From: Saccharophagus sp. K07
Lineage (GTDB): Bacteria; Pseudomonadota; Gammaproteobacteria; Pseudomonadales; Cellvibrionaceae
Reading direction: 5' to 3'
NCBI RefSeq assembly: GCF_014336955.1
Contig: NZ_QRAI01000004.1
Location: forward strand, 124,001-188,000
Length of the DNA: 64,000 nt
Part shown: in pieces, positions 1 through 64,000 of the stretch
How positions within the stretch are numbered: position 1 is the first letter of the stretch
Layout of the letters: each line of letters opens with the position of its first letter
Position numbers and translations under genes: made by a program
The notes under the pieces: generated by a model
The model's input: the letters and a program-made list of their open reading frames with translations, nothing else
Told to the model about the DNA's origin: nothing
Database searches by the model: none

Positions 1-252
1 GCCCTTGTGGCTTGGCTAGGTATGTGGGCACTAAGGTTTGGCAGTTATCATGGCTTATCCAAAGTGGTGACCACTTCCTATCGGGTGAATCGGGTCTGCT
101 TGACCCTATCTATCTATAACAGTAAGGCTGCGATTCGGTTTTCTTGCGCCGAATCGTTCTAATCCTCAAATTGCCCCACCTGCAACTGCCACCCACAATG
201 AATTTGGGCACGGTGTTAGAAACGCCGGGCTGATCTGCGACTAGACAGTCGC

Positions 253-783
253 TTGGAGTCGCGCTGGAGCAGGTGCGGCGGAGCTTTGGCATCAGTAGGT
301 AAAGAAATTTTGGCTTCCGAATCGCTTGCGCAAGACTTGGCTACACCATCCGTATGGCGCATAGGGAAATGGGCTCTGATTTGCGTGTGCGTGAGTGCGT
401 TGGCGGGTGCCGCTGCCATGTATATGGCCTACCAAAACTACGAGGCGTCGGTCGACAAGCTGTTGATCGATCCCCACCGGGATTATTCCCGTGTGCCCTT
501 CAATATGGTGGACGCCACAGAATACTGTCGTCTTAAGACCGCTCGTCGTTACGGTAAAAATCTGGTGCTCAGTTATATCGACGAGCACTCCACGCGCCTC
601 GACGTCAAAACCGGGCAATACAAGATCTTTATGTTTGTGCGCACAGGCAATTTGACCGATTACCAGGAAGAGGCGGTTCACTGCTTTATAGATCCGGAAA
701 GCCGCATGTTGACCCATTACCGGACCATCAACTTGCACAAAGCCTCATTGATGTCCAGAGCCGCCAAATTCTTTGAACGTTGA
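253..783 (+). CDS. Unknown single-pass membrane-anchored protein
   Basis: The 176-residue frame has a cytoplasmic N-terminus, one hydrophobic segment near residues 41-60 and a polar C-terminal domain of about 115 residues. That domain holds two cysteines (TEYCRL and AVHCFI) which could pair if it is exported. I do not recognise the family. The start is uncertain: 253 is a TTG, and further in-frame TTG codons lie at 286 and 310, with GGCGGAG near 277-283. It is followed 120 bases later by another small exported unknown on the same strand, so the two may act together, which is inference only. Confidence 0.6.
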   Translation: MESRWSRCGGALASVGKEILASESLAQDLATPSVWRIGKWALICVCVSALAGAAAMYMAYQNYEASVDKLLIDPHRDYSRVPFNMVDATEYCRLKTARRYGKNLVLSYIDEHSTRLDVKTGQYKIFMFVRTGNLTDYQEEAVHCFIDPESRMLTHYRTINLHKASLMSRAAKFFER

Positions 784-903
784 TTCCATGTGCCTGAACT
801 TAATAGAGTTTTTGCCTTTTGTCCGATTTGTCGCAACGACTTCCGGCGCAACCCAACGGCCTTTCCTATACTCAGTTTGGATTAGGTAAAGGCGTATCGT
901 CCT

Positions 904-1362
904 ATGAAGTGGCTTCTATTGTTGGCGGGATTTTTTCCGATGGTGTTGGCCACTGCAGACAGCGGACGCGTGTATCTGTTGAGCAAGCGCCAGATCCTCA
1001 ATTCCAACATGACGACCGTCGTATTTTTCTACGATCGCTCCGTTACCTCTATCGCAGAGTGCGAGCGTGAGATTCAACGGGGAATCCGCGGTCAATGGCG
1101 CTACTACACCCACAAATTCCCCACTCCCAAGGGCTATCTGGAGAAGCTGGACTATTACTGTGTGCAAACCGGCGCAGTGATCAGCCCCTGGTACGACAAG
1201 GCCCCCTATGACTTTGTGTATCAAATCGATATACGCCATTCCACCAGCCGTATTAAGGCGATGCCGCATTACGCGGAATGCCTGCGCGATCTGCGCCAGC
1301 AGATTCACGATGAAACACGGCATTTTTTCTGCGCGAAAGTCAGCCAGGAGATTCGTTTTTAG
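904..1362 (+). CDS. Unknown secreted protein with four cysteines
   Basis: The 152-residue protein begins with a short signal peptide (MKWLLLLAGF, ending about residue 18 at VLATA). The mature part is basic and aromatic and has four cysteines (AECERE, YYCVQ, AECLRD, FFCAKV), suggesting two disulfide bonds in the periplasm or outside the cell. No membrane segment remains after the signal peptide. I do not recognise the family. It lies between another anchored unknown and a lipase-like hydrolase, all on the same strand but separated by 120-240 bases, so an operon is not established. Confidence 0.65.
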   Translation: MKWLLLLAGFFPMVLATADSGRVYLLSKRQILNSNMTTVVFFYDRSVTSIAECEREIQRGIRGQWRYYTHKFPTPKGYLEKLDYYCVQTGAVISPWYDKAPYDFVYQIDIRHSTSRIKAMPHYAECLRDLRQQIHDETRHFFCAKVSQEIRF

Positions 1363-1599
1363 CCGTCCCGGTGGGAGAGGCCTAAACTGAAGGCAACAGT
1401 CGAAGAAAACCAAGGAATCCACAATGTGTTTTAAAGAACCAATGTGGGGTTTTGCACGACGTAAATTCGTGGAATCTGCCACATTGTCGCACTTCCGTTA
1501 CCACAATAATGAACACGGACGGCGTGTATATGCCTATTAACCTGCTGTTCGATCCCACTGCTGCGCCTGGCGCGGCCAACTCAGGGGAGTCTGATCTCA

Positions 1600-2595
1600 G
1601 TGTTCACTGAATCCTTATGTGCCGAGCTGCGGGAAATACTGCCCGATTTTTCCCTGGATACGCCCTGCAATCCAGCGAGTGCCTCTCTGTCAGAAACAGC
1701 GCAGATTTACCTGGAGTTTTACGGCTTTCTGGAAGTGCTGAAAGATTCCAATGTGGATTATTTTTGGGGCTATCGCACCTGCCCCTGCCGCGGAGATCAA
1801 CTGCGCATTGCCACTCATTACTGGCGTCTGCCGGAGGCAAAAGCGACGGTCTTTGTGGTGCACGGATTATTTGACCACGTCGGTTTGTTTCAAAAGCTGG
1901 TCGCTTATCTGCTCGCCCAGCAGTATTCGGTCGTGGCCATAGACCTGCCGGGCCATGGGTTGAGCAGCGGCGAAGCTACGGTGATCAAATCTTTTTTTGA
2001 TTACGGCGCGGTTTTGGAGGACACCTTTAAGTTCTTCCGCTGGCAGCTGCCGGAAGGGCCGGTTTATGGCGTCGGCCAAAGCACTGGTGCTGCGGTGCTG
2101 ATGGCCTTCGGTTTCAGCAGCTTGAAGCAGGGTGAAGCAGCGCCTTTTAAGCGCATGGCATTTCTCGGGCCTTTGGTGCGCCCGCGCCAGTGGACCTGGG
2201 GACGCATGGTTTTTCGCTGTGTGGGGCGCTACCTCAAACGCCTGACGCGGGATTTTGCCGTCCCCAATTCCCATAACGCGGAGTTTCACAGCTTTTTGCG
2301 TTACAACGATCCGTTACAAGCGCGCTGGTTGTCGATTGAGTGGATAGGCGCGTTGCACGAGTGGGTGGACGGATTTTCACTGCAGCCGAAAGACCCGACC
2401 CCGGCGTTGATCGTCCAGGGAACGGCGGATCGAGTGGTGGATTGGCGTTACAACGTGCCGGCAATTCAGGAGCGTTTCCCGAATTGCCAAGTGAATTACA
2501 TCGAAGGTGCCATGCACCATCTGGTGAACGAGGCCGATACCTGGCGCAAACCTGTGTTCACGGGTTTGGGCCAGTTTCTGCGCCGAGGAAATTAA
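1600..2595 (+). CDS. Alpha/beta hydrolase, lysophospholipase (PldB-like)
   Basis: This is a serine hydrolase of the monoacylglycerol lipase/lysophospholipase type, expected to cleave acyl esters of lipids. The oxyanion strand HGLFDHVG is at residues 88-95, and the family motif GHGLSSG at 118-124. The nucleophile elbow GQSTG puts Ser161 in place, with Asp277 (GTADR) and His306/307 (AMHHL) completing the triad. There is no signal peptide, so it is probably cytoplasmic or membrane-associated. The GTG at 1600 has a good ribosome site (AGGGGAG, 1583-1589). The stop overlaps the stop of the opposite-strand thioesterase by four bases. The substrate cannot be told from sequence. Confidence 0.88.
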   Translation: MFTESLCAELREILPDFSLDTPCNPASASLSETAQIYLEFYGFLEVLKDSNVDYFWGYRTCPCRGDQLRIATHYWRLPEAKATVFVVHGLFDHVGLFQKLVAYLLAQQYSVVAIDLPGHGLSSGEATVIKSFFDYGAVLEDTFKFFRWQLPEGPVYGVGQSTGAAVLMAFGFSSLKQGEAAPFKRMAFLGPLVRPRQWTWGRMVFRCVGRYLKRLTRDFAVPNSHNAEFHSFLRYNDPLQARWLSIEWIGALHEWVDGFSLQPKDPTPALIVQGTADRVVDWRYNVPAIQERFPNCQVNYIEGAMHHLVNEADTWRKPVFTGLGQFLRRGN

Positions 2596-3008
2596 TTGGC
2601 GGTATCGGCTTCCAGTTGCGGCAGCAGAGCGGCCAATTCCGGTGGAAAGAATGGCCTGCCGCGGTCATTGATTGCAGCCCACTGAACCTTGCCGTTGAGA
2701 ATCAGCTTGCCGTCGCTGCGGTAGATGTCCTGCACGAATTCGCCGCGAATCTTACCCGCTCGACTGACATTCAGCCCCACCCAAAAATGGTCGCCGCTGC
2801 GCAGCGGGAAGCGGTAATCCAATTCAACCCGCGTGACCACCAGATTGATGCCTTTGGCGGCCAGCTGGGCGAAATCCAGATTGTGGCTGAGCAAATATTC
2901 GTGGCGCGTGTGCTCCAAATAATTCTGATAGACACTGTTGTTTACGATGCCTTGTAGATCGCACTCGTAATCGCGCACTTTGAAGTCGAGACGGAAGGCG
3001 TAATCCAT
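2592..3008 (-). CDS. Acyl-CoA thioesterase, hotdog fold (4HBT/YbgC-like)
   Basis: The 138-residue protein has the single hotdog domain of the 4-hydroxybenzoyl-CoA thioesterase family. The N-terminal strand and helix carry the family signature around D18-N32 (YECDLQGIVNNSVYQNYLEH), where the aspartate-containing D..G.VNN..Y pattern marks the active site. These enzymes hydrolyse small or medium acyl-CoA thioesters in the cytoplasm. Its ATG shares one base with the stop codon of serA (TAATG), so translation is very likely coupled to serA. The physiological substrate is unknown, and the serA linkage does not obviously define it. Confidence 0.85.
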   Translation of the reverse strand: MDYAFRLDFKVRDYECDLQGIVNNSVYQNYLEHTRHEYLLSHNLDFAQLAAKGINLVVTRVELDYRFPLRSGDHFWVGLNVSRAGKIRGEFVQDIYRSDGKLILNGKVQWAAINDRGRPFFPPELAALLPQLEADTAN

Positions 3009-4240
3009 TAAAACAATACCCTGCAGCGAATAGTGGCCGGAATGGCTTTGAGCTGTTCCAGAGCGAGCTCGCTATAGCCCGAATCCAGATCGATCACCAC
3101 GTAACCCACCTTGTCTCTGGTTTGCAGATACTGGCCGGCGATGTTGATGTTGTTGTCGGAGAATATCTGGTTGATCGCCATCAGCACGCCGGGCACGTTT
3201 TGGTGAACGTGCAACAGGCGGTGCACACCTTTGTGCGTCGGCAGCGCCACTTCGGGGAAATTCACCGAGCCGATGGTGGTGCCATTGTCCGAATATTTGA
3301 TGAATTTATCGGCCACTTCCACCCCGATATTTTCCTGCGCCTCCATGGTGGAACCACCGATATGGGGAGTGAGCAGCGCGTTGTCGAACTGGCGCAGCGG
3401 ACTGACGAATTCTTCGTCATTGCCTTTGGGTTCGACCGGAAATACGTCGATAGCCGTGCCGGCAAGGTGTTTATCGGCCAGCGCGCGCGCCAGAGCGTCT
3501 ATATCCACCACTGTACCGCGCGACGCGTTAATCAGAATTGCACCTTTTTTCATGGTGCGAATTTCTTTTTCGCCGATCATATTCTTGGTGCTGGGCAGTT
3601 CGGGAACGTGCAAGGTGACGATGTCTGCCTGCTGCAGCAAATCTTCCAGCGATCCGCACTGGGTGGCATTACCCATCGGCAATTTGCTGATCACATCGTA
3701 AAACACCACGCGCATCCCCAAGCCTTCGGCCAGCACACTCAACTGGCTGCCGATGGCGCCATAGCCGACAACACCGAGAGTTTTGCCGCGAATTTCATAA
3801 GAGCCGATGGCGGATTTGATCCACTCGCCGCGATGGCAGGCCGCGTTTTTGGCGGGGATATCGCGCAACAACAGAATCGCTTCGGCGATCACCAGTTCGG
3901 CGACGCTGCGGGTGTTGGAGTAAGGGGCGTTAAAGACCACAACGCCGTGTTCCTGCGCCGCCTTCAAATCCACCTGATTGGTGCCGATACAGAAGCAACC
4001 CACGGAAATCAGTTTGGGCGCATTGGCGAAGACCTTGGCGGTGACCTGGGTACGCGAACGGATGCCGAGAAAGTGAGCATCTTTGATGTGTTCGATCAGC
4101 TCGTCTTCCGCCAGGGCGGTTTTGAGGTATTCAATGTTGGTATAGCCCGCCGCATTGAGGCTGGCTACTGCGGAAGGATGCACACCCTCCAGCAGCACAA
4201 ATTTGATCTTGTCTTTATCCAGAGAAATCTTCGCGTTCAT
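3008..4240 (-). CDS. serA: D-3-phosphoglycerate dehydrogenase
   Basis: SerA catalyses the first step of serine synthesis, NAD-dependent oxidation of 3-phosphoglycerate. At 410 residues it matches the E. coli enzyme in length and along its whole sequence. The dinucleotide loop GYGAIG is at 159-164. Catalytic Arg241 lies in NASRG, Glu270 in VEPKG and His293 in TPHIGGS. A C-terminal ACT domain (about 340-410) is the serine feedback site in the family. I chose the ATG at 4240 (MNAKISLDKDK) because it aligns with known SerA; a longer frame to 4270 exists but has no support. It is translationally coupled to the downstream thioesterase. Confidence 0.97.
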   Translation of the reverse strand: MNAKISLDKDKIKFVLLEGVHPSAVASLNAAGYTNIEYLKTALAEDELIEHIKDAHFLGIRSRTQVTAKVFANAPKLISVGCFCIGTNQVDLKAAQEHGVVVFNAPYSNTRSVAELVIAEAILLLRDIPAKNAACHRGEWIKSAIGSYEIRGKTLGVVGYGAIGSQLSVLAEGLGMRVVFYDVISKLPMGNATQCGSLEDLLQQADIVTLHVPELPSTKNMIGEKEIRTMKKGAILINASRGTVVDIDALARALADKHLAGTAIDVFPVEPKGNDEEFVSPLRQFDNALLTPHIGGSTMEAQENIGVEVADKFIKYSDNGTTIGSVNFPEVALPTHKGVHRLLHVHQNVPGVLMAINQIFSDNNINIAGQYLQTRDKVGYVVIDLDSGYSELALEQLKAIPATIRCRVLF

Positions 4241-4309
4241 GATGAATCGGCACCGGATGGGAGGGGGCAACCCCCGTAAAAAAGGGGCGCCAAGTTTAAC
4301 ACAGGCTGG

Positions 4310-4999
4310 TTATGGATTGAGCACAGAGTCGCGCGTAATCGTCTGTACACCCGTTTCCGTACCGAGCAACAACACGTCCGCACGGCGCATGGCGAACAAA
4401 CCATTGGTCACCACACCCGTAATTTGATTGATGCGCTGTTCCAGCCCTACGGGATCGTGGATCTGCAGATCGTGGACATCGAGAATATGGCAGCCGTTGT
4501 CGGTGACAACGCCAGCGCGGTACACGGGGCGCCCGCCGAGTTTGCTCAGCTCGCGCGCGACGTAATTGCGCGCCAGGGGAATCACTTCGACTGGCAGCGG
4601 GAATTTGCCGAGCACCTGCACCTGCTTGCTCTGATCAGCGATACAGATAAACGTACGCGCTACCGCGGCGACGATTTTTTCCTGCGTCAGAGCGGCGCCG
4701 CCGCCTTTGATCAGCGCAAGATTGGGGTCGGCTTCATCCGCGCCGTCGATATAAAAACCGATCTCGCTGACATCATTCAAATCGCGCACCTCTATGCCGT
4801 GCTTGCGCAATCGCTCGGCGGAAGCGTTTGAACTGGCAACTGCCGCGGCGAATTTGTCCTTGTATTCGGCCAACAAATCAATAAAAAAATTGGCGGTGGA
4901 GCCAGTGCCTATGCCGAGCACGGCGGAGGGCTCCAGATGCGGCACAATACGGTCGATAGCGGCCTGGGCAACCGCCTGTTTGAGCTGATTCTGATTCAT
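4310..4999 (-). CDS. rpiA: Ribose-5-phosphate isomerase A
   Basis: RpiA interconverts ribose 5-phosphate and ribulose 5-phosphate in the non-oxidative pentose phosphate pathway. The 229-residue protein carries the three family motifs in order: the phosphate loop GTGSTA (31-36), DGADE (85-89) and [11 protein letters not shown] (98-108), with the catalytic glutamate at 107. It stands upstream of serA on the same strand with a 70-base gap. It is divergent from ilvA across a 132-base intergenic region that must hold both promoters, an arrangement widespread in gammaproteobacteria. Confidence 0.97.
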
Positions 5000-5131
5000 A
5001 GCGTGGGGAAATCGGGATAGAAAAAGCGCGCATTGTAGCGGGTTTCTCGCGCGACTGCGTCATGACTTCCTTTCCTTCATCCATTACCATTGCTAGCCTT
5101 TCCACACACACTCACTTCTCCCGGTTTGCCA

Positions 5132-6649
5132 ATGCCCCAAAGTTACATCAAGCGCATATTGGATGCGCGTATCTACGATCTGGCGGTTGAAACCCCTCTG
5201 GATGACGCTCCGCTGTTGAGCGAGCGAACCGAAAATAACGTTCTGCTCAAGCGCGAAGATTTGCAGCCGGTGTTCTCCTTCAAAGTGCGCGGCGCCTACA
5301 ACAAATTGTTGCAGCTGACCGAAGAGGAACGTGCGCGCGGCGTGATCGCTGCCTCGGCCGGAAACCACGCCCAAGGTCTGGCGCTCTCTGCCAAACACCT
5401 TGGCGTCACCGCCATTATAGTGATGCCCCGCACCACGCCATCCATCAAGGTGGACGCGGTGAAGCGGCACGGCGGGAAGGTGGTATTGCAGGGCGATACC
5501 TACGATGAAGCCTCCGCCTACGCCCAGGCATTGGTGGCGGAAAAAGGCATGATCTATATCCCGCCCTACGACGACCCGGACGTCATCGCCGGCCAGGGAA
5601 CCGTGGCCATGGAATTGTTGCGCCAGCATCCAGCGCATATAGACGCGGTGTTTATTCCGGTCGGCGGCGGCGGACTGTGCGCCGGTATGGCGGCCTATAT
5701 CAAATTTGTCCGGCCGCAAACCAAGGTGTTCGCGGTGGAGCCGGAAGACGCAGCCTGTTTGAAAGCCGCTATGAAACACAAGCGTCGGGTAGTACTCGAT
5801 GAGGTCGGTATCTTTGCCGACGGTGTGGCGGTAGCGCAGATCGGTGAAGAAACCTTCCGCGTGATCAAAGACTGCATCGATGGCGTGATTACCGTCAGCA
5901 CCGACGAAATTTGCGCGGCCATCAAGGATATTTTTGAAGACACCCGCTCCATCGCCGAACCTGCGGGTGCTTGCTCTCTTGCCGGCTTGAAAAAATATGT
6001 CGATAGCGAAGGCATTACCGGGCAGACCCTGGTGGCGGTCCACAGCGGCGCCAACACCAATTTCGACCGCCTGCGCTACATTTCCGAGCGCACGGAAATC
6101 GGTGAAGGCCGCGAAGCGGTATTTGCAGTGGTGATTCCGGAAAAACCCGGCAGCTACAAAAAATTCTGCAGCCTGCTCGGCAAACGCTCGGTCACCGAAT
6201 TCAACTATCGCTATTCCGACAGCGGCCAGGCGAATATTTTTGTCGGCTTGCAGGTCAACCCTTACAAAAACGAGCGCCAGGAGTTGTTCGAAACCCTGAC
6301 TAAGAAAGGTTATTTCGTCGTGGATATGACGGATAACGAAGTGGCGAAACTGCATATTCGCCACATGGTCGGCGGTCACGCGCCAAAAGAGCTGGATAAC
6401 GAGGTGGTTTACCGCTTTGAATTCCCCGAGCGCCCCGGCGCTTTGTATAAGTTTTTGGACAAGCTCGCCGGGCGCTGGAACATCACCATGTTCCACTACC
6501 GCAACCACGGCGCCGCCTTCGGCCGGGTTCTCGTCGGCATGCAGGTACCGCCGGAAGAGCGCGAGGAGGTGGAACAGTCCCTGCGCGAGCTGAATTACCC
6601 GTACACCGAAGAAACCGACAACGAGGCCTACAGGTTCTTTCTGGCTTAA
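5132..6649 (+). CDS. ilvA: Threonine ammonia-lyase, biosynthetic
   Basis: IlvA deaminates threonine to 2-oxobutanoate, the committed step to isoleucine, using PLP. The PLP lysine is K51 in FSFKVRGAYNK. The substrate loop SAGNHAQG is at 75-82 and the phosphate-binding GGGGLCAG at 176-183. The C-terminal third (about 325-505) contains two ACT-like regulatory domains, the isoleucine/valine sensing part of the long form. The start at 5132 (MPQSYIKRIL) fits E. coli IlvA; an in-frame upstream start at 5090 has no support. At 505 residues it is full length. A hairpin terminator follows at once. Confidence 0.97.
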   Translation: MPQSYIKRILDARIYDLAVETPLDDAPLLSERTENNVLLKREDLQPVFSFKVRGAYNKLLQLTEEERARGVIAASAGNHAQGLALSAKHLGVTAIIVMPRTTPSIKVDAVKRHGGKVVLQGDTYDEASAYAQALVAEKGMIYIPPYDDPDVIAGQGTVAMELLRQHPAHIDAVFIPVGGGGLCAGMAAYIKFVRPQTKVFAVEPEDAACLKAAMKHKRRVVLDEVGIFADGVAVAQIGEETFRVIKDCIDGVITVSTDEICAAIKDIFEDTRSIAEPAGACSLAGLKKYVDSEGITGQTLVAVHSGANTNFDRLRYISERTEIGEGREAVFAVVIPEKPGSYKKFCSLLGKRSVTEFNYRYSDSGQANIFVGLQVNPYKNERQELFETLTKKGYFVVDMTDNEVAKLHIRHMVGGHAPKELDNEVVYRFEFPERPGALYKFLDKLAGRWNITMFHYRNHGAAFGRVLVGMQVPPEEREEVEQSLRELNYPYTEETDNEAYRFFLA

Positions 6650-6663
6650 AAGTCTCTCAAAAG

Positions 6664-6694
6664 GAGTTCGCTCTACGAGGTGCGGACTCTTTTT
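6664..6694 (+). terminator. Intrinsic terminator of ilvA
   Basis: GAGTTCGC (6664-6671) pairs with GCGGACTC (6682-6689) with one G-U wobble, and five T residues follow directly. It lies 14 bases after the ilvA stop. Confidence 0.75.
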
Positions 6695-7029
6695 CCGCTG
6701 ACCGCAGGCTTAATCATTGCGTACTTGATGGAATCACTGCGTAACCGCGCGGTCCCATCAGTCTGGATCAACTGGGTGCCACCAAGATCAAATTTTAACC
6801 ACTCTAATAACAAAACCTTTTTGGGGTGAGTGGCTGCTATTTATGTGATCCTTGTCAATTCTCCTTAAGTTGTATTTGCATTTACAGCAATTAGAACTAA
6901 GTTGAATAGTGAGTAAATTTTATTTCACAGGTTATTGTGCGCAGACTGGCAACTTCGGTATAAAGCCAGTCTCGCTCCATCCCGCCTGATTTTTCCAACG
7001 CATTTTAAGAAATACTGAGGTCCACCCAA
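6695..7029. other. 335-base gap with a hairpin upstream of a small membrane ORF
   Basis: No gene is visible here. AGACTGGC (6943-6950) and GCCAGTCT (6965-6972) form an 8-pair hairpin about 60 bases before the small ORF at 7030, so it may lie in its leader. The stretch is locally AT-rich around 6840-6930, where a promoter would be expected, but I cannot define one confidently. Confidence 0.4.
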
Positions 7030-7176
7030 ATGAAGTCTGATGTTTTGACGCTAGCGGCCATAGTCTTTGTCATAGGCTTGGTTGTGAGTGGTTTGGGCAT
7101 CATGGATGTATTTGAACCAGAGGTGTCTGCTCCTCCAGCAGCGCTTCAGCAGGGAGTTGTCGTTGTCCGGAATTGA
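7030..7176 (+). CDS. Small single-pass membrane protein, 48 residues
   Basis: This short frame starts with ATG 9 bases after TGAGG (7016-7020). It encodes MKSDVLTLAAIVFVIGLVVS followed by a short acidic/proline segment and a hydrophobic tail. Residues 5-25 form one transmembrane helix or an uncleaved signal anchor. It sits alone between the ilvA terminator and a strong bidirectional terminator, which argues that it is a real monocistronic gene. I do not recognise a family and propose no function. Conservation in relatives would be the deciding evidence. Confidence 0.6.
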   Translation: MKSDVLTLAAIVFVIGLVVSGLGIMDVFEPEVSAPPAALQQGVVVVRN

Positions 7177-7213
7177 TCATCCGTCCAGCGAAGCCGTCAT
7201 ACTCAGATCAAAG

Positions 7214-7266
7214 AAAAAATCCGCTATTTCCCGGCCTTTTTAGGCGGAAGAAACAGCGGATTTTTT
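7214..7266. terminator. Bidirectional terminator between the small ORF and fau
   Basis: AAAAAATCCGCT (7214-7225) is the exact inverse of AGCGGATTTTTT (7255-7266), giving a 12-pair stem with A/T tails that works in both directions. It ends the small plus-strand gene and the fau transcript from the opposite strand. Confidence 0.85.
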
Positions 7267-7280
7267 CGTTTCAGGCCTTT

Positions 7281-7868
7281 TTAAAACCTTCTTTGTCGTC
7301 GTCGATACAGTTTTTTTTCCGTAGCGATCAGATCCAAAGGTATGTCCCAGGGATCTGTGGGCAGGTGGTCGACGCGCTGTAATTCGTAGGCGATGCCGCA
7401 CAGAAGCGGGCGCTGGGCGTGCAATTTTTGCAGGGCTCGATCGTAAAATCCCGCCCCCATTCCCAGGCGATTGCATTTTTTATCGAATCCCACCAAAGGC
7501 AAAAATACGATATCCAGCTTGTGTAAGGGTCTGGCTTTTTGCCGCGGTCCAGGCTCGGGTATGCCATAGCGGTTGCGATGCAAAACCTTTTGGGGTTGAT
7601 GGCGGCGAAAAATAATCTGATCGCGACCGCGAATCACCGGCAAATAACAGTGTTTTCCGCGCCGCAGTGACCAGCGCATCAGCGGGCGCAAATCCATTTC
7701 ACCATCGGCAGGCCAATAAAAGGCGATATGGCGGGCGTGGCGGTATTGCGGCAGCAGCAGAATGCGAGCACAGAGCTGGTGCGCGGCATTTTGCTGGGTG
7801 CGCAAAGGCAGTTCCCGACGCAGTTTGCGCAGATGGCGGCGAAGTTGTTGTTTGGAAGAGAGAGACAT
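7281..7868 (-). CDS. fau: 5-formyltetrahydrofolate cyclo-ligase
   Basis: This enzyme (also ygfA) converts 5-formyl-THF to 5,10-methenyl-THF with ATP. The 195-residue protein has the basic N-terminal helix, GIPEP (102-106) and the ATP/phosphate signature LGMGAGFYDR (135-144) of the family. It lies immediately downstream of 6S RNA, the conserved gammaproteobacterial arrangement in which ssrS and ygfA are co-transcribed. No good ribosome site is visible before the ATG, which fits translation from the processed 6S read-through transcript. YgfA is linked in E. coli to persister formation. Confidence 0.94.
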   Translation of the reverse strand: MSLSSKQQLRRHLRKLRRELPLRTQQNAAHQLCARILLLPQYRHARHIAFYWPADGEMDLRPLMRWSLRRGKHCYLPVIRGRDQIIFRRHQPQKVLHRNRYGIPEPGPRQKARPLHKLDIVFLPLVGFDKKCNRLGMGAGFYDRALQKLHAQRPLLCGIAYELQRVDHLPTDPWDIPLDLIATEKKLYRRRQRRF

Positions 7869-7885
7869 TAGCGCAGGAGGGAAAT

Positions 7886-8060
7886 TAGAAGCCTGGGGTG
7901 CCGCTGTCGACTATACCTTGAACCCGACGGTTCAAGGGGGAGGGATCTGTTGCGTATTAGGCTTTCCGACGCGCGGACATGCACACAACACAAACTAGAA
8001 GCCTCCGGTTCTTACAGTATCGGCTCAGGGATTCGTCAACTGGCGAACACCCAAGGCGTT
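7886..8060 (-). ncRNA. ssrS: 6S RNA
   Basis: On the minus strand this region carries the hallmark 6S segments: CCCTGAGCCGATA near the 5' side, and CCTTGAACC-GGTTCAAGG with GCGGCACCCC near the 3' side. GCCTTGGGTG at the 5' end pairs with CACCCCAGGC at the 3' end to close the long rod, with the open central bulge that mimics a melted promoter. 6S RNA binds sigma70 RNA polymerase and represses transcription in stationary phase. The location between zapA and fau is the conserved synteny. Ends are estimated to within a few bases from the closing stem and the promoter position. Confidence 0.93.
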
Positions 8061-8065
8061 GACCA

Positions 8066-8071
8066 AGTATA
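8066..8071 (-). promoter_or_regulatory. -10 box of the 6S RNA promoter
   Basis: The minus strand reads TATACT here, five bases before the inferred 6S RNA start at 8060. The -35 region is poor (a T-run next to a C-run), so the box rests mainly on its position. Confidence 0.55.
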
Positions 8072-8132
8072 TCAAAGTGGGGGGGCGAAAAAAGCCTTAA
8101 ATTTTCCTGCAGAGGACTGGACAAACGCAGGA

Positions 8133-8429
8133 TTATGGGTTTAGCGCTCCGTCCAGCTTTTCCGCCAAACGTTCAAGTGCGGCACTCTGCTCCGCTGGCG
8201 CCGCGGTTTTGCGGCGTTCCTGCTGTAGTTCATGGCACAGGTTCAACGCCACCATGACGGCGATGCGATCTGTTCCCAAAACCGAAGGGCCGGCATTGCG
8301 CACCTGGCGCATGCGCTGGTCCAGTTCGCGTGCCGCTAACAGCAGAGCATCCTTCTCTTCGGCACGGCAGGCGACTTGGTAATCCTTATCCAATATACGT
8401 ACGTTTACACGTTTGCTGTCGTGGCTCAT
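8133..8429 (-). CDS. zapA: Cell division protein ZapA
   Basis: ZapA bundles FtsZ filaments at the Z-ring. The 98-residue protein has the compact N-terminal domain (VNVRILDKDYQVAC) and the conserved LLLAARELDQRM and ALNLCHEL segments leading into a C-terminal coiled coil, as in E. coli ZapA. Its start overlaps the stop of the upstream TIGR02449 gene by four bases (ATGA), so the two are coupled. 6S RNA and fau follow on the same strand. Confidence 0.93.
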   Translation of the reverse strand: MSHDSKRVNVRILDKDYQVACRAEEKDALLLAARELDQRMRQVRNAGPSVLGTDRIAVMVALNLCHELQQERRKTAAPAEQSAALERLAEKLDGALNP

Positions 8430-8638
8430 TCTGGGTCGATCTCGAATTGTTTGAGGCGGGAAATCAGGGATTCAATACGACTACAGGCGAGATTATTAAT
8501 TTCCTGTAAACGGGCGCGCTCTTCCATCCATTCCTGTTCTTTTTGGCGCAGGCTGCGGTTTTCCGCTTGTAGCTGATAAAACTGCTGGATCAATCTATCC
8601 AGCTTGGCTTCCACTTCCGCCATTAGTCGTTCCGACAT
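8426..8638 (-). CDS. TIGR02449 family coiled-coil protein
   Basis: The 70-residue protein is almost entirely a coiled coil (leucine/isoleucine spacing from residue 5 to 65) and matches the TIGR02449 family, found directly upstream of zapA in Pseudomonas and relatives. Its size and architecture recall ZapB, a division protein, but ZapB function has not been shown for this family as far as I know. It is cytoplasmic with no signal peptide. The four-base overlap with zapA supports a joint role at the division site. Confidence 0.85.
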   Translation of the reverse strand: MSERLMAEVEAKLDRLIQQFYQLQAENRSLRQKEQEWMEERARLQEINNLACSRIESLISRLKQFEIDPE

Positions 8639-8833
8639 AGGGTTCGCCCGTGACGCGATGATTGGCGGGTAACTATAGGTTCCGGCCCATGGCGGGTCAA
8701 GGCATGAACGGTGTTATGGCGGCTAAAGTGAGGGGTAATTCGTGGTAGCATGATCGACTTCCTGCGGCCGTCTATAAATCGGCGGCTCCTCCCTCACATG
8801 CATGCTTCGTATATTTTTGAGGTGACGAACCCG

Positions 8834-9388
8834 ATGCAGATTTCCTATCAAGATTGGAGTGATTTTTTACTGAGAGTCGGTGCAGTGTGTTCCCCGGCGG
8901 AACTGCACGGACTCTTGTGCGGCATGCACTGTCGAGAGCCGAAAAACGATTGGATGGCCGATGCCCGAGCGTTTATGGATCTGCTGGATGGATGCGATCT
9001 AAATGCCGTGAATGCGGCGCTGGAAGCGCAGTACGAAGCCATAGGCGCGGCTTTGAACGACGGTCAATACCATATGCAGTTGCTGCTGCCTGACGATGTG
9101 TTGCCTGTCGCTTCGCGGGCAGAAGGGCTGGCTTTGTGGTGCCAGGGCTTTTTGCACGGGTTTGCCGGCAGCGAGGACCTGCTCGAGCGGCTGGACGAGG
9201 AAACCCGCGAAGCGGTGAAGGATTTAGCGGAAATTGCCCAGCTGGACGACCAGTGTGATGACAGCGAAGAAAACGAGCAGAATCTGCTGTCGCTGGTCGA
9301 ATATGCACGTATGACGTTCTTTAGCATCGTCTCTCAACTCCGACCGCTCTCGGCGGAGGTGCCATACTCTTCTGCGACCCGTCACTAA
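8834..9388 (+). CDS. ygfB: UPF0149 family protein YgfB
   Basis: YgfB is an alpha-helical protein of the UPF0149 family. In Pseudomonas aeruginosa it has been linked to regulation of the amidase AmpDh3 and beta-lactam resistance, so a regulatory role is possible. The protein (184 residues) has the family's N-terminal AELHGLLCGM and central GFLHGF segments and an acidic C-terminal half. I chose the ATG at 8834 because GAGGTG (8819-8824) lies nine bases upstream; the frame extends to 8750 without support. It heads the ygfB-pepP-ubiH-ubiI cluster. Confidence 0.9.
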   Translation: MQISYQDWSDFLLRVGAVCSPAELHGLLCGMHCREPKNDWMADARAFMDLLDGCDLNAVNAALEAQYEAIGAALNDGQYHMQLLLPDDVLPVASRAEGLALWCQGFLHGFAGSEDLLERLDEETREAVKDLAEIAQLDDQCDDSEENEQNLLSLVEYARMTFFSIVSQLRPLSAEVPYSSATRH

Positions 9389-9401
9389 GAGAACTCGCCC
9401 T

Positions 9402-10738
<1,337 letters not shown>

Positions 10739-10742
<4 letters not shown>

Positions 10743-11995
10743 GCGAAACCCATCACCCTGTCGCCCATTACGATATCGCGATAGTCGGCGGCGGCCTTAT
10801 GGGCGCCGCCCTGGCTTTGTTGTTCTGCAAAACCCTGCCCGGGCGCCGTGTTCTGTTGTTGGAGCAGCAGGCTCTCGAAGCAGTCGCTGATCATGTGCTG
10901 GCGCAACCCAATTTTGATGCCCGCTCCACGGCTCTCGCCCCTACGAGTGTTGCCACCTTGCGCCGTTTGGGCGTTTGGCCTGCTCTGGCAACTCATGCCA
11001 CGGCGATTCGACGGGTACAGGTCTCCGATCGCGGCCATTTAGGTTGGGTGCGGCTGGACACTGACAATAATCACGGCGATCCCTTAGGTTTTGTGGTCGA
11101 GAATCGCGCTTTGGGACGCGCCTTGATCGACGCTCTATTGGCGTGCCCAGGTTTGCATATAGAAGCGCCGGTGTGTGTTAAACGCGTCCGGCCTGCCCAA
11201 GGGAAAACCTTTGTTGAAACGGCGGAGACGCAATTTAGTGCCGAACTGGTGGTGATTGCCGACGGCGCTGATTCACCCCTGCGACATGGGCTGGGGATTG
11301 GTGAATCTAACAAGGATTACCGCCAGAGTGCGGTGATCGCTAATGTTCGCCATGAAGAGCCGCATCAGGGAGTTGCGTTTGAGCGTTTCACCCACCACGG
11401 ACCCTTGGCATTTCTTCCTCTGGGAGGTGCAGAAGGTCGGATCAGCGCAGTGGTGTGGACTTGGCCGGCGGAGCAAGCGGAACAGGCCATGTCCTTAAAT
11501 GACGAAGCGTTTCTTGCGCGTTTGCAGTCCGAATTCGGCTACCGTCTGGGACGGTTGCGGCAGGTGGGGGTGCGGCAGAGTTACCCATTGCGCTTGTGTC
11601 TGGCGCGCGAGCAAGTACGCAGTGGCGTGGTACTGATGGGCAATGCGGCGCATTTTCTTCACCCGGTTGCGGGGCAGGGTTACAACCTGGCGCTGCGCGA
11701 CGGTCTGCGTTTGGCTGAGGTCCTACAGGAAGCTGGTAATGGCAATCTGGGTGAACTTAGCCTGTTGCAGGAATACGAACGCCGGCAGGCGAACGATCAG
11801 CGCAATACGGTGCGCTTGAGCGATGGTTTTAATGAGTTGTTCCGCGCCGACCAGCTCCCTTTGATACTGCTGCGCAATCTGGGAATGATCGGGGTGGAAT
11901 GGAGTTCCGTGATACGCAATGCCTTTATCCGCCAGTTGTCCGGGCGCGGGGATCGCCGAGCCAATCCCTGGGTTGGTAACCAGCGCATCAATTGA
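10739..11995 (+). CDS. ubiH: 2-octaprenyl-6-methoxyphenol hydroxylase
   Basis: UbiH is an FAD-dependent aromatic hydroxylase of ubiquinone biosynthesis. The N-terminal ADP-binding motif is IAIVGGGLMGAAL, and the second FAD motif is MGNAAHFLHPVAGQG with the following NLALRDG, typical of the UbiH/UbiI/UbiF group. It is 418 residues. A GTG start overlaps the pepP stop. Assignment to UbiH rather than a paralogue rests on its position directly after pepP, as in E. coli (pepP-ubiH-ubiI). Confidence 0.9.
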
Positions 11996-12005
11996 GGAGA
12001 TGTCA

Positions 12006-13217
12006 GTGGATACAGAACGCTCGCATACAGCGGACGTGGTAATTGTTGGCGCCGGTCTGGTGGGTAGCGCCCTCGCTTGCGCACTCAGCAGTGCGCCTGA
12101 TTTGCGCATCGTGGTGATCGACAACCAAACGCCCCCGCCTTCCCCTTCAGCTGATCGGTTCGATCATCGTGTGGTTGCCTTAAGTCCCGCCGCCATCAAG
12201 TTTCTGCGTGAGCTGCAGGTTTGGCAGAACATCGACGAGCGGCGTTATTGTGCGTATCAGGATATGGAGGTCTGGGATGGCGAAGGCAACGGCCGGATTG
12301 CGTTTTCCTGCAACGAGGTCCACAGAGACGAACTCGGCGTAATCGTGGAAAACAGCGTGGTGTTGCAGGCGCTGCATGCGGCCATGACGCCGCGTGTGAC
12401 TTGGCTGACTCCGGTAAGCGTCACCGAGTGGCACCAGGTCAATGATCTGCAAAAGCTTGTTCTGTCCGATGGTTCCACAGTCACCGCATCACTGGTCACA
12501 GGTGCGGACGGCGCCCATTCCCAGTTGCGCGAAATGGCGGGCATACCCGTGAATGCCTGGGCCTACCATCACTCCGCCATTGTCACCACCATTCGCACGC
12601 AGCAACACCATCGTTTTACCGCCCGCCAGCGTTTTAGCCATCAGGGACCATTGGCATTTTTGCCATTGCACGGTGGCCCAAACGGAGAAATTGGACGTTA
12701 TTGCTCCATCGTCTGGTCTCTGGACGAAGAGGTGGCTGAGCGCATGATGAACCTCGGCGACCAAGCATTCTGTCGTGAGCTGACGCGGGTGAGTGAGGCG
12801 TGTCTGGGAGAGGTCGAGTGGGCGGATCGCCGGCATTTGATTCCTTTGTGGCAGCGCCACGCGCGCGACTACGGTCGCCCCGGTTTTGCCTTGATTGGCG
12901 ATGCCGCACACACGATTCACCCTCTGGCAGGTCAGGGCGTTAATCTCGGACTTTACGATGCGCGGGCTCTGGCGGGCGAGATAACCCGCGCGCACAGTCG
13001 CGGCGTGCCTTTACAGCATCCTTCAGTGGTGCAGCGCTATCAACGCCAGCGCAAGCTGCACAATCTCACCGCCATGGCATCCATGGAGGGCTTCAAAAGA
13101 TTGTTCGGCAATCCTTCACCCTTGTTTTTAGTGGCGCGCAACCATGGGCTGAATTGGGTTGATCGCCAATTGTGGCTAAAGCGGCTGTTGATGCAGACCG
13201 CCGCTGGAGAAATCTGA
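12006..13217 (+). CDS. ubiI: UbiI/VisC-type ubiquinone hydroxylase
   Basis: A second FAD monooxygenase of the UbiH family, with VVIVGAGLVGSAL at the N-terminus and IGDAAHTIHPLAGQGVNLG near two thirds, expected to hydroxylate the ubiquinone ring (C5 in E. coli UbiI). Start choice: GAGGAG (11994-11999) touches the ATG at 12000 with no spacer but is six bases from the in-frame GTG at 12006, so I favour the GTG; the difference is two residues. Paralogue assignment (UbiI versus UbiF) comes from gene order. Confidence 0.88.
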   Translation: MDTERSHTADVVIVGAGLVGSALACALSSAPDLRIVVIDNQTPPPSPSADRFDHRVVALSPAAIKFLRELQVWQNIDERRYCAYQDMEVWDGEGNGRIAFSCNEVHRDELGVIVENSVVLQALHAAMTPRVTWLTPVSVTEWHQVNDLQKLVLSDGSTVTASLVTGADGAHSQLREMAGIPVNAWAYHHSAIVTTIRTQQHHRFTARQRFSHQGPLAFLPLHGGPNGEIGRYCSIVWSLDEEVAERMMNLGDQAFCRELTRVSEACLGEVEWADRRHLIPLWQRHARDYGRPGFALIGDAAHTIHPLAGQGVNLGLYDARALAGEITRAHSRGVPLQHPSVVQRYQRQRKLHNLTAMASMEGFKRLFGNPSPLFLVARNHGLNWVDRQLWLKRLLMQTAAGEI

Positions 13218-13223
13218 TCTCCT

Positions 13224-14549
13224 ATGCCCGCCCGCACCGCTCAGCCGACGCCTCCCCTTATTGCCGAGTATCGCGATTGGCTGGTCTGCCACGACTGCGG
13301 CGTTGCACAAAAGGTCGTGCCGGTCGCGCGCGATTTACAGCTGGTGTGTTGCAACTGCGGTCACCCGCTGTATTTTGGCCGCGGCTCATGGCTCGATAAA
13401 ACCACCGCAATGGCAGTGTCGGCACTGGTCTTGTTTATCGCCGCCCACGTCTTCGATTTTTTTACCCTGGTGCTCGGCAACAGCAGTCAAACCATCACTA
13501 TTTTGGCGGGCGCAGGTTCTCTTATTGAGCGCGAAGAGTGGCTGTTGGCGAGTTTGGTGTTGGTCACCACATTTATTTTGCCGATTTTGGAAATTGCCGC
13601 GCTGCTGTATTTATTGTTGCCCTACCGTTTCAACAAACGCCTGCCCGGACAAATTCATGTGATGCGTTGGTTGGAGCGGTTGCAGCACTGGATTATGCAC
13701 GACGTATTTTTATTGGGCGTGCTGGTGACTACCGTAAAACTGGGTGATAGTGCCACCGTTGTTCCCGGTCCGGGATTGCCATTGTTTTTTTTGTTGGTGG
13801 CGGCGTTGCAGGCGGGTTATTGGTTTATGGATAAACGCAATATTTGGAGTTGGCTCTACCCGAATAATTGTTTCAGTCAGAGCGACGAAGATGTTTTATA
13901 TGATTGCGATGTCTGCAAAGCCATGGTCGGCGAAAGCATTATTCGCCATCACGGCTATTGTCCACGCTGTGGTGCGCGGATTTACACGCGCATTCCGCAA
14001 AGTCTGCAAAAAACCACGGCGCTGATTTTGGCGGCCATTATTTTGTATATCCCCGCAAATCTGTATTCGATCATGCTGTACGAAGAACTCGGAACAAATT
14101 ACGACAGCACGATTTTGGCGGGTGTTATTGATCTTGCTGCGGCAGGATTGTGGATGGTGGCGTTAGTAGTGTTTGTGGCGAGCATAGTGGTGCCGATCGC
14201 TAAATTGTTGATGCTGATATTTTTGGTATGGTCGGTCAAAGTGCGTATGGAAGGCATGTACACAGTGCGCACGACCATGTATCGGGTAACCAAATTTATC
14301 GGCCGCTGGTCGATGGTGGATGTGTACGTGGTGACCTTATTAACTTCTGTCGTCCAATTTGGTCTGGTTGGCCATGTTGAGCCGGGGCCTGCGCTCTTGC
14401 CATTTGCTGCTGTAGTGGTTTTAACCATGTTGGCGGCGGAGACATTTGATCCGCGATTTATTTGGGACAACGCACCGCCTGATGCTGCCGCAGGCCATAT
14501 GCGCGGTCGCACCCTTGCACAACTCAATTCAATGAATAACTCTGATTAA
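13224..14549 (+). CDS. pqiA: Intermembrane transport protein PqiA
   Basis: PqiA is the inner-membrane component of the PqiABC lipid transport system. The protein has two repeats, each a cytoplasmic zinc-ribbon-like segment followed by four transmembrane helices. CHDCG and CCNCG form the first metal site (residues about 21-46), and CDVC with CPRCG (about 228-252) form the second. Length 441 fits the family. pqiB and pqiC follow on the same strand. PqiABC is implicated in envelope integrity, and pqi genes are superoxide-inducible in E. coli. Confidence 0.94.
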   Translation: MPARTAQPTPPLIAEYRDWLVCHDCGVAQKVVPVARDLQLVCCNCGHPLYFGRGSWLDKTTAMAVSALVLFIAAHVFDFFTLVLGNSSQTITILAGAGSLIEREEWLLASLVLVTTFILPILEIAALLYLLLPYRFNKRLPGQIHVMRWLERLQHWIMHDVFLLGVLVTTVKLGDSATVVPGPGLPLFFLLVAALQAGYWFMDKRNIWSWLYPNNCFSQSDEDVLYDCDVCKAMVGESIIRHHGYCPRCGARIYTRIPQSLQKTTALILAAIILYIPANLYSIMLYEELGTNYDSTILAGVIDLAAAGLWMVALVVFVASIVVPIAKLLMLIFLVWSVKVRMEGMYTVRTTMYRVTKFIGRWSMVDVYVVTLLTSVVQFGLVGHVEPGPALLPFAAVVVLTMLAAETFDPRFIWDNAPPDAAAGHMRGRTLAQLNSMNNSD

Positions 14550-14617
14550 ATCGACATTATGATTTTTCCTTTAGCCATAAGTGGTTGTTCAAGCGCCCGC
14601 GGCGCAGGAGAGCGGCT

Positions 14618-16231
14618 GTGAATTTGTCTGACGCCAGTCTCAAAAATGCGCCCTCCATATCACCCATCTGGATTGTGCCTATCGTAGCGCTTGTCATTGC
14701 TGCGTGGCTCGCCGTGCATTCCTGGCGGCAAAAAGGTACGGAAATCGAAATCCTGTTCGATAACGCCAACGGTATTCAGGTCGGGCAAACCCAAGTGCGT
14801 TTGAAAGATGTGCCGGTGGGAAAAGTTACCCGCATGCGCTTGAGCGAAGATTTATCGCAAGTGCGTGTATTTGCATTACTCGATCGCCAAGTCAGTCGCC
14901 ATTTAAGTGAGAACACGCGTTTCTGGCTGGTGAGTCCGCGTGTCAGCGCCAGCGGCGTGTCCAACCTCGGCACCTTGATTTCAGGAATTTACATCGTCAT
15001 GGACCCGGGAAAACCCGGGGATTTTCGCGATGTTTTTACCGGCTTGACCGAGCCTCCCGCAATTCAATCCGACGATCAGGGAACGCAATACGTATTGTTG
15101 GCGGATTCTCTGGGATCGATTGATTTGGGTTCGCCGGTATATTTTCGCCAATTGAAAGTCGGTGAAGTGACCAGCTATCGCCTGGATGACAAAGGCAACA
15201 ATGTTGAAATTCGTATTTTTATCAAAGCGCCGCACGACAAACTCGTATTGCAACGCAGCCGCTTTTGGAATGTCAGTGGCGTGGATGTGAGCATTGGTGC
15301 CGACGGTATCAAAGCCGAAGTTGGCTCTTTGGCATCGATCATCAATGGCGGTATTGCATTCGAAAATACTGTCGGCTTCGAGCCACCGCGCCGGGCGCCG
15401 AGTGATCATCAGTTCTATTTGTATCCGGACCGCAGGTCGGTCATGGATGAGCGTTATACCCTGAAATATTTTTATCTCATTAAATTCAGCCACACGGCGC
15501 GCGGTTTGCAGGAAGGCGCTCCCGTGGAATTTCGCGGAATTAAAGTGGGAGAGGTCGTCGATGTGCAGCTGCAGTCGGTGGATAAAAATCCGCATAGTCT
15601 GCATGTTTATATTTCCATGGAGCCACAGCGCCTTGATCCCAAGCACGAACCGACGCGGGAAGAGTTTGACCAGTTAATGGAAGATCTCGTCAGTCAGGGG
15701 TTGCGCGCGAATTTGAAAACCGCCAATTTGTTGACCGGTGCAAAAATGATTGACTTGGTGTTCCCGCATGAGCCGACGCCGGGTGCATTCGTTCACTCAG
15801 AGCGCTACGGAGAAATTCCAGCCATGGACGACGCGGCGGAAGATTTGGAGCAGCAAATCAATCAGTTGGCCAAAAAAATCAACAAAATTCCATTGGAAAA
15901 AATGGGCACGGATTTGGCCGAGAGCTTTGCCAATCTCAATTCCATGCTGAAGGAACTGCAGCAGAACAATACTATAGCCAAACTCGACCAAACGCTCGGC
16001 AATGTCAGCGTCGCCAGCGAACAATTGGAATCCACCATGCTGGAAGCACAGAGCGCCATGCGCGATATGGCGAGCACACTCAAGTCAATTGATGGCATTC
16101 TCAGTCCGGATTCCGGTACTCAATATGAGTTGCGCTCCACTTTGGAAGCCTTGCAATCCGCCGCCGAATCCATGGAACGCTTGGGCGAAAAACTGAATCA
16201 AAAACCGAACGCACTGATTTTCGGAAATTAA
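14618..16231 (+). CDS. pqiB: Intermembrane transport protein PqiB (three MCE domains)
   Basis: PqiB forms a periplasm-spanning needle of stacked MCE hexamers that moves lipids between membranes. One N-terminal transmembrane helix (about 17-35) is followed by three MlaD/MCE domains, seen as repeated GIQVGQTQVRLKDVPVGKV, LGSPVYFRQLKVGEV and GAPVEFRGIKVGEV segments. A C-terminal amphipathic helical stretch then forms the central channel. The GTG at 14618 is preceded by AGGAGAG (14606-14612); a TTG 11 codons earlier (14585) is the longer alternative. Length 537 matches E. coli PqiB (546). Confidence 0.94.
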   Translation: MNLSDASLKNAPSISPIWIVPIVALVIAAWLAVHSWRQKGTEIEILFDNANGIQVGQTQVRLKDVPVGKVTRMRLSEDLSQVRVFALLDRQVSRHLSENTRFWLVSPRVSASGVSNLGTLISGIYIVMDPGKPGDFRDVFTGLTEPPAIQSDDQGTQYVLLADSLGSIDLGSPVYFRQLKVGEVTSYRLDDKGNNVEIRIFIKAPHDKLVLQRSRFWNVSGVDVSIGADGIKAEVGSLASIINGGIAFENTVGFEPPRRAPSDHQFYLYPDRRSVMDERYTLKYFYLIKFSHTARGLQEGAPVEFRGIKVGEVVDVQLQSVDKNPHSLHVYISMEPQRLDPKHEPTREEFDQLMEDLVSQGLRANLKTANLLTGAKMIDLVFPHEPTPGAFVHSERYGEIPAMDDAAEDLEQQINQLAKKINKIPLEKMGTDLAESFANLNSMLKELQQNNTIAKLDQTLGNVSVASEQLESTMLEAQSAMRDMASTLKSIDGILSPDSGTQYELRSTLEALQSAAESMERLGEKLNQKPNALIFGN

Positions 16232-16235
16232 TCCT

Positions 16236-16820
16236 ATGCGCCGAATTTTTCTTATCGTCTTACTTTGGCAATTGTTCGCTTGTAGTTCTACGCCGGAAAT
16301 CAACCGCTACACTTTTGCGCGCGATATTCCCCCTACTGCGGGCGGCGCGGCAGAATTATCCGGCGGCTTGGGAGTTGGGCCGATTGAATTACCGGAATAT
16401 TGGCGGCAAAAGGAAATTGTTGTGCTGTCCGGTGATAATCGCATTATCAGTAACCCCAATCACATCTGGGCGGGCGATCCTAAACTTGCGATCAGCCGAA
16501 CCATAGCGACATCGCTCAGTCAACAACTGCAATTTAATGATATCTGGGCGCATCCCTGGGATTCGCGCAGCAAGCCGCAAAAGCAAATTTTATTGATTAT
16601 CGAGTCCATGGGCGGACCTTTGGGTGGGCCGGTGGAATTGGTCGCCAAATGGCGCTTGACGGATGATTTTGGGATGAAGGTCATTGCCACTGAAAGGCAA
16701 TCGTTTCAGGTAACCACTGCGAATAAATCCTATCCTGCATATGTGGAAGCGTTGAACCAAGCAGTTGGGCAACTTGCAGATGCATTGGAAAGTTCAGTGC
16801 GTCGCCATTTCCTTAATTAA
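16236..16820 (+). CDS. pqiC: PqiC outer-membrane lipoprotein
   Basis: PqiC is the small lipoprotein partner that docks the PqiB needle at the outer membrane (ABC_trans_aux family). A lipoprotein signal ends in LFAC with the lipidated cysteine at about residue 16. The mature region has the family's GPIELPEYW and the SQQLQFND...RPLP-type C-terminal fold. It starts four bases after the pqiB stop, so it is in the same transcript. Its 3' end overlaps the opposite-strand acetyltransferase gene by four bases. Confidence 0.9.
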
Positions 16821-17539
16821 TCTTCGCGGGTTGGTGCAAAACACGTTTTTAACCATTTCCAGAAACTATTTCCCGCGGTGAGATAGCGGTCGAGTTCAAC
16901 CTGGTTTTGCCAATAAAAATTTCCTTTGCGGAATAAAAATTCCCGTTTCAGCATGCGCTTGCGTGGATTCAGATGTTTGATAACGCGTGCGGGATTACCT
17001 GCTGCGACTACGTTAGCAGGAATATCGGATGCCACCACAGCGCCCGCGCCAATTACACTGTTATCGCCAATCGTGACTCCTTTGCAGACAATTACGCGAG
17101 CGCCGAGCCAGACATTATCGCCGAGGGTCACAGGTTCTGAGCAGCGAAAAGGTCGCGTGCGATTGTACAGCCCATGCCAGTCGCAATCGTTGATGCTACA
17201 CTCCGTCGCGATCATGCAATTGGAACCGATGCGAATACCGATGGCAGAGGTAATTTCCACGCCGGGGGCGATCAGGCAATAATCACCAATTTCAATGAAG
17301 CCCTGCCCCTGCCGGCTCGACCAAGTGGTCATTCTGACGGGTTTTGTGGGATGGCTGATCAGATGCAAAAAATTCCCGGCGGAAATATTGCGACCGTGAA
17401 TTTCGCAAGAGCGCGGTTTGACGATCAGTGGGTGAACGCCGAGCTGATCGAATTGCGGCACAACAAATCGCCGGACATACCAATCATTAATACGGCCGCT
17501 GAGATATTTGATAAAAAAAGGTCGATGATCTTTACGCAC
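16817..17539 (-). CDS. Hexapeptide-repeat acyltransferase (LbH, WcaF/LpxA-type)
   Basis: The C-terminal two thirds form a left-handed beta helix. Hexapeptide repeats run from [15 protein letters not shown] through [12 protein letters not shown] to the trimeric acetyltransferase core [16 protein letters not shown] and [17 protein letters not shown] ending in AGNPARVI. Such enzymes O-acetylate sugars or nucleosides using acetyl-CoA. The N-terminal 60 residues are basic and cytoplasmic. It is divergent from a methyltransferase with only 14 bases between starts, and the two may share a surface-glycan modification role. The substrate is not predictable. Confidence 0.85.
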
Positions 17540-17553
17540 AGGGCTAATCGCAC

Positions 17554-18207
17554 ATGAATGAAATGTCGTTGCAGGATATGTCTAAATTAACGGAATTGCA
17601 CCAAGCGCTTGAACAGCATCAGATTAAAGGTTTTTTGGCGCAGGATGAAGCTGAAGCGTTGTATCAGTATGCGCTGCATAGCAGTTCACTCGGCCCCTGT
17701 CTGGAAATCGGCAGCTATTGCGGCAAATCCAGCGTGTATCTCGGATCTGCCTGTCGCGCGCAAGACAATATTTTATTTACCATCGATCATCACCGGGGTT
17801 CGGAAGAGCATCAAACTGGCGAGGAATATCACGATCCGGATTTATTTGACCGCAACGCGGGACGAGTGGATACCTTTCCGGCGCTGCGCAAAACCTTGGA
17901 TCTTTTTTCTCTACAACAAACCGTGGTCCCTATAGTTGCGCCTTCGCAAGTGGTGGCAAAAAAATGGGCCATGCCTCTTGGACTCGTCTTTGTCGATGGC
18001 GGCCACAGTTTGGAGCAGGCCCTGTTTGACTGCCTTACTTGGTCAGAATTTGTGGTTCCCGGCGGGTATTTGTTAATTCACGATATCTTTCCCAATCCTG
18101 CCGACGGTGGACAAGCGCCCTATCTTGCGTTGCAGGAAACGTTGAAAAAACAGACATTTTCCTGGGTTGGGACTGTGAGATCCTTGGCGATCCTGCAACG
18201 TCGATAA
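17554..18207 (+). CDS. Class I SAM-dependent methyltransferase (Methyltransf_24-like)
   Basis: The 217-residue protein carries a SAM-binding motif I in [15 protein letters not shown] (about residues 49-63), the acidic TIDHH strand end and [16 protein letters not shown], typical of the group that includes cephalosporin hydroxylase-like and glycan O-methyltransferases. There is no signal peptide. It is divergent from the hexapeptide acyltransferase. A role in methylating a sugar or small molecule is likely, but the substrate is unknown. Confidence 0.8.
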
Positions 18208-18374
18208 TTAAGTGAGTTACACCACTTTCGATTTTCTGAAGCCGAATAATGTTCGATAACAAACGCAGAATTTACGACTTTTTACGACTGGATCACTTGC
18301 TGGACCGTGTCGAGGCGATATGGCCAGTGGTAACATACGCGGGTTTTTAACCAGTATAACCTTGGGGGTTATTT

Positions 18375-18986
18375 ATGAAATCAATCAAAAGCAGTTTGTT
18401 GCTGGGTTCTTTAGTTGCGGCGCTCGGAGCCTCGGCCGCTGAGGCTCAGACTAACAGCAATGTACAAAATTATTCTGCTTCTAATCGTGCACCTGTCATC
18501 AGCTTCACGCATGTGGGTGCACGTTATATGTTCCAGGATCTGGACCAGGACGACGCCAATTGTGACCAGGATGGACCTAATATTTATGGTAGCCTCGACA
18601 TCCAAGATGGTTGGTACGCTCGTGCATCATTTGCTGACGTGGGTGGCGATCACGGGTGTGGCTCCAGAAATGTACAGGTTGGAGGTGGTTTCCACACGCA
18701 ATTGGATCGCAATCTGACAGCCTACGGAAGCTTGAGCTTTGAAACCATTTCTCCGGATCACTGGAAAAGCGATTCAGGTTTGATCTTTGCCGCTGGTATC
18801 CGCGGCTTTTTGACGAAGGAATTGGAAGGTGGTCTTGAACTGCAGCACAGCACTACATTTGATGGCAACACTTCCATCAATGGCCTGCTCGCCTATTGGT
18901 TCAACGATATGATCGCGGCTACAGTTGATGTAGGTTTGGGATCAGATGTCACTACTTTTGCGATTGGTGCACGTTTGAACTTCTAA
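18375..18986 (+). CDS. Small outer-membrane beta-barrel protein
   Basis: The 203-residue protein has a cleavable signal peptide (MKSIKSSLLLGSLVAALGAS..AEA, cleavage about residue 24). The rest has alternating-hydrophobic strands and a C-terminal phenylalanine (AIGARLNF), the recognition signal for the BAM complex. One disulfide is possible between C62 and the cysteine of DHGCGS. The size suggests an eight-stranded barrel of the OmpA/OmpW-like class. It is monocistronic, with a strong terminator immediately after. Function unknown. Confidence 0.8.
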   Translation: MKSIKSSLLLGSLVAALGASAAEAQTNSNVQNYSASNRAPVISFTHVGARYMFQDLDQDDANCDQDGPNIYGSLDIQDGWYARASFADVGGDHGCGSRNVQVGGGFHTQLDRNLTAYGSLSFETISPDHWKSDSGLIFAAGIRGFLTKELEGGLELQHSTTFDGNTSINGLLAYWFNDMIAATVDVGLGSDVTTFAIGARLNF

Positions 18987-18990
18987 AAAT

Positions 18991-19018
18991 AAAAGGGCGA
19001 CACTTGGTCGCCCTTTTT
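18991..19018 (+). terminator. Intrinsic terminator of the beta-barrel gene
   Basis: AAAAGGGCGAC (18991-19001) pairs with GTCGCCCTTTT (19007-19017) around a five-base loop, followed by T. It lies between two converging genes and its A/T tails would serve both directions. Confidence 0.88.
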
Positions 19019-19019
19019 C

Positions 19020-20831
19020 TCAAGTTGACTGTCCCGCTTTTTCCGTGTTCCCAGCTAATAAATTGGACTTTTCCCAAACGCCTATTGGGCGCTTGATGGC
19101 TCGTTGAATCATATTTTCCTGTGCCGCTATTTCGGCTTCAAAAAATAAATTGCTGGCAAACCATTCGCCTTCCTTTTCTGATGGGGCTTGGATAGTCCCG
19201 CCGGCAAAAATATTGCTATGCGCTTCCACGTCTCGATTTTCGTTTACGTAAATCGACACTGCAGAGGCGTTTTTCTCAGGATAAAAAACATTTTCTTCAA
19301 GTAACACGCCAATGGCGTTCTGCATAAATAAGTTTGCAGTAATTCTTTCTTCATTTTTTGCGTAGCTTGCGGTATCTCCAATCCAGATATTTCGGCGCAG
19401 GCGAATATTGGATGAGCTTTCGTTTTCGGCCGATTGCACAACTACATTTGTATAAGAGAATTTATTGTCTTCAAATAAAATATCGTTGTTTTTTCCTGTT
19501 AGCAGGATGTCCGCCATGCCTTTGCCGGTAAATTCTGCATGTTCAGGCACAAGCTGATAAGCGGAAAATTCTAGTCCTATCACATGAAGGTTGGCGAAAG
19601 AATCGTTCATGGCAAAAAAAGCAGTGCGGGAATTTTCCAGCTTGGGACGTTCGCCTGAAATGCCGTAATAAGCGATAACTGCGGGCTCAGCTTCGCTGCG
19701 GCCAGAAACCAATTTAATCAATTGTTCATTGCGCCAGGTATCTCCGCGTTTTAAGTAAAGGTGATCGGGATAACCGTTGCGCATTTTCGCAAGGCCCGCA
19801 CGCAGAGTTTTGCAAGGCGACGTTTCACTCAAGCAAGTATTGTCGTCATCCCCGGTGGAACTGCTGACATAGATCAATTTTGAATCTTTTGACGGGCGAA
19901 TCGTGGTGAAGCCATTTTCCATTGCGGGTCTATTATCCAATGGAATTGTCTCGTTACTTGCCTCGGATGCAGCTTCCGTAATTTCTTCCTCCTCCTGTCC
20001 CGGCACGCCGATGCTGAAATTCACCACAAGCGGAACGCCGGCTTCACCTTGTGCATCTGGCTCGGCGTAAGGGGTGACGATAAGTGTATATTCGCCATCG
20101 GTAAAACCGTTGGCTAAAGGCATATGTTCAGCTTCGTCAGCCAAGGTATAGGTGGCACTGTTGGCGATGCGGCTGGCTGTGATAGGTCCGTCCAATTCAA
20201 AAAGCACGCTGCCGGTTTTTTCTGAATTCTCACTGATGGCAACAATATTGCCCCACTCTTCGCTCAGCATGCTGTTGTCAATTACCTTTCCCTCGTTAAT
20301 ACGAGTGATCGGATGAATCGAGCCGGTACCTTCATGCACAGCAACTAAGTCGGCAGCAATGATCGCAGGAACGGCCGGTGTCGGTTTTTTGCTATCGACC
20401 ACTGTGAAGGAAATTTCTTTGGTCTGTCCTTTTTCGCCTTCCATATCAGGCCCTTCGTAAGGTGTTACGGCGAGCTTATATTTGCCTACCGGAAGGCCAT
20501 CGTCTTTAATGCGCAGATTGTCTGTTTCGGCTTCCAGGGTGAAATCTGCCATATTTTCCCAGCGGTTGATTTGAAGCGGACCTTGCAGAGAAAAATGCAC
20601 GCTGCCGACGAGAGATTCGTCGACAGGTTGAGCCAAGATATTGAGTTGATCGATATTGTATCCAGACAAATCTATAGTGGCGCCGTTAAACAGAATTGCT
20701 AGCTTGACTGACTCCTGAGATTCAGTAACACCAATAAGTTGTAGGGATTGAATATTGGATACGGCCGAAGCTGCGTTTAGCGAAAATCCTAATAGGGGCA
20801 AAGAAAGCAGAAAAGCGGTAAATAATTTCAT
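19020..20831 (-). CDS. Secreted protein: two Ig-like repeats plus shortened beta-helix
   Basis: The 603-residue protein has a signal peptide (MKLFTAFLLSLPLLGFSLNA). Next come two copies of an approximately 120-residue all-beta module, recognisable by matching segments GSVHFSLQGP/GSVLFELDGP and YKLAVTPYEGPD/YTLIVTPYAEPD. An acidic linker precedes a C-terminal region of about 290 residues homologous to the next gene (YVSSSTGDDDN, GYPDHLYLKRGD, GLEFSAY, ILFEDNKF). The region equivalent to the partner's HGGW...HNIYVQHS face is missing, so catalysis may be lost. I chose the start at 20831 because the signal peptide begins there. Function is probably polysaccharide binding, which is inference. Confidence 0.75.
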   Translation of the reverse strand: MKLFTAFLLSLPLLGFSLNAASAVSNIQSLQLIGVTESQESVKLAILFNGATIDLSGYNIDQLNILAQPVDESLVGSVHFSLQGPLQINRWENMADFTLEAETDNLRIKDDGLPVGKYKLAVTPYEGPDMEGEKGQTKEISFTVVDSKKPTPAVPAIIAADLVAVHEGTGSIHPITRINEGKVIDNSMLSEEWGNIVAISENSEKTGSVLFELDGPITASRIANSATYTLADEAEHMPLANGFTDGEYTLIVTPYAEPDAQGEAGVPLVVNFSIGVPGQEEEEITEAASEASNETIPLDNRPAMENGFTTIRPSKDSKLIYVSSSTGDDDNTCLSETSPCKTLRAGLAKMRNGYPDHLYLKRGDTWRNEQLIKLVSGRSEAEPAVIAYYGISGERPKLENSRTAFFAMNDSFANLHVIGLEFSAYQLVPEHAEFTGKGMADILLTGKNNDILFEDNKFSYTNVVVQSAENESSSNIRLRRNIWIGDTASYAKNEERITANLFMQNAIGVLLEENVFYPEKNASAVSIYVNENRDVEAHSNIFAGGTIQAPSEKEGEWFASNLFFEAEIAAQENMIQRAIKRPIGVWEKSNLLAGNTEKAGQST

Positions 20832-21002
20832 TGCAACTCCAATGACATCTAACAAAGCGGAGCAAATAGCACCGTAGCACTAGGTCGTCGGAGAGTTTGG
20901 TTAATGAGAGGGATAGGGTGTTGACTAAAGTGCCAAATATGACAGGAAAATCAAAAATAATTTGCGGGAAGAAAAAACGGGGAATTGATTTAAGTTTGTT
21001 CA

Positions 21003-21031
21003 ACCGGCGGTCCGATTTTACAGCCGCCGGT
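21003..21031 (-). terminator. Hairpin between the two beta-helix genes
   Basis: ACCGGCGG (21003-21010) and CCGCCGGT (21024-21031) form a GC-rich 8-pair stem 21 bases after the stop of the upstream beta-helix gene. There is no good T-run, so it may be a weak terminator or an RNA-stability element. Confidence 0.45.
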
Positions 21032-21051
21032 CGCGTTGTGAATTGAAAGTT

Positions 21052-22482
21052 TTATTTGAATCCGTCGCGAATAAATTGATTGATGGCAGCAGCTGAATAT
21101 TTTGCATCCCAGGTTCCAACCTGCCTATTAAGAACCGCAGTCATAAATTCATCGAAACTATTTTGCCCTCCGAGGATTTGATTGTAGCCTCCAAGAGTAC
21201 GTCCGGGTGCGCTATATTTTTTTTCAGCTCCTTGGTTGGGCGTGTCCCATTTCCATAGAATATTATTGCTCGCTTTTATGGAACCGCTGTCGAGTCCTAA
21301 AAAGGCCTTTCTGACCAGACTTTTATAAGTTTTATTCCAGTTTGTGTCCTCTGGAGATTGCCCGAAAACAATATTGCCGTGAGCTTGATAATCAGCGTCA
21401 CCGTTGATATTAAAGTCGATACCCCAAAGGGCAGGTGTACACAAAACATTACCAGAGCATGGTTTGTCACCTTTGATCATGGAATGTCCTTCAGATACAA
21501 CGTTGTTGACGGCATGCGCGCGCACACCGGAAACAAGAGGTTTGTCGCTGTATCCAATTAATAAGCCTATAGCGTTGCGGGCAAAAAAGTTATTTTCAGC
21601 AAGGCCTCCTGAACGCAACTGTGCGCCATGGCTTGAGGCTCTGGTGATAATATTGTTGCGTAATATCAGATTCTGTCCGACCGTCGAGTGTTGCACATAA
21701 ATATTGTGATTAAACATATTGGCGCCGGCGCCGGCGACGGTCTGATGCCATCCACCGTGATCAAAGACATTTTCTTCCATTAACAATCCATCTACCCCAT
21801 CTGCATACAAATTAGATGGTCTTTTATTTCGATTGAAAGAAGATTGGTTGTAGTAGGCGCCGGTCCAAATATTGCGTCTCAAAGAGATGTTTTTGGGATT
21901 CTCGCCATTCCAAAGTTGAAGAATTACCTCGGTGTAGGTGAATTTATTGTCTTCGAATAAGATATTTTCATTTCCGCCGAGCAGAGTAATGTCGGCTCCG
22001 TTAGCTCCAGTGAATTCCGGATTATTGGGATCCATTTTATAGGCGGAGAATTCAAGTCCTATAAAATGAAAATTTGTCATCTTGCCTTTGAAAATGTGTA
22101 GGGCAGCGGCTGCGTTTTCGAGTTTTGGTCTCTCTTTGTGGTCGCCGTAATAACTGATCACAGCTGGTTCCTGGGCACTTCTGCCCGAGTGAAGATTGAT
22201 AAATCGCTGATCACGCCATACATCCCCTCTTTTGAGATAAAGGTGGTCTGGATAACCCTTGCGCATTTTTTCCAATCCGGCACCAATTGTTTTGCAAGGC
22301 TTTTGTGGGCTTGAACAATCATTTTTATTGTCGCCTTCCGAGCTGCTGACATAAATTTTTTTAGTATCTGGCGAAGCTTTGATGATGGTAAATCCTGTGT
22401 CGGAGATGTCTGCATGGGCTTCGCTGCAGAAGATTACAACTGATGCTAGGGAGAACGTTGTTATTAATCTTTTAATTTTCAT
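21052..22482 (-). CDS. Secreted right-handed parallel beta-helix protein
   Basis: The 476-residue protein has a signal peptide (MKIKRLITTFSLASVVIFCSEAHA). It continues as a right-handed beta-helix with N-terminal YVSSSEGDNKN, a probable disulfide in CSSPQKPCKT, and rungs rich in ENNxF/LRRNIW/LRNNII patterns. A histidine-rich face (FDHGGWHQ, FNHNIYVQHS) resembles the conserved surface of polysaccharide lyase-like beta-helix proteins. I cannot place it in a defined PL or GH family. A near-paralogue lies 220 bases downstream. Probably an exported glycan-active protein. Confidence 0.8.
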   Translation of the reverse strand: MKIKRLITTFSLASVVIFCSEAHADISDTGFTIIKASPDTKKIYVSSSEGDNKNDCSSPQKPCKTIGAGLEKMRKGYPDHLYLKRGDVWRDQRFINLHSGRSAQEPAVISYYGDHKERPKLENAAAALHIFKGKMTNFHFIGLEFSAYKMDPNNPEFTGANGADITLLGGNENILFEDNKFTYTEVILQLWNGENPKNISLRRNIWTGAYYNQSSFNRNKRPSNLYADGVDGLLMEENVFDHGGWHQTVAGAGANMFNHNIYVQHSTVGQNLILRNNIITRASSHGAQLRSGGLAENNFFARNAIGLLIGYSDKPLVSGVRAHAVNNVVSEGHSMIKGDKPCSGNVLCTPALWGIDFNINGDADYQAHGNIVFGQSPEDTNWNKTYKSLVRKAFLGLDSGSIKASNNILWKWDTPNQGAEKKYSAPGRTLGGYNQILGGQNSFDEFMTAVLNRQVGTWDAKYSAAAINQFIRDGFK

Positions 22483-22808
22483 GAAACCACTCCTTATTCA
22501 AAACAGTTGGTGTTTCGTTCGGTCTGGTGGGTTTTTATTGTTATAAAACGTTGCTGGTGATTATAGGTATGTATTCGGAGAAAACGTTTCAATGATGGAA
22601 ATTCTGGCGCGCAACTAGTTTGTTTGCATGCACAAATTCGAAAAGAATCGAAGAATGTAAGCAACTTATAAAGATGTCTTATGCCAAGGAATATTTCGCA
22701 ATTATACGAGTGAAGGGCTTCTAAGTGTGATTATGTGGGATAGGAAACAAAGGATGTGTGCACCGCCGCCTTTCTAATAAGGCCGGCGATGCAGGATAAA
22801 ATTAGGGT
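22483..22808. other. 326-base intergenic region upstream of the beta-helix gene
   Basis: No gene is visible. The minus strand has TATAAT at 22560-22565, a possible -10 box for the beta-helix gene. AAACGTTT (22582-22589) just upstream sits where a LacI-family operator could be. The part nearer hslO shows nothing I can name. Confidence 0.4.
22580..22590 (-). promoter_or_regulatory. Possible LacI-family operator
   Basis: The core GAAAACGTTTC is nearly palindromic around a central CG, the shape bound by LacI/GalR-family sugar regulators. It overlaps the expected -35 region of the beta-helix gene promoter. This is pattern only; no regulator gene is nearby. Confidence 0.3.
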
Positions 22809-23690
22809 TTAGTGCAGAGGATTCTGGTCGGAAGGAAAAAGCTCATCGAGATCAGCTTGGCCGTATTGATACACGGCGCCGCAAAACTCGCAATTGATTT
22901 GAATAATGTCTCGCTCACTCAACAACGCTTGCGCGTCGTTGCGGCCTAGTGACGACAAGGCTTGCAGGCCGCGTTCGCGTGAACAGGGGCACTTAAAAGC
23001 GAGTTGCTGAGCTGGAAATAAGCGCAGTTGAAATTCGTGGAATAGGCGCACCAGGAGTGTTGAATGGTCCAGTTCAAGAAGTTCTTGTGTGGTGACTGTT
23101 TGGGCCAAATGCTCGACCGTTTCCCAGGCGTCTTGACCATTGTTTCGCCCTTCACTGGGCGGTAGCGCTTGCAATAACAATCCTCCCGCACGATCTCCGT
23201 CGGAGCAGAGCCAAAGACGGGTCGGTAACTGTTCTGAACGGGCGAAATACTCGGTCAAACAATCCGCCAAGGTGTTGCCTTCCAATGCAACTATGCCTTG
23301 ATAACGTTGCCCTTGAGTTGGATCCAGTGTAAGCGTCAGTATGCCGTTGCCAATCATTTCAGGGAAAGTCAGATTGCGCAGATCCGGCTCTCCATGTTCG
23401 CCAAATTTTACGATTCCTCGCAGTGTGCGTTGGTCGGTTGCCTCCGCCATTACCAGCGGCACCGGCCCAGCTCCCCGCGCTTGCAATGTCAGGGTGCCAG
23501 AAAATTTCAGAATTTCCACAATCAAGCTGACCGCCGCAAAAAACTCACCCAATAACGCACGAGCTTCGAGCGAGATATTTTGATGGGCCGTGGCATCTTT
23601 TAACGCTGTATCGAGGGAAACGATTTCGCCTCGAATATCGCAATCGTCAAAAACAAAACGGTGGATCTGATCCGCACTGGATGACTTCAT
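22809..23690 (-). CDS. hslO: Redox-regulated chaperone Hsp33
   Basis: Hsp33 is a cytoplasmic holdase activated by oxidation plus heat. The 293-residue protein has the N-terminal chaperone domain. The C-terminal zinc redox switch is CPC (C234, C236) and CEFC (C267, C270), the canonical four-cysteine arrangement. The ATG at 23690 (MKSSSADQIHRFVF) matches known Hsp33; an in-frame extension to 23864 runs through the hslR end and is not real. It is the last gene of yrfG-hslR-hslO on this strand, as in E. coli. Confidence 0.96.
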   Translation of the reverse strand: MKSSSADQIHRFVFDDCDIRGEIVSLDTALKDATAHQNISLEARALLGEFFAAVSLIVEILKFSGTLTLQARGAGPVPLVMAEATDQRTLRGIVKFGEHGEPDLRNLTFPEMIGNGILTLTLDPTQGQRYQGIVALEGNTLADCLTEYFARSEQLPTRLWLCSDGDRAGGLLLQALPPSEGRNNGQDAWETVEHLAQTVTTQELLELDHSTLLVRLFHEFQLRLFPAQQLAFKCPCSRERGLQALSSLGRNDAQALLSERDIIQINCEFCGAVYQYGQADLDELFPSDQNPLH

Positions 23691-23712
23691 CGGATTTTCC
23701 TTTGATAAAGGG

Positions 23713-24117
23713 TCAATCCCAATATTGGGATTCTTTGAATTGATGGATTTGGCGGCGCTGTTTTTTGGTCGGGCGACCTTCAGTGACTGGCTGCAGGGCG
23801 TACGCCAATTTGCGTTGCTGGGCGGAAAGTTCGCGACGCGCGATGCTTTCCTGTGTCTCTTCATAAAGCAGGGCCGCTTCCGGTGCGCCGCGGCGCTGCT
23901 CGGAGAGTGCTTTCACTATGACCTCGCGCTCATCGAAACCCTGGCGGATTTGCAGAACCATTCCAGGTGTTATATCGCGGCTGGCTTTGACGCGCTGGCC
24001 GTCAACGTGAACTTTGCCACCTTCAATGGCCTGCTTGGCCAGGCTGCGCGTCTTGAAAAAACGTGCGGCCCATAACCATTTGTCGATGCGTACCTTGTTT
24101 AAGGGTTCAGTATTCAT
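23713..24117 (-). CDS. hslR: Heat-shock protein 15, S4 RNA-binding
   Basis: Hsp15 binds 50S subunits carrying stalled nascent chains and recycles them after heat shock. The 134-residue protein begins with the S4 domain (VRIDKWLWAARFFKTRSLAKQA and GGKVHVDGQRVK) and ends in the basic tail GRPTKKQRRQIHQF of the family. Its ATG overlaps the yrfG stop by four bases (ATGA), and hslO follows 22 bases later, so the three genes form one operon. Confidence 0.95.
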   Translation of the reverse strand: MNTEPLNKVRIDKWLWAARFFKTRSLAKQAIEGGKVHVDGQRVKASRDITPGMVLQIRQGFDEREVIVKALSEQRRGAPEAALLYEETQESIARRELSAQQRKLAYALQPVTEGRPTKKQRRQIHQFKESQYWD

Positions 24118-24794
24118 GGTGACTCTGGACTGTGTACGGCTTGTGAAGGAATCAATTCATCGAAGTCGATGACATCGATAAATTCGCCAGAGCGCTGCGC
24201 CGGTTTTTGGGAATCGGGTTGATTGATGCAGACCAAGTAACGAAGCCCAAATGTTTGGGCAGTGCGTAATACTGTGACATTGTCATCGATAAAAAGGGTT
24301 CGGGACGGGTCGATATTTTCTGCCTGCGCCAGGCAACGCCAAAACTCCTGGGCTTCCTTTGGATAACGGTAATCGTGGGATGACACCACCAAGTCCAGCC
24401 AGCGGTCGATTTTGGTGACTTCCAGCTTCAAGGCAAGCCCCTTGCGATGGCTGTTGGTCGCCAAAATGACTTTTTTGCGCATATCCTTGAGAAAGCGTAA
24501 AAACGTTTCTGCGTGCGGCCGGGTTTGAATTTTATGTTGAATCTCGCGCTTCAACGCGGGAATATCCATGCGCACGAGATCCGACCAGTAATCCAGGCAG
24601 TACCATTGCAAGGTGCCTTCGTGGGACGCTATCAGCTGGCCTAATTCATGTTGCGCGTCGGGCAGGGCTAGGCCGTGGAACTCCGCGTAACGTTGGGGCA
24701 GGTGGGTCAACCAGAAGTAGTTGTCGAAATGCAGGTCGAGCAGTGTGCCGTCCATATCCAGCAAAACGGTATCCACTGCATTCCAATCAATCAT
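24114..24794 (-). CDS. yrfG: GMP/IMP nucleotidase, HAD family
   Basis: YrfG is a HAD-superfamily phosphatase acting on GMP and IMP in E. coli. The nucleophile motif LLDMDGTLLD puts Asp13 and Asp15 in place, motif II is ILATNSH, and motif IV is TLFIDDN. The 226-residue start at 24794 (MIDWNAVD) aligns with the family; the longer frame runs into the opposite-strand nudE gene. It is divergent from nudE with only 34 bases between starts, so their promoters must overlap coding sequence. Confidence 0.92.
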   Translation of the reverse strand: MIDWNAVDTVLLDMDGTLLDLHFDNYFWLTHLPQRYAEFHGLALPDAQHELGQLIASHEGTLQWYCLDYWSDLVRMDIPALKREIQHKIQTRPHAETFLRFLKDMRKKVILATNSHRKGLALKLEVTKIDRWLDLVVSSHDYRYPKEAQEFWRCLAQAENIDPSRTLFIDDNVTVLRTAQTFGLRYLVCINQPDSQKPAQRSGEFIDVIDFDELIPSQAVHSPESP

Positions 24795-24828
24795 GGGCAA
24801 AGTTGAACTAAAAAAACCGGTGGCCAGT

Positions 24829-25380
24829 ATGCCTACAAAACCCGAGATATTAAAGCGCACCCTAGAATGTGAGAGTCGCCTCTTTCGCGTGGAATCCCTG
24901 GATTTACGTTTCAGCAATGGACAGGAGCGAACCTTTGAGCGCTTGATTGGCAGCGGTGTGCCCGCCGTCATAGTCGTACCCATGCTGGACGATCAGCGGG
25001 TGATTCTGGTGCGCGAGTACGGGGCGGGCATTCACGACTATCACGTATCCCTTCCCAAAGGGCGAGTGGATGCGGGGGAGAGCCTGGAGGAAGCCGCGGA
25101 TCGCGAATTGAAGGAAGAGGCCGGTTACGGTGCCCGCAAACTCACTTTGCTTAAATGCCTGACACAGGCACCCAATTATTTATCACATCGCACCCAAATT
25201 GTTCTGGCTCAGGATCTTTATCCGGAAAAACTCGAAGGTGATGAGCCCGAACCTTTGGAACTCGAAATTTTACATTTAAATGAACTGCCAGCTTGGTTGG
25301 GGCGGGGCGATATCACCGAGGCGCGCACCATCGCCGCCTTGTATTTAGCGCGTGACTATATTGCTGCTCAAACAGCCTAA
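24829..25380 (+). CDS. nudE: ADP compounds hydrolase NudE
   Basis: NudE hydrolyses ADP-ribose, NADH and AP(n)A-type dinucleotides. The Nudix box begins at GRVDAGES (78-85) and continues as RELKEEAGY (92-100). The C-terminal LEGDEPEPLEL and EARTIAALYLARDY segments are diagnostic of NudE. The ATG at 24829 gives 183 residues, matching E. coli (186); a start at 24793 is possible but unsupported. Position next to yrfG-hslR-hslO is the conserved order. Confidence 0.95.
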   Translation: MPTKPEILKRTLECESRLFRVESLDLRFSNGQERTFERLIGSGVPAVIVVPMLDDQRVILVREYGAGIHDYHVSLPKGRVDAGESLEEAADRELKEEAGYGARKLTLLKCLTQAPNYLSHRTQIVLAQDLYPEKLEGDEPEPLELEILHLNELPAWLGRGDITEARTIAALYLARDYIAAQTA

Positions 25381-25740
25381 TTGCCGCGGCTAACTGCCAA
25401 ATTAGTTATGCAAACCCGTGCCAAATAGCGGCTAATTCGACCGCATAGCAGTTAAGCGACGACGCAGTGAGATAAGCCGGGTTCAGATCGGTGAAGCGCT
25501 TGCTTACTGCGGAAATATAGAGACGGAACGGGGCGGTACAAACAAGCGATTTAAAATTGTGGCGCTTGTTGTTGCAAAAAAGTCGTTGTAATCGAGCTTC
25601 GCTTGGGCGGCGTCGGGGAAAATTGACTATGCTTTTGTTCCAGCCTCCGGATACAGACTCCTGTCGGACGGACCATCAGATTGCAGTAAATTCAGGCAAC
25701 AGCCGACCCATAAGCATAACGAAACAAGGCACGGATCATT
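25381..25740. other. 360-base gap before the small coiled-coil gene
   Basis: No convincing gene. AACAAGCG (25541-25548) and CGCTTGTT (25563-25570) form an 8-pair hairpin without a T-run, and GCGGCTAA occurs twice (near 25384 and 25427). I can name nothing else here. Confidence 0.35.
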
Positions 25741-25950
25741 ATGAATACAGCCCCTCAAAATGTTTCGGGCATTGACAGTCACGATACGTCAATTCTCAAG
25801 CAGCAGTTAGTGCGCGAAATCACATGTTTGGAAAGACAATTGGAACGCATTCGCATGCGGGAAGATTTTGCGACTGACGCGACGCTTCAGACTTACGAGG
25901 AAATGATCGAAAGTCGCCGCAAGATGTTATACAACCTGCCTTGGGAATAA
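25741..25950 (+). CDS. Small coiled-coil protein, 69 residues
   Basis: The protein has a short polar N-terminus and then a charged helix (residues about 18-65) with heptad spacing (LVREITCLERQLERIRMRE), ending in LPWE. It carries no signal peptide or membrane segment. I do not recognise a family. Its isolated position 200 bases before gspA gives little context. The composition, unlike chance frames, supports a real small cytoplasmic protein, perhaps oligomeric. Confidence 0.55.
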   Translation: MNTAPQNVSGIDSHDTSILKQQLVREITCLERQLERIRMREDFATDATLQTYEEMIESRRKMLYNLPWE

Positions 25951-26149
25951 GGCAGGCAGAGCGCACCTGATGCCATTTCCCTTGTCGCACGCAGCCGACC
26001 TACGGTTATCTTCGCCCTATTGAACCCACTCGCCGGGACGGGACTCTACATACGCAAGTGCGCTATATCCGCACTTATGCTGCCTTTAGAATCCGGGTAT
26101 CATCCGGGGGCCATAAAAACACATATACCGTCGCCAGCTGCTTTTATCT

Positions 26150-27787
26150 ATGTATCACAGTTATTTCGGCTTGGATGAACAAGCGTTCTCCATTGCAGTA
26201 AACCCGCGTTACCTCTATATGAGCACCCAGCACCGGGAGGCGCTGGCGCATTTGCTTTACGGGGTAAGCAGTGGCGGTTTTGTGATGCTGACCGGCGAGG
26301 TTGGCACGGGCAAAACCACCATTATTCGTTGTTTACTCGAACAGCTGCCGGATAATGCCGACCTCGCCATTGTGATGAACCCTTCGGCAAGCGCGCGCGA
26401 TCTGTTGTGCAGTATTTGCGACGAATTCGGCGTGGAATACTCAGCCGATGAAGCGAGTATCAAAGTTCTGACCGATAAGCTCAGTGAGTTTTTGGTTGAG
26501 AACCACCGCCAGGGGCGCAAGACCATCGTCTTGATCGATGAAGCGCAGTTATTGCGGATTTCCACCCTGGAACAGGTGCGCCTGCTGACGAATCTGGAAA
26601 CCAACACGCAAAAACTGTTGCAAATCATTCTGGTCGGCCAGCCAGAACTCAACGAGTTGCTCGCCAAACCCGCCTTGCGCCAGCTGTCCCAGCGCATTAC
26701 GGCGCGTTATCACCTGCGGCCTTTGAGCGTCGAGGAGACGGAGGCCTATATCAAACATCGTCTGGCGGTGGCGGGAATGCCGCCGGGCAGACAGCCATTT
26801 CCGCCAAAAGTCGTGCGCCGTGTGCACCAGATCAGCCGCGGTATTCCCCGCTTGATTAATGTGCTCTGCGACCGGATGTTGCTCGGCGCCTACAGTCGCG
26901 AGGCAACGCAGATCGACTCCGATATCTGCCGTCAGGCCGCCATCGAAGTGCTGGGCGAGGGCATAATGCCAAAGCGGCGGTCGTTCCAGCTGCAGCCGCA
27001 TTGGATCTATGCCGGCACGGCGCTGATCGGATTTGTTCTCATCGGGGCTATTATCTGGTTATCGCTGGGTGCAGGTCGCGCAGTTCCCGAACCGCCGAAA
27101 ATCGGTGGCAGCATTATCCGTGAAACCAATGCCAGCCCTGTAGCCGCGCCGCTTTTATCCGCAGCTCGTGAAGAAACCTGGTGGCAATTGAGTCAGGATC
27201 ACGCCCTGGCGGATTTGCTCGGTGTGTTGGAGATCAGCTACGACGGTGCCATGTACCCCTGCTGGGTGGTGAGCAAGCAGGGCTTCAAATGCGAAACCCA
27301 AAAAGTGAACACATGGGAAGACTTTAAAGTCCTTAATCGACCTGCTGTGCTGTCCATTATCACGCCGGGTCGTCACAGTGCTTACGTGACAGTGGTTGGC
27401 ATCAACGACACGCAAGCCTGGATCAAACAGAAAGATCGGATGACCACTGTTTCTCTTGCTGAATTGGGGCGTCTGTGGACCGGTGAGGTGGTGTTTATCT
27501 GGCGGCGACCTGAACAATTTAAGGATCCTATAGGTTTGGGATCGAAAGGTCCGCTGGTGAGCTGGGTTGCTGAGCAGTTTGCTGTTCTGGACCAGCAGAG
27601 CGCGCCCTTGACCCGCGATCATTTCAACGCGCAGCTGCAAAAGCGCGTCAAATTATTTCAGCGGGCAAACAATTTGAACGACGATGGTTTCGTCGGCATG
27701 CAAACCTTGTTGAAGCTCAATGAAGCACTCGGGGTGGAAAAATCCTTAACGGATTTGGCGCCGACATTGATTACGACGGGTGGATAA
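26150..27787 (+). CDS. gspA: Type II secretion assembly ATPase GspA/ExeA
   Basis: GspA (ExeA) is an inner-membrane ATPase that, with GspB, binds peptidoglycan and helps build the type II secretin through the cell wall. The AAA domain has Walker A GEVGTGKT (49-56) and Walker B VLIDEAQ (127-133). A single transmembrane helix is at about 286-308. The periplasmic part ends in a peptidoglycan-binding domain (about 485-530, VKLFQRANNLNDDGFVG). Length 545 fits ExeA (547). gspB follows after 35 bases; the core gsp genes are not in the window. Confidence 0.92.
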   Translation: MYHSYFGLDEQAFSIAVNPRYLYMSTQHREALAHLLYGVSSGGFVMLTGEVGTGKTTIIRCLLEQLPDNADLAIVMNPSASARDLLCSICDEFGVEYSADEASIKVLTDKLSEFLVENHRQGRKTIVLIDEAQLLRISTLEQVRLLTNLETNTQKLLQIILVGQPELNELLAKPALRQLSQRITARYHLRPLSVEETEAYIKHRLAVAGMPPGRQPFPPKVVRRVHQISRGIPRLINVLCDRMLLGAYSREATQIDSDICRQAAIEVLGEGIMPKRRSFQLQPHWIYAGTALIGFVLIGAIIWLSLGAGRAVPEPPKIGGSIIRETNASPVAAPLLSAAREETWWQLSQDHALADLLGVLEISYDGAMYPCWVVSKQGFKCETQKVNTWEDFKVLNRPAVLSIITPGRHSAYVTVVGINDTQAWIKQKDRMTTVSLAELGRLWTGEVVFIWRRPEQFKDPIGLGSKGPLVSWVAEQFAVLDQQSAPLTRDHFNAQLQKRVKLFQRANNLNDDGFVGMQTLLKLNEALGVEKSLTDLAPTLITTGG

Positions 27788-27822
27788 TCTGCGATGTTAA
27801 ACCCTGACAACGGTGAACACCT

Positions 27823-28686
27823 ATGTCGCTGATTCTCGATGCGTTAAATAAGGCGGATCGCGAGCGCGAATATCGCGATACAGTGCCGGACATCAACACA
27901 GTTCACGGTGTGGCGCGCGCGAAGCAGGTGCGCCACCACTGGATTATTGCGGGATTATCCGCAGGTTTATTGGTGCTGCTGGTACTGCTCCTTGTTGTCT
28001 GGTGGCGCAGCTCGACGCCAGCGGTGGTGGAGCCTGTGGCGCAGACAAACTCCGAGATGGCACAGCCGTCTGCAGCAAGCACCCCTCCAGCAAAACCAGC
28101 CCCCCCGGTAACCGAAGTTGTGACTAAGCCTGTAACCTTTGTGGATCAGGAAGTTCAGGCCCTTTATCAACCGCAGGAAGATACCCGGGTAGTACAGGTC
28201 GTAGAGCCGAAAGTTCAGGCGGTACCTGTGCAACCGCCAGCGCCGGCAACTCCAGCGCGCCGGAATGACCTGAACGAAGAGACGATACGTGCGCTATGGG
28301 AAGAGACCAAACGGGAATTCGGCGAGCCGGTACCGCTACCGCTGATACCGCAGCCGCAACCTGTTGCGGTAAAAGCCGAACCCGCCAGGACAAAAACCAA
28401 CGAATTGCCTGCCGATATACTGCCGGAAGAGACTCTCGCCGGGCATCCCACGGTGCCTTTTCTGCACGAATTGCCGGTGACCACACAAAACAAAATTCCT
28501 ACTTTGATGTACGCCAAGCATCAGTACGACAACGGCATTGTGGTGCTCAACAAAGAGGAATTGCAGGTGGGAATGGCGACTCGCGAAGGAGTATTGCTGG
28601 AGCGGATTTTGGCCGATGGCGTGCTACTGTCCTATAACGGCACTCCATTTAAATTGGGATCGCTCAGCAGTTGGGTGAATTATTGA
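27823..28686 (+). CDS. gspB: Type II secretion assembly protein GspB/ExeB
   Basis: The 287-residue protein has a short cytoplasmic N-terminus with the MSLILDALNKADRER start typical of the family. One transmembrane helix (40-60) and a proline-rich periplasmic linker (about 65-240) follow. The C-terminal domain of about 60 residues (IPTLMYAKHQYD...VLLERILADGVLLSYNG) is the GspB/PulB-like domain that contacts the secretin. It is in an operon with gspA. Its 3' end overlaps the end of the opposite-strand waaA by 23 bases. Confidence 0.9.
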   Translation: MSLILDALNKADREREYRDTVPDINTVHGVARAKQVRHHWIIAGLSAGLLVLLVLLLVVWWRSSTPAVVEPVAQTNSEMAQPSAASTPPAKPAPPVTEVVTKPVTFVDQEVQALYQPQEDTRVVQVVEPKVQAVPVQPPAPATPARRNDLNEETIRALWEETKREFGEPVPLPLIPQPQPVAVKAEPARTKTNELPADILPEETLAGHPTVPFLHELPVTTQNKIPTLMYAKHQYDNGIVVLNKEELQVGMATREGVLLERILADGVLLSYNGTPFKLGSLSSWVNY

Positions 28687-29950
28687 TTGGGTGAGGTAGA
28701 TAGGGGTCGACCACTTCCATTAAGCGATCCACTGCCCCGCGGTTCTGCTCAGTAAATTCCAACGCTTTGGCGCCGACCCGCAAGCGTTCCTCTGGGCGCT
28801 CGAACCAGCTGTCCAACTGTCGGGCGAGCGTCGCTGCATCGTGCACTGTCTTCATCCCTCCGCATTGCTCCAGCCGCTTGCTGATGTCGGCAAAATTGAA
28901 GGTGTGCGGCCCGCACAGAATTGGCAGACCCCAACAGGCCGGTTCAATGATGTTGTGACCGCCGCGTTCGATCAGGCTGCCGCCGACAAACGCCACATCC
29001 GCGCAGCCGTACAGCAGTATCATCTCCCCCATTGTGTCTCCCACAATCACTTCTGTGTGCTCCGGACAGGTTCCGCTGCTGCGGCGGCAGGTATTGAACC
29101 GGGCGGAACTCAGGGAATAAACCGTATCGAAGCGCTCGGGATGGCGCGGCACCAGGATCAAAAGTGCTGTTTGCTGGCGTCGCAATAGATTGGCAAAGGC
29201 ATCCAGCACTATCTCATCTTCCCCTTCATGAGTGCTGGCGGCGATCACGACTGGCCGGTCCGCGCCGTAGGTCTGTCTTAGAGCAGTAGCGGCGGCTCTG
29301 ATTTCAGGGGACAAGGTGATATCAAATTTCACACTGCCGATTACCCTGAGCTTGTTGGCTGCCAAGCCGAGGTCGAGAAAGCGCTGGCCATCCTCAGCAT
29401 TTTGCACGGCGACGTGACTCAGGCATTCCAGTAACGCCCGTGTCGTTTTTGCAAAACGGGCATAGCGCTTGGCGGAGCGCTCGGACAAGCGGGCGTTGGC
29501 CAGAATGATCGGCAGCTGCTGCCGGGCGCATTCATGCAGCATATTGGGCCAAAGCTCGGTTTCCATAATGATGGACAGAATCGGCCGGGTTCGGCGCAGG
29601 AAGGCGGCAACAGTCCAGGGCAGGTCGTAAGGGGCGTATACGTGCAGAACCTGCTTGCCGAAGGTATTGGTTACGCGAGTGGAACCTGTGGGGGTCATGG
29701 TAGTGACCATAACCGACACACCTCCGTGGTCCAACAGGCGGCGAATAATCGGTGTTGCTGCTACCACTTCTCCTACCGAAACCGCGTGCACCCAAACCAC
29801 CGGTCGTTGTTGCGGCGTCTCTGTATAGATGCCAAACCGCTCGGGCCAGCGGATTTTGTAACCGGGGACTTTTTTATCTTTGATCCACAGCCGGTAGAAC
29901 ACTACCGGCAGGGCGATGATAAAGATCAGTGTATAGAGAAAGCGCAGCAT
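28664..29950 (-). CDS. waaA: Kdo transferase
   Basis: WaaA (KdtA) adds Kdo residues to lipid IVA on the inner face of the inner membrane, an essential step of LPS core assembly. The 428-residue protein has the N-terminal membrane anchor (4-22). Catalytic glutamate 61 lies in HAVSVGE, followed by METELWPN and the GT-B C-terminal domain with GGSLIERGGHNIIEP. It lies 16 bases after msbA on the same strand, so LPS synthesis and export are in one transcript. Whether it adds one or two Kdo units cannot be told. Confidence 0.95.
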   Translation of the reverse strand: MLRFLYTLIFIIALPVVFYRLWIKDKKVPGYKIRWPERFGIYTETPQQRPVVWVHAVSVGEVVAATPIIRRLLDHGGVSVMVTTMTPTGSTRVTNTFGKQVLHVYAPYDLPWTVAAFLRRTRPILSIIMETELWPNMLHECARQQLPIILANARLSERSAKRYARFAKTTRALLECLSHVAVQNAEDGQRFLDLGLAANKLRVIGSVKFDITLSPEIRAAATALRQTYGADRPVVIAASTHEGEDEIVLDAFANLLRRQQTALLILVPRHPERFDTVYSLSSARFNTCRRSSGTCPEHTEVIVGDTMGEMILLYGCADVAFVGGSLIERGGHNIIEPACWGLPILCGPHTFNFADISKRLEQCGGMKTVHDAATLARQLDSWFERPEERLRVGAKALEFTEQNRGAVDRLMEVVDPYLPHPINNSPNC

Positions 29951-29966
29951 AGAGGCGCCTGTCCAA

Positions 29967-31697
29967 TCAATCGGCGGATTCGTTGAATTGGGCGGCGTAG
30001 AGGCTGGCGTAGTAGCCGTTGCGAGCCAAAAGCTCGGCGTGCCGCCCCACTTCGACCACCCTTCCCTGATCCATCGCCACTATGACATCGGCGTTCTCAA
30101 TGGTCGACAGGCGGTGCGCGATAACCAAGGTTGTCCGACCTTTCTGCAGCACTTCCAGCGCTGCTTGAATGGCTTTCTCTGATTCGTTGTCGAGTGCAGA
30201 AGTGGCCTCATCCAATATTAGGATCGGGGCGTTTTTATAGAGGGCCCGCGCGACCGCGATGCGCTGGCGCTGACCGCCAGACAAGCGCGCGCCTTGCTCG
30301 CCAACCAAAGTATCGAATCCTTGTGGCATGGCCTCGATAAATTCCAGAGCGTTGGCGTGCCGTGCAGCTTCGGTCACGCGGGCAAGATCCGGCTCGTCTT
30401 CGCCATAGGCGATATTGCGGGCAACTGTGTCGTTAAACAAAATCGTCTGCTGGTTCACCAGTGCTATTTGCCGGCGCAGGCTGTTAAGCGTTACCGAGCG
30501 AATATCCTGGTCATCAATCAAAATCGCTCCACTGGTGGGATCGTATAGGCGCAGCAACAAGTTGGTGATGGTGGTTTTGCCACTGCCGGATCGACCCACC
30601 AGCGCTACCGTGGTCCCGGGCTCAATGGTCAGATTGATATCGCGCAGGGCCTGCACGTCTTTGCCATAGGTAAAGCTCAGGTTGCGTAATTCGATCCGCC
30701 CTTTGCTCACCTGCAGTGGCTGAGTGCCGGTGTCGGGCTCCGGCTCCATATCGATTACTTCGAAGATGGTTTCCGCCGCCGCTAAACCCCTTTGGATGAT
30801 TTCGTTGACCGCGGTCAGCTGGCGTAGCGGTTTGGTGATCATGGCAGAAGCGCCCAGATAGGCAATTGCGGAGCCGACGTTATCGTCCCACATGAGCAAT
30901 ACGAGAAACAGAATCACCGCGAGTGCTATAGCCACTACGATCTGAAACACTGGCCCCTGCAACGCCGCCACCCGTTCGTACTTGATGGACAGCCGGGTGT
31001 TTTCATCAGTGTTGTCATTGAAGCGGCGGATTTCATATTTCTGGCCGACGAAACTGCGCACCAGTCGGAACCCCTGCAGCGCCTCGTTGGCGATATGGGT
31101 AACGCCGCCCATGGTGGTCTGCATGCGCCGGCTGATACGGCGGAAATAGCGGCTGGCGATACTAACCAGAACCGCAAGAATCGGCGCGGTGATCAGGAAG
31201 CACAGGGTGAGCTGCCAGTTGTGATAGAGCATCAGGCCGAGTAGCGCTATAACCGTCAGGCCATCGCGCAACACCGTTTTCACCGCGTTGGTGACCGAAC
31301 CTGTGACCTGGGTGATGTTGTACACCAGCAGGGACACGAGTTCACCGCTGTTGTGCTGGTCGTAATAGGTGGTGGGCAGATAGACGAGTTTGGCGAACAG
31401 CTCTTTGCGCAGGTCCGCCACCACATTCACGCCCACTCGCGCGATAAAAAAGTTGCCGAGATAACCGCCGAGGCCGTGCAACACCCGCAGCACCACCACG
31501 GCGATGGGCACCACCAACATGTATTGCGCGTCGCGTTTCTCCAGGCCGGTGATGAAGTACTCCATCATCTGCGCCATGGCGGCTTCCATAGCGGAGAACA
31601 AGACAAAGCCGAACAAGCTGATGGCGACAAACCAGCGATAGCGAAAAGCGTAGGTCAACAGGCGTTTATAGAGCTGAGCGCTGTTATAGGCAGACAT
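29967..31697 (-). CDS. msbA: Lipid A export ATP-binding/permease MsbA
   Basis: MsbA flips lipid A-core across the inner membrane. Six transmembrane helices fill the first 310 residues. The ATPase domain has Walker A GRSGSGKT (368-375), signature LSGGQ (472-476) and Walker B ILILDE (492-497). At 576 residues it is close to E. coli MsbA (582). I use the ATG at 31697 (MSAYNSAQLYKRLL); the frame extends 18 codons further with a non-conserved stretch. waaA follows directly. Confidence 0.93.
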   Translation of the reverse strand: MSAYNSAQLYKRLLTYAFRYRWFVAISLFGFVLFSAMEAAMAQMMEYFITGLEKRDAQYMLVVPIAVVVLRVLHGLGGYLGNFFIARVGVNVVADLRKELFAKLVYLPTTYYDQHNSGELVSLLVYNITQVTGSVTNAVKTVLRDGLTVIALLGLMLYHNWQLTLCFLITAPILAVLVSIASRYFRRISRRMQTTMGGVTHIANEALQGFRLVRSFVGQKYEIRRFNDNTDENTRLSIKYERVAALQGPVFQIVVAIALAVILFLVLLMWDDNVGSAIAYLGASAMITKPLRQLTAVNEIIQRGLAAAETIFEVIDMEPEPDTGTQPLQVSKGRIELRNLSFTYGKDVQALRDINLTIEPGTTVALVGRSGSGKTTITNLLLRLYDPTSGAILIDDQDIRSVTLNSLRRQIALVNQQTILFNDTVARNIAYGEDEPDLARVTEAARHANALEFIEAMPQGFDTLVGEQGARLSGGQRQRIAVARALYKNAPILILDEATSALDNESEKAIQAALEVLQKGRTTLVIAHRLSTIENADVIVAMDQGRVVEVGRHAELLARNGYYASLYAAQFNESAD

Positions 31698-31750
31698 GAT
31701 GACGGCGTTCCGGCATGGTGGTTGGATTAGCGGCTGGAACAGATAAGACA

Positions 31751-31773
31751 ACGGGGATGATCATCATCCCCGT
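31751..31773 (-). terminator. Hairpin after ilvE
   Basis: ACGGGGATGA and TCATCCCCGT form a perfect 10-pair stem with a three-base loop, 25 bases after the ilvE stop. The following T-run is weak, but position and stem strength suggest a terminator separating ilvE from msbA. Confidence 0.6.
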
Positions 31774-31797
31774 GATGCTGGCCTGCTGCGATGTGGC

Positions 31798-32724
31798 TTA
31801 TTTGACGGGTGTTAGCCATTCCTGATGCTGGTCGAGTTTGCCTTTCACTGCGTCGAAATACAGGCTTTGCAACTTGGAGGTAACCGGGCCGCGCTGACCC
31901 GCGCCTATGACTCGGCCGTCGAGCATGCGGATCGGCAGAACTTCTGCTGCAGTTCCGGTAAAGAAGGCTTCATCCGCGATATACACCTCATCGCGAGTAA
32001 TGCGTTTTTCGCGCACTGTGTAACCCGCTTCAGATGCCAGTTGGAAAATGGTGCGGCGGGTGATGCCGTCCAGGCAGGACGTCAGTTCAGGTGTGTAGAG
32101 CACGCCGTCGCGGACGATGAAGATGTTCTCGCCGCTGCCTTCCGCCACATAGCCTTCGCTGTCCAGCAACAAGGCTTCTTCACAGCCGCAATCCAGGGCT
32201 TCGCGCAGCGCCAGCATCGAGTTGATGTAATGGCCGTTGGCTTTGGCCTTACACATGGCGATGTTGACGTGGTGGCGGGTGTAGCTGGAAGTGCGGACTT
32301 TGATGCCCTGCTGTTTGGCTTCTGGCGACATGTAAGAAGGCCAGTTCCAGGCGGCGACAATCACGTGGGTCTTCAGGTTGTCAGCGCGCAGTCCCATACC
32401 TTCGGCGCCGTAAAACGCCATGGGGCGCAGGTAGGCTTCGTCGAGGCCGTTTTCGCGCACTACTTGGCGATGGGCTTCGTTGATCTGCTCTTTCGACCAG
32501 GGCATCTTCATGCCCATGATGTGCGCGGAATTGAACAGGCGGTCGGTGTGCTCTTTCAGACGGAAGATGCAGCTGCCCTTATCGCCGGCGTGATAGGCGC
32601 GCACGCCTTCGAATACGCCCATTCCGTAGTGCAGTGTGTGGGTCAAAACATGAACGCGGGCGTCACGCCAGGGAACCAGTTCGCCGTCGAACCAGATGAC
32701 GCCGTCTCTATCGGCAAATGACAT
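31798..32724 (-). CDS. ilvE: Branched-chain amino acid aminotransferase
   Basis: IlvE transfers the amino group between glutamate and the keto acids of leucine, isoleucine and valine, using PLP. The 308-residue fold-type IV protein has HYGMGVFEG (32-40), the PLP lysine at about K161 (KAKANGHYIN), EGSGENIFIV and ITRDEVY/FFTGTAAEV near the end. GGAG seven bases upstream supports the ATG at 32724. It lies 26 bases after glnE, linking amino-acid synthesis with nitrogen control in one transcript. Confidence 0.95.
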   Translation of the reverse strand: MSFADRDGVIWFDGELVPWRDARVHVLTHTLHYGMGVFEGVRAYHAGDKGSCIFRLKEHTDRLFNSAHIMGMKMPWSKEQINEAHRQVVRENGLDEAYLRPMAFYGAEGMGLRADNLKTHVIVAAWNWPSYMSPEAKQQGIKVRTSSYTRHHVNIAMCKAKANGHYINSMLALREALDCGCEEALLLDSEGYVAEGSGENIFIVRDGVLYTPELTSCLDGITRRTIFQLASEAGYTVREKRITRDEVYIADEAFFTGTAAEVLPIRMLDGRVIGAGQRGPVTSKLQSLYFDAVKGKLDQHQEWLTPVK

Positions 32725-32750
32725 AGGATTCTCCAATAACGGGTTTAAAA

Positions 32751-35699
32751 CTAAGTGTCTTTTTCAAGTGTTGCATCGGAATCCAAAAGACGCCGCCAGA
32801 CTTGGGTCACAATCCGACGCTCAGATTCCACTTGATCACCCGCTACGATTCCTGGCTGCTGTTGTAACGCCAGGCGGTGACCGAGGGACCGGAAGGCTTT
32901 GTAGGCTTCGATTAACTGGTTGACCTCTTGGGCACTTAACTGGCCGGACGTTCCGAGGCAAGTAAGGATTCGGATATTGTCGGTGAACTCAAATAATGAT
33001 GGGTCACTGTGCGCCCAGGCCAGAACCGCGTATTGAACCATAAATTCAATATCGACGATACCACCGGCATCTTGTTTGAGGTTAAACAGCCCTTCCGCTT
33101 GCTGCTGTTTATTGCTGCCGAGTTGATTGCGCATTTTCTGGCGCATATCGGCAACCTCGCGTTTGAGCTTGGTCAGGTCGCGCTTCTGACTGAGCACCCG
33201 GCCGCGCAGCTCGGTGAAACGCTGCATCAGTTCCGGGCGCCCGGTGATGGCGCGGGCGCGCACCAGAGCCTGGTGTTCCCAGGTCCAGGCGGATTCGAAT
33301 TGGTATTTTTCAAAGGCGTTGAAGCTGGATACCAGCAAGCCGGAGTTGCCGGACGGGCGCAGGCGCATATCCACTTCGTAGAGTTTGCCCGACGGCGTCT
33401 GGGTGTTGAGGATGTGAATGATCTTCTGCCCCATGCGCGCGTAGAACATGGTGTTGTCGATACTGCGCTGGCTGTCCGATTGCGTCACTGTGCTGCCCAT
33501 AGGATCGGCGCCGTGGATAAACACCAGGTCCAGGTCGGAGCCGTGGGCGAGCTCAATACCGCCCAGTTTGCCGTAGCCGATAATAGCGAAATTGGGGACT
33601 TCGCTTACGTCGCCATCCGGATAACCGTGGCGGCGGACCATTTGTTGCCAGGTCAGCTGCAGCACATAGCCGAGAATCACTTCCGCCAGCTCGGTCAGAT
33701 AATCGCTCACCCGCATCAAGGGCAATTTGCCGGTCACTTCGCACGCCGCCACCCGCAGAGCATGGGCGGAACGGAAATAGCGCAGCGCTTCCATCTGCTG
33801 TTCCAGATCCTCCGGGTCAATGCGCAACAGCTCCTGGCGCAAGTCCTGGGCGAGTTCTTCCAGCGGCGGCACGCTGTACAGGGTGGTGGGATTCAACAGC
33901 TCGTCCAACAGCGCCGGATGGTGGGCGAGTTGGGCGGCGATCCAGGGGCTGGCTTCGATCAGCACTACCAGTTGATTGAGCGCTTCTGGGTTTTCCGTCA
34001 GCAGCAAAACGTAAGCGCTGCGGCGCGCGGTGGCGGTCAGCAAGGGGATCACCCGGGCGAGGGTTTCGCACGGGTCGGCAGTGGTGGCCAAGCGCTGCAA
34101 TAGGCGCGGCATGAATTCGTCGAAGCGCTCGCGGCTGAGGGCCGCCATGGACATGACCGCCGGCGAGGCCAGCAGCTCTTCACGCAGCAACAGCAGCGCG
34201 CGTTCGGGGTTGGGAAAGCCTAACCTAGTCAGTAATGCTGCGGCATCGGTACCCGGGTGGGTCAGTTGGTGCCAGAACAGACGCCAGTCGGCGAGTTCCT
34301 GCTGATCGGCATCGTTTTTCTGTTCGTCCGGTGTGGCTATAACTGCGCTGAACTGTTGGTGGACAAAATCGCGGTACTGGTTGAGTTGAGCGTAAAACGC
34401 GTCCCAGCTAGCAAAGCCCATCACATAAGCGATGCGACGACAGGATATATCGTCTTTCGGCAATTCCTGGGTTTGTTTGTCGTCGTATCCTTGAATGGCG
34501 TGTTCCACATCGCGCAAGAAACAATAGGCTTCACACAGGCGCTGGTCGACGTCCGGCGGTAGACATTGCAGGCGCTGCAGCATGGGCAGAACCTGCAGAA
34601 CCCGCCGCTCCTGCAACTCTATATCGCGGCCGCCGCGGATGATCTGGAACGCCTGGGCGATAAATTCCACTTCGCGAATACCGCCGCGCCCGACCTTGAC
34701 ATTGTCGATCGCGCGCCGGCGTGAGACTTCCCGATTGATCAGCTGTTTGAGATTGCGCAGAGCATCGATCGCCGAGAAATCCACGTATTTGCGATAGGTG
34801 AAGCTGCGCAGCAGCGCCATCAGCTCCTGCTCATGGGTGGCGTTGCCGTTGCTGGCCACCACTCGCGCTTTGATCATGGCAAAACGCTCCCACTCGCGCC
34901 CCTGGGTCTGGTAATAGCGCTCGAGAGAATCGAAGCTGCTGACCAATGTGCCACTCTGGCCGTAAGGGCGCAGACGCATATCGACGCGGAACACGAAACC
35001 TTCGGGGGTGACTTGATCGAGGGATTTGATCAGACGCTGCCCCAGGCGGGTGAAAAATTCCTGGTTGCTATAGGAACGCGCTGCGCCAGTGGTTTCGCCG
35101 TTTTCCGGGAAGGCAAAAATCAGGTCGATATCGGAAGAGAGGTTCAGCTCCCAGGCGCCTAGTTTGCCCATGCCGATAATCAGCAGCGGCTGGCGTTCGC
35201 CTTTTTTATTGACCGGCTCGCCCATCTCCCGGCACAAGCGCTCGTAGTGGTAGTCGAGCGCGGTTTGTATGGCCAACTCCGCCAAGGTGGTCAGTTCGAT
35301 CACTGTGCGGCGGGTGTCGGCCAGGCGGTTGAAGTCGCGCCAGATCAAACGCGTCATATGGCGATTGCGCCACAGACGCAGGCCACGCTCCCACTCTTCC
35401 GTCGACAGATCTTTGTCCGGCAGCCCTTGCTTAAAGTCGGCTACGCCGAATTCGCCCAGATTCTCCAGTACATACAGCAACCAGTCCGGGTGATCGCACA
35501 ATTGGGTTGCGGTAAATGCACTGCCGATCAGCACTTTATGCCACTGCTGCAGGCGATCACCTTGTAGAAGATGCGTCAGCGTCGTGCGTTGTTCGGGAGT
35601 GGTGTTCTGGAAGAGGCGTTCTTGCAAATGCGAAAGGCGGGAGAGACTGACCAGATCTGTGCTGACCGCAAAACAAGGGTCGAGCGAGGAAGGTGTCAT
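32751..35699 (-). CDS. glnE: Glutamine synthetase adenylyltransferase/deadenylylase
   Basis: GlnE attaches and removes AMP on glutamine synthetase in response to PII. It is one 982-residue chain with two nucleotidyltransferase domains. Each shows the duplicated active-site motif: MGKLGAWELNLSSDIDLIF in the N-terminal deadenylylase and YGKLGGIELAHGSDLDLVF in the C-terminal adenylylase, each followed by a GlnD/GlnE-type helical region. Length and order are normal (E. coli 946). ilvE follows on the same strand. Confidence 0.97.
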   Translation of the reverse strand: MTPSSLDPCFAVSTDLVSLSRLSHLQERLFQNTTPEQRTTLTHLLQGDRLQQWHKVLIGSAFTATQLCDHPDWLLYVLENLGEFGVADFKQGLPDKDLSTEEWERGLRLWRNRHMTRLIWRDFNRLADTRRTVIELTTLAELAIQTALDYHYERLCREMGEPVNKKGERQPLLIIGMGKLGAWELNLSSDIDLIFAFPENGETTGAARSYSNQEFFTRLGQRLIKSLDQVTPEGFVFRVDMRLRPYGQSGTLVSSFDSLERYYQTQGREWERFAMIKARVVASNGNATHEQELMALLRSFTYRKYVDFSAIDALRNLKQLINREVSRRRAIDNVKVGRGGIREVEFIAQAFQIIRGGRDIELQERRVLQVLPMLQRLQCLPPDVDQRLCEAYCFLRDVEHAIQGYDDKQTQELPKDDISCRRIAYVMGFASWDAFYAQLNQYRDFVHQQFSAVIATPDEQKNDADQQELADWRLFWHQLTHPGTDAAALLTRLGFPNPERALLLLREELLASPAVMSMAALSRERFDEFMPRLLQRLATTADPCETLARVIPLLTATARRSAYVLLLTENPEALNQLVVLIEASPWIAAQLAHHPALLDELLNPTTLYSVPPLEELAQDLRQELLRIDPEDLEQQMEALRYFRSAHALRVAACEVTGKLPLMRVSDYLTELAEVILGYVLQLTWQQMVRRHGYPDGDVSEVPNFAIIGYGKLGGIELAHGSDLDLVFIHGADPMGSTVTQSDSQRSIDNTMFYARMGQKIIHILNTQTPSGKLYEVDMRLRPSGNSGLLVSSFNAFEKYQFESAWTWEHQALVRARAITGRPELMQRFTELRGRVLSQKRDLTKLKREVADMRQKMRNQLGSNKQQQAEGLFNLKQDAGGIVDIEFMVQYAVLAWAHSDPSLFEFTDNIRILTCLGTSGQLSAQEVNQLIEAYKAFRSLGHRLALQQQPGIVAGDQVESERRIVTQVWRRLLDSDATLEKDT

Positions 35700-35760
35700 G
35701 GGAGAAGCTCGCTTTCCAGGTCGGATAGAAAGAAAAAGTGGTACAGCAGTATAGATAGTA

Positions 35761-35787
35761 AGTCGGGGACAGAAATCCCCGACTTTT
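35761..35787 (-). terminator. Hairpin after tolC
   Basis: AGTCGGGGA (35761-35769) and TCCCCGACT (35776-35784) form a 9-pair stem just after the tolC stop, with AT-rich flanks on both sides. Likely the terminator of the tolC transcript, placed ahead of glnE. Confidence 0.65.
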
Positions 35788-35791
35788 GAGA

Positions 35792-37150
35792 TTAGGGTGT
35801 GTAATTAACGGTGCGGGATTTATCCAACCACTGATCCAGCTCGCTGACATCCGCAGCAACCAGAACGCCAGCGGCCTGTTTCAATTGCAGAGTCGCCAGA
35901 ACGTAGCTGTAGAGTGCGTTGTAGTAGTCGCGCTGAGCGATGTAGAGGTTGCGCTGGGCGTTCAATACGTCGACCAGATCGCGCGTCCCTACTTCATAAC
36001 CTGCTTGAGTTGCTTCCAAAGCGCTGCGGCTGGAGGTGATTGCCTGCAGACGTGCTTTTACGGTCGCGGCAGTGGTCAATACATCCAGGTGACGTGAACG
36101 GGTGTTTTGCACGGTGTCGCGCTGGGTTTGCAGATAGGTTTCGCGCGCCTGGACATACTGCGCAGCTGCCTGGCGTCGGCTTGCGGAAATACCGCCACCG
36201 GAAAACAGCGGGACGGACAAGTCGAGACGAACGGTGGCGGCGTTCTGATCTTCAATGGAGATATCTTCCAACTCTTGTTCGGAATGGCCGTAGGTCAAAG
36301 ATCCGGTCAAAGTCGGCAAGTGCGCGCTTTTGGCAGCTTTGGCACTGGCTTCCGCAGATTGGGCGGCAAACCAGGCAGCTTTGAGGGAAGCGTTATTATC
36401 CAGCGCCAATTTGACCCACTCGTCGCGGTTCAGAGGTTCCGGAGGAGTCACCGGAAACTGTTCGGACAGAGGTGACAAACCGCTATAGCTCTGGCCTGTT
36501 AGAACTTCCAAGGCTTCGAAGGCGATACCGAGGCTACCTTCCGCAACCAGGCGGTTGGCGGTGGCGGAGTCATACGCAGCTTGGGCTTCGTGCACTTCGG
36601 TAATCGCGGTCAGACCCACGGCAAAGCGCTGTTTGGTTTGCTCCAGCTGATGCGCCAACGCGTCTTGTTCGGCTTTCGCGGTGGCCAGATTGTCTACCGC
36701 CTGGAGAGCTGCGAAATACGCATTGGCAGTGCGCAGAATCAGATCTTCCTGGGCCAATACAAATTGCGCTTCCGCGGTGTCTGCCAGTGCTTTGCCGCGC
36801 GAATAGTTGTACCAAGTGCTCAGGTCGATAATGGATTGCCGCAGCGATGCTCCGTAGCCTGTGCTTTCCAAATCATATTTACCGGCTGGGCGAGTTTGTG
36901 TCGCTACCTCTGTGTCCAACCGAGTTTTGCTCCAATCGGCTGTTCCAGCGATTTGTGGCAGCAGTCCCGCACGAGTAATGCCTCGGTTCTCGACTCCCGC
37001 GTCTCGCTGTGCCTGAGCCGCTTTAAAACGGTGGTCGTTGGCCAGTGCCTGGGCGTAGATATCTTGGAGAGTTTCTGCCTGAGAAGTTTGTGTGAGCAAA
37101 ACAAGCGCACAGCAAACCGAACTCAAGCCTGAAGCGATACGTGTTTTCAT
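35792..37150 (-). CDS. tolC: Outer-membrane efflux channel TolC
   Basis: TolC forms the trimeric outer-membrane duct for multidrug efflux pumps and type I secretion. A signal peptide (residues 1-25, ending LLTQTSQA) precedes two structural repeats of the OEP family. The first holds ANDHRFKAAQAQRD and the equatorial loops, the second AQYVQARETYLQTQRDTVQN and GTRDLVDVLNAQRNLY. Length 452 fits. It is close to nudF-yqiB-cpdA-parE as in E. coli and Pseudomonas, though divergent and separated by thiDC here. Confidence 0.93.
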   Translation of the reverse strand: MKTRIASGLSSVCCALVLLTQTSQAETLQDIYAQALANDHRFKAAQAQRDAGVENRGITRAGLLPQIAGTADWSKTRLDTEVATQTRPAGKYDLESTGYGASLRQSIIDLSTWYNYSRGKALADTAEAQFVLAQEDLILRTANAYFAALQAVDNLATAKAEQDALAHQLEQTKQRFAVGLTAITEVHEAQAAYDSATANRLVAEGSLGIAFEALEVLTGQSYSGLSPLSEQFPVTPPEPLNRDEWVKLALDNNASLKAAWFAAQSAEASAKAAKSAHLPTLTGSLTYGHSEQELEDISIEDQNAATVRLDLSVPLFSGGGISASRRQAAAQYVQARETYLQTQRDTVQNTRSRHLDVLTTAATVKARLQAITSSRSALEATQAGYEVGTRDLVDVLNAQRNLYIAQRDYYNALYSYVLATLQLKQAAGVLVAADVSELDQWLDKSRTVNYTP

Positions 37151-37271
37151 GAGGGTCCTTTAAGTCGTGTCGGTCAAAGTTTGGTATCGATCAATCGGGA
37201 CGTGGCGAGTGTAACCACGGATCGTGAGTTATGCATGTGAATTTCTGTTAAGCGGGCCGTTGCGTCAGGCT

Positions 37272-37535
37272 TCAAGTGTAGACATCAATCAAATGAAAGC
37301 CCCCGTCATAATGAGCAATGTCCAAATAAGTGCGGGACGCTAAATCCCGTTTTAAATACCCATCCTGGTTTTTCAGCTCGCGCAACGCGGCAACATAGTC
37401 CTCGGTTTTTGTCCGGTTTGAGACCGATTCCGTTCGCGATCCCGCCGCCACTGACTCGTTGGTACGCTGCTCACCCGCCAATGGATTGGTTGGGCCAAGG
37501 GGGTAAACAAAGCCAGGATTTAAATTAACGGACAT
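37272..37535 (-). CDS. Unknown 87-residue cytoplasmic protein
   Basis: The protein starts at ATG 37535 with GGAG about 10 bases upstream. It has a proline/glycine-rich N-terminus (NPGFVYPLGPTNP), a serine/threonine-rich middle and a C-terminal helix-strand segment (YVAALRELKNQDGYLKRDL, FHLIDVYT). No signal or membrane segment. I do not recognise the family. It lies upstream of tolC on the same strand, 120 bases away, and is divergent from the thiamine riboswitch, so its transcription partners are unclear. Confidence 0.6.
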   Translation of the reverse strand: MSVNLNPGFVYPLGPTNPLAGEQRTNESVAAGSRTESVSNRTKTEDYVAALRELKNQDGYLKRDLASRTYLDIAHYDGGFHLIDVYT

Positions 37536-37736
37536 GGACGCAACTCCGGGCGATTCTCAAACACTGCCCGTTGTGATGGGGTGCGCTCGCGGACGGCTGA
37601 GATTGACAGCAATTATAGGCACAAGTTGCAAAGCGGAAAACGACCAGTCGGTCTTCGTTGGCAGATTAATTCCGACAAAGTGACCGATTGTGGAAAGACG
37701 AACTCGAAAAGGTGGTCATGCTTGGGTAGACTGTGC

Positions 37737-37836
37737 GCTCGTCTTGTCGGGGTGCTGGGTAGCAAAGGTGAAAACGCTGCTCGGCTGAGAAACACCCGCT
37801 GACCTGATCCGGTTAGTACCGGCGGAGGGAACGAGC
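37737..37836 (+). promoter_or_regulatory. TPP riboswitch (THI element)
   Basis: The core is unmistakable: GGCTGAGA at 37782-37789, then ACCCGCTGACCTGATCCGG, GTTAGTACCGGCGGAGGGA (ending 37830). The outer helix P1 is GCTCGT (37737-37742) with ACGAGC (37831-37836). It senses thiamine pyrophosphate and represses the downstream genes thiD and thiC. The thiD start is about 90 bases after P1, room for a terminator or ribosome-site sequestering expression platform. Confidence 0.96.
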
Positions 37837-37925
37837 GAAATTAAATGCCTGTCTTTTTGCATTTCTTATCCCTCCCTTGCCCGCGTCTAACTTTCCCTGA
37901 ATTTTTATTAGAGATGTGAGTTGTC

Positions 37926-40687
<2,762 letters not shown>

Positions 40688-40710
40688 AAGTTGAGAGACG
40701 AGGACAGGTT

Positions 40711-41337
40711 ATGGTGCGAGACGTGAAATTTTCCCGACAGGACGTCGAGGTGGTGAAAGAAGAGCCGATCTATTCCGGCTTCTTTCGCCTGGTCAATGTA
40801 CGTCTCCGCCACCGCCTGTTCCGCGGCGGCTGGAGTCGCGAATTCAGCCGCGAACTCTTCGCCAAGGCGGAAGCGGCTTCTGCCGTGGTTTATGACCCGG
40901 TGCTGGATTTGATCGGGCTGGTGGACCAATTCCGCGTGGGCACTCTCGACTCACCTTATGGTCCCTGGACTCTGGAAAGTGTTGCCGGCATGGTCGAGGA
41001 AGGTGAGAGTCCGGCGAATATGATGTTGCGCGAGTTGCAGGAGGAAGCCGGTCTGCAAGCCAAGGATTTGCTGCCCATCACCGGCTTCTACCCAACCCCC
41101 GGCAGCTGCAACGAATACACCCATTTGTTCTGTGCCATCTGCGACTTAAGTGGCGCAGGTGGACTGTTCGGCGTGGATGGTGAGAACGAGGACATACTGT
41201 TCACCGCTTACCCAGCCGACGATGTGTTCAATGCTATGCTTCAGAGTAGAATGAACAACGCCGCCACATTAATAGGTTTGCAGTGGCTTCAGCTCAACCG
41301 CCCTCGATTGCGCGCACAATGGCAAAGCTGGTCGTAG
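40711..41337 (+). CDS. nudF: ADP-ribose pyrophosphatase
   Basis: NudF hydrolyses ADP-ribose to AMP and ribose 5-phosphate. The 208-residue protein has the Nudix box between G93 and about L115 (GMVEEGES...RELQEEAGL). YPTPGSCNEYTHLF follows it, as in E. coli NudF. It starts 23 bases after thiC and heads the conserved nudF-yqiB-cpdA-yqiA-parE run, a strong synteny support for the identification. Confidence 0.95.
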   Translation: MVRDVKFSRQDVEVVKEEPIYSGFFRLVNVRLRHRLFRGGWSREFSRELFAKAEAASAVVYDPVLDLIGLVDQFRVGTLDSPYGPWTLESVAGMVEEGESPANMMLRELQEEAGLQAKDLLPITGFYPTPGSCNEYTHLFCAICDLSGAGGLFGVDGENEDILFTAYPADDVFNAMLQSRMNNAATLIGLQWLQLNRPRLRAQWQSWS

Positions 41338-41370
41338 GCACACAGGAGAATCCGTGATGAGAAAACCGCG

Positions 41371-41856
41371 ATGGTAAAGGTGCTCGAACGACCCAGAGTT
41401 AAGCAGTCTCTGACCGTGAGCCTGCCTGATCATCACTCCTGCTGTGAAATCAATTACCACCGCTGTATGTCTCTTTTCCCCGGTTGCCGGGGTGACCGTG
41501 CGAGCTGGACATTTACCATAGGCGCCATTCGCGAAACCGCTGTTAAAGTCGAGTTGGAAGAAGCTGCTCCCTACACCTCCACTCTGCTGATCACGCAAAC
41601 CTATTTAGCTCCTTTTTATCTTCAGGCACCGCAATTGCGTGTGCGTTTGTATCACGATGTAGGCATGGCTGAGGTGATTGCCTGGAATCGCCATCGCCAC
41701 TGGCGGCCGGTGTATCAATACCCCAATCCGCATATGTACCACCCGGATGAAAAAATGGCGCTCAACCGCTTTTTGAGCGAGCTGCTGGTGCACTGCCGTA
41801 AATTGGGAATTGCCGACAATGCAATCTGTGAGTCGATTCGCATTAACAGAAACTAG
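41371..41856 (+). CDS. yqiB: DUF1249 family protein YqiB
   Basis: The 161-residue protein matches the YqiB/DUF1249 family: an N-terminal CEINYHRCMSLFP, a central TLLITQTYLAPF...QLRVRLYHDVGMAEV and a C-terminal YPNPHMYHPDEKMALNRFL. Function is unknown; it is cytoplasmic and always near nudF and cpdA. The start at 41371 overlaps the stop of a seven-codon mini-ORF (41354-41377), whose own ribosome site AGGAGAA (41344-41350) is the best nearby, so translation may be coupled. Confidence 0.9.
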   Translation: MVKVLERPRVKQSLTVSLPDHHSCCEINYHRCMSLFPGCRGDRASWTFTIGAIRETAVKVELEEAAPYTSTLLITQTYLAPFYLQAPQLRVRLYHDVGMAEVIAWNRHRHWRPVYQYPNPHMYHPDEKMALNRFLSELLVHCRKLGIADNAICESIRINRN

Positions 41857-41957
41857 CCACTGGCGAAATCGGAATTCACGTTCAAACTAGCTTCATATCA
41901 ATCGGATATTTTCGATAAATCGAGCGACCTGAGGCAGTTTGAAGTAGTGGTGGGAGA

Positions 41958-42764
41958 ATGACGAGCTTGAACGGTTCATCTATTAGGATTTTGCAAATTT
42001 CGGATTGCCATCTGGGGCGCGACGCCGACGAATCGCTGCTCGGTCTCAGAACGGCGGACAGCCTGACAGACGTGTTGGAACGCGTTGTCGAACAGGAAAA
42101 ACCTTTCGATCTCGTGTTGTGCAGCGGCGATATTTCCAACGACGGCACCACGGCTTCCTACGATCGGTTTATTCAAACCGTACGGCGTTATTTGCCCTCC
42201 ACACCGCTAGCGTGGTTGCCCGGCAATCACGACGACCCCGCAAGCATGCGCACCATTGTTTCCGCTGCGCCCAAATCCGATTTTGTCAGCATCGGCGGCT
42301 GGAACATTATCCTGCTGAATTCGCGCGTGCCTTTTGAAGAACGCGGCGAGTTGCCGCAGCGGGAATTGGATCGCCTGGAGCGCTTATTGGAATCCGATCC
42401 CGTATCGCCTACGTTGATTTTCCTGCATCACCAGCTCGTACCTGTTGGCAGCGCCTGGATCGATCAATATGTGGTGAGCAACGCGGCAGAATTTTTCGCC
42501 ATTACTGATCGTTTTGAGAATGTGCGTGCGGTGTCCTGGGGACATGTCCACCAGGAGTTTTATACCGTGCGCAATGGCGTCGATTTATTGGCAACTCCCT
42601 CCACCTGTGTGCAGTTCAAACCGCTGCGCGACGACTTTACGGTGGACAGCGCCATGCCCGGTTATCGGGTCTACGACCTTCATCCCAACGGGGTCTATAC
42701 TACTCAGGTCAGCCGGGTAGTCGAACGCACCTATATGATCGATATGGCCTCTGACGGCTATTGA
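41958..42764 (+). CDS. cpdA: 3',5'-cyclic AMP phosphodiesterase
   Basis: CpdA hydrolyses cAMP and so tunes Crp/Vfr signalling. The calcineurin-like phosphoesterase motifs are all present: SDCHL (D16, H18), SGDISNDG (D58), GNHDD (N90, H91), LHHQ and GHVHQ. Length 268 fits E. coli (275). It follows yqiB after a 101-base gap, so it may have its own promoter, and it ends in a strong terminator. Confidence 0.95.
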   Translation: MTSLNGSSIRILQISDCHLGRDADESLLGLRTADSLTDVLERVVEQEKPFDLVLCSGDISNDGTTASYDRFIQTVRRYLPSTPLAWLPGNHDDPASMRTIVSAAPKSDFVSIGGWNIILLNSRVPFEERGELPQRELDRLERLLESDPVSPTLIFLHHQLVPVGSAWIDQYVVSNAAEFFAITDRFENVRAVSWGHVHQEFYTVRNGVDLLATPSTCVQFKPLRDDFTVDSAMPGYRVYDLHPNGVYTTQVSRVVERTYMIDMASDGY

Positions 42765-42790
42765 CCGTTTTTCTACCCCGCCAATACCCA

Positions 42791-42820
42791 CATCAGGCCC
42801 CCTCGGGGCCTGATGCTTTT
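42791..42820 (+). terminator. Intrinsic terminator of cpdA
   Basis: CATCAGGCCCC (42791-42801) pairs perfectly with GGGGCCTGATG (42805-42815) around a three-base loop and is followed by CTTTT. Confidence 0.88.
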
Positions 42821-42892
42821 CTGGATGGTATTTTTTCATAACGGCTTTGCGCGACGGTGCTGCCCGTCCTGCTTAATCAAAGGATGAAAGTT

Positions 42893-43510
42893 ATGCCTAC
42901 TATGTTGTACATCCATGGGTTCCTGAGCTCCCCCAAATCGGCCAAAGCCCTGGCGACCCACCGTTGGTTACGATACCACCGCCCCGAATGGCGATATGAA
43001 TGTCCGTTCTTATCCTCCCGCCCCATCGAAGCCCGCTCTGAGCTTGAAGCCCAAGTCACCCGATTGTTGGAAGAAGACGAAGACATCTATCTGGTCGGCA
43101 GCTCTTTGGGTGGGTTCTGGTCGACCTATCTGGCGGAGCGTTACAACCTTCCCGCTGTTTTGATCAATCCTGCGGTCAGCCCGCAGCGGCGGTTTACGGA
43201 GCTTGTTGGTCAACCTTTAAAAAACTACCATACCGGCCAACCTTTCACCCTGACCCAGCAGGATCTGGAAGAACTGGAAGCGTGCGATGTGGAACGTCTG
43301 CACGATACAGATCTCTACTGGCTGCTGGTGCAAACGGGTGATGAAACACTGGATTATCGCGATGCTGTCAAAAAATATCAGGGATGCCGGCAAACCGTAG
43401 AAACGGGCGGCAATCATGCTTTCGAAGGTTACGAAGGCTGGTTGGCGGAAATCGCCGCTTTTTTTGAAGAATACTCGTTTAATAAACACGAAAGCGCTTC
43501 ATACAAATAA
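42893..43510 (+). CDS. yqiA: Esterase YqiA
   Basis: YqiA is a small alpha/beta hydrolase with esterase activity in E. coli. The protein has LYIHGFLSSPKSAKA at the N-terminus, the nucleophile elbow VGSSLGGFW, PAVLINPAV and the C-terminal GGNHAFEGY with the catalytic histidine. I use the ATG at 42893 (MPTMLYIHGF), nine bases after AAAGGA and aligned with E. coli YqiA; in-frame alternatives are 42884 and a GTG at 42857. It precedes parE by 103 bases. Confidence 0.93.
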   Translation: MPTMLYIHGFLSSPKSAKALATHRWLRYHRPEWRYECPFLSSRPIEARSELEAQVTRLLEEDEDIYLVGSSLGGFWSTYLAERYNLPAVLINPAVSPQRRFTELVGQPLKNYHTGQPFTLTQQDLEELEACDVERLHDTDLYWLLVQTGDETLDYRDAVKKYQGCRQTVETGGNHAFEGYEGWLAEIAAFFEEYSFNKHESASYK

Positions 43511-43613
43511 AGTTATCTGGCTGATTCGGCCGAATTTGCGATAACTTCGAGAAGCGCACAAATAAGAACGGCAGGGACGCGGTGAACCAATCAAATTCGG
43601 AAACAAGAGTGTT

Positions 43614-45503
43614 ATGAGCAAATACACCGCTGAAGATATCGAAGTTCTCACCGGCCTGGAGCCCGTTAAAAAACGCCCAGGAATGTACACCGACACCACC
43701 CGCCCCAATCACCTCGCGCAAGAAATTATCGACAACAGCGTCGACGAAGCGCTCGCGGGTCACGCCAAAAAAATCGATGTCATCCTCCACAAAGATAATT
43801 CCGTTACCGTTGCCGACGATGGTCGCGGTATGCCGGTGGATATTCACCCGGAACAAGGTAAATCCGGTGTGGAAGTAATTTTGTCCACGCTGCACGCGGG
43901 TGGAAAATTCTCCAACAAAAATTACCAATTTTCCGGTGGTTTGCACGGTGTGGGGGTGTCGGTTGTAAACGCACTTTCCAAAATTCTGGAAGTCACCATT
44001 AAACGCGATGGCAAAATTTATCGCATCGGCTTTCAGGATGGCGACAAAACCGTAGATCTGCACGAAGTTGGCACTTGCGCCAAACGCGATACCGGCACCG
44101 CCGTGCGATTTTTGCCGAATCCAAAATATTTCGACTCACCGAAATTTTCCGTTTCGCGTCTGCGCCACGTACTGCGCGCAAAAGCTGTTTTGTGTCCCGG
44201 ATTGCATATTTCCTTTTTGGATGAACAAAGCGGCGAAAAAGATGAGTGGTATTACGAAGACGGCCTGCGCGATTATTTAACCGGCGCGACACAAAATTGG
44301 CCGACGCTTCCGGAAACACCTTTTATTGGCAATTTCAACAGCGCGCACGAAGCTGTGGATTGGGCGGTGCAATGGTTGCCGGAAGGTGGTGACTTGGTGC
44401 AGGAAAGTTACGTTAACCTGATTCCCACCGCGCAAGGCGGAACCCACGTCAACGGTTTGCGCACCGGTTTAATGGAAGCCATGCGCGAATATTGCGAGCT
44501 GCGCAATTTGGTTCCGCGCGGCGTCAAACTCGCACCGGAAGATATCTGGATCAACTGCTGCTACGTGCTTTCCTACAAATTGGAAGATCCACAATTTTCC
44601 GGCCAAACCAAAGAGCGTTTGTCATCGCGCGAAGCGGCGGCATTTGTCGCCGGTGTCTGTAAAGACGCGTTCAGCTTGTGGCTCAACCAAAATACCGAAG
44701 ACGGTGACAAGCTCGCCGACTTCGTTATCAACAACGCCCAAAAACGCGTGCGCTCCAGCAAAAAAATCGAACGCAAACGCGTAACGGCTGGACCAGCATT
44801 GCCTGGAAAACTCGCCGACTGTTCCACCGACGATCCATCCCGTGGTGAATTATTTTTGGTGGAAGGTGACTCCGCAGGCGGCTCCGCCAAACAAGCGCGC
44901 GACCGCGAAACCCAAGCCATCATGCCGCTGCGCGGAAAAATTCTGAACACCTGGGAAGTCGACAGCGCTGAAGTACTCGCCTCACAAGAAGTGCACGATA
45001 TTTCGGTAGCCTTGGGAATCGATCCGGGCAGCGATGATTTAAGCAAATTGCGTTACCACAAAATCTGCATCCTCGCCGATGCTGACTCCGACGGTTTGCA
45101 CATTGCTACTTTGTTATGCGCACTGTTCGTGCGCCATTTCCCTTCCCTGGTAAAAGCCGGCCACGTTTTTGTCGCCATGCCGCCGTTGTATCGCATTGAT
45201 GTCGGCCAGGACGTTTACTACGCCCTCGACGAAGGCGAAAAACAAGGCATTCTCGACCGCCTTGCCGCCGAAAAGAAAAAAGGCAAACCCAACGTCCAGC
45301 GTTTCAAAGGTCTGGGCGAAATGAACCCCCTACAACTCCGCGAAACCACCATGGCCCCCGATACCCGCCGTTTGGTGCAATTAACCATCGACGATGACGA
45401 TGAAACTCATCAAATTCTCGATATGTTGCTCGCGAAAAAACGCGCGGCGGATAGGAAGACGTGGCTGGAAACCAAGGGGGATTTGGCGGAGGCGGCGGTT
45501 TGA
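43614..45503 (+). CDS. parE: DNA topoisomerase IV subunit B
   Basis: ParE is the ATPase subunit of topoisomerase IV, which decatenates daughter chromosomes. The GHKL ATPase domain shows EIIDNSVDEALAG, VADDGRGMPV and GGLHGVGVSVVNAL. The TOPRIM domain carries LVEGDSAGGSAKQ and the metal-binding DADSDGLHI. Length 629 is normal. parC, often close by, is not in the window. Instead an AT-richer block of accessory genes begins immediately downstream. Confidence 0.98.
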   Translation: MSKYTAEDIEVLTGLEPVKKRPGMYTDTTRPNHLAQEIIDNSVDEALAGHAKKIDVILHKDNSVTVADDGRGMPVDIHPEQGKSGVEVILSTLHAGGKFSNKNYQFSGGLHGVGVSVVNALSKILEVTIKRDGKIYRIGFQDGDKTVDLHEVGTCAKRDTGTAVRFLPNPKYFDSPKFSVSRLRHVLRAKAVLCPGLHISFLDEQSGEKDEWYYEDGLRDYLTGATQNWPTLPETPFIGNFNSAHEAVDWAVQWLPEGGDLVQESYVNLIPTAQGGTHVNGLRTGLMEAMREYCELRNLVPRGVKLAPEDIWINCCYVLSYKLEDPQFSGQTKERLSSREAAAFVAGVCKDAFSLWLNQNTEDGDKLADFVINNAQKRVRSSKKIERKRVTAGPALPGKLADCSTDDPSRGELFLVEGDSAGGSAKQARDRETQAIMPLRGKILNTWEVDSAEVLASQEVHDISVALGIDPGSDDLSKLRYHKICILADADSDGLHIATLLCALFVRHFPSLVKAGHVFVAMPPLYRIDVGQDVYYALDEGEKQGILDRLAAEKKKGKPNVQRFKGLGEMNPLQLRETTMAPDTRRLVQLTIDDDDETHQILDMLLAKKRAADRKTWLETKGDLAEAAV

Positions 45504-45520
45504 CTAATTGAGAAAAAGCA

Positions 45521-45541
45521 CCGACAGACTAGCTCTGTCGG
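45521..45541 (+). terminator. Hairpin after parE
   Basis: CCGACAGA (45521-45528) pairs with TCTGTCGG (45534-45541) around a five-base loop 17 bases after the parE stop. The T-run is interrupted, so termination may be partial. Confidence 0.55.
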
Positions 45542-45597
45542 GGTTATAGCTTTCTCCGTTGAGAGAGGAAATTTCAACTGTGAAAGGATCATGAGTA

Positions 45598-46299
45598 ATG
45601 AAGGATCTTTCTTATTTTAGCGGCCATCATTTAGATGGCCTGACCTTTTGTAAGGAGGTTTATGCATTATTTGAAGAAATCCGTTCAACCCCAGATGGGG
45701 TGTCTAATCTGAGACTCAAAGCATCAGTTCTCGAAAAGAAACTGCTTGAAGAATTATTTCCTATTTGTAGGTATATTCAAACAAAATACAAGCCAGGACT
45801 TTATCTAACTGTTCAGTGGATTGACGGAAATCAGCAATTTGACGCCTTTGTTGGAGCAAGCGGGGAAAGCGTAAAGCAATTTGAGTCTCCGGCTCATTCA
45901 TTTCTAGAAGTTACCTCTGCAGTACATCCTAAAGAATACTTGGCGCGGGAACGACTTCATACGCACGGATTATGTTATGGATATGACGGTTTGAAGCGGA
46001 TAAAAGGAGATCGCAGCATAATGTCTGAGGTGGTGAGTTATAGTGGATTGAGTTTTATTAACGACGATGCGGAACGGATAGTCGACGCTATCAATAAAAA
46101 AGGCAAAATAAATTACCCAGATAATACAACATTGATCGTGCAATCTTCGCTTAGCACGATTTATTCGCTTGATGAGTGGCGTAGACTCGTAGATCTTGTT
46201 AGGTCAAAAGTTAAGTCAATTCCGTTCTTCGAAATTTTTATATGTGAGACTGGGGGCCGCTTCACGGATAGCTTATATCCATATGATAACCCTCAATAA
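45598..46299 (+). CDS. Unknown 233-residue protein, possible PD-(D/E)xK-like fold
   Basis: I do not recognise this family. The N-terminal 70 residues are helical. A central beta region contains QFDAFVG and, about 25 residues on, FLEVTSAVHPKE, a spacing reminiscent of PD-(D/E)xK nucleases (D...ExT). A HTHGLCYGYDGL segment follows, then the helix-strand AERIVDAINKKGKINYP with DNTTLIVQ, often seen in this superfamily. The gene is AT-richer than parE and lies at the start of the accessory island. The nuclease idea is inference; a structure-based comparison would decide. Confidence 0.6.
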   Translation: MKDLSYFSGHHLDGLTFCKEVYALFEEIRSTPDGVSNLRLKASVLEKKLLEELFPICRYIQTKYKPGLYLTVQWIDGNQQFDAFVGASGESVKQFESPAHSFLEVTSAVHPKEYLARERLHTHGLCYGYDGLKRIKGDRSIMSEVVSYSGLSFINDDAERIVDAINKKGKINYPDNTTLIVQSSLSTIYSLDEWRRLVDLVRSKVKSIPFFEIFICETGGRFTDSLYPYDNPQ

Positions 46300-46443
46300 G
46301 CATGTATATTTTTGCAAGACTTCTTCTGATGAAGAGAAAATTTTAATCATTTGATTTTACAATTTTTATGATTGCAACTGATTTGGTTGGTATGATTTAT
46401 GTTGCGCCACTAAAGGCGGTTTTAGATCAATCCTGTTGTTTGT

Positions 46444-46713
46444 ATGGGTACAAGATTTTTAGATATAAGAACATTAAAAGCATACTTTTATTTTTTCCGA
46501 TTTGCTGACTTATTTTCAGTTGCGATCAAAAAAATTTTCAAACGTTCGAGCTGTAGAATTTACTCGGACGGGCAAGAGCAGTTTCGTCAAAAAATTCAAT
46601 TGTCGGAAGATCAGGTTGCGCAATTTTTTAATCGAGCCGGACAAATGTCGGCTAGGCGCATACAAGACAAATTTGATTATTTGCCTTCTTTTGTAAAAGG
46701 AGGTGTGCAGTAG
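46444..46713 (+). CDS. Doubtful small ORF, 89 residues
   Basis: The frame begins MGTRFLDIRTLKAYFYFFRF and continues with a basic, aromatic stretch and a helical LSEDQVAQFFNRAGQMSARR. No ribosome site precedes the ATG and no family is recognised. It could be a real accessory gene or a degraded one. Its end overlaps the start of the next frame, where a good AAAAGGAGG ribosome site lies at 46695-46703. Confidence 0.3.
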   Translation: MGTRFLDIRTLKAYFYFFRFADLFSVAIKKIFKRSSCRIYSDGQEQFRQKIQLSEDQVAQFFNRAGQMSARRIQDKFDYLPSFVKGGVQ

Positions 46714-46921
46714 TAAGAGAAAAGATTGTGAGTTTGTAGTGCGCGAAAGTGCCACAGAAGAGCTAGCCTGTGGAAGCCGGCAGTTATTCTTTGGGTGTGC
46801 GAATTGCGAAGAAATTCTTCTGATGGTAAAGGCGTCGGAAGACGCTGCGCTTTTTTCCGACCTACGGCGAAGGATTCCTGAGCCTGAATCGCAAAATTCG
46901 CGAACCTCCATCTTCCCCTGA
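46703..46921 (+). CDS. Doubtful cysteine-rich small ORF, 72 residues
   Basis: The frame includes CSSKRKDCEF and ACGSRQLFFGCANCEEI, five cysteines that could bind zinc. A strong AGGAGG touches the GTG start, which is too close for normal initiation, so a start further in (for example GTG near 46739) may be used. Its last 60 bases overlap the opposite-strand secreted protein gene. Not recognised; weakly supported. Confidence 0.25.
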   Translation: MCSSKRKDCEFVVRESATEELACGSRQLFFGCANCEEILLMVKASEDAALFSDLRRRIPEPESQNSRTSIFP

Positions 46922-47281
46922 TATGAGTTCATGTATGTGGAATGCTCCGCCCGGTTGTTTGACGATGGATTTATCTTGTTCTTCGGAAACTAATCTCCAG
47001 ATTATTGTGGAGTCGGGATCTGGTCGGTAAGTTTCTGTTTTGCCTTCACTGGAAGAAGGGTTGTTGTACAGGATAATGATGTCACTCTTTTTATCGGGTG
47101 TGGTAATAATGGTTAAGCGCTCTGTGCCGATCACCTCGCCGAATTCTTTTTTGCTCCATGGTCGGAAAATTATTTGAGCTTCCACAGAATATTGGATGAT
47201 GTTGTTTTGATTTTGTATTGGTTCATGGGCGAATGCGATTGAGGCATTCAGAGCAAGGAGTGATATAAGTATCTTAAACAT
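46862..47281 (-). CDS. Unknown secreted protein, 139 residues
   Basis: A signal peptide (MFKILISLLALNASIAFA) leads into a mature domain of about 120 residues with several beta strands (VEAQIIFRPW, ERLTIITTPD, SRILRFRLRN) and no cysteines. AAGGAC upstream of the ATG is a fair ribosome site. It is probably periplasmic. I do not recognise the family. It is AT-rich like its neighbours and stands alone on this strand in the island. Confidence 0.6.
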   Translation of the reverse strand: MFKILISLLALNASIAFAHEPIQNQNNIIQYSVEAQIIFRPWSKKEFGEVIGTERLTIITTPDKKSDIIILYNNPSSSEGKTETYRPDPDSTIIWRLVSEEQDKSIVKQPGGAFHIHELISGEDGGSRILRFRLRNPSP

Positions 47282-47596
47282 AAATGTCCTTATTGAGATT
47301 AATCTAGTAGTTGCTTATCGAAGCTACCGAGATGCAGGGCTGAAAAATTAGTACTGGCCGTTGGGTAGCTTATATCTTACCCGTGGTGCTGTAACCAACA
47401 GAGTTTGAGGGTACACAAAGCTTTACCACATTAATAACACGACCGAAACGAAACACAACGTATGCCGCCGGCTCATTGCGATTGGAAGGCCCCAACGCGG
47501 AGCGTTCTTGTACAAGGCGTTCGTCTATAAATCTTGTGAAAGATCACGGATGATACTAATCTAGTTACTTGTCTATAAGTAACGAGATTAGTCTCA
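47282..47596. other. 315-base gap upstream of abiEi
   Basis: No gene. The last 45 bases hold the inverted-repeat operator of abiEi. The rest shows only short self-complementary bits (ACGCGGAGCGT near 47497) and no insertion-sequence end that I can identify. Confidence 0.4.
47555..47592 (+). promoter_or_regulatory. Inverted-repeat operator/promoter of abiEi
   Basis: Two 16-base arms, 47555-47570 and 47577-47592, are inverse complements with one mismatch, separated by GTCTAT. A -10-like TATAAG (47574-47579) sits in the centre, so binding would block RNA polymerase. AbiEi antitoxins are known to repress their own promoter by binding inverted repeats, which fits this location five bases before the start codon. 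Confidence 0.75.
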
Positions 47597-48208
47597 ATGT
47601 CGGATCTTCAGGCAGTTCGTAACCTCCTGTCGAGTGGCCAAGCCCTGAAGGTGGATGATTTTTCATCTCTGGGCTTGTCCCGTCCCACCCTATTTCGCTG
47701 TTTAAACAAGCTTGTGGAGGAGGGGAAGATAGTGCGGGTTCAGCGCGGACGGTATCAATTGGCGGCCACAGCCGAGGCTGTTGACCCATGGGTAATGGCA
47801 ACGCGGGCTGTGCCTGACGGCGTGCTTTGCCTGTTGTCTGCTCTTGCTTTCCACCAGTTGGGGACTCAGCTGCCGGCTGATGTATGGCTCGCTATACCCA
47901 AGAGTGCGTATAGACCCAAGCTGGACTATCCGCCTATTCAATATGTGCATTTCTCTGCAGCGGCATTCCATAGTGGTATTGAGGAACATCAAATGCAGGG
48001 AGGAGTAGTGCGAGTCTATTCAATAGCTAAAACAATTGCGGACTGTTTTAAATTTCGCAATCGCTTGGGACTAGATGTGGCATTAGAGGCTCTGAAGGAC
48101 GCGCTTGAGCAGCGCCGGGTGACAATCAGCGATTTGTTGACTATGGCAAAAGTATGTCGGGTACAGGCAGTTATGGCGCCATATATTGATGCCATCGTGA
48201 GTGGCTAA
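47597..48208 (+). CDS. abiEi: AbiEi-type type IV antitoxin/transcriptional regulator
   Basis: The 203-residue protein matches the AbiEi family of the AbiE phage-defence toxin-antitoxin system. An N-terminal winged helix (VDDFSSLGLSRPTLFRCLNK, RGRYQL) is followed by the C-terminal domain with ALAFHQLGTQLPADVWLAI, VYSIAKTIADCFKFRN and LGLDVALEAL. AbiEi represses its own operon and neutralises the AbiEii nucleotidyltransferase without direct contact. The frame is intact, whereas the toxin gene just downstream is broken, so this is an orphan antitoxin. Confidence 0.88.
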   Translation: MSDLQAVRNLLSSGQALKVDDFSSLGLSRPTLFRCLNKLVEEGKIVRVQRGRYQLAATAEAVDPWVMATRAVPDGVLCLLSALAFHQLGTQLPADVWLAIPKSAYRPKLDYPPIQYVHFSAAAFHSGIEEHQMQGGVVRVYSIAKTIADCFKFRNRLGLDVALEALKDALEQRRVTISDLLTMAKVCRVQAVMAPYIDAIVSG

Positions 48209-48228
48209 TTAAAAGGGAGGAAGGGACC

Positions 48229-48617
48229 GTGAGCAAATACACCTGCTTCAATTCGACAAAGACTGTTGAATTATGCAAAAGAAAATAAAGTGGATTTTCA
48301 GCAAGTTCTTACCCGATACGGATTGGAGCGGCTGTTATATAGATTGTCCCAGTCGACAGAGCGGCGACAGTTTATTTTGAAGGGGGCGATGTTATTTCGG
48401 CTATGGATAAATGTCCCTCACCGACCTACGTCAAACTAAATTGCCAACAGAATTGCCAGCTGGCCTAAGGTTAGAGTTCGCTTCAATTCGGGGAGCGCAA
48501 TGGCAACAATTTTTAAAGCGCAACAGGTTAACGGCGCCGAAGTTGGAAAATGTTATTGAAGCGATAACAGATAAATGTTGGCCGTTAATGTTGCAAGCAG
48601 CGCGAATAAGCCGATGA
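48229..48617 (+). pseudogene. abiEii: Degraded abiEii toxin
   Basis: The remains begin at a GTG (48229, MSKYT-like). After a frameshift near 48247 they read SIRQRLLNYAKENKVDFQQV, LTRYGLERLLYRLSQS and LKGAMLFRLW, the N-terminal AbiEii signature, then stop soon after PHRPT. In another frame the C-terminal end follows (GAQWQQFLKRNRL, VIEAITDKCWPL). The nucleotidyltransferase core, roughly the middle 150-200 residues, has been deleted. This is a toxin inactivated by at least one frameshift and an internal deletion. Confidence 0.85.
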
Positions 48618-48716
48618 TTTTCATTTCGTACAAATCTTTACAGCACCCCTCCCTCCACTCGCCTAATATTCTCTCACCGGCGGCTTGACCGGAAGGATAT
48701 TCAAAAGGAGATGTTT

Positions 48717-49118
48717 GTGTTTGATCGAAAATATTTGGTTATTTCCCTCTTTTACGCTGTGGTGGGTTTGTTGTTAGGGATTTATATGGCGGAGGCCAGG
48801 AATCACAGTTTGATGGTTGTACATGCCCATATGATGTTGTTGGGTTTTGTGGTTTCGTTTATTTACGCTGTGATCTACAAAAATTGGTTGCCTCGTGCCT
48901 TCGGTCCTCTTGCGCTTGCCCAATTTAGTCTGCATCAAGTTTCCACTCTGGTCCTGATCTCTGGCTTGTTTTTGCTTTATAAGCAGATGGCGCCGGAGCC
49001 AGTTCTTGGGCGGATCCTAGGTGTGTCGTCCCTGGGTGTATTAATCTCATTGCTGTTGATGATTGTTTTGGTGCTTAAGGAAAAGTCAGTTCGTGCAGCG
49101 GAATATGCTTTAACTTAA
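48717..49118 (+). CDS. Small four-helix membrane protein with HAHMMLLG motif
   Basis: The protein has four predicted transmembrane helices and a HAHMMLLGFVVSF segment. This resembles a heme-binding helix of heme-copper oxidase subunit I, but it is far too short (about 133 residues) to be an oxidase. Start choice: AAAAGGAG (48703-48710) touches the ATG at 48711 but is six bases from the in-frame GTG at 48717, which I prefer. Function unknown; the oxidase relationship is inferred from one motif. A terminator follows. Confidence 0.72.
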   Translation: MFDRKYLVISLFYAVVGLLLGIYMAEARNHSLMVVHAHMMLLGFVVSFIYAVIYKNWLPRAFGPLALAQFSLHQVSTLVLISGLFLLYKQMAPEPVLGRILGVSSLGVLISLLLMIVLVLKEKSVRAAEYALT

Positions 49119-49156
49119 ATCAGTTCTCCTTAGAGGGAGATGGGCATCTACGGTAC

Positions 49157-49177
49157 GGGGCTTTTAGCCCCTTTTTT
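49157..49177 (+). terminator. Intrinsic terminator of the small membrane-protein gene
   Basis: GGGGCT (49157-49162) pairs with AGCCCC (49166-49171) around TTT and is followed by six T residues. Confidence 0.88.
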
Positions 49178-49257
49178 ATGCTCTGCAAAATCCGTCTCGC
49201 CTGTTACACATTCGGCTTGCTATATTGGCCTGTAAGTCAAACACGCCGGAGGGTTGT

Positions 49258-49695
49258 ATGGATGAGTTTATGCAGTTGGCCATCGAAGAAGCCAAGTTGG
49301 GTTTGCAGGAGGGTGGGATTCCGATTGGGTCGGTGATTGTGCATCAGGGTAAGGTGATCGGGCGCGGGCATAACCGGCGGGTGCAGCAGGGCAGTGTGGT
49401 TTTGCATGGTGAGATGGATGCGTTTGAGAACGCTGGGCGCCAGCCTGCGTCGGTTTATCGCGACTGCACGCTGTACACCACGCTTTCGCCTTGCCCTATG
49501 TGCACAGGGGCGATTTTGTTGTACGGCATTAAAAAAGTCGTCATCGGCGAAAATCAAACTTTTATGGGCGATGAGGATTTGTTGCGTTCGCGCGGTGTAT
49601 CCGTGACGGTGTTGCAGGATAAAACCTGTATTCAATTGATGCAGGATTTTATTGCGGCAAAACCGGAGTTGTGGAACGAGGATATTGGAGTTTAA
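49258..49695 (+). CDS. Cytosine deaminase, yeast Fcy1-type
   Basis: The 145-residue zinc deaminase has HGE (H50, E52) and PCPMC (C79, C82) as zinc and catalytic residues. The C-terminal KPELWNEDIGV aligns with yeast Fcy1 (PQDWFEDIGE), as do LHGEMDAFENAGR and the stretch YTTLSPCPMCTGAILLYGI. That points to cytosine rather than tRNA adenosine as substrate, unlike TadA. GGAGGG upstream supports the ATG at 49258. Bacteria usually use CodA for this reaction, so the type is noteworthy. Confidence 0.85.
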   Translation: MDEFMQLAIEEAKLGLQEGGIPIGSVIVHQGKVIGRGHNRRVQQGSVVLHGEMDAFENAGRQPASVYRDCTLYTTLSPCPMCTGAILLYGIKKVVIGENQTFMGDEDLLRSRGVSVTVLQDKTCIQLMQDFIAAKPELWNEDIGV

Positions 49696-49703
49696 CTTGT
49701 GAA

Positions 49704-49738
49704 TAAACTCGGCTGAGTGGTTTGTTCAGCCGAGTTTA
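49704..49738. terminator. Terminator between converging deaminase and CPBP genes
   Basis: TAAACTCGGCTGA (49704-49716) and TCAGCCGAGTTTA (49726-49738) form a perfect 13-pair stem with a nine-base loop, placed between two converging genes. Confidence 0.8.
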
Positions 49739-49744
49739 CGTCAA

Positions 49745-50602
49745 TTATTTTGCGTGCACTTGCTTGGATAAGTTTGATGAGCTTTTTCTGCGCTGGAATA
49801 CGTAAATCAAACCAACTAATGTCCATACAGTTACAACATAAAGGCCATATAGCAACGGCTTTTGTTCTGCTGCAATTTCCGGGAAAAGCCATGTTGAAAT
49901 AGTGGCGCTGCCGTTAAGACTGAGGTGCAGCATAATGGCAATCCAAACGCTGCTGTTGGTTCTTTGATAAATCCAGGAATACAGGTAAGTGGAACCGAGC
50001 ACCGCCGTTGCAAACAATGCAATGGACCAGACTGTGACCGGCATGCCGCTGATGGCGGTTCCTGTGGCAGCCCAGAATAAGGGCGCATGCCAGAGCGCCC
50101 ATACGAATCCCAGCAGAATATTGGCGCGGCCGAATTCCCGTTTGAGGTTAAATTGCGGCAGAGCGTAGCCGCGCCAGCCCAATTCCTCCGCCAAAGGACC
50201 CAACAATATCGATACCAATAAAATAACCGGAATCCAAGGCAAAACCCCGTAATTGGCATTTCCTAAATGGCCGCCAGCAAAATAAAACAATGCAAGTGAT
50301 GCAGCGTAAATAGCGGGACCTATCAACAGTATCAAAACACTCCAGCGCAATGCGGCAAAAGCGGTAAGTCTGCGGCGGAATAAATGTTTGATTCCCGCAA
50401 TGCCATCAAAATAGGCACTCAATAAAATGGCGCAGAGACTCGGGCCATAGGCGCCGAGAAAAAATAATACGAGCGTACTTCCGGAGGATTTAAATAAATC
50501 GCCTTGAATATCGGCCAAAATCGGCAGCCAGCAGCTCCAGGAAAAAATGCAGGTGACTACTGCAAAAGTCGCAAATTTATGATGGCTTAAAAATGTTTTC
50601 AT
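49745..50602 (-). CDS. CPBP family intramembrane glutamic protease
   Basis: A CAAX-protease/bacteriocin-processing (Abi) family membrane protein of 285 residues with about eight helices. The catalytic motif EELGWRGYALP has Glu139/Glu140 and Arg144. The second motif FVWALWHAPLFW supplies His172, and a later helix carries the asparagine/histidine region (IAIMLHLSLNGSA). It follows the small membrane protein and ECF sigma gene on the same strand (42-base gap), suggesting a role in processing an envelope regulator. Substrate unknown. Confidence 0.88.
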   Translation of the reverse strand: MKTFLSHHKFATFAVVTCIFSWSCWLPILADIQGDLFKSSGSTLVLFFLGAYGPSLCAILLSAYFDGIAGIKHLFRRRLTAFAALRWSVLILLIGPAIYAASLALFYFAGGHLGNANYGVLPWIPVILLVSILLGPLAEELGWRGYALPQFNLKREFGRANILLGFVWALWHAPLFWAATGTAISGMPVTVWSIALFATAVLGSTYLYSWIYQRTNSSVWIAIMLHLSLNGSATISTWLFPEIAAEQKPLLYGLYVVTVWTLVGLIYVFQRRKSSSNLSKQVHAK

Positions 50603-50644
50603 AAGTCAGTCCTTTGTGAAGATAAGTATTGCGTGGGAGTACTA

Positions 50645-50968
50645 TCAAATAAGATCCAATTTGCGCCCAAACCAAATTACTGTTGAGCTAAAAAGGATGC
50701 CGGAAGTAACCAGACCTATTTGCAGCAATGAAACGACCGTCAGACTGTTGGCCCAATGAAAAATGGTTGAACCGCCGCTAATCAATGCGGGCGTAGCAAG
50801 AACCAACCCTGTGGTTGCGGCGATAATTTTGATTTTGCGTGTACTTCGTGGTGCAGGCAGGGCTTGCATGGTTTTTTCGACAAAACCATCGTCGGCGATA
50901 TAGGGAGTGCTGTTGCGCAGGTGTTTGGCTAAAAAGCTGTCGAATTCGTCGTGTGGCTCGTGAGACAT
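50645..50968 (-). CDS. Small two-helix membrane protein (DUF5056-like), possible anti-sigma factor
   Basis: The 107-residue protein has a cytoplasmic N-terminus (HDEFDSFLAKHLRN, DDGFVEKTMQALP) and two hydrophobic segments (about 48-65 and 78-98). The N-terminal pattern resembles DUF5056 proteins found beside ECF sigma genes. It starts two bases after the sigma gene stop (TGATTATG), the classic place for an anti-sigma factor. It lacks the HxxxCxxC zinc motif, so the anti-sigma role is inferred from position. Confidence 0.75.
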   Translation of the reverse strand: MSHEPHDEFDSFLAKHLRNSTPYIADDGFVEKTMQALPAPRSTRKIKIIAATTGLVLATPALISGGSTIFHWANSLTVVSLLQIGLVTSGILFSSTVIWFGRKLDLI

Positions 50969-50970
50969 AA

Positions 50971-51504
50971 TCAACTCCAGTCTGCCAATAATTGTTTTAG
51001 CCGCGCTTTGCCGCGCGCTACGTGAGTTTTCAGCGTGCCGAGGGGAATACCCATTACGCCAGCCGCTTCCTCGTGCGATAAGCCGTCTTCAAAACAGAGT
51101 CGCACGGCAATTTGTTGTGCTTCACTGAGTTGTTTGAGCGCCTGTTCTATATCGCCCGTTCGCGCAATATTCGTAGCCTCGCATTCAGCGGCGGGAATTT
51201 CGGCGGCGCTGTCCAGGTCGCACCACTCAATGCGTTTTTTTCGCCATTTACTCGCGGCGGCGTTAAAGGCAATGCGATACAACCAGACGGAAAATTTCGC
51301 ATCGCCTTGGAAACTCGCCAGCGCGCCATAGGCTTTGATAAATACTTCCTGAGCCAGATCGTCCGCAGTGTGATGGTCGCCGTTGCATAAACGTCTGCAC
51401 CATTGGCGCAACTGTGACTGGTAGCGCAGGGCGAGCTGGCCGTAGGCGTGGCGATCGCCGTGATCGACCACCCGCGCTATCAAATCCTTGTCGGATAGGG
51501 ACAT
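50971..51504 (-). CDS. ECF RNA polymerase sigma factor
   Basis: A sigma-70 family extracytoplasmic-function sigma factor of 177 residues. Region 2 is DDLAQEVFIKAYGALASFQG followed by FSVWLYRIAFNAAASKWRK (-10 recognition). Region 4 is a helix-turn-helix, LSHEEAAGVMGIPLGTLKTH. No additional domains. It lies in a four-gene reverse-strand cluster with a DUF6249-like membrane protein upstream and an anti-sigma candidate and CPBP protease downstream, so it probably responds to an envelope signal. Confidence 0.92.
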   Translation of the reverse strand: MSLSDKDLIARVVDHGDRHAYGQLALRYQSQLRQWCRRLCNGDHHTADDLAQEVFIKAYGALASFQGDAKFSVWLYRIAFNAAASKWRKKRIEWCDLDSAAEIPAAECEATNIARTGDIEQALKQLSEAQQIAVRLCFEDGLSHEEAAGVMGIPLGTLKTHVARGKARLKQLLADWS

Positions 51505-51522
51505 GGGCGGAATCCGTTCCGA

Positions 51523-52095
51523 CTAAGCTGCTTTGCGGCTGAGTTTCCAGCTGACTAGTTGTGCACCTCCCAAACCGATCAAAATCAGGCCGAAGGTTCC
51601 CGCTGCGGGGCCATTTATCGCAGTCAGAAAGATCGCGATACCTGCACCTAAACCGAGATTTTTGAGGCCCCGGCTGAGATCTTTATCTGCCGAATTCGCA
51701 GGGTCATCGAAAAACAACAGACTTTCTGGCACGTCTTTGCCGGCATCGATTAGCTTGTTAATGCACTCGCGGCGAATTTCGCCAAAGCGTCTTTGCGAAC
51801 GGTAGTGCTGCAGGACCAAAATAATCGCGAGCGCAATCGGACCACCAAAAATCAACAAAATCGCCAAAACAGGTGCCACTACGCCTATGTAATCCGGAGT
51901 GTAGGCATTCAGCACGCCTTCAATGCTGTTGGGATTTTGGGGTGTCAGGGATTGTTGTGCTGCGTGCAGTTGAGATTCCGCCCCCGTCAAATCTCCTGTT
52001 TGCGCAATGCTGTGCAGCGAAAGCATGAGTGCGGCCAGTGTCAAAAAGGTCACCAAACAGTGGATGGCCGAGCGGCGTAAGCGAATCAGATTCAT
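51523..52095 (-). CDS. DUF6249-like membrane protein
   Basis: The protein (190 residues) begins with a signal peptide or anchor (CLVTFLTLAALMLSLHSIAQ). A second helix (VVAPVLAILLIFGGPIALAIIL) leads into the cytoplasmic segment QRRFGEIRRECINKLIDAGKDVPESLL, and a hydrophobic hairpin ends the protein. The QRxxxExxRxxIDxG..VP pattern is typical of DUF6249 proteins, which often accompany ECF sigma genes. I chose the start at 52095 for the signal peptide. It lies 18 bases before the sigma gene. Function unknown. Confidence 0.78.
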   Translation of the reverse strand: MNLIRLRRSAIHCLVTFLTLAALMLSLHSIAQTGDLTGAESQLHAAQQSLTPQNPNSIEGVLNAYTPDYIGVVAPVLAILLIFGGPIALAIILVLQHYRSQRRFGEIRRECINKLIDAGKDVPESLLFFDDPANSADKDLSRGLKNLGLGAGIAIFLTAINGPAAGTFGLILIGLGGAQLVSWKLSRKAA

Positions 52096-52232
52096 GGAAA
52101 AGTCCCCTACAAATGTGGATTGCGAATATAAGACGCCGCGACCTGCGTGTTTGGATTCAGCGATCACAAAATTTTTTTAACGCGGATATTAATCGCTAAG
52201 CAGCTGCGTTGCTTGAGTTTGTGGGGAGAGGA

Positions 52233-52253
52233 TCGGCGTAATCCTTACGCCGA
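52233..52253 (-). terminator. Hairpin after the chemoreceptor gene
   Basis: TCGGCGTAA and TTACGCCGA form a perfect 9-pair stem with a three-base loop, 34 bases beyond the chemoreceptor stop. No T-run follows, so it may act as a weak terminator or RNA end. Confidence 0.45.
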
Positions 52254-52286
52254 CAATCGAAGGGGGAGGCGGATGTTTGGCAGGAA

Positions 52287-53504
52287 CTAGAATTTGACCT
52301 TGGAGGCGGCGTCTTCCAGCGATTCGATGGTTTTTTTCAAACGGCGGCTCATATCCGCAGTGTCCGCCAGTTGGTTCGCCATATTCTGGGTGGTTTCCCG
52401 AATAATTCGCACATCGTTGAGCACTTGGTCGGTGGATTTGGTTTGCTCCGCAGAGGTTTTGGCTATGTCCTCGTTGGCGCGCGCGATTTGCTCGATTAAT
52501 TGGTTGATGTGCTCCAGTGCGGCGAGGCCGATGCTGGCTTCTTCCACGCACAGGCTCACTTGCGTGCTGCTTTCGGTCATCTGGTTGACTGAGTTGTTCA
52601 TGGCGCGCAGCAGGCTATCCATAGTGCGTTGAATTTGTTCGGTGGAGTCCTGCACGCGCAGTGCCAGGGTGCGCACTTCGTCGGCTACCACGGCAAAACC
52701 CCGGCCCTGGTCGCCGGCGCGGGCGGCTTCAATCGCGGCGTTGAGGGCAAGCAAATTGGTTTGTTCGGCAATGCCGCGAATTTCGCTGACGGTGCGGGTA
52801 ATTTCCAGGCTGCTGTCCGCCAGCGCGCCGACGTTATCGGTTGCGGTGGCGATAATGTCCGACAATTTGCCGATGGATTGAGTGGTTCTACCGACTTTTT
52901 CCGCGCCTGCCGTTGCAGCGTCGCGCGCGGCTTTGGACAGTGATCTTGCGGTATCGGCTTGCATTGCGATTCCGGCGAAACCTTGCAGCATTTCTTCGAT
53001 GGCTAGGGTGGAGTGGTGTGCAACGGTTTGCTGTTTCTTTAAATCCTCGCGCCGTGTCTGCGCGTGCGAGGTAATCATCTCGGATTCGACGTGGAGCTGT
53101 TCCACCGCGGTTTTAATGCTTTTTATCACCGTGCCGGTGCGCTCCAGCATGGAATTAAAGGCAGCTGCCATAGCGCCAATCTCGTCGCGGGAATCTATGT
53201 CGGCGCGATTATTCAAATCACCGGTTTGTTGCACTTGCAGCATGGTGGTTTTCAGACGATTGATATGGCGCTCGATCAAGGTGATCAGCAGCTGCGAGCA
53301 AAACATTTCGATTACCATCAGCGCTGCCACAACCCCGGCAAAAGCCGGTGCGGTTTCCCAAAATACGTCCAAAAATCCGCGCCCGGTGGCCGTGGCCAAG
53401 CGATTCATGGAAAACAATACCAGCAGACATAAAACGCCCAGCACAACAAAATTCAGCAACCAAAATTTGTATTTGAGTTGAGCATTTTTCAGAAAAGAGA
53501 GCAT
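52287..53504 (-). CDS. Methyl-accepting chemotaxis protein with minimal periplasmic loop
   Basis: The 405-residue receptor has two transmembrane helices (about 14-33 and 52-72) separated by only some 18 residues, then a HAMP domain and a long coiled-coil signalling domain. Its hairpin tip is [20 protein letters not shown] and [15 protein letters not shown]. There is no periplasmic ligand-binding domain, so it probably senses something in the membrane or cytoplasm. No che genes are nearby. Confidence 0.93.
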
Positions 53505-53726
53505 GGAAAAAACCGGTTATTGACTTGCACTGGCTTAAGAATAGCAGCTGATTCTTAAATCGCTTTTGACGTCAATCAGGTGTATGGCAGGCTTCGGTTT
53601 TGCGGCTGGCGCGGAAAAAATTGTGAGTCTTCACGCCTGTGCTGCGCTCCTTTTGGCTCAAGGACTCAACCTATCTGGGCGACCCTGGTAGAATGCCAGC
53701 TTTTTGCGACTGGCCAGGGTCATTAA

Positions 53727-54818
53727 ATGCTGAACCAAACTCCCCTTCACGCCGTGCACCAGGAAATGGGCGGCAAACTCGTGGACTTCTCCGGATGGTC
53801 CATGCCCGTCAACTACGGTTCCCAGATCGAAGAGCACCACGCGGTGCGTCGCGATGCCGGCATGTTTGATGTTTCGCACATGACGGTCGTCGACGTGCGC
53901 GGCGCTGACGCCAAGGTGTTTCTCCAGTATCTGCTCGCCAACGATGTGGAAAAACTCAAAGCCAACGGTAAGGCCCTCTACAGCGCCATGCTCAACGAGC
54001 GCGGCGGGGTTATCGACGACCTGATCGTCTATCTGATGGACTGGGGTTACCGCCTGGTGGTCAACTGCGGTACCCGCGCCAAAGACCTGGCCTGGATCGA
54101 GCTGCAGGCGAAGAATTTTCAGGTGGAAGTGCAAGAGCGCCCGGAACTGGCGATGATCGCGGTGCAAGGTCCGAATGCACGGCAGAAGTTCCACTCCTTG
54201 CTGTCTGCAGAGGACGTCGCCGTGGTCGATGCCCTCAGTGTGTTCAGCGGCGCCTATCTGACCGGCGCGCGCAGCGAATGGTTTGTTGCCCGCACTGGCT
54301 ATACCGGTGAAGACGGTTACGAAGTCATGCTGCCCGAGGCGGAAGCGGAAAATCTGTGGCGCTCCCTGGTGAATGCGGGGGTTCGTCCCTGTGGTCTCGG
54401 CGCGCGCGACACCCTGAGACTTGAAGCGGGCATGAACCTGTACGGCCACGAGATGAACGACGAGGTTTCCCCTCTGGTGGCCAATATGGCCTGGACCATC
54501 GCCTGGACCGAAGGGCGCGATTTCATCGGTCGCGCGGTGTTGGAGAAAGCCAAAGCGGAAGGTGTGCGCGATAAGTTGGTCGGCCTCGTTATGCACGAGC
54601 GCGGCGTTCTGCGCGATGGCTATCCGGTACTGGTGGCTGAATCCGATCGCCAGGGCGTGATTACCAGCGGCAGCTTTTCCCCGACCTTGGGTTATTCCAT
54701 TGCCCTGGCGCGTGTGCCGGTTGAGGTTGGCTCCAGTGCCAAGGTGCTGATCCGCGGTAAAGAAGTCCAGGTCGACGTGGTGAAGCCAAATTTTGTGCGC
54801 AACGGCAAGCCGGTTTAA
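53727..54818 (+). CDS. gcvT: Glycine cleavage system aminomethyltransferase (T protein)
   Basis: GcvT transfers the methylene group from the aminomethyl-lipoyl H protein to tetrahydrofolate. The N-terminal region [19 protein letters not shown] is diagnostic. [19 protein letters not shown] and the C-terminal [21 protein letters not shown] complete the family pattern. Length 363 matches E. coli (364). gcvH follows on the same strand after three direct repeats; gcvP is not in the window. Confidence 0.96.
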
Positions 54819-54833
54819 GATCGGCGCACTTTG

Positions 54834-54920
54834 TTTGAATATCCGGGCGCGATAAGCCCATTTAATCCGGGTGTTAAGCCCGACGAATTGTTTGAATCCG
54901 GGCGAAAGCCTGAAGAATTT
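54834..54920 (+). repeat. Three imperfect direct repeats between gcvT and gcvH
   Basis: Units 54834-54860, 54861-54890 and 54891-54920 share the pattern TTTGAATCCGGGCG..AAGCC.GA.GAATT. Each contains a GGGC/GCCC pair able to fold into a small hairpin. They fill nearly the whole gap and stop 18 bases before the gcvH start. Confidence 0.8.
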
Positions 54921-54938
54921 TTCCACTGAGGATGCGAT

Positions 54939-55325
54939 ATGAGTGAGATACGCTCAGAACTGAAATACCTGTCCAGCCACGAATGGGCGCGCATTGAAGA
55001 CGATGGCACTGTGACCATCGGCATTACCGACCACGCCCAGGCGGCCCTTGGCGATGTAGTGTTCGTCGAACTACCCGAAGTGGGCACCACGGTTAACGCC
55101 GGTCAGGAAGCGGGCGTGGTGGAATCTGTAAAAGCCGCATCCGATATCTATTCACCTGTGTCAGGCGAAGTCATCGCCATCAACGAGCGTCTGGTGGATG
55201 CCCCGGAAACCATCAACTCTTCCCCATACGATGACGGCTGGTTCTTCAAAGTTCAGCCGGACGACCTGGAAGAATTGGAAGATGCGCTCGACGCAGAAGC
55301 CTACCAGGCCAGCCTCGGCGAGTAA
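54939..55325 (+). CDS. gcvH: Glycine cleavage system H protein
   Basis: GcvH is the lipoylated shuttle of the glycine cleavage system. The 128-residue protein carries the lipoyl lysine K65 in [13 protein letters not shown], with the family frame KYLSSHEWA at the start and GWFFKVQP near the end. TGAGG (54926-54930) is the ribosome site. Downstream of gcvT on the same strand; the P protein gene must lie elsewhere in the genome. Confidence 0.97.
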
Positions 55326-55431
55326 GTGTAAGTCCCATAAAAATGGCATCGTCGGCGAGCAGTTTTGCTATGCCGCGGTGCCGTGATCCCGCATAATTCG
55401 CGCCGCTGTTTTATCCCTCGCGAGGCGCTCG

Positions 55432-56625
55432 ATGACTTCCTATCCCGCACTTATCCTCAACCCCCAAGCCGACCGACGCGTCAAAAAAGGCCATCTTTGG
55501 ATTTATTCCAACGAGGTCAACACCGGCAAAACGCCGCTGAAAAGCTTTGCGCCCGGTGATCTCGCGGAAGTATTTGCCGCCGGTGGACAGTCCCTCGGGC
55601 TCGCCTTTATCAACCCCAATGCGCTGATCTGCGGGCGCTTGTTGACCCGCGACAGCCGTCAGGCGCCGAATACCAAATTTCTCCAGCACCGCATCACTCA
55701 GGCGCTGCGTCTGCGCGAGATGTGTTTTGCCGAGCCCTATTACCGGCTCGTCTATGGTGATGCGGATCTGCTGCCCGGCGTGGTGATCGACCGCTACGGC
55801 GATTATCTGGTGGTGCAAATTTCGGTCGCCGGTTTTGAGCAGCTGCGGGACGAATTGATTGCTGCGCTGGATAAAGTGCTGCAACCCAAAGGCATAGTGC
55901 TGAAAAACAATCACAGCGCGCGCGACCTGGAAGGACTGGAAGATACGGTGGAAGTCATAGGCTCAGTGCCGGATCTGCTCGCCTTGCGTGAGAACAACGC
56001 CCGCTTTGAAGTCTCCGCCACTACCGGGCAAAAAACCGGCTGGTTCTACGACCACCGGGTAAACCGCGCTTATCTGCAAGGGCTGGTGCGCGGCAAGCGG
56101 GTGCTCGACGTGTTCTCCTACGTCGGCGGTTGGGGTGTGCAAGCCGGCGTTGCGGGTGCTGAGCGCGTCACTTGTGTGGATGCCTCGGAAAGTGCGGTGG
56201 AAGGCGTGCGCCACAATGCTCGTCTCAACGGCATTGAAGACCGTGTCGAAGCCGTGCGCGGCAAGGCCGTGGACGTGCTGAAATCGCTGGTAGCCGACAA
56301 AGAAAAATTCGACGTGGTGGTGCTGGATCCGCCCGCCTTCATCAAAAAGCGCAAGGATCAGCAAGCGGGCGAGGCGGCCTATCGCCATATCAATGAACTG
56401 GCCATTCGCCTACTCGGCAAAGATGGTTTATTGGTGTCCGCGTCCTGCTCCATGCCGCTGACGCGCGACACGCTGCAGGAAATTGTGCGCGGCGCCGCTC
56501 GCCATTTGGATCGCCACGCGCAATTGATTTACAACGGCGGTCAGGGGCCGGACCATCCTATACATCCCGCCATTCCGGAGACGGATTATCTCAAAGGCCA
56601 GTTTTATCGCGTGGCCATGGAATAA
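55432..56625 (+). CDS. rlmI: 23S rRNA m5C methyltransferase, RlmI-type
   Basis: RlmI methylates C1962 of 23S rRNA. The 397-residue protein has an N-terminal PUA domain (PALILNPQADRRVKKGHLWI), the insertion domain, and a class I methyltransferase core with VLDVFSYVGGWGVQ (SAM motif), VVLDPPAFIKKR and the catalytic cysteine region SCSMPLTRD. It sits alone, 105 bases after gcvH, and ends in a long palindrome. Confidence 0.92.
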   Translation: MTSYPALILNPQADRRVKKGHLWIYSNEVNTGKTPLKSFAPGDLAEVFAAGGQSLGLAFINPNALICGRLLTRDSRQAPNTKFLQHRITQALRLREMCFAEPYYRLVYGDADLLPGVVIDRYGDYLVVQISVAGFEQLRDELIAALDKVLQPKGIVLKNNHSARDLEGLEDTVEVIGSVPDLLALRENNARFEVSATTGQKTGWFYDHRVNRAYLQGLVRGKRVLDVFSYVGGWGVQAGVAGAERVTCVDASESAVEGVRHNARLNGIEDRVEAVRGKAVDVLKSLVADKEKFDVVVLDPPAFIKKRKDQQAGEAAYRHINELAIRLLGKDGLLVSASCSMPLTRDTLQEIVRGAARHLDRHAQLIYNGGQGPDHPIHPAIPETDYLKGQFYRVAME

Positions 56626-56924
56626 TTTCCAGCGCGATGGTCGATGCGCATCGGCCATCGCGATCTAAAATACTTCCAAATAATTTAATCCCTGAATTTT
56701 GTAAGGAATTGTGATTCCTTGCATGAATGCCTTGCGCGCTGCGCACGCGCCACCTTTAATGAAATGTTTGACGGCTCCGAATAAAAAATTTGCGGGCCCG
56801 TTTGCTTGGTTTTTAAAAAGTTTTGCGATAGGGTTAGGCAAATTTCAGCGCTACGGGTGGGTGTTTCTCCGGTAATCAATAACAATAAAATTCCCGAAAA
56901 CATGCGCTGATCCGACCACCACAA
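56626..56924. other. Intergenic region before the CoA activase, with a 30-base near-palindrome
   Basis: No gene. Bases 56633-56662 are a near-perfect palindrome (outer CGCGATGG/CCATCGCG, inner CGATGCGCATCG, one G-U wobble) eight bases after the rlmI stop, with no T-run after it. The remaining 260 bases are AT-rich and must contain the promoter of the activase operon; I cannot define it. Confidence 0.55.
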
Positions 56925-59900
56925 ATGGTAGAAATCATGGATCATCAACACCTTACTTTTGGTATCGACGTGGGTTCTACAACCGTCAAACTGGTTGCCG
57001 TAGAACCGCAAAGCCGCGCAATTCTCTGGTCCCGCTACGCGCGTCACGAAACCCGCCAGGCCGAAAAAGTTCTCGAAATGCTGGAACAGGTACTGGCCGA
57101 CCTGCCGCATATCTCCTTACAAAATACACGGATATTTATTACTGGCTCAGGCGCAGGTCCAATTGCACCGCATTTGAATGCGAAATTTATTCAAGAGGTG
57201 AACGCCGTCACTATGGCGGTGGAAGCTCTGCATCCGGATGTGGGCAGTGTGATCGAGCTGGGTGGACAGGATGCCAAAATCATCATGTTCAAAACCAGCG
57301 AAAGCACCGGCGAAAAACGCGCAACTACCTCCATGAATGACAAGTGCGCATCCGGCACGGGTGCGACTATTGATAAATGTCTGATTAAAGTCGGCATGGC
57401 GCGCGATGAGGTTGCCAAATTAGTTTTTGATCCAACGAAATTACACCACGTCGCGGCGAAATGCGGTGTCTTCGCCGAAACCGATATTGTGAACCTTGTA
57501 AAAAGCGGAATTCCCGCCAATGAAATTATGTGTTCATTGGCGGATGCCATCGTCAGCCAGAATATTTCCGTGCTGACCCGTGGTAATACTCTAAAGCCAA
57601 AAGTTTTATTGCTCGGTGGCCCGAACACGTATCTGCCATTTTTGCGCGATTGTTGGCGCTATCGCATTCCGGAAACCTGGGAAGAGCGCGGGTTTGATTA
57701 TCCGAAAGATGTGCCTATCGAAGAGCTGATTTTTTCTCCGGAAAATTCCGAATATTACGCCGCCTACGGCGCGGTGTTGTTCGGCCTGCATGAAAAAAAT
57801 GTCGCCCCTTGTGAATCCCTCGAAGCTTTAAAAAGTTTTATTCGCGATGGCCGCAAAGCGCAGTTGGGCTCAAAAGCGGGGCCGCCACTGGTGTCCGATA
57901 AAACGGAAGCTGTTGAATTTGTACAAAAGTATCGCGTACCGTCTTTTGCGCCCAAACAAGTGGTCGGCGTTTCCGTTATCGAAGGTTATATAGGTCTGGA
58001 TGGCGGCTCTACGTCGAGTAAATGTGTGTTGGTCGACGAGCGCGGCGAAATTCTGCAGAAGGTGTATCAGCTCTCCAAAGGCAATCCGCTGGAAGACATG
58101 AAAAATATGTTCTTGCAGCTGAAAACCTGGGCGCAGATGCAAGGCGCGGAATTGCGCATCAAAGGTTTTGGTGTAACGGGTTATGCCGGCGATGTAATGG
58201 AGGCGGCGTTAAAAGCGGACGCCAATATTGTTGAAACTGTCGCGCATATGAAAAGTGCGCAACATTATTTTCCGGATGTAGACGTGATCTGTGATGTCGG
58301 TGGGCAGGACATCAAAGTCATGTTTATGCAAAACCGCACCATCAAAAATTTCCGTCTGTCGAATTCCTGCAGCGCCGGCAACGGCATGTTGCTGCAAGCC
58401 ATGGCGGACCAATTCGGTGTGCCGGTGGAGCAATATGCGGACAAAGCTTTTAATGCGGAACTGTCACCGGAATTCAGCTACGGCTGTGCAGTTTTTCTCG
58501 ACTCCGACCGGGTGAATTTCCAGAAAGAAGGTTACAACGGCGAAGAATTATTGGCCGGCCTTGCCTTGGTATTGCCGAAAAATATTTGGCAATACGTAGT
58601 GCAAATTCCGCGCATGGCGGAATTGGGTCGCGTGTTTGTGTTGCAAGGCGGTACCCAGAAAAATCTCGCCGCCGTAAAAGCGCAAGTGGATTACATTCGC
58701 GAGCGCGTGCCAGATGCGGAAGTGCATGTGCATCCCCATACGGGTGAAGCGGGGGCGCTCGGTGCGGCGTTTGAAGCCATTCGGGTGGTAAAACGCAAAG
58801 GCAGCTCCAGTTTTATTGGTTTGGATTCCTCCATCAACTTGTATTACACCACGCGCAACGATGAAGGCACCCGCTGTAATTTCTGCGCCAATAACTGCTC
58901 GCGCACTTTTATCGATGCCCATGTCAGCGAGCAGGAAACTGTGCGTTATATTTCCGGCTTTTCCTGTGAAAAAGGCACAGTGGAAGATCACGACGCATTG
59001 CGCGCGCTCAATAAAAAACGTCGCCAGCGCATGATCGCCTTCCCCAACTTGGTGGATTACGAGGCTACCTGGGCTTATAAACAATTATATAAACCCGAGC
59101 CTCTGCCGGACGCCGGCAGCGAAATCGACGATATCGAAGTTAAAAAGACCCTTTTCGGTGGCGTCAAACATAAAAAAATCCGCCGCGGTTTTATGCGCTC
59201 GGATGAGAATGCACAAAACCTTCGCGATACTATTCGCATCGGTATTCCCAAAGCGCTGAATATCTGGAGCACAGCGCCTTTCTGGCGCGCCTATTTTGAA
59301 GCACTCGGACTTAAATCGCGCAATATCGTTTTTTCCGACGATACCAGTGAAGAAATGTGGCAGGCCGGTGGTAAATACGGCTCGGTGGATCCCTGTTTTC
59401 CGGCCAAGGTGGTACAGGCGCATATTCACAACCTGCTGTTTGAACACCACGTACAAAAGCCGCTGAATTTAATTTTCTTCCCATCCATTACGCATATTCC
59501 TACCTTTGTGGAAGGCGTAATGGATACCGCTTGTTGTCCTATTGTGGCAGGCACGCCAAAGGTCATTGGCGCAGCCTTTACCAAAGAGCAGGATTTCTTT
59601 GCGCAACGCGGCATCACCTATCTGGATACGGCGGTTACGCTCAATGAGCCTTTATTGTTGAAAGCTCGTATGTTCGAAGCCTTTGCCGAACATTTGCAGA
59701 TAACCGAGGACGAAAATAATTTTGCGGTGGATCAGGCCTATAAAGCGCTCAAACATTTTGATCAGCATATGCAGGAAAAGGGGCGAATTATTTTGGATGC
59801 CATAGAAGCGGATAACCGCATGGCACTGTTGATGATCGGCCGCCCTTATCACAACGATCCCGGTATGAATCACGGCGTATTGGAAGAATATCAAGCGATG

Positions 59901-60521
59901 GGATATCCCATTCTGTCCATTCGCTCGATTCCCAAAGACAAGGAATATCTGGCGCGCTTTTTTAAAGAAGATCTCGACAAGCAGCATGTGGCTTCGCCGC
60001 TGGAAATTCACGATATCTGGCCGGAAAACTACAGCGTCAACAGCGTGCAAAAAGTCTGGGCGGCAAAATTCGCGGCGCGCCACCCCAATGTCGCGGTGTT
60101 GGATTTATCCAGTTTCAAATGCGGCCACGATGCGCCGACATACGGTCTGATTGATCGCATCATGGAAGCCTCCGGCTCACCTTATTCCGCGCTGCACGAT
60201 ATAGATGCGAACAAACCGTCGGGCTCGATCAAAATTCGCGTCAAAACCTACGGCTATACGCTCAAGCTGGCGGAAGAAAAATTGGAAGACGAAGCGCGCA
60301 AAAAACGCGAGCGCGAGCGCGCATTGGTGGAAAAACGTCTGGCGCTGCTCGAGGCTGCGCCGGACAAAATCAAGCAGGACGCCCAATTTGTGGTGGAGCT
60401 GGAAAAATGGCGCCAACGCAGACAGCAGTTGTTGGAGCAAGAGTCAGAGCAGGCATCCCTGGCGTCGGTAGGCGCTATGGTTGGCCAAAATAATTTGATT
60501 GCCGCTGTTGAAATTGATTGA
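56925..60521 (+). CDS. 2-hydroxyacyl-CoA dehydratase activase-like ATPase fused to DUF2229
   Basis: This 1198-residue protein has two BadF/HgdC-type ASKHA ATPase domains. The first has DVGSTT (15-20), GGQDAK (113-118) and NDKCASGTG (C141); the second has DGGSTSSK (359-366), GGQDIK (459-464) and SCSAGNG (C482). A Cys motif CNFCANNC (C651, C654, C658) and a DUF2229/COG3580 domain (about 770-1150) follow, then a basic coiled coil. In anaerobes such activators inject electrons from a [4Fe-4S] cluster into dehydratases. ATG 56937 is an alternative start. Role here unknown. Confidence 0.88.
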   Translation: MVEIMDHQHLTFGIDVGSTTVKLVAVEPQSRAILWSRYARHETRQAEKVLEMLEQVLADLPHISLQNTRIFITGSGAGPIAPHLNAKFIQEVNAVTMAVEALHPDVGSVIELGGQDAKIIMFKTSESTGEKRATTSMNDKCASGTGATIDKCLIKVGMARDEVAKLVFDPTKLHHVAAKCGVFAETDIVNLVKSGIPANEIMCSLADAIVSQNISVLTRGNTLKPKVLLLGGPNTYLPFLRDCWRYRIPETWEERGFDYPKDVPIEELIFSPENSEYYAAYGAVLFGLHEKNVAPCESLEALKSFIRDGRKAQLGSKAGPPLVSDKTEAVEFVQKYRVPSFAPKQVVGVSVIEGYIGLDGGSTSSKCVLVDERGEILQKVYQLSKGNPLEDMKNMFLQLKTWAQMQGAELRIKGFGVTGYAGDVMEAALKADANIVETVAHMKSAQHYFPDVDVICDVGGQDIKVMFMQNRTIKNFRLSNSCSAGNGMLLQAMADQFGVPVEQYADKAFNAELSPEFSYGCAVFLDSDRVNFQKEGYNGEELLAGLALVLPKNIWQYVVQIPRMAELGRVFVLQGGTQKNLAAVKAQVDYIRERVPDAEVHVHPHTGEAGALGAAFEAIRVVKRKGSSSFIGLDSSINLYYTTRNDEGTRCNFCANNCSRTFIDAHVSEQETVRYISGFSCEKGTVEDHDALRALNKKRRQRMIAFPNLVDYEATWAYKQLYKPEPLPDAGSEIDDIEVKKTLFGGVKHKKIRRGFMRSDENAQNLRDTIRIGIPKALNIWSTAPFWRAYFEALGLKSRNIVFSDDTSEEMWQAGGKYGSVDPCFPAKVVQAHIHNLLFEHHVQKPLNLIFFPSITHIPTFVEGVMDTACCPIVAGTPKVIGAAFTKEQDFFAQRGITYLDTAVTLNEPLLLKARMFEAFAEHLQITEDENNFAVDQAYKALKHFDQHMQEKGRIILDAIEADNRMALLMIGRPYHNDPGMNHGVLEEYQAMGYPILSIRSIPKDKEYLARFFKEDLDKQHVASPLEIHDIWPENYSVNSVQKVWAAKFAARHPNVAVLDLSSFKCGHDAPTYGLIDRIMEASGSPYSALHDIDANKPSGSIKIRVKTYGYTLKLAEEKLEDEARKKRERERALVEKRLALLEAAPDKIKQDAQFVVELEKWRQRRQQLLEQESEQASLASVGAMVGQNNLIAAVEID

Positions 60522-60533
60522 GGAAACTAACGC

Positions 60534-62318
<1,785 letters not shown>

Positions 62319-62333
62319 TAAACAATGAGAGAA

Positions 62334-62357
62334 GAGACCAACCTTACAGTTGGTCTC
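62334..62357. terminator. Hairpin between the activase operon and the PLD gene
   Basis: GAGACCAAC (62334-62342) and GTTGGTCTC (62349-62357) form a 9-pair stem between converging genes, the second arm lying inside the end of the PLD gene. No clear T-run. Confidence 0.55.
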
Positions 62358-63603
62358 TCAATAAATAGGCAAACCAGTCAAACGATTTGTGATACCAACG
62401 GCGTTTGTGCCAACGTTCCAAAGTGATTTCGGTGCAGTGCTGCAGATCATGGTGAAACGCTTCAATTAAGCTCTCCGCGATTTTGCTGTCGAGAAGACCA
62501 ATTCCAACTTCTTCATTAAGTGCGAGAGAGCGTGCATCAAAATTTGTCGATCCTACATGGGTCCACTTGCCATCAACTACCACGATTTTCTGATGCAATA
62601 AAGTTAGATTGTATTCATAGAGTTTTACCCCGCCTTCCAATAACGGACGGTAGAGCGAACAGCCTGCGCGACGCACAAATGGATTGTCCGTTTGTTTCCC
62701 GGGAATCATTAAATGCACTTCTACTCCGCGCTTGACCATTTTGCACAACAGCTCAACGAGACTTTTTTCCGGTGCAAAATACGGGTTTTGGATATAAACG
62801 CTTTGGCGCGCGCTGGCGATGGCGAGACTGTAGAGAAGGCCTACGGCGGAGATCGCATCCCCCGTAGCACTGCTTACCACATGAGCGGTAACAGAACCGG
62901 TGGGTTCCAGATGGGGAAAACAACTGCTCTCGGTTGGAATAACATCGGTCTCTTCCATCCAATTTTCCATAAAAACCGCCTGCAGCGAAAAAACTGCAGG
63001 GCCGGTAATTTTTATGCCTGTGTCACGCCAATGATGTTTGTCCTGGCCTTCACCAAGCCATTGATCGGCAATTCCATGGCCGAAGGTAAAACCGATTTTG
63101 CCGTCGATAATTAATAATTTTCGGTGGGTCCTGTGATTGAAACGCCGCAGATTCCACCAGCGGACTTTGCAGTACTCCCAGAATTTAACGCCGTTGTCGC
63201 GCAGTATTTTCAGTTGTTTTGGATCGGCATCCATTGCGCCTATCGCGTCTAAAAGCACGCGTACCTTTACGCCCTCTTTGACCTTCTGGCAGAGCAGTTG
63301 GACAAATTCTTTTTCCAGTTCACCTTTATCCCAGACGAAACTTTCCAAATGCACTGTGTCTTGCGCGTTGCGTATGGCCTCTACCAGCGCCGGGAAAATG
63401 GAGCCATTTTGAAAAAGTTCTACATGATTGCCTTCGTGCACAGCGCTTTTGGTCAAGCCGGCAAAATTCGATAGGCACTCGCCCACCTCCGGTAAATCAT
63501 CCGGATTTAAGCGATATTTTGGTGTGCGGCGTCGATGGGAAATAATGAAATACAGCGCAGTCGCAGCCGACGCGAGAATCGCGGTTACGAGGATCCCAAG
63601 CAA
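62344..63603 (-). CDS. Cardiolipin synthase-type phospholipase D protein (ClsB-like)
   Basis: The protein of 419 residues has an N-terminal transmembrane anchor (1-22) and two HKD motifs, H160/K162/D167 (HRKLLIID) and H337/K339/D344 (HQKIVVVD) followed by GSTNFDARS, the PLD signature of cardiolipin synthases. It would condense phosphatidylglycerol, or PG with PE, into cardiolipin at the inner membrane. The single N-terminal helix and length are closest to ClsB/ClsC rather than ClsA. It converges on the activase operon. Confidence 0.9.
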   Translation of the reverse strand: MLGILVTAILASAATALYFIISHRRRTPKYRLNPDDLPEVGECLSNFAGLTKSAVHEGNHVELFQNGSIFPALVEAIRNAQDTVHLESFVWDKGELEKEFVQLLCQKVKEGVKVRVLLDAIGAMDADPKQLKILRDNGVKFWEYCKVRWWNLRRFNHRTHRKLLIIDGKIGFTFGHGIADQWLGEGQDKHHWRDTGIKITGPAVFSLQAVFMENWMEETDVIPTESSCFPHLEPTGSVTAHVVSSATGDAISAVGLLYSLAIASARQSVYIQNPYFAPEKSLVELLCKMVKRGVEVHLMIPGKQTDNPFVRRAGCSLYRPLLEGGVKLYEYNLTLLHQKIVVVDGKWTHVGSTNFDARSLALNEEVGIGLLDSKIAESLIEAFHHDLQHCTEITLERWHKRRWYHKSFDWFAYLLRDQL

Positions 63604-63720
63604 AATGGCCTCCAGTCAAATAATGTCCCTCGACCGCGAGCGCAAGAACGGTGCCAATAAGCAGGAGGCCGCGCTAGCTCGGCGTCGCTGTTGTTGGGCA
63701 ACGCAAAATGGATAGCAGAA

Positions 63721-63999
63721 TTACATTTTGTCCGCGTTTTTTACATTAGGCGCAGGGGTGGCGTTTTCCGTTTCAGAGACATTTTCCATTTCACCCGAAT
63801 TGCTATTGTCTGCTGGAGAATTCAGCGCCCTGATCAGATCACGCAGAGCAGAGTAGGTTTCTTTCCAGTCGACCCGATTGGGTAAGCCTTGTGCATTGAT
63901 TGGAGGTAAATCCGTTTGCGCCGTTAAGGCCGCCAAACCGCGAGCTATGTCGCGCTCGACTTGGTCGCCCAGGGAAACAACAGAATTGAGTCGTCGCAA
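63721..63999 (-). CDS. Unknown protein, partial at the window edge
   Basis: The frame stays open to the edge of the window, so its true start lies beyond it. The visible 92 residues include a helical segment (LGDQVERDIARGLAALTAQ), a middle part with RVDWKETYSALRDLIRALN and a polar, acidic C-terminal tail. No motif is recognised. It ends 118 bases upstream of the PLD gene on the same strand, so the two might be cotranscribed. Confidence 0.55.
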   Translation of the reverse strand: MRRLNSVVSLGDQVERDIARGLAALTAQTDLPPINAQGLPNRVDWKETYSALRDLIRALNSPADNSNSGEMENVSETENATPAPNVKNADKM

Positions 64000-64000
64000 C

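Follow-up and report, generated by a model that had tools for sequence, protein, structure and literature searches.

Neighbouring beta-helix paralogues in Saccharophagus sp. K07: a conserved face retained in one protein and lost from the other

Two adjacent genes of Saccharophagus sp. K07 encode what, from their sequences, look like neighbouring, coil-shaped and apparently exported paralogues, here called S (short) and L (long). S is a complete right-handed beta-helix with a small conserved face. L has the N-terminal half of the same helix behind two all-beta modules, and has lost the face. We favour, at slightly better than even confidence, the explanation that the S family acts on the cell's own exopolysaccharide (EPS), that a third copy on another contig is the likely parent, and that L is a non-catalytic EPS binder maintained by selection.

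The gene pair and the predicted fold of S

The features discussed below are listed by position in the window, by which we mean the whole stretch of 64,000 nucleotides analysed.

21052..22482, minus strand: short paralogue S, 476 amino acids (open reading frame, AlphaFold2 model, structural matches)
21604..21762, minus strand: conserved face of S, spanning residues 241-293 (from residue counts in 33 complete helices and three further rows)
19020..20855, minus strand: open reading frame of long paralogue L, 611 amino acids counted from TTG at 20855
20367..20762, minus strand: L module 1, all-beta, with a weak match to an Ig-like Pfam family
19974..20369, minus strand: L module 2, homologous to module 1
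19284..19922, minus strand: N-terminal helix rungs of L in common with S
19023..19283, minus strand: degenerate helix remainder of L, face residues lost
18991..19017, minus strand: terminator-like hairpin of 11 pairs with T tail, directly 3' of L

The tandem paralogues of the preliminary description were both found, at 19020-22482, as minus-strand open reading frames with homologous N-terminal rungs. When S was used to query the whole genome, L aligned over S residues 27-241 with 55% identity and an E-value of 6.7e-71, a similarity far beyond chance, and the two proteins belong to one family rather than to unrelated ones. The likelier start of L is the ATG at 20831, which gives 603 amino acids, and by eye the N-termini of both proteins resemble signal peptides. 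A promoter and terminator scan of the region returned site numbers no higher than in shuffled sequence.

Structure prediction agreed with the beta-helix that had been proposed for S: the AlphaFold2 model (pTM 0.83, mean pLDDT 76) is a right-handed beta-helix. Its best structural match is the PL9 lyase Pel9A (1ru4; Z 28.7, 2.9 Å over 323 residues), with which BT_1002 is tied (Z 28.2), followed by an alginate epimerase/lyase (26.4) and RbmB (26.3). The model thus has the fold of PL9 (Pel9A and 5olq/5olr), but the same fold is common to many families, and no sequence similarity between PL9 and the S family was detected by profile. PL9 lyases have a catalytic lysine and calcium sites. The fit to lyase families was judged against Pfam, NCBIfam and PDB sequences. 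The polysaccharide-lyase families in Pfam gave a single weak match among 15 homologues (Pectate_lyase_4, E 0.0071), and the family profile found no PDB lyase below E 1 except DFA-IIIase at 0.3. Pfam Beta_helix (PF13229) matched neither S nor L at E up to 1; it matched 10 of 15 complete homologues at that threshold, the two of G073 above the cut-off.

The only PDB sequences that the family profile recovered below E 1e-5 were of GH136 (LnbX, TnX, BsaX and ErLnb136; 5 distinct sequences). The similarity is confined to positions 6-108 of the 438 in the 15-helix profile and stops after the N-terminal cap. It does not extend over the full length, with the NCBIfam LnbX model scoring 17.7 of 2500 bits, although the fold is common to both (7v6m, Z 22.0 over 336 residues). 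The catalytic aspartates of ErLnb136, given as D568/D575 in PMC7335108, lie in a region beyond the reach of the profile alignment, and no counterpart was identified in the S face.

The conserved face and its loss from L

The face of S consists of D241, G244, W245, H259, Y262, R281, S284, G286, R290 and G293, and spans the stretches DHGGW...HNIYVQ (residues 241-264) and RASSHGAQLRSGG (residues 281-293). Among 33 complete homologues, cellular and viral-contig sequences together, D241 is kept in 31, G244 in 33, W245 in 31, H259 in 32, Y262 in 33, and R281 and R290 in 29 each, so the face read into S by the preliminary description is indeed conserved in its homologues, each residue in 29 to 33 of 33. 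The histidine is absent from one viral-contig homologue (L062) and R290 from four rows. D241 is the only carboxylate conserved on the face. These counts omit three copies missed by the search pattern (two of G1077 and that of G1075), which are identical across the face stretch and have the D, GW, H, Y and both R; with their rows added, D241 stands at 34/36, H259 at 35/36 and Y262 at 36/36. Also left out were L034, L064 and L070-L072, whose contigs duplicate or overlap others; G950, represented by an N-terminal part alone; six f13 genomes and two places in G079, where the match is confined to the N-terminal cap; and two plasmid matches (H3, H4).

L lacks D241, G244, W245, H259, R281 and R290 in every alignment made, which bears out the preliminary description of a missing HGGW...HNIYVQ stretch. 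The three L-type proteins (L and its orthologues in genomes G001 and G002) keep none of the seven counted face residues, save possibly Y262 in L: a tyrosine occupies this position in three of four alignment settings and in one further alignment, and is absent in two others, while the orthologues have no tyrosine there. The loss is wider than the one stretch first named. Most of the C-terminal helix half has gone from L as well, since 87 residues stand after the shared part, compared with 236 in S.

Our first reading of this end of L, a truncated C-terminus, was rejected. In G001, the frame downstream of the L-type gene aligns with the C-terminus of S (0 of 2000 shuffles reach the score), which indicates an internal deletion. 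The tail of L itself aligns at the same place of S as the G001 frame, although not significantly (336 of 2000 shuffles), and the best placement of the whole L remainder is further along S (25 of 2000 shuffles). The boundaries of the putative deletion thus vary with the alignment.

The L-type gene was found in all three same-genus genomes seen. In G001 it is frameshifted close to the 3' end, and in G002 it runs off the contig. In the modules and N-terminal rungs, omega is 0.04-0.11 in five comparisons (the sixth is saturated) and the likelihood ratio statistic (LRT) against omega=1 is 96-122; the omega values are rough because dS is saturated for most pairs. For the remainder of L, no constraint was measurable in the comparison with the G002 orthologue (omega 0.74, LRT 0.2, 64 codons), whereas its LRT against the third copy is 14.3, so some constraint there is possible. 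A decaying pseudogene without function would account for the G001 frameshift and for the unconstrained remainder, but we consider it quite unlikely that L is one, given that the L-type proteins are monophyletic and present in all three genomes, that modules and rungs are under strong purifying selection, and that the frame of L is intact and followed by a terminator-like hairpin, of a kind no commoner than chance.

It is very improbable that L instead has another catalytic site, retained or newly acquired, in the modules or the N-terminal rungs. Candidate residues do exist, as D79, K84, D87, E177 and D178 of the rungs are present in all three L-type proteins, but the same residues are present in most complete copies. 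The modules, for their part, match no Pfam enzyme family at E 0.1, and their profile reached E 0.14 at best in the PDB. Loss of the face and retention of the modules and N-terminal rungs are together consistent with L being, probably, a non-catalytic exopolysaccharide-binding protein.

The all-beta modules and the third copy

The duplication of the all-beta modules in L, as first described, is borne out by their mutual homology (phmmer E 6.6e-16 in a 15-sequence set). Their designation as Ig-like is backed by matches to Pfam Ig_J (PF24421), with a best E of 0.0019, but every match falls below the curated cut-off (18.7 of 29 bits for L) and matches appear in 3 of 9 module copies; structure prediction of the modules was of low confidence. 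They seem to be akin to an Ig-like domain that is frequent among secreted enzymes of marine bacteria, a likeness that fits the distant module copies seen in large proteins of related genomes.

Within this genome the module occurs in four copies, in L and in a third copy of the family on another contig (C1:123530-124915). The third copy is 66% identical to S and combines two L-type modules with a complete helix. Its sequence, with a lipobox-like start, resembles that of a lipoprotein and contains other Ig-like domains besides these modules. It adjoins genes for Wzx, AT3-SGNH, glycosyltransferases (GTs), WecG and Bac_transf, together with a Wzy_C match below cut-off. The preliminary description had the repeats added to L; since both are found, in identical order, in the third copy, they predate L.

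The missing modules of S are most simply explained as a loss. Apart from S and the copies at the equivalent position in G001 and G002, set A1 holds 12 copies, and in all 12 the helix is preceded by some 180 residues or more; Pfam identified domains there in the 3 copies scanned, and the region in G015 looks linker-only. A helix-alone architecture is also found in several viral-contig homologues.

In the tree, L groups with its two orthologues in a single clade (support 100/99), and the order of the complete copies is left undecided. S and L look more like satellites of the third copy than like enzyme and daughter. The paralogy, the loss of the face and the selection on L fit the proposal that duplication was followed by a switch from an enzyme to a binding or scaffolding role; the addition of repeats to L is not supported.

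Genomic setting and proposed function

At least two EPS marker classes, including Wzx or Wzy, occur at 11 of 23 homologue loci and at none of 20 control stretches. Two loci (L005 and L028) supplied marker queries, so the independent count is 9 of the 21 others. The positive loci include seven of Cellvibrionaceae, from three genera; loci measured 8.8 to 28.6 kb and controls 19.9 kb, the latter from seven Cellvibrionaceae genomes only, and one control stretch had a single weak sulfotransferase match. The 'Wzy_b' marker and the 'Wzy_a' reading (Pfam Wzy_C below cut-off) were partly judged by eye, and among the 11 only L059 depends on them. Twelve of the 23 loci fail the marker test, among them G077, G015, G171, Demequina and L081 to L085, yet L081 and L082, with low marker scores, have an exosortase with three GT2 genes, plus Ugd, ManC and an epimerase. 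Of five plasmid homologues, the three examined, in Jannaschia and Rhodovulum, are surrounded by genes for a flippase, an O-antigen ligase, Wzz or GTs. Further homologues are on viral contigs, one downstream of a tape-measure gene.

The third copy and 11 of 23 homologue loci thus lie within an EPS cluster, as do genes of the RbmB/WceF type, but the S/L pair does not, with no EPS marker within 11001-31000 of the window; the pairs of G001 and G002 are likewise outside an EPS cluster. Lyase action requires a uronic-acid polymer, and the genome's one UDP-glucose/GDP-mannose dehydrogenase gene above cut-off lies outside the EPS cluster. The setting of the pair and of the other failing loci, 12 in all, could also mean that the family targets foreign polysaccharides (algal, plant or other bacterial) and that S and L are secreted scavenging lyase or glycosidase proteins; the nearest solved folds do include PL9 rhamnogalacturonan/pectate lyases and GH136 lacto-N-biosidases. 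We regard this as unlikely, because 11 homologue loci sit beside Wzx or Wzy-like and other EPS markers when no control does, and no sugar-uptake or sugar-catabolism gene was seen in the 11 neighbouring window open reading frames scanned (nearly all on one side).

Two proteins of EPS systems resemble the S family. RbmB of Vibrio cholerae (9ozl/9ozd) is described in PMC11637428 as a beta-helix with a predicted signal peptide in a Wzx/Wzy-like EPS system. It superposes on the S model over 294 residues at 3.3 Å, and no RbmB chain appeared in the family-profile PDB search up to E 10, in a set that may not include 9ozl. RbmB is not known to have Ig-like modules or a lost-face twin. WceF of Pantoea stewartii is likewise an exported beta-helix from a Wzy-dependent EPS cluster which, according to PMC7949094, acts on the cell's own EPS and is tailspike-like, with lectin-like clustering with polymer. 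It differs in being a trimer with phage-tailspike head and neck domains, where members of the S family combine an N-terminal cap like that of GH136 with a D/H/Y/R face and, in many cases, Ig-like modules; no WceF chain was among the PDB sequences matched by the family profile. Among the matches listed in a literature search, none was a paper on the S/L family.

A slightly stronger, if still minor, contender is that the family members, instead of being depolymerases, epimerize EPS or bind the matrix in the manner of adhesins, through a conserved face for the ligand. His/Tyr-type faces, such as that of S, suit epimerases. AlgE4, AlgE6 and the alginate epimerase/lyase are among the best structural matches of the S model (Z 24 to 26), and the adhesin PfbA also matches (Z 22.5). 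The fold, however, cannot tell lyase, epimerase and hydrolase apart; one viral-contig homologue lies downstream of a tape-measure gene, where depolymerases are expected; and the EPS-linked beta-helix proteins RbmB and WceF are both described as cleaving (PMC11637428, PMC7949094).

Under the explanation we favour, the S family would be exported right-handed beta-helix proteins, so far uncharacterised, that cut or modify the cell's own EPS. Catalysis would probably take place on the face built from D241, H259, Y262, R281 and R290, through beta-elimination (lyase-like) or an epimerase-like reaction; we infer this chemistry because His/Tyr/Arg suits it better than a two-carboxylate hydrolase. The parent would be the lipoprotein-like third copy, encoded among Wzx, Wzy-like and glycosyltransferase genes, from which the tandem satellite locus then arose. 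S would have kept the whole helix without modules and become a soluble exported enzyme. L would have kept modules and N-terminal rungs but lost the face, and may, without cutting the polymer on which S acts, bind it or serve as its anchor or spacer at the envelope.

More tentatively, and at clearly less than even confidence, S and L may be an enzyme/pseudoenzyme pair for a self-made polysaccharide, from a new EPS-active beta-helix family common to bacteria and phages. S would trim or dissolve the matrix, and L, a helix minus its active face joined to EPS-linked modules, would hold or guard the same polymer.

By cutting the matrix polymer of the bacterium that makes them, enzymes can control how a biofilm is textured and dispersed, as RbmB and WceF suggest. 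The S family ties EPS clusters of Cellvibrionaceae and Rhodobacterales to viral contigs through one small conserved face, which is open to point mutation. L is a natural experiment on that face: its helix begins in the same way and it has EPS-linked modules, both maintained by selection, but the face is gone. If the enzyme/pseudoenzyme reading is true, L would be a disarmed copy maintained by selection in a new, unnamed family of EPS-active beta-helix proteins.

Paired beta-helix genes in the window

The paired beta-helix genes that the preliminary description placed at 19020-22482 are present there, both on the minus strand, and are homologous. The window is C4:124001-188000 of assembly G000. 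A third copy, complete and module-bearing, lies on contig C1 of the same assembly.

21052-22482, minus strand: S, the short paralogue, ORF of 476 aa
19020-20855, minus strand: L, the long paralogue, ORF of 611 aa counted from TTG
C1:122072-124924 (L005:10072-12924): third copy, ORF of 950 aa
C1:123530-124915: part of the third copy matching S, 66% identical over S residues 14-475

L aligns to S residues 27-241 with 55% identity (E 6.7e-71) in a whole-assembly search with S. Its likelier start is an ATG at 20831, which yields an N-terminus that by eye resembles a signal peptide. At E up to 1, the S query finds three places in the assembly (S, L, and the third copy), and a broader profile at E up to 10 finds the same three. 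The window pair is flanked by hslO (22809-23864) and a small ORF (18375-18986), which is convergent with L, has a signal-like start, and matches nothing in Pfam or NCBIfam at E up to 1. In two genomes of the same genus, G001 and G002, the pair instead adjoins a gene that by eye looks like metG, which implies relocation of the pair or of its flanks. Apparently intact pqiA, pqiB, and ABC_trans_aux (pqiC-like) genes occupy 13224-16820 of the window. Gene content appears gammaproteobacterial.

Fold and conserved face

S was modelled using AlphaFold2 from an alignment of S and ten other sequences. The model is a right-handed beta-helix (pTM 0.83, mean pLDDT 76), with weakly modelled stretches that include residues 213-219, 337-351, and 376-399. 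Its top VIA-align matches are Pel9A of family PL9 (Z 28.7) and the glycoside hydrolase BT_1002 (28.2), with further matches to a PL9 rhamnogalacturonan lyase (27.2), an alginate epimerase/lyase (26.4), and RbmB (26.3); GH136 chains lie below RbmB, at Z 22. Going by the modelled fold alone, lyase, epimerase, and hydrolase cannot be told apart. The L model (pTM 0.50) is confident only at about residues 310-480, and less surely to 569. The beta-helix claimed at the outset for both proteins is supported for S by its model, and the confident part of L matches similar folds (GH136, PL9, and RbmB).

At E up to 1, S matches nothing in Pfam, and 10 of 15 homologues match its generic Beta_helix model. 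With a profile of 15 complete helices (set A1), the only PDB sequences below E 1e-5 are GH136 chains, over the N-terminal cap only. The S family is assigned to no known family: its similarity to GH136 does not extend over the full length, and the catalytic pair described for GH136 (PMC7335108) could not be mapped onto it.

Across 33 aligned complete helices, 23 of them cellular and 10 from viral contigs, a conserved face stands out, in which D241 is kept in 31 helices, G244 in 33, W245 in 31, H259 in 32, Y262 in 33, R281 in 29, S284 in 29, G286 in 30, R290 in 29, and G293 in 29. Among the exceptions, the Demequina helix has lost the Asp and both Arg, a viral-contig helix (L062) has Arg for the face His, and the helices of genome G303 and loci L065 and L066 lack LRxGG. 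Three more copies, missed by the search pattern behind this alignment, also keep the face. Going by the model's strand list (E239-241, E259-264, E278-280, and E285-289), it would lie on adjacent rungs. A His, a Tyr, and two Arg with one carboxylate resemble lyase and epimerase sites more than a two-Asp hydrolase, and from this conserved combination we infer that a lyase- or epimerase-like site is the likelier one.

The longer protein had been described as lacking the conserved face, and this holds for L and its orthologues in G001 and G002 (the L-types): D241, G244, W245, H259, R281, and R290 are absent from all three, whichever alignment is used. Y262 is gone in the G001 and G002 proteins; in L, the outcome varies with the alignment.

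Pre-helix modules and the history of L

The third copy contains, in order, a lipobox-like LTGC (by eye), a Bact_surface_Ig-like domain, the same two modules that L has, and a Big_9 domain, followed by the helix in complete form. The closest relatives of L module 1 are first modules in other proteins; module 2 of L is more distant, so the module duplication predates L. Leaving aside S and the genes at its position in G001 and G002, set A1 has 12 copies, and in each the helix is preceded by at least about 180 residues; in the three of these scanned, Pfam identifies PKD, Bact_surface_Ig-like, or Big_9 domains there. Loss of the modules by S is hence a simpler account than gain by L, although several viral-contig homologues are a helix alone. 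S and L probably descend from the third copy. G000 has four module copies, confined to L and the third copy. The module occurs at E 1e-5 or better in 11 of 145 related genomes (own genome included), and weaker forms are present in other large proteins of related genomes, so it is not restricted to the beta-helix family.

In each of the three same-genus genomes seen, a complete gene and an L-type gene stand in tandem. The L-types form one clade (100/99) in a tree of the common N-terminal half, so loss of the face preceded the split of these species; the same tree leaves open the branching order among complete copies. In pairwise codon models, where dS is saturated in most pairs, the modules and N-terminal rungs give omega 0.04 to 0.11 in five comparisons (the sixth is saturated) and likelihood-ratio statistics (LRT) of 96 to 122 when set against neutrality. 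For the leftover C-terminal part, L against its G002 orthologue gives omega 0.74 (LRT 0.2, 64 codons), and L against the third copy gives LRT 14.3 (73 codons, dS saturated). Constraint on this part of L is probably relaxed. The G001 gene has a frameshift near its 3' end (L022:6700-7350), and the C-terminal cap is retained in the frame downstream, beyond a deletion; for L itself, alignment to such a retained cap is not significant. The G002 gene extends past its contig end and resembles that of G001 up to there.

The complete satellite gene of G001 (L022:9123-10478) and the other G001 copy, in an exopolysaccharide (EPS) cluster (L024:8338-9693), are 87% identical over the helix (393/451) and pair on the tree (97/100). 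This points to gene conversion or to a recent copying event.

Genomic setting and predicted role

The third copy neighbours genes for Wzx, an AT3-SGNH acyltransferase, glycosyltransferases, WecG, and Bac_transf, and a Wzy_C-like polymerase gene whose match is below the Pfam cut-off. Two copies in G073 adjoin Wzx, sulfotransferase, MBOAT, and GT genes. With EPS markers drawn from these two sources, 11 of 23 homologue loci (9 of 21 without the source loci) have two or more marker classes, Wzx or Wzy among them; 0 of 20 control 20-kb stretches do, one of which has a single weak sulfotransferase match. The other 12 loci are the window pair, the G001 and G002 pairs, G077, G015, G171, Demequina, and L081 to L085, although L081 and L082 have exosortase, GT2, Ugd, ManC, and epimerase genes. 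In genus g4, three genomes (L028, L029, and L030) each have two complete, convergent copies inside an EPS cluster; those of L028 differ, one with PKD and the other with Bact_surface_Ig-like domains. In G000, a single gene of the UDP-glucose/GDP-mannose dehydrogenase family scores above cut-off, distant from the EPS cluster, and the EPS of this genome may possibly be a uronic-acid polymer.

Counting the own genome, the family is found in 9/145 related genomes, 11/293 genomes of the order (six by the N-terminal cap alone), 1/369 of the class (the own genome), and 6/398 of the phylum (one by the N-terminal part alone). Beyond these sets, Demequina is the one named genome contig matched. Five plasmid records match; the three of them that were read, from Jannaschia and Rhodovulum, lie among flippase, O-antigen ligase, Wzz, exosortase, or GT genes and are annotated as right-handed parallel beta-helix or calcium-binding proteins. 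No phage record searched matched. IMG/VR, from which viral status is taken, was scanned twice, giving 3 and 11 loci that overlap in part; these homologues (L032, L033, and L061-L069) are candidate phage depolymerases. Some lie near terminase- or portal-like ORFs (by eye), and on one contig a tape-measure gene is upstream of the helix gene.

Taken together, the genomic setting, the export signals, the fold, and the face point towards a predicted enzyme that would act upon the EPS made by its own cell. Two characterised proteins act on the EPS of their own cells. WceF, whose gene lies in the stewartan cluster, hydrolyses slowly and also clusters with its polymer in a lectin-like manner (PMC7949094); RbmB is a lyase that acts on Vibrio polysaccharide (PMC11637428). 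The S family would parallel both in role; by sequence, the profile search of the PDB links it to neither. L is best explained as a retained, putatively non-catalytic protein that would bind or space the same polymer. The initial observation was right and its interpretation half right: the pairing of a predicted enzyme with a lost-face relative stands, but the Ig-like modules were not added to L, being older than L and both present in the third copy. S and L are a real pair of predicted enzyme and lost-face relative inside an unnamed, often EPS-linked beta-helix family; rather than a new kind of system, they provide a testable pair within that family.
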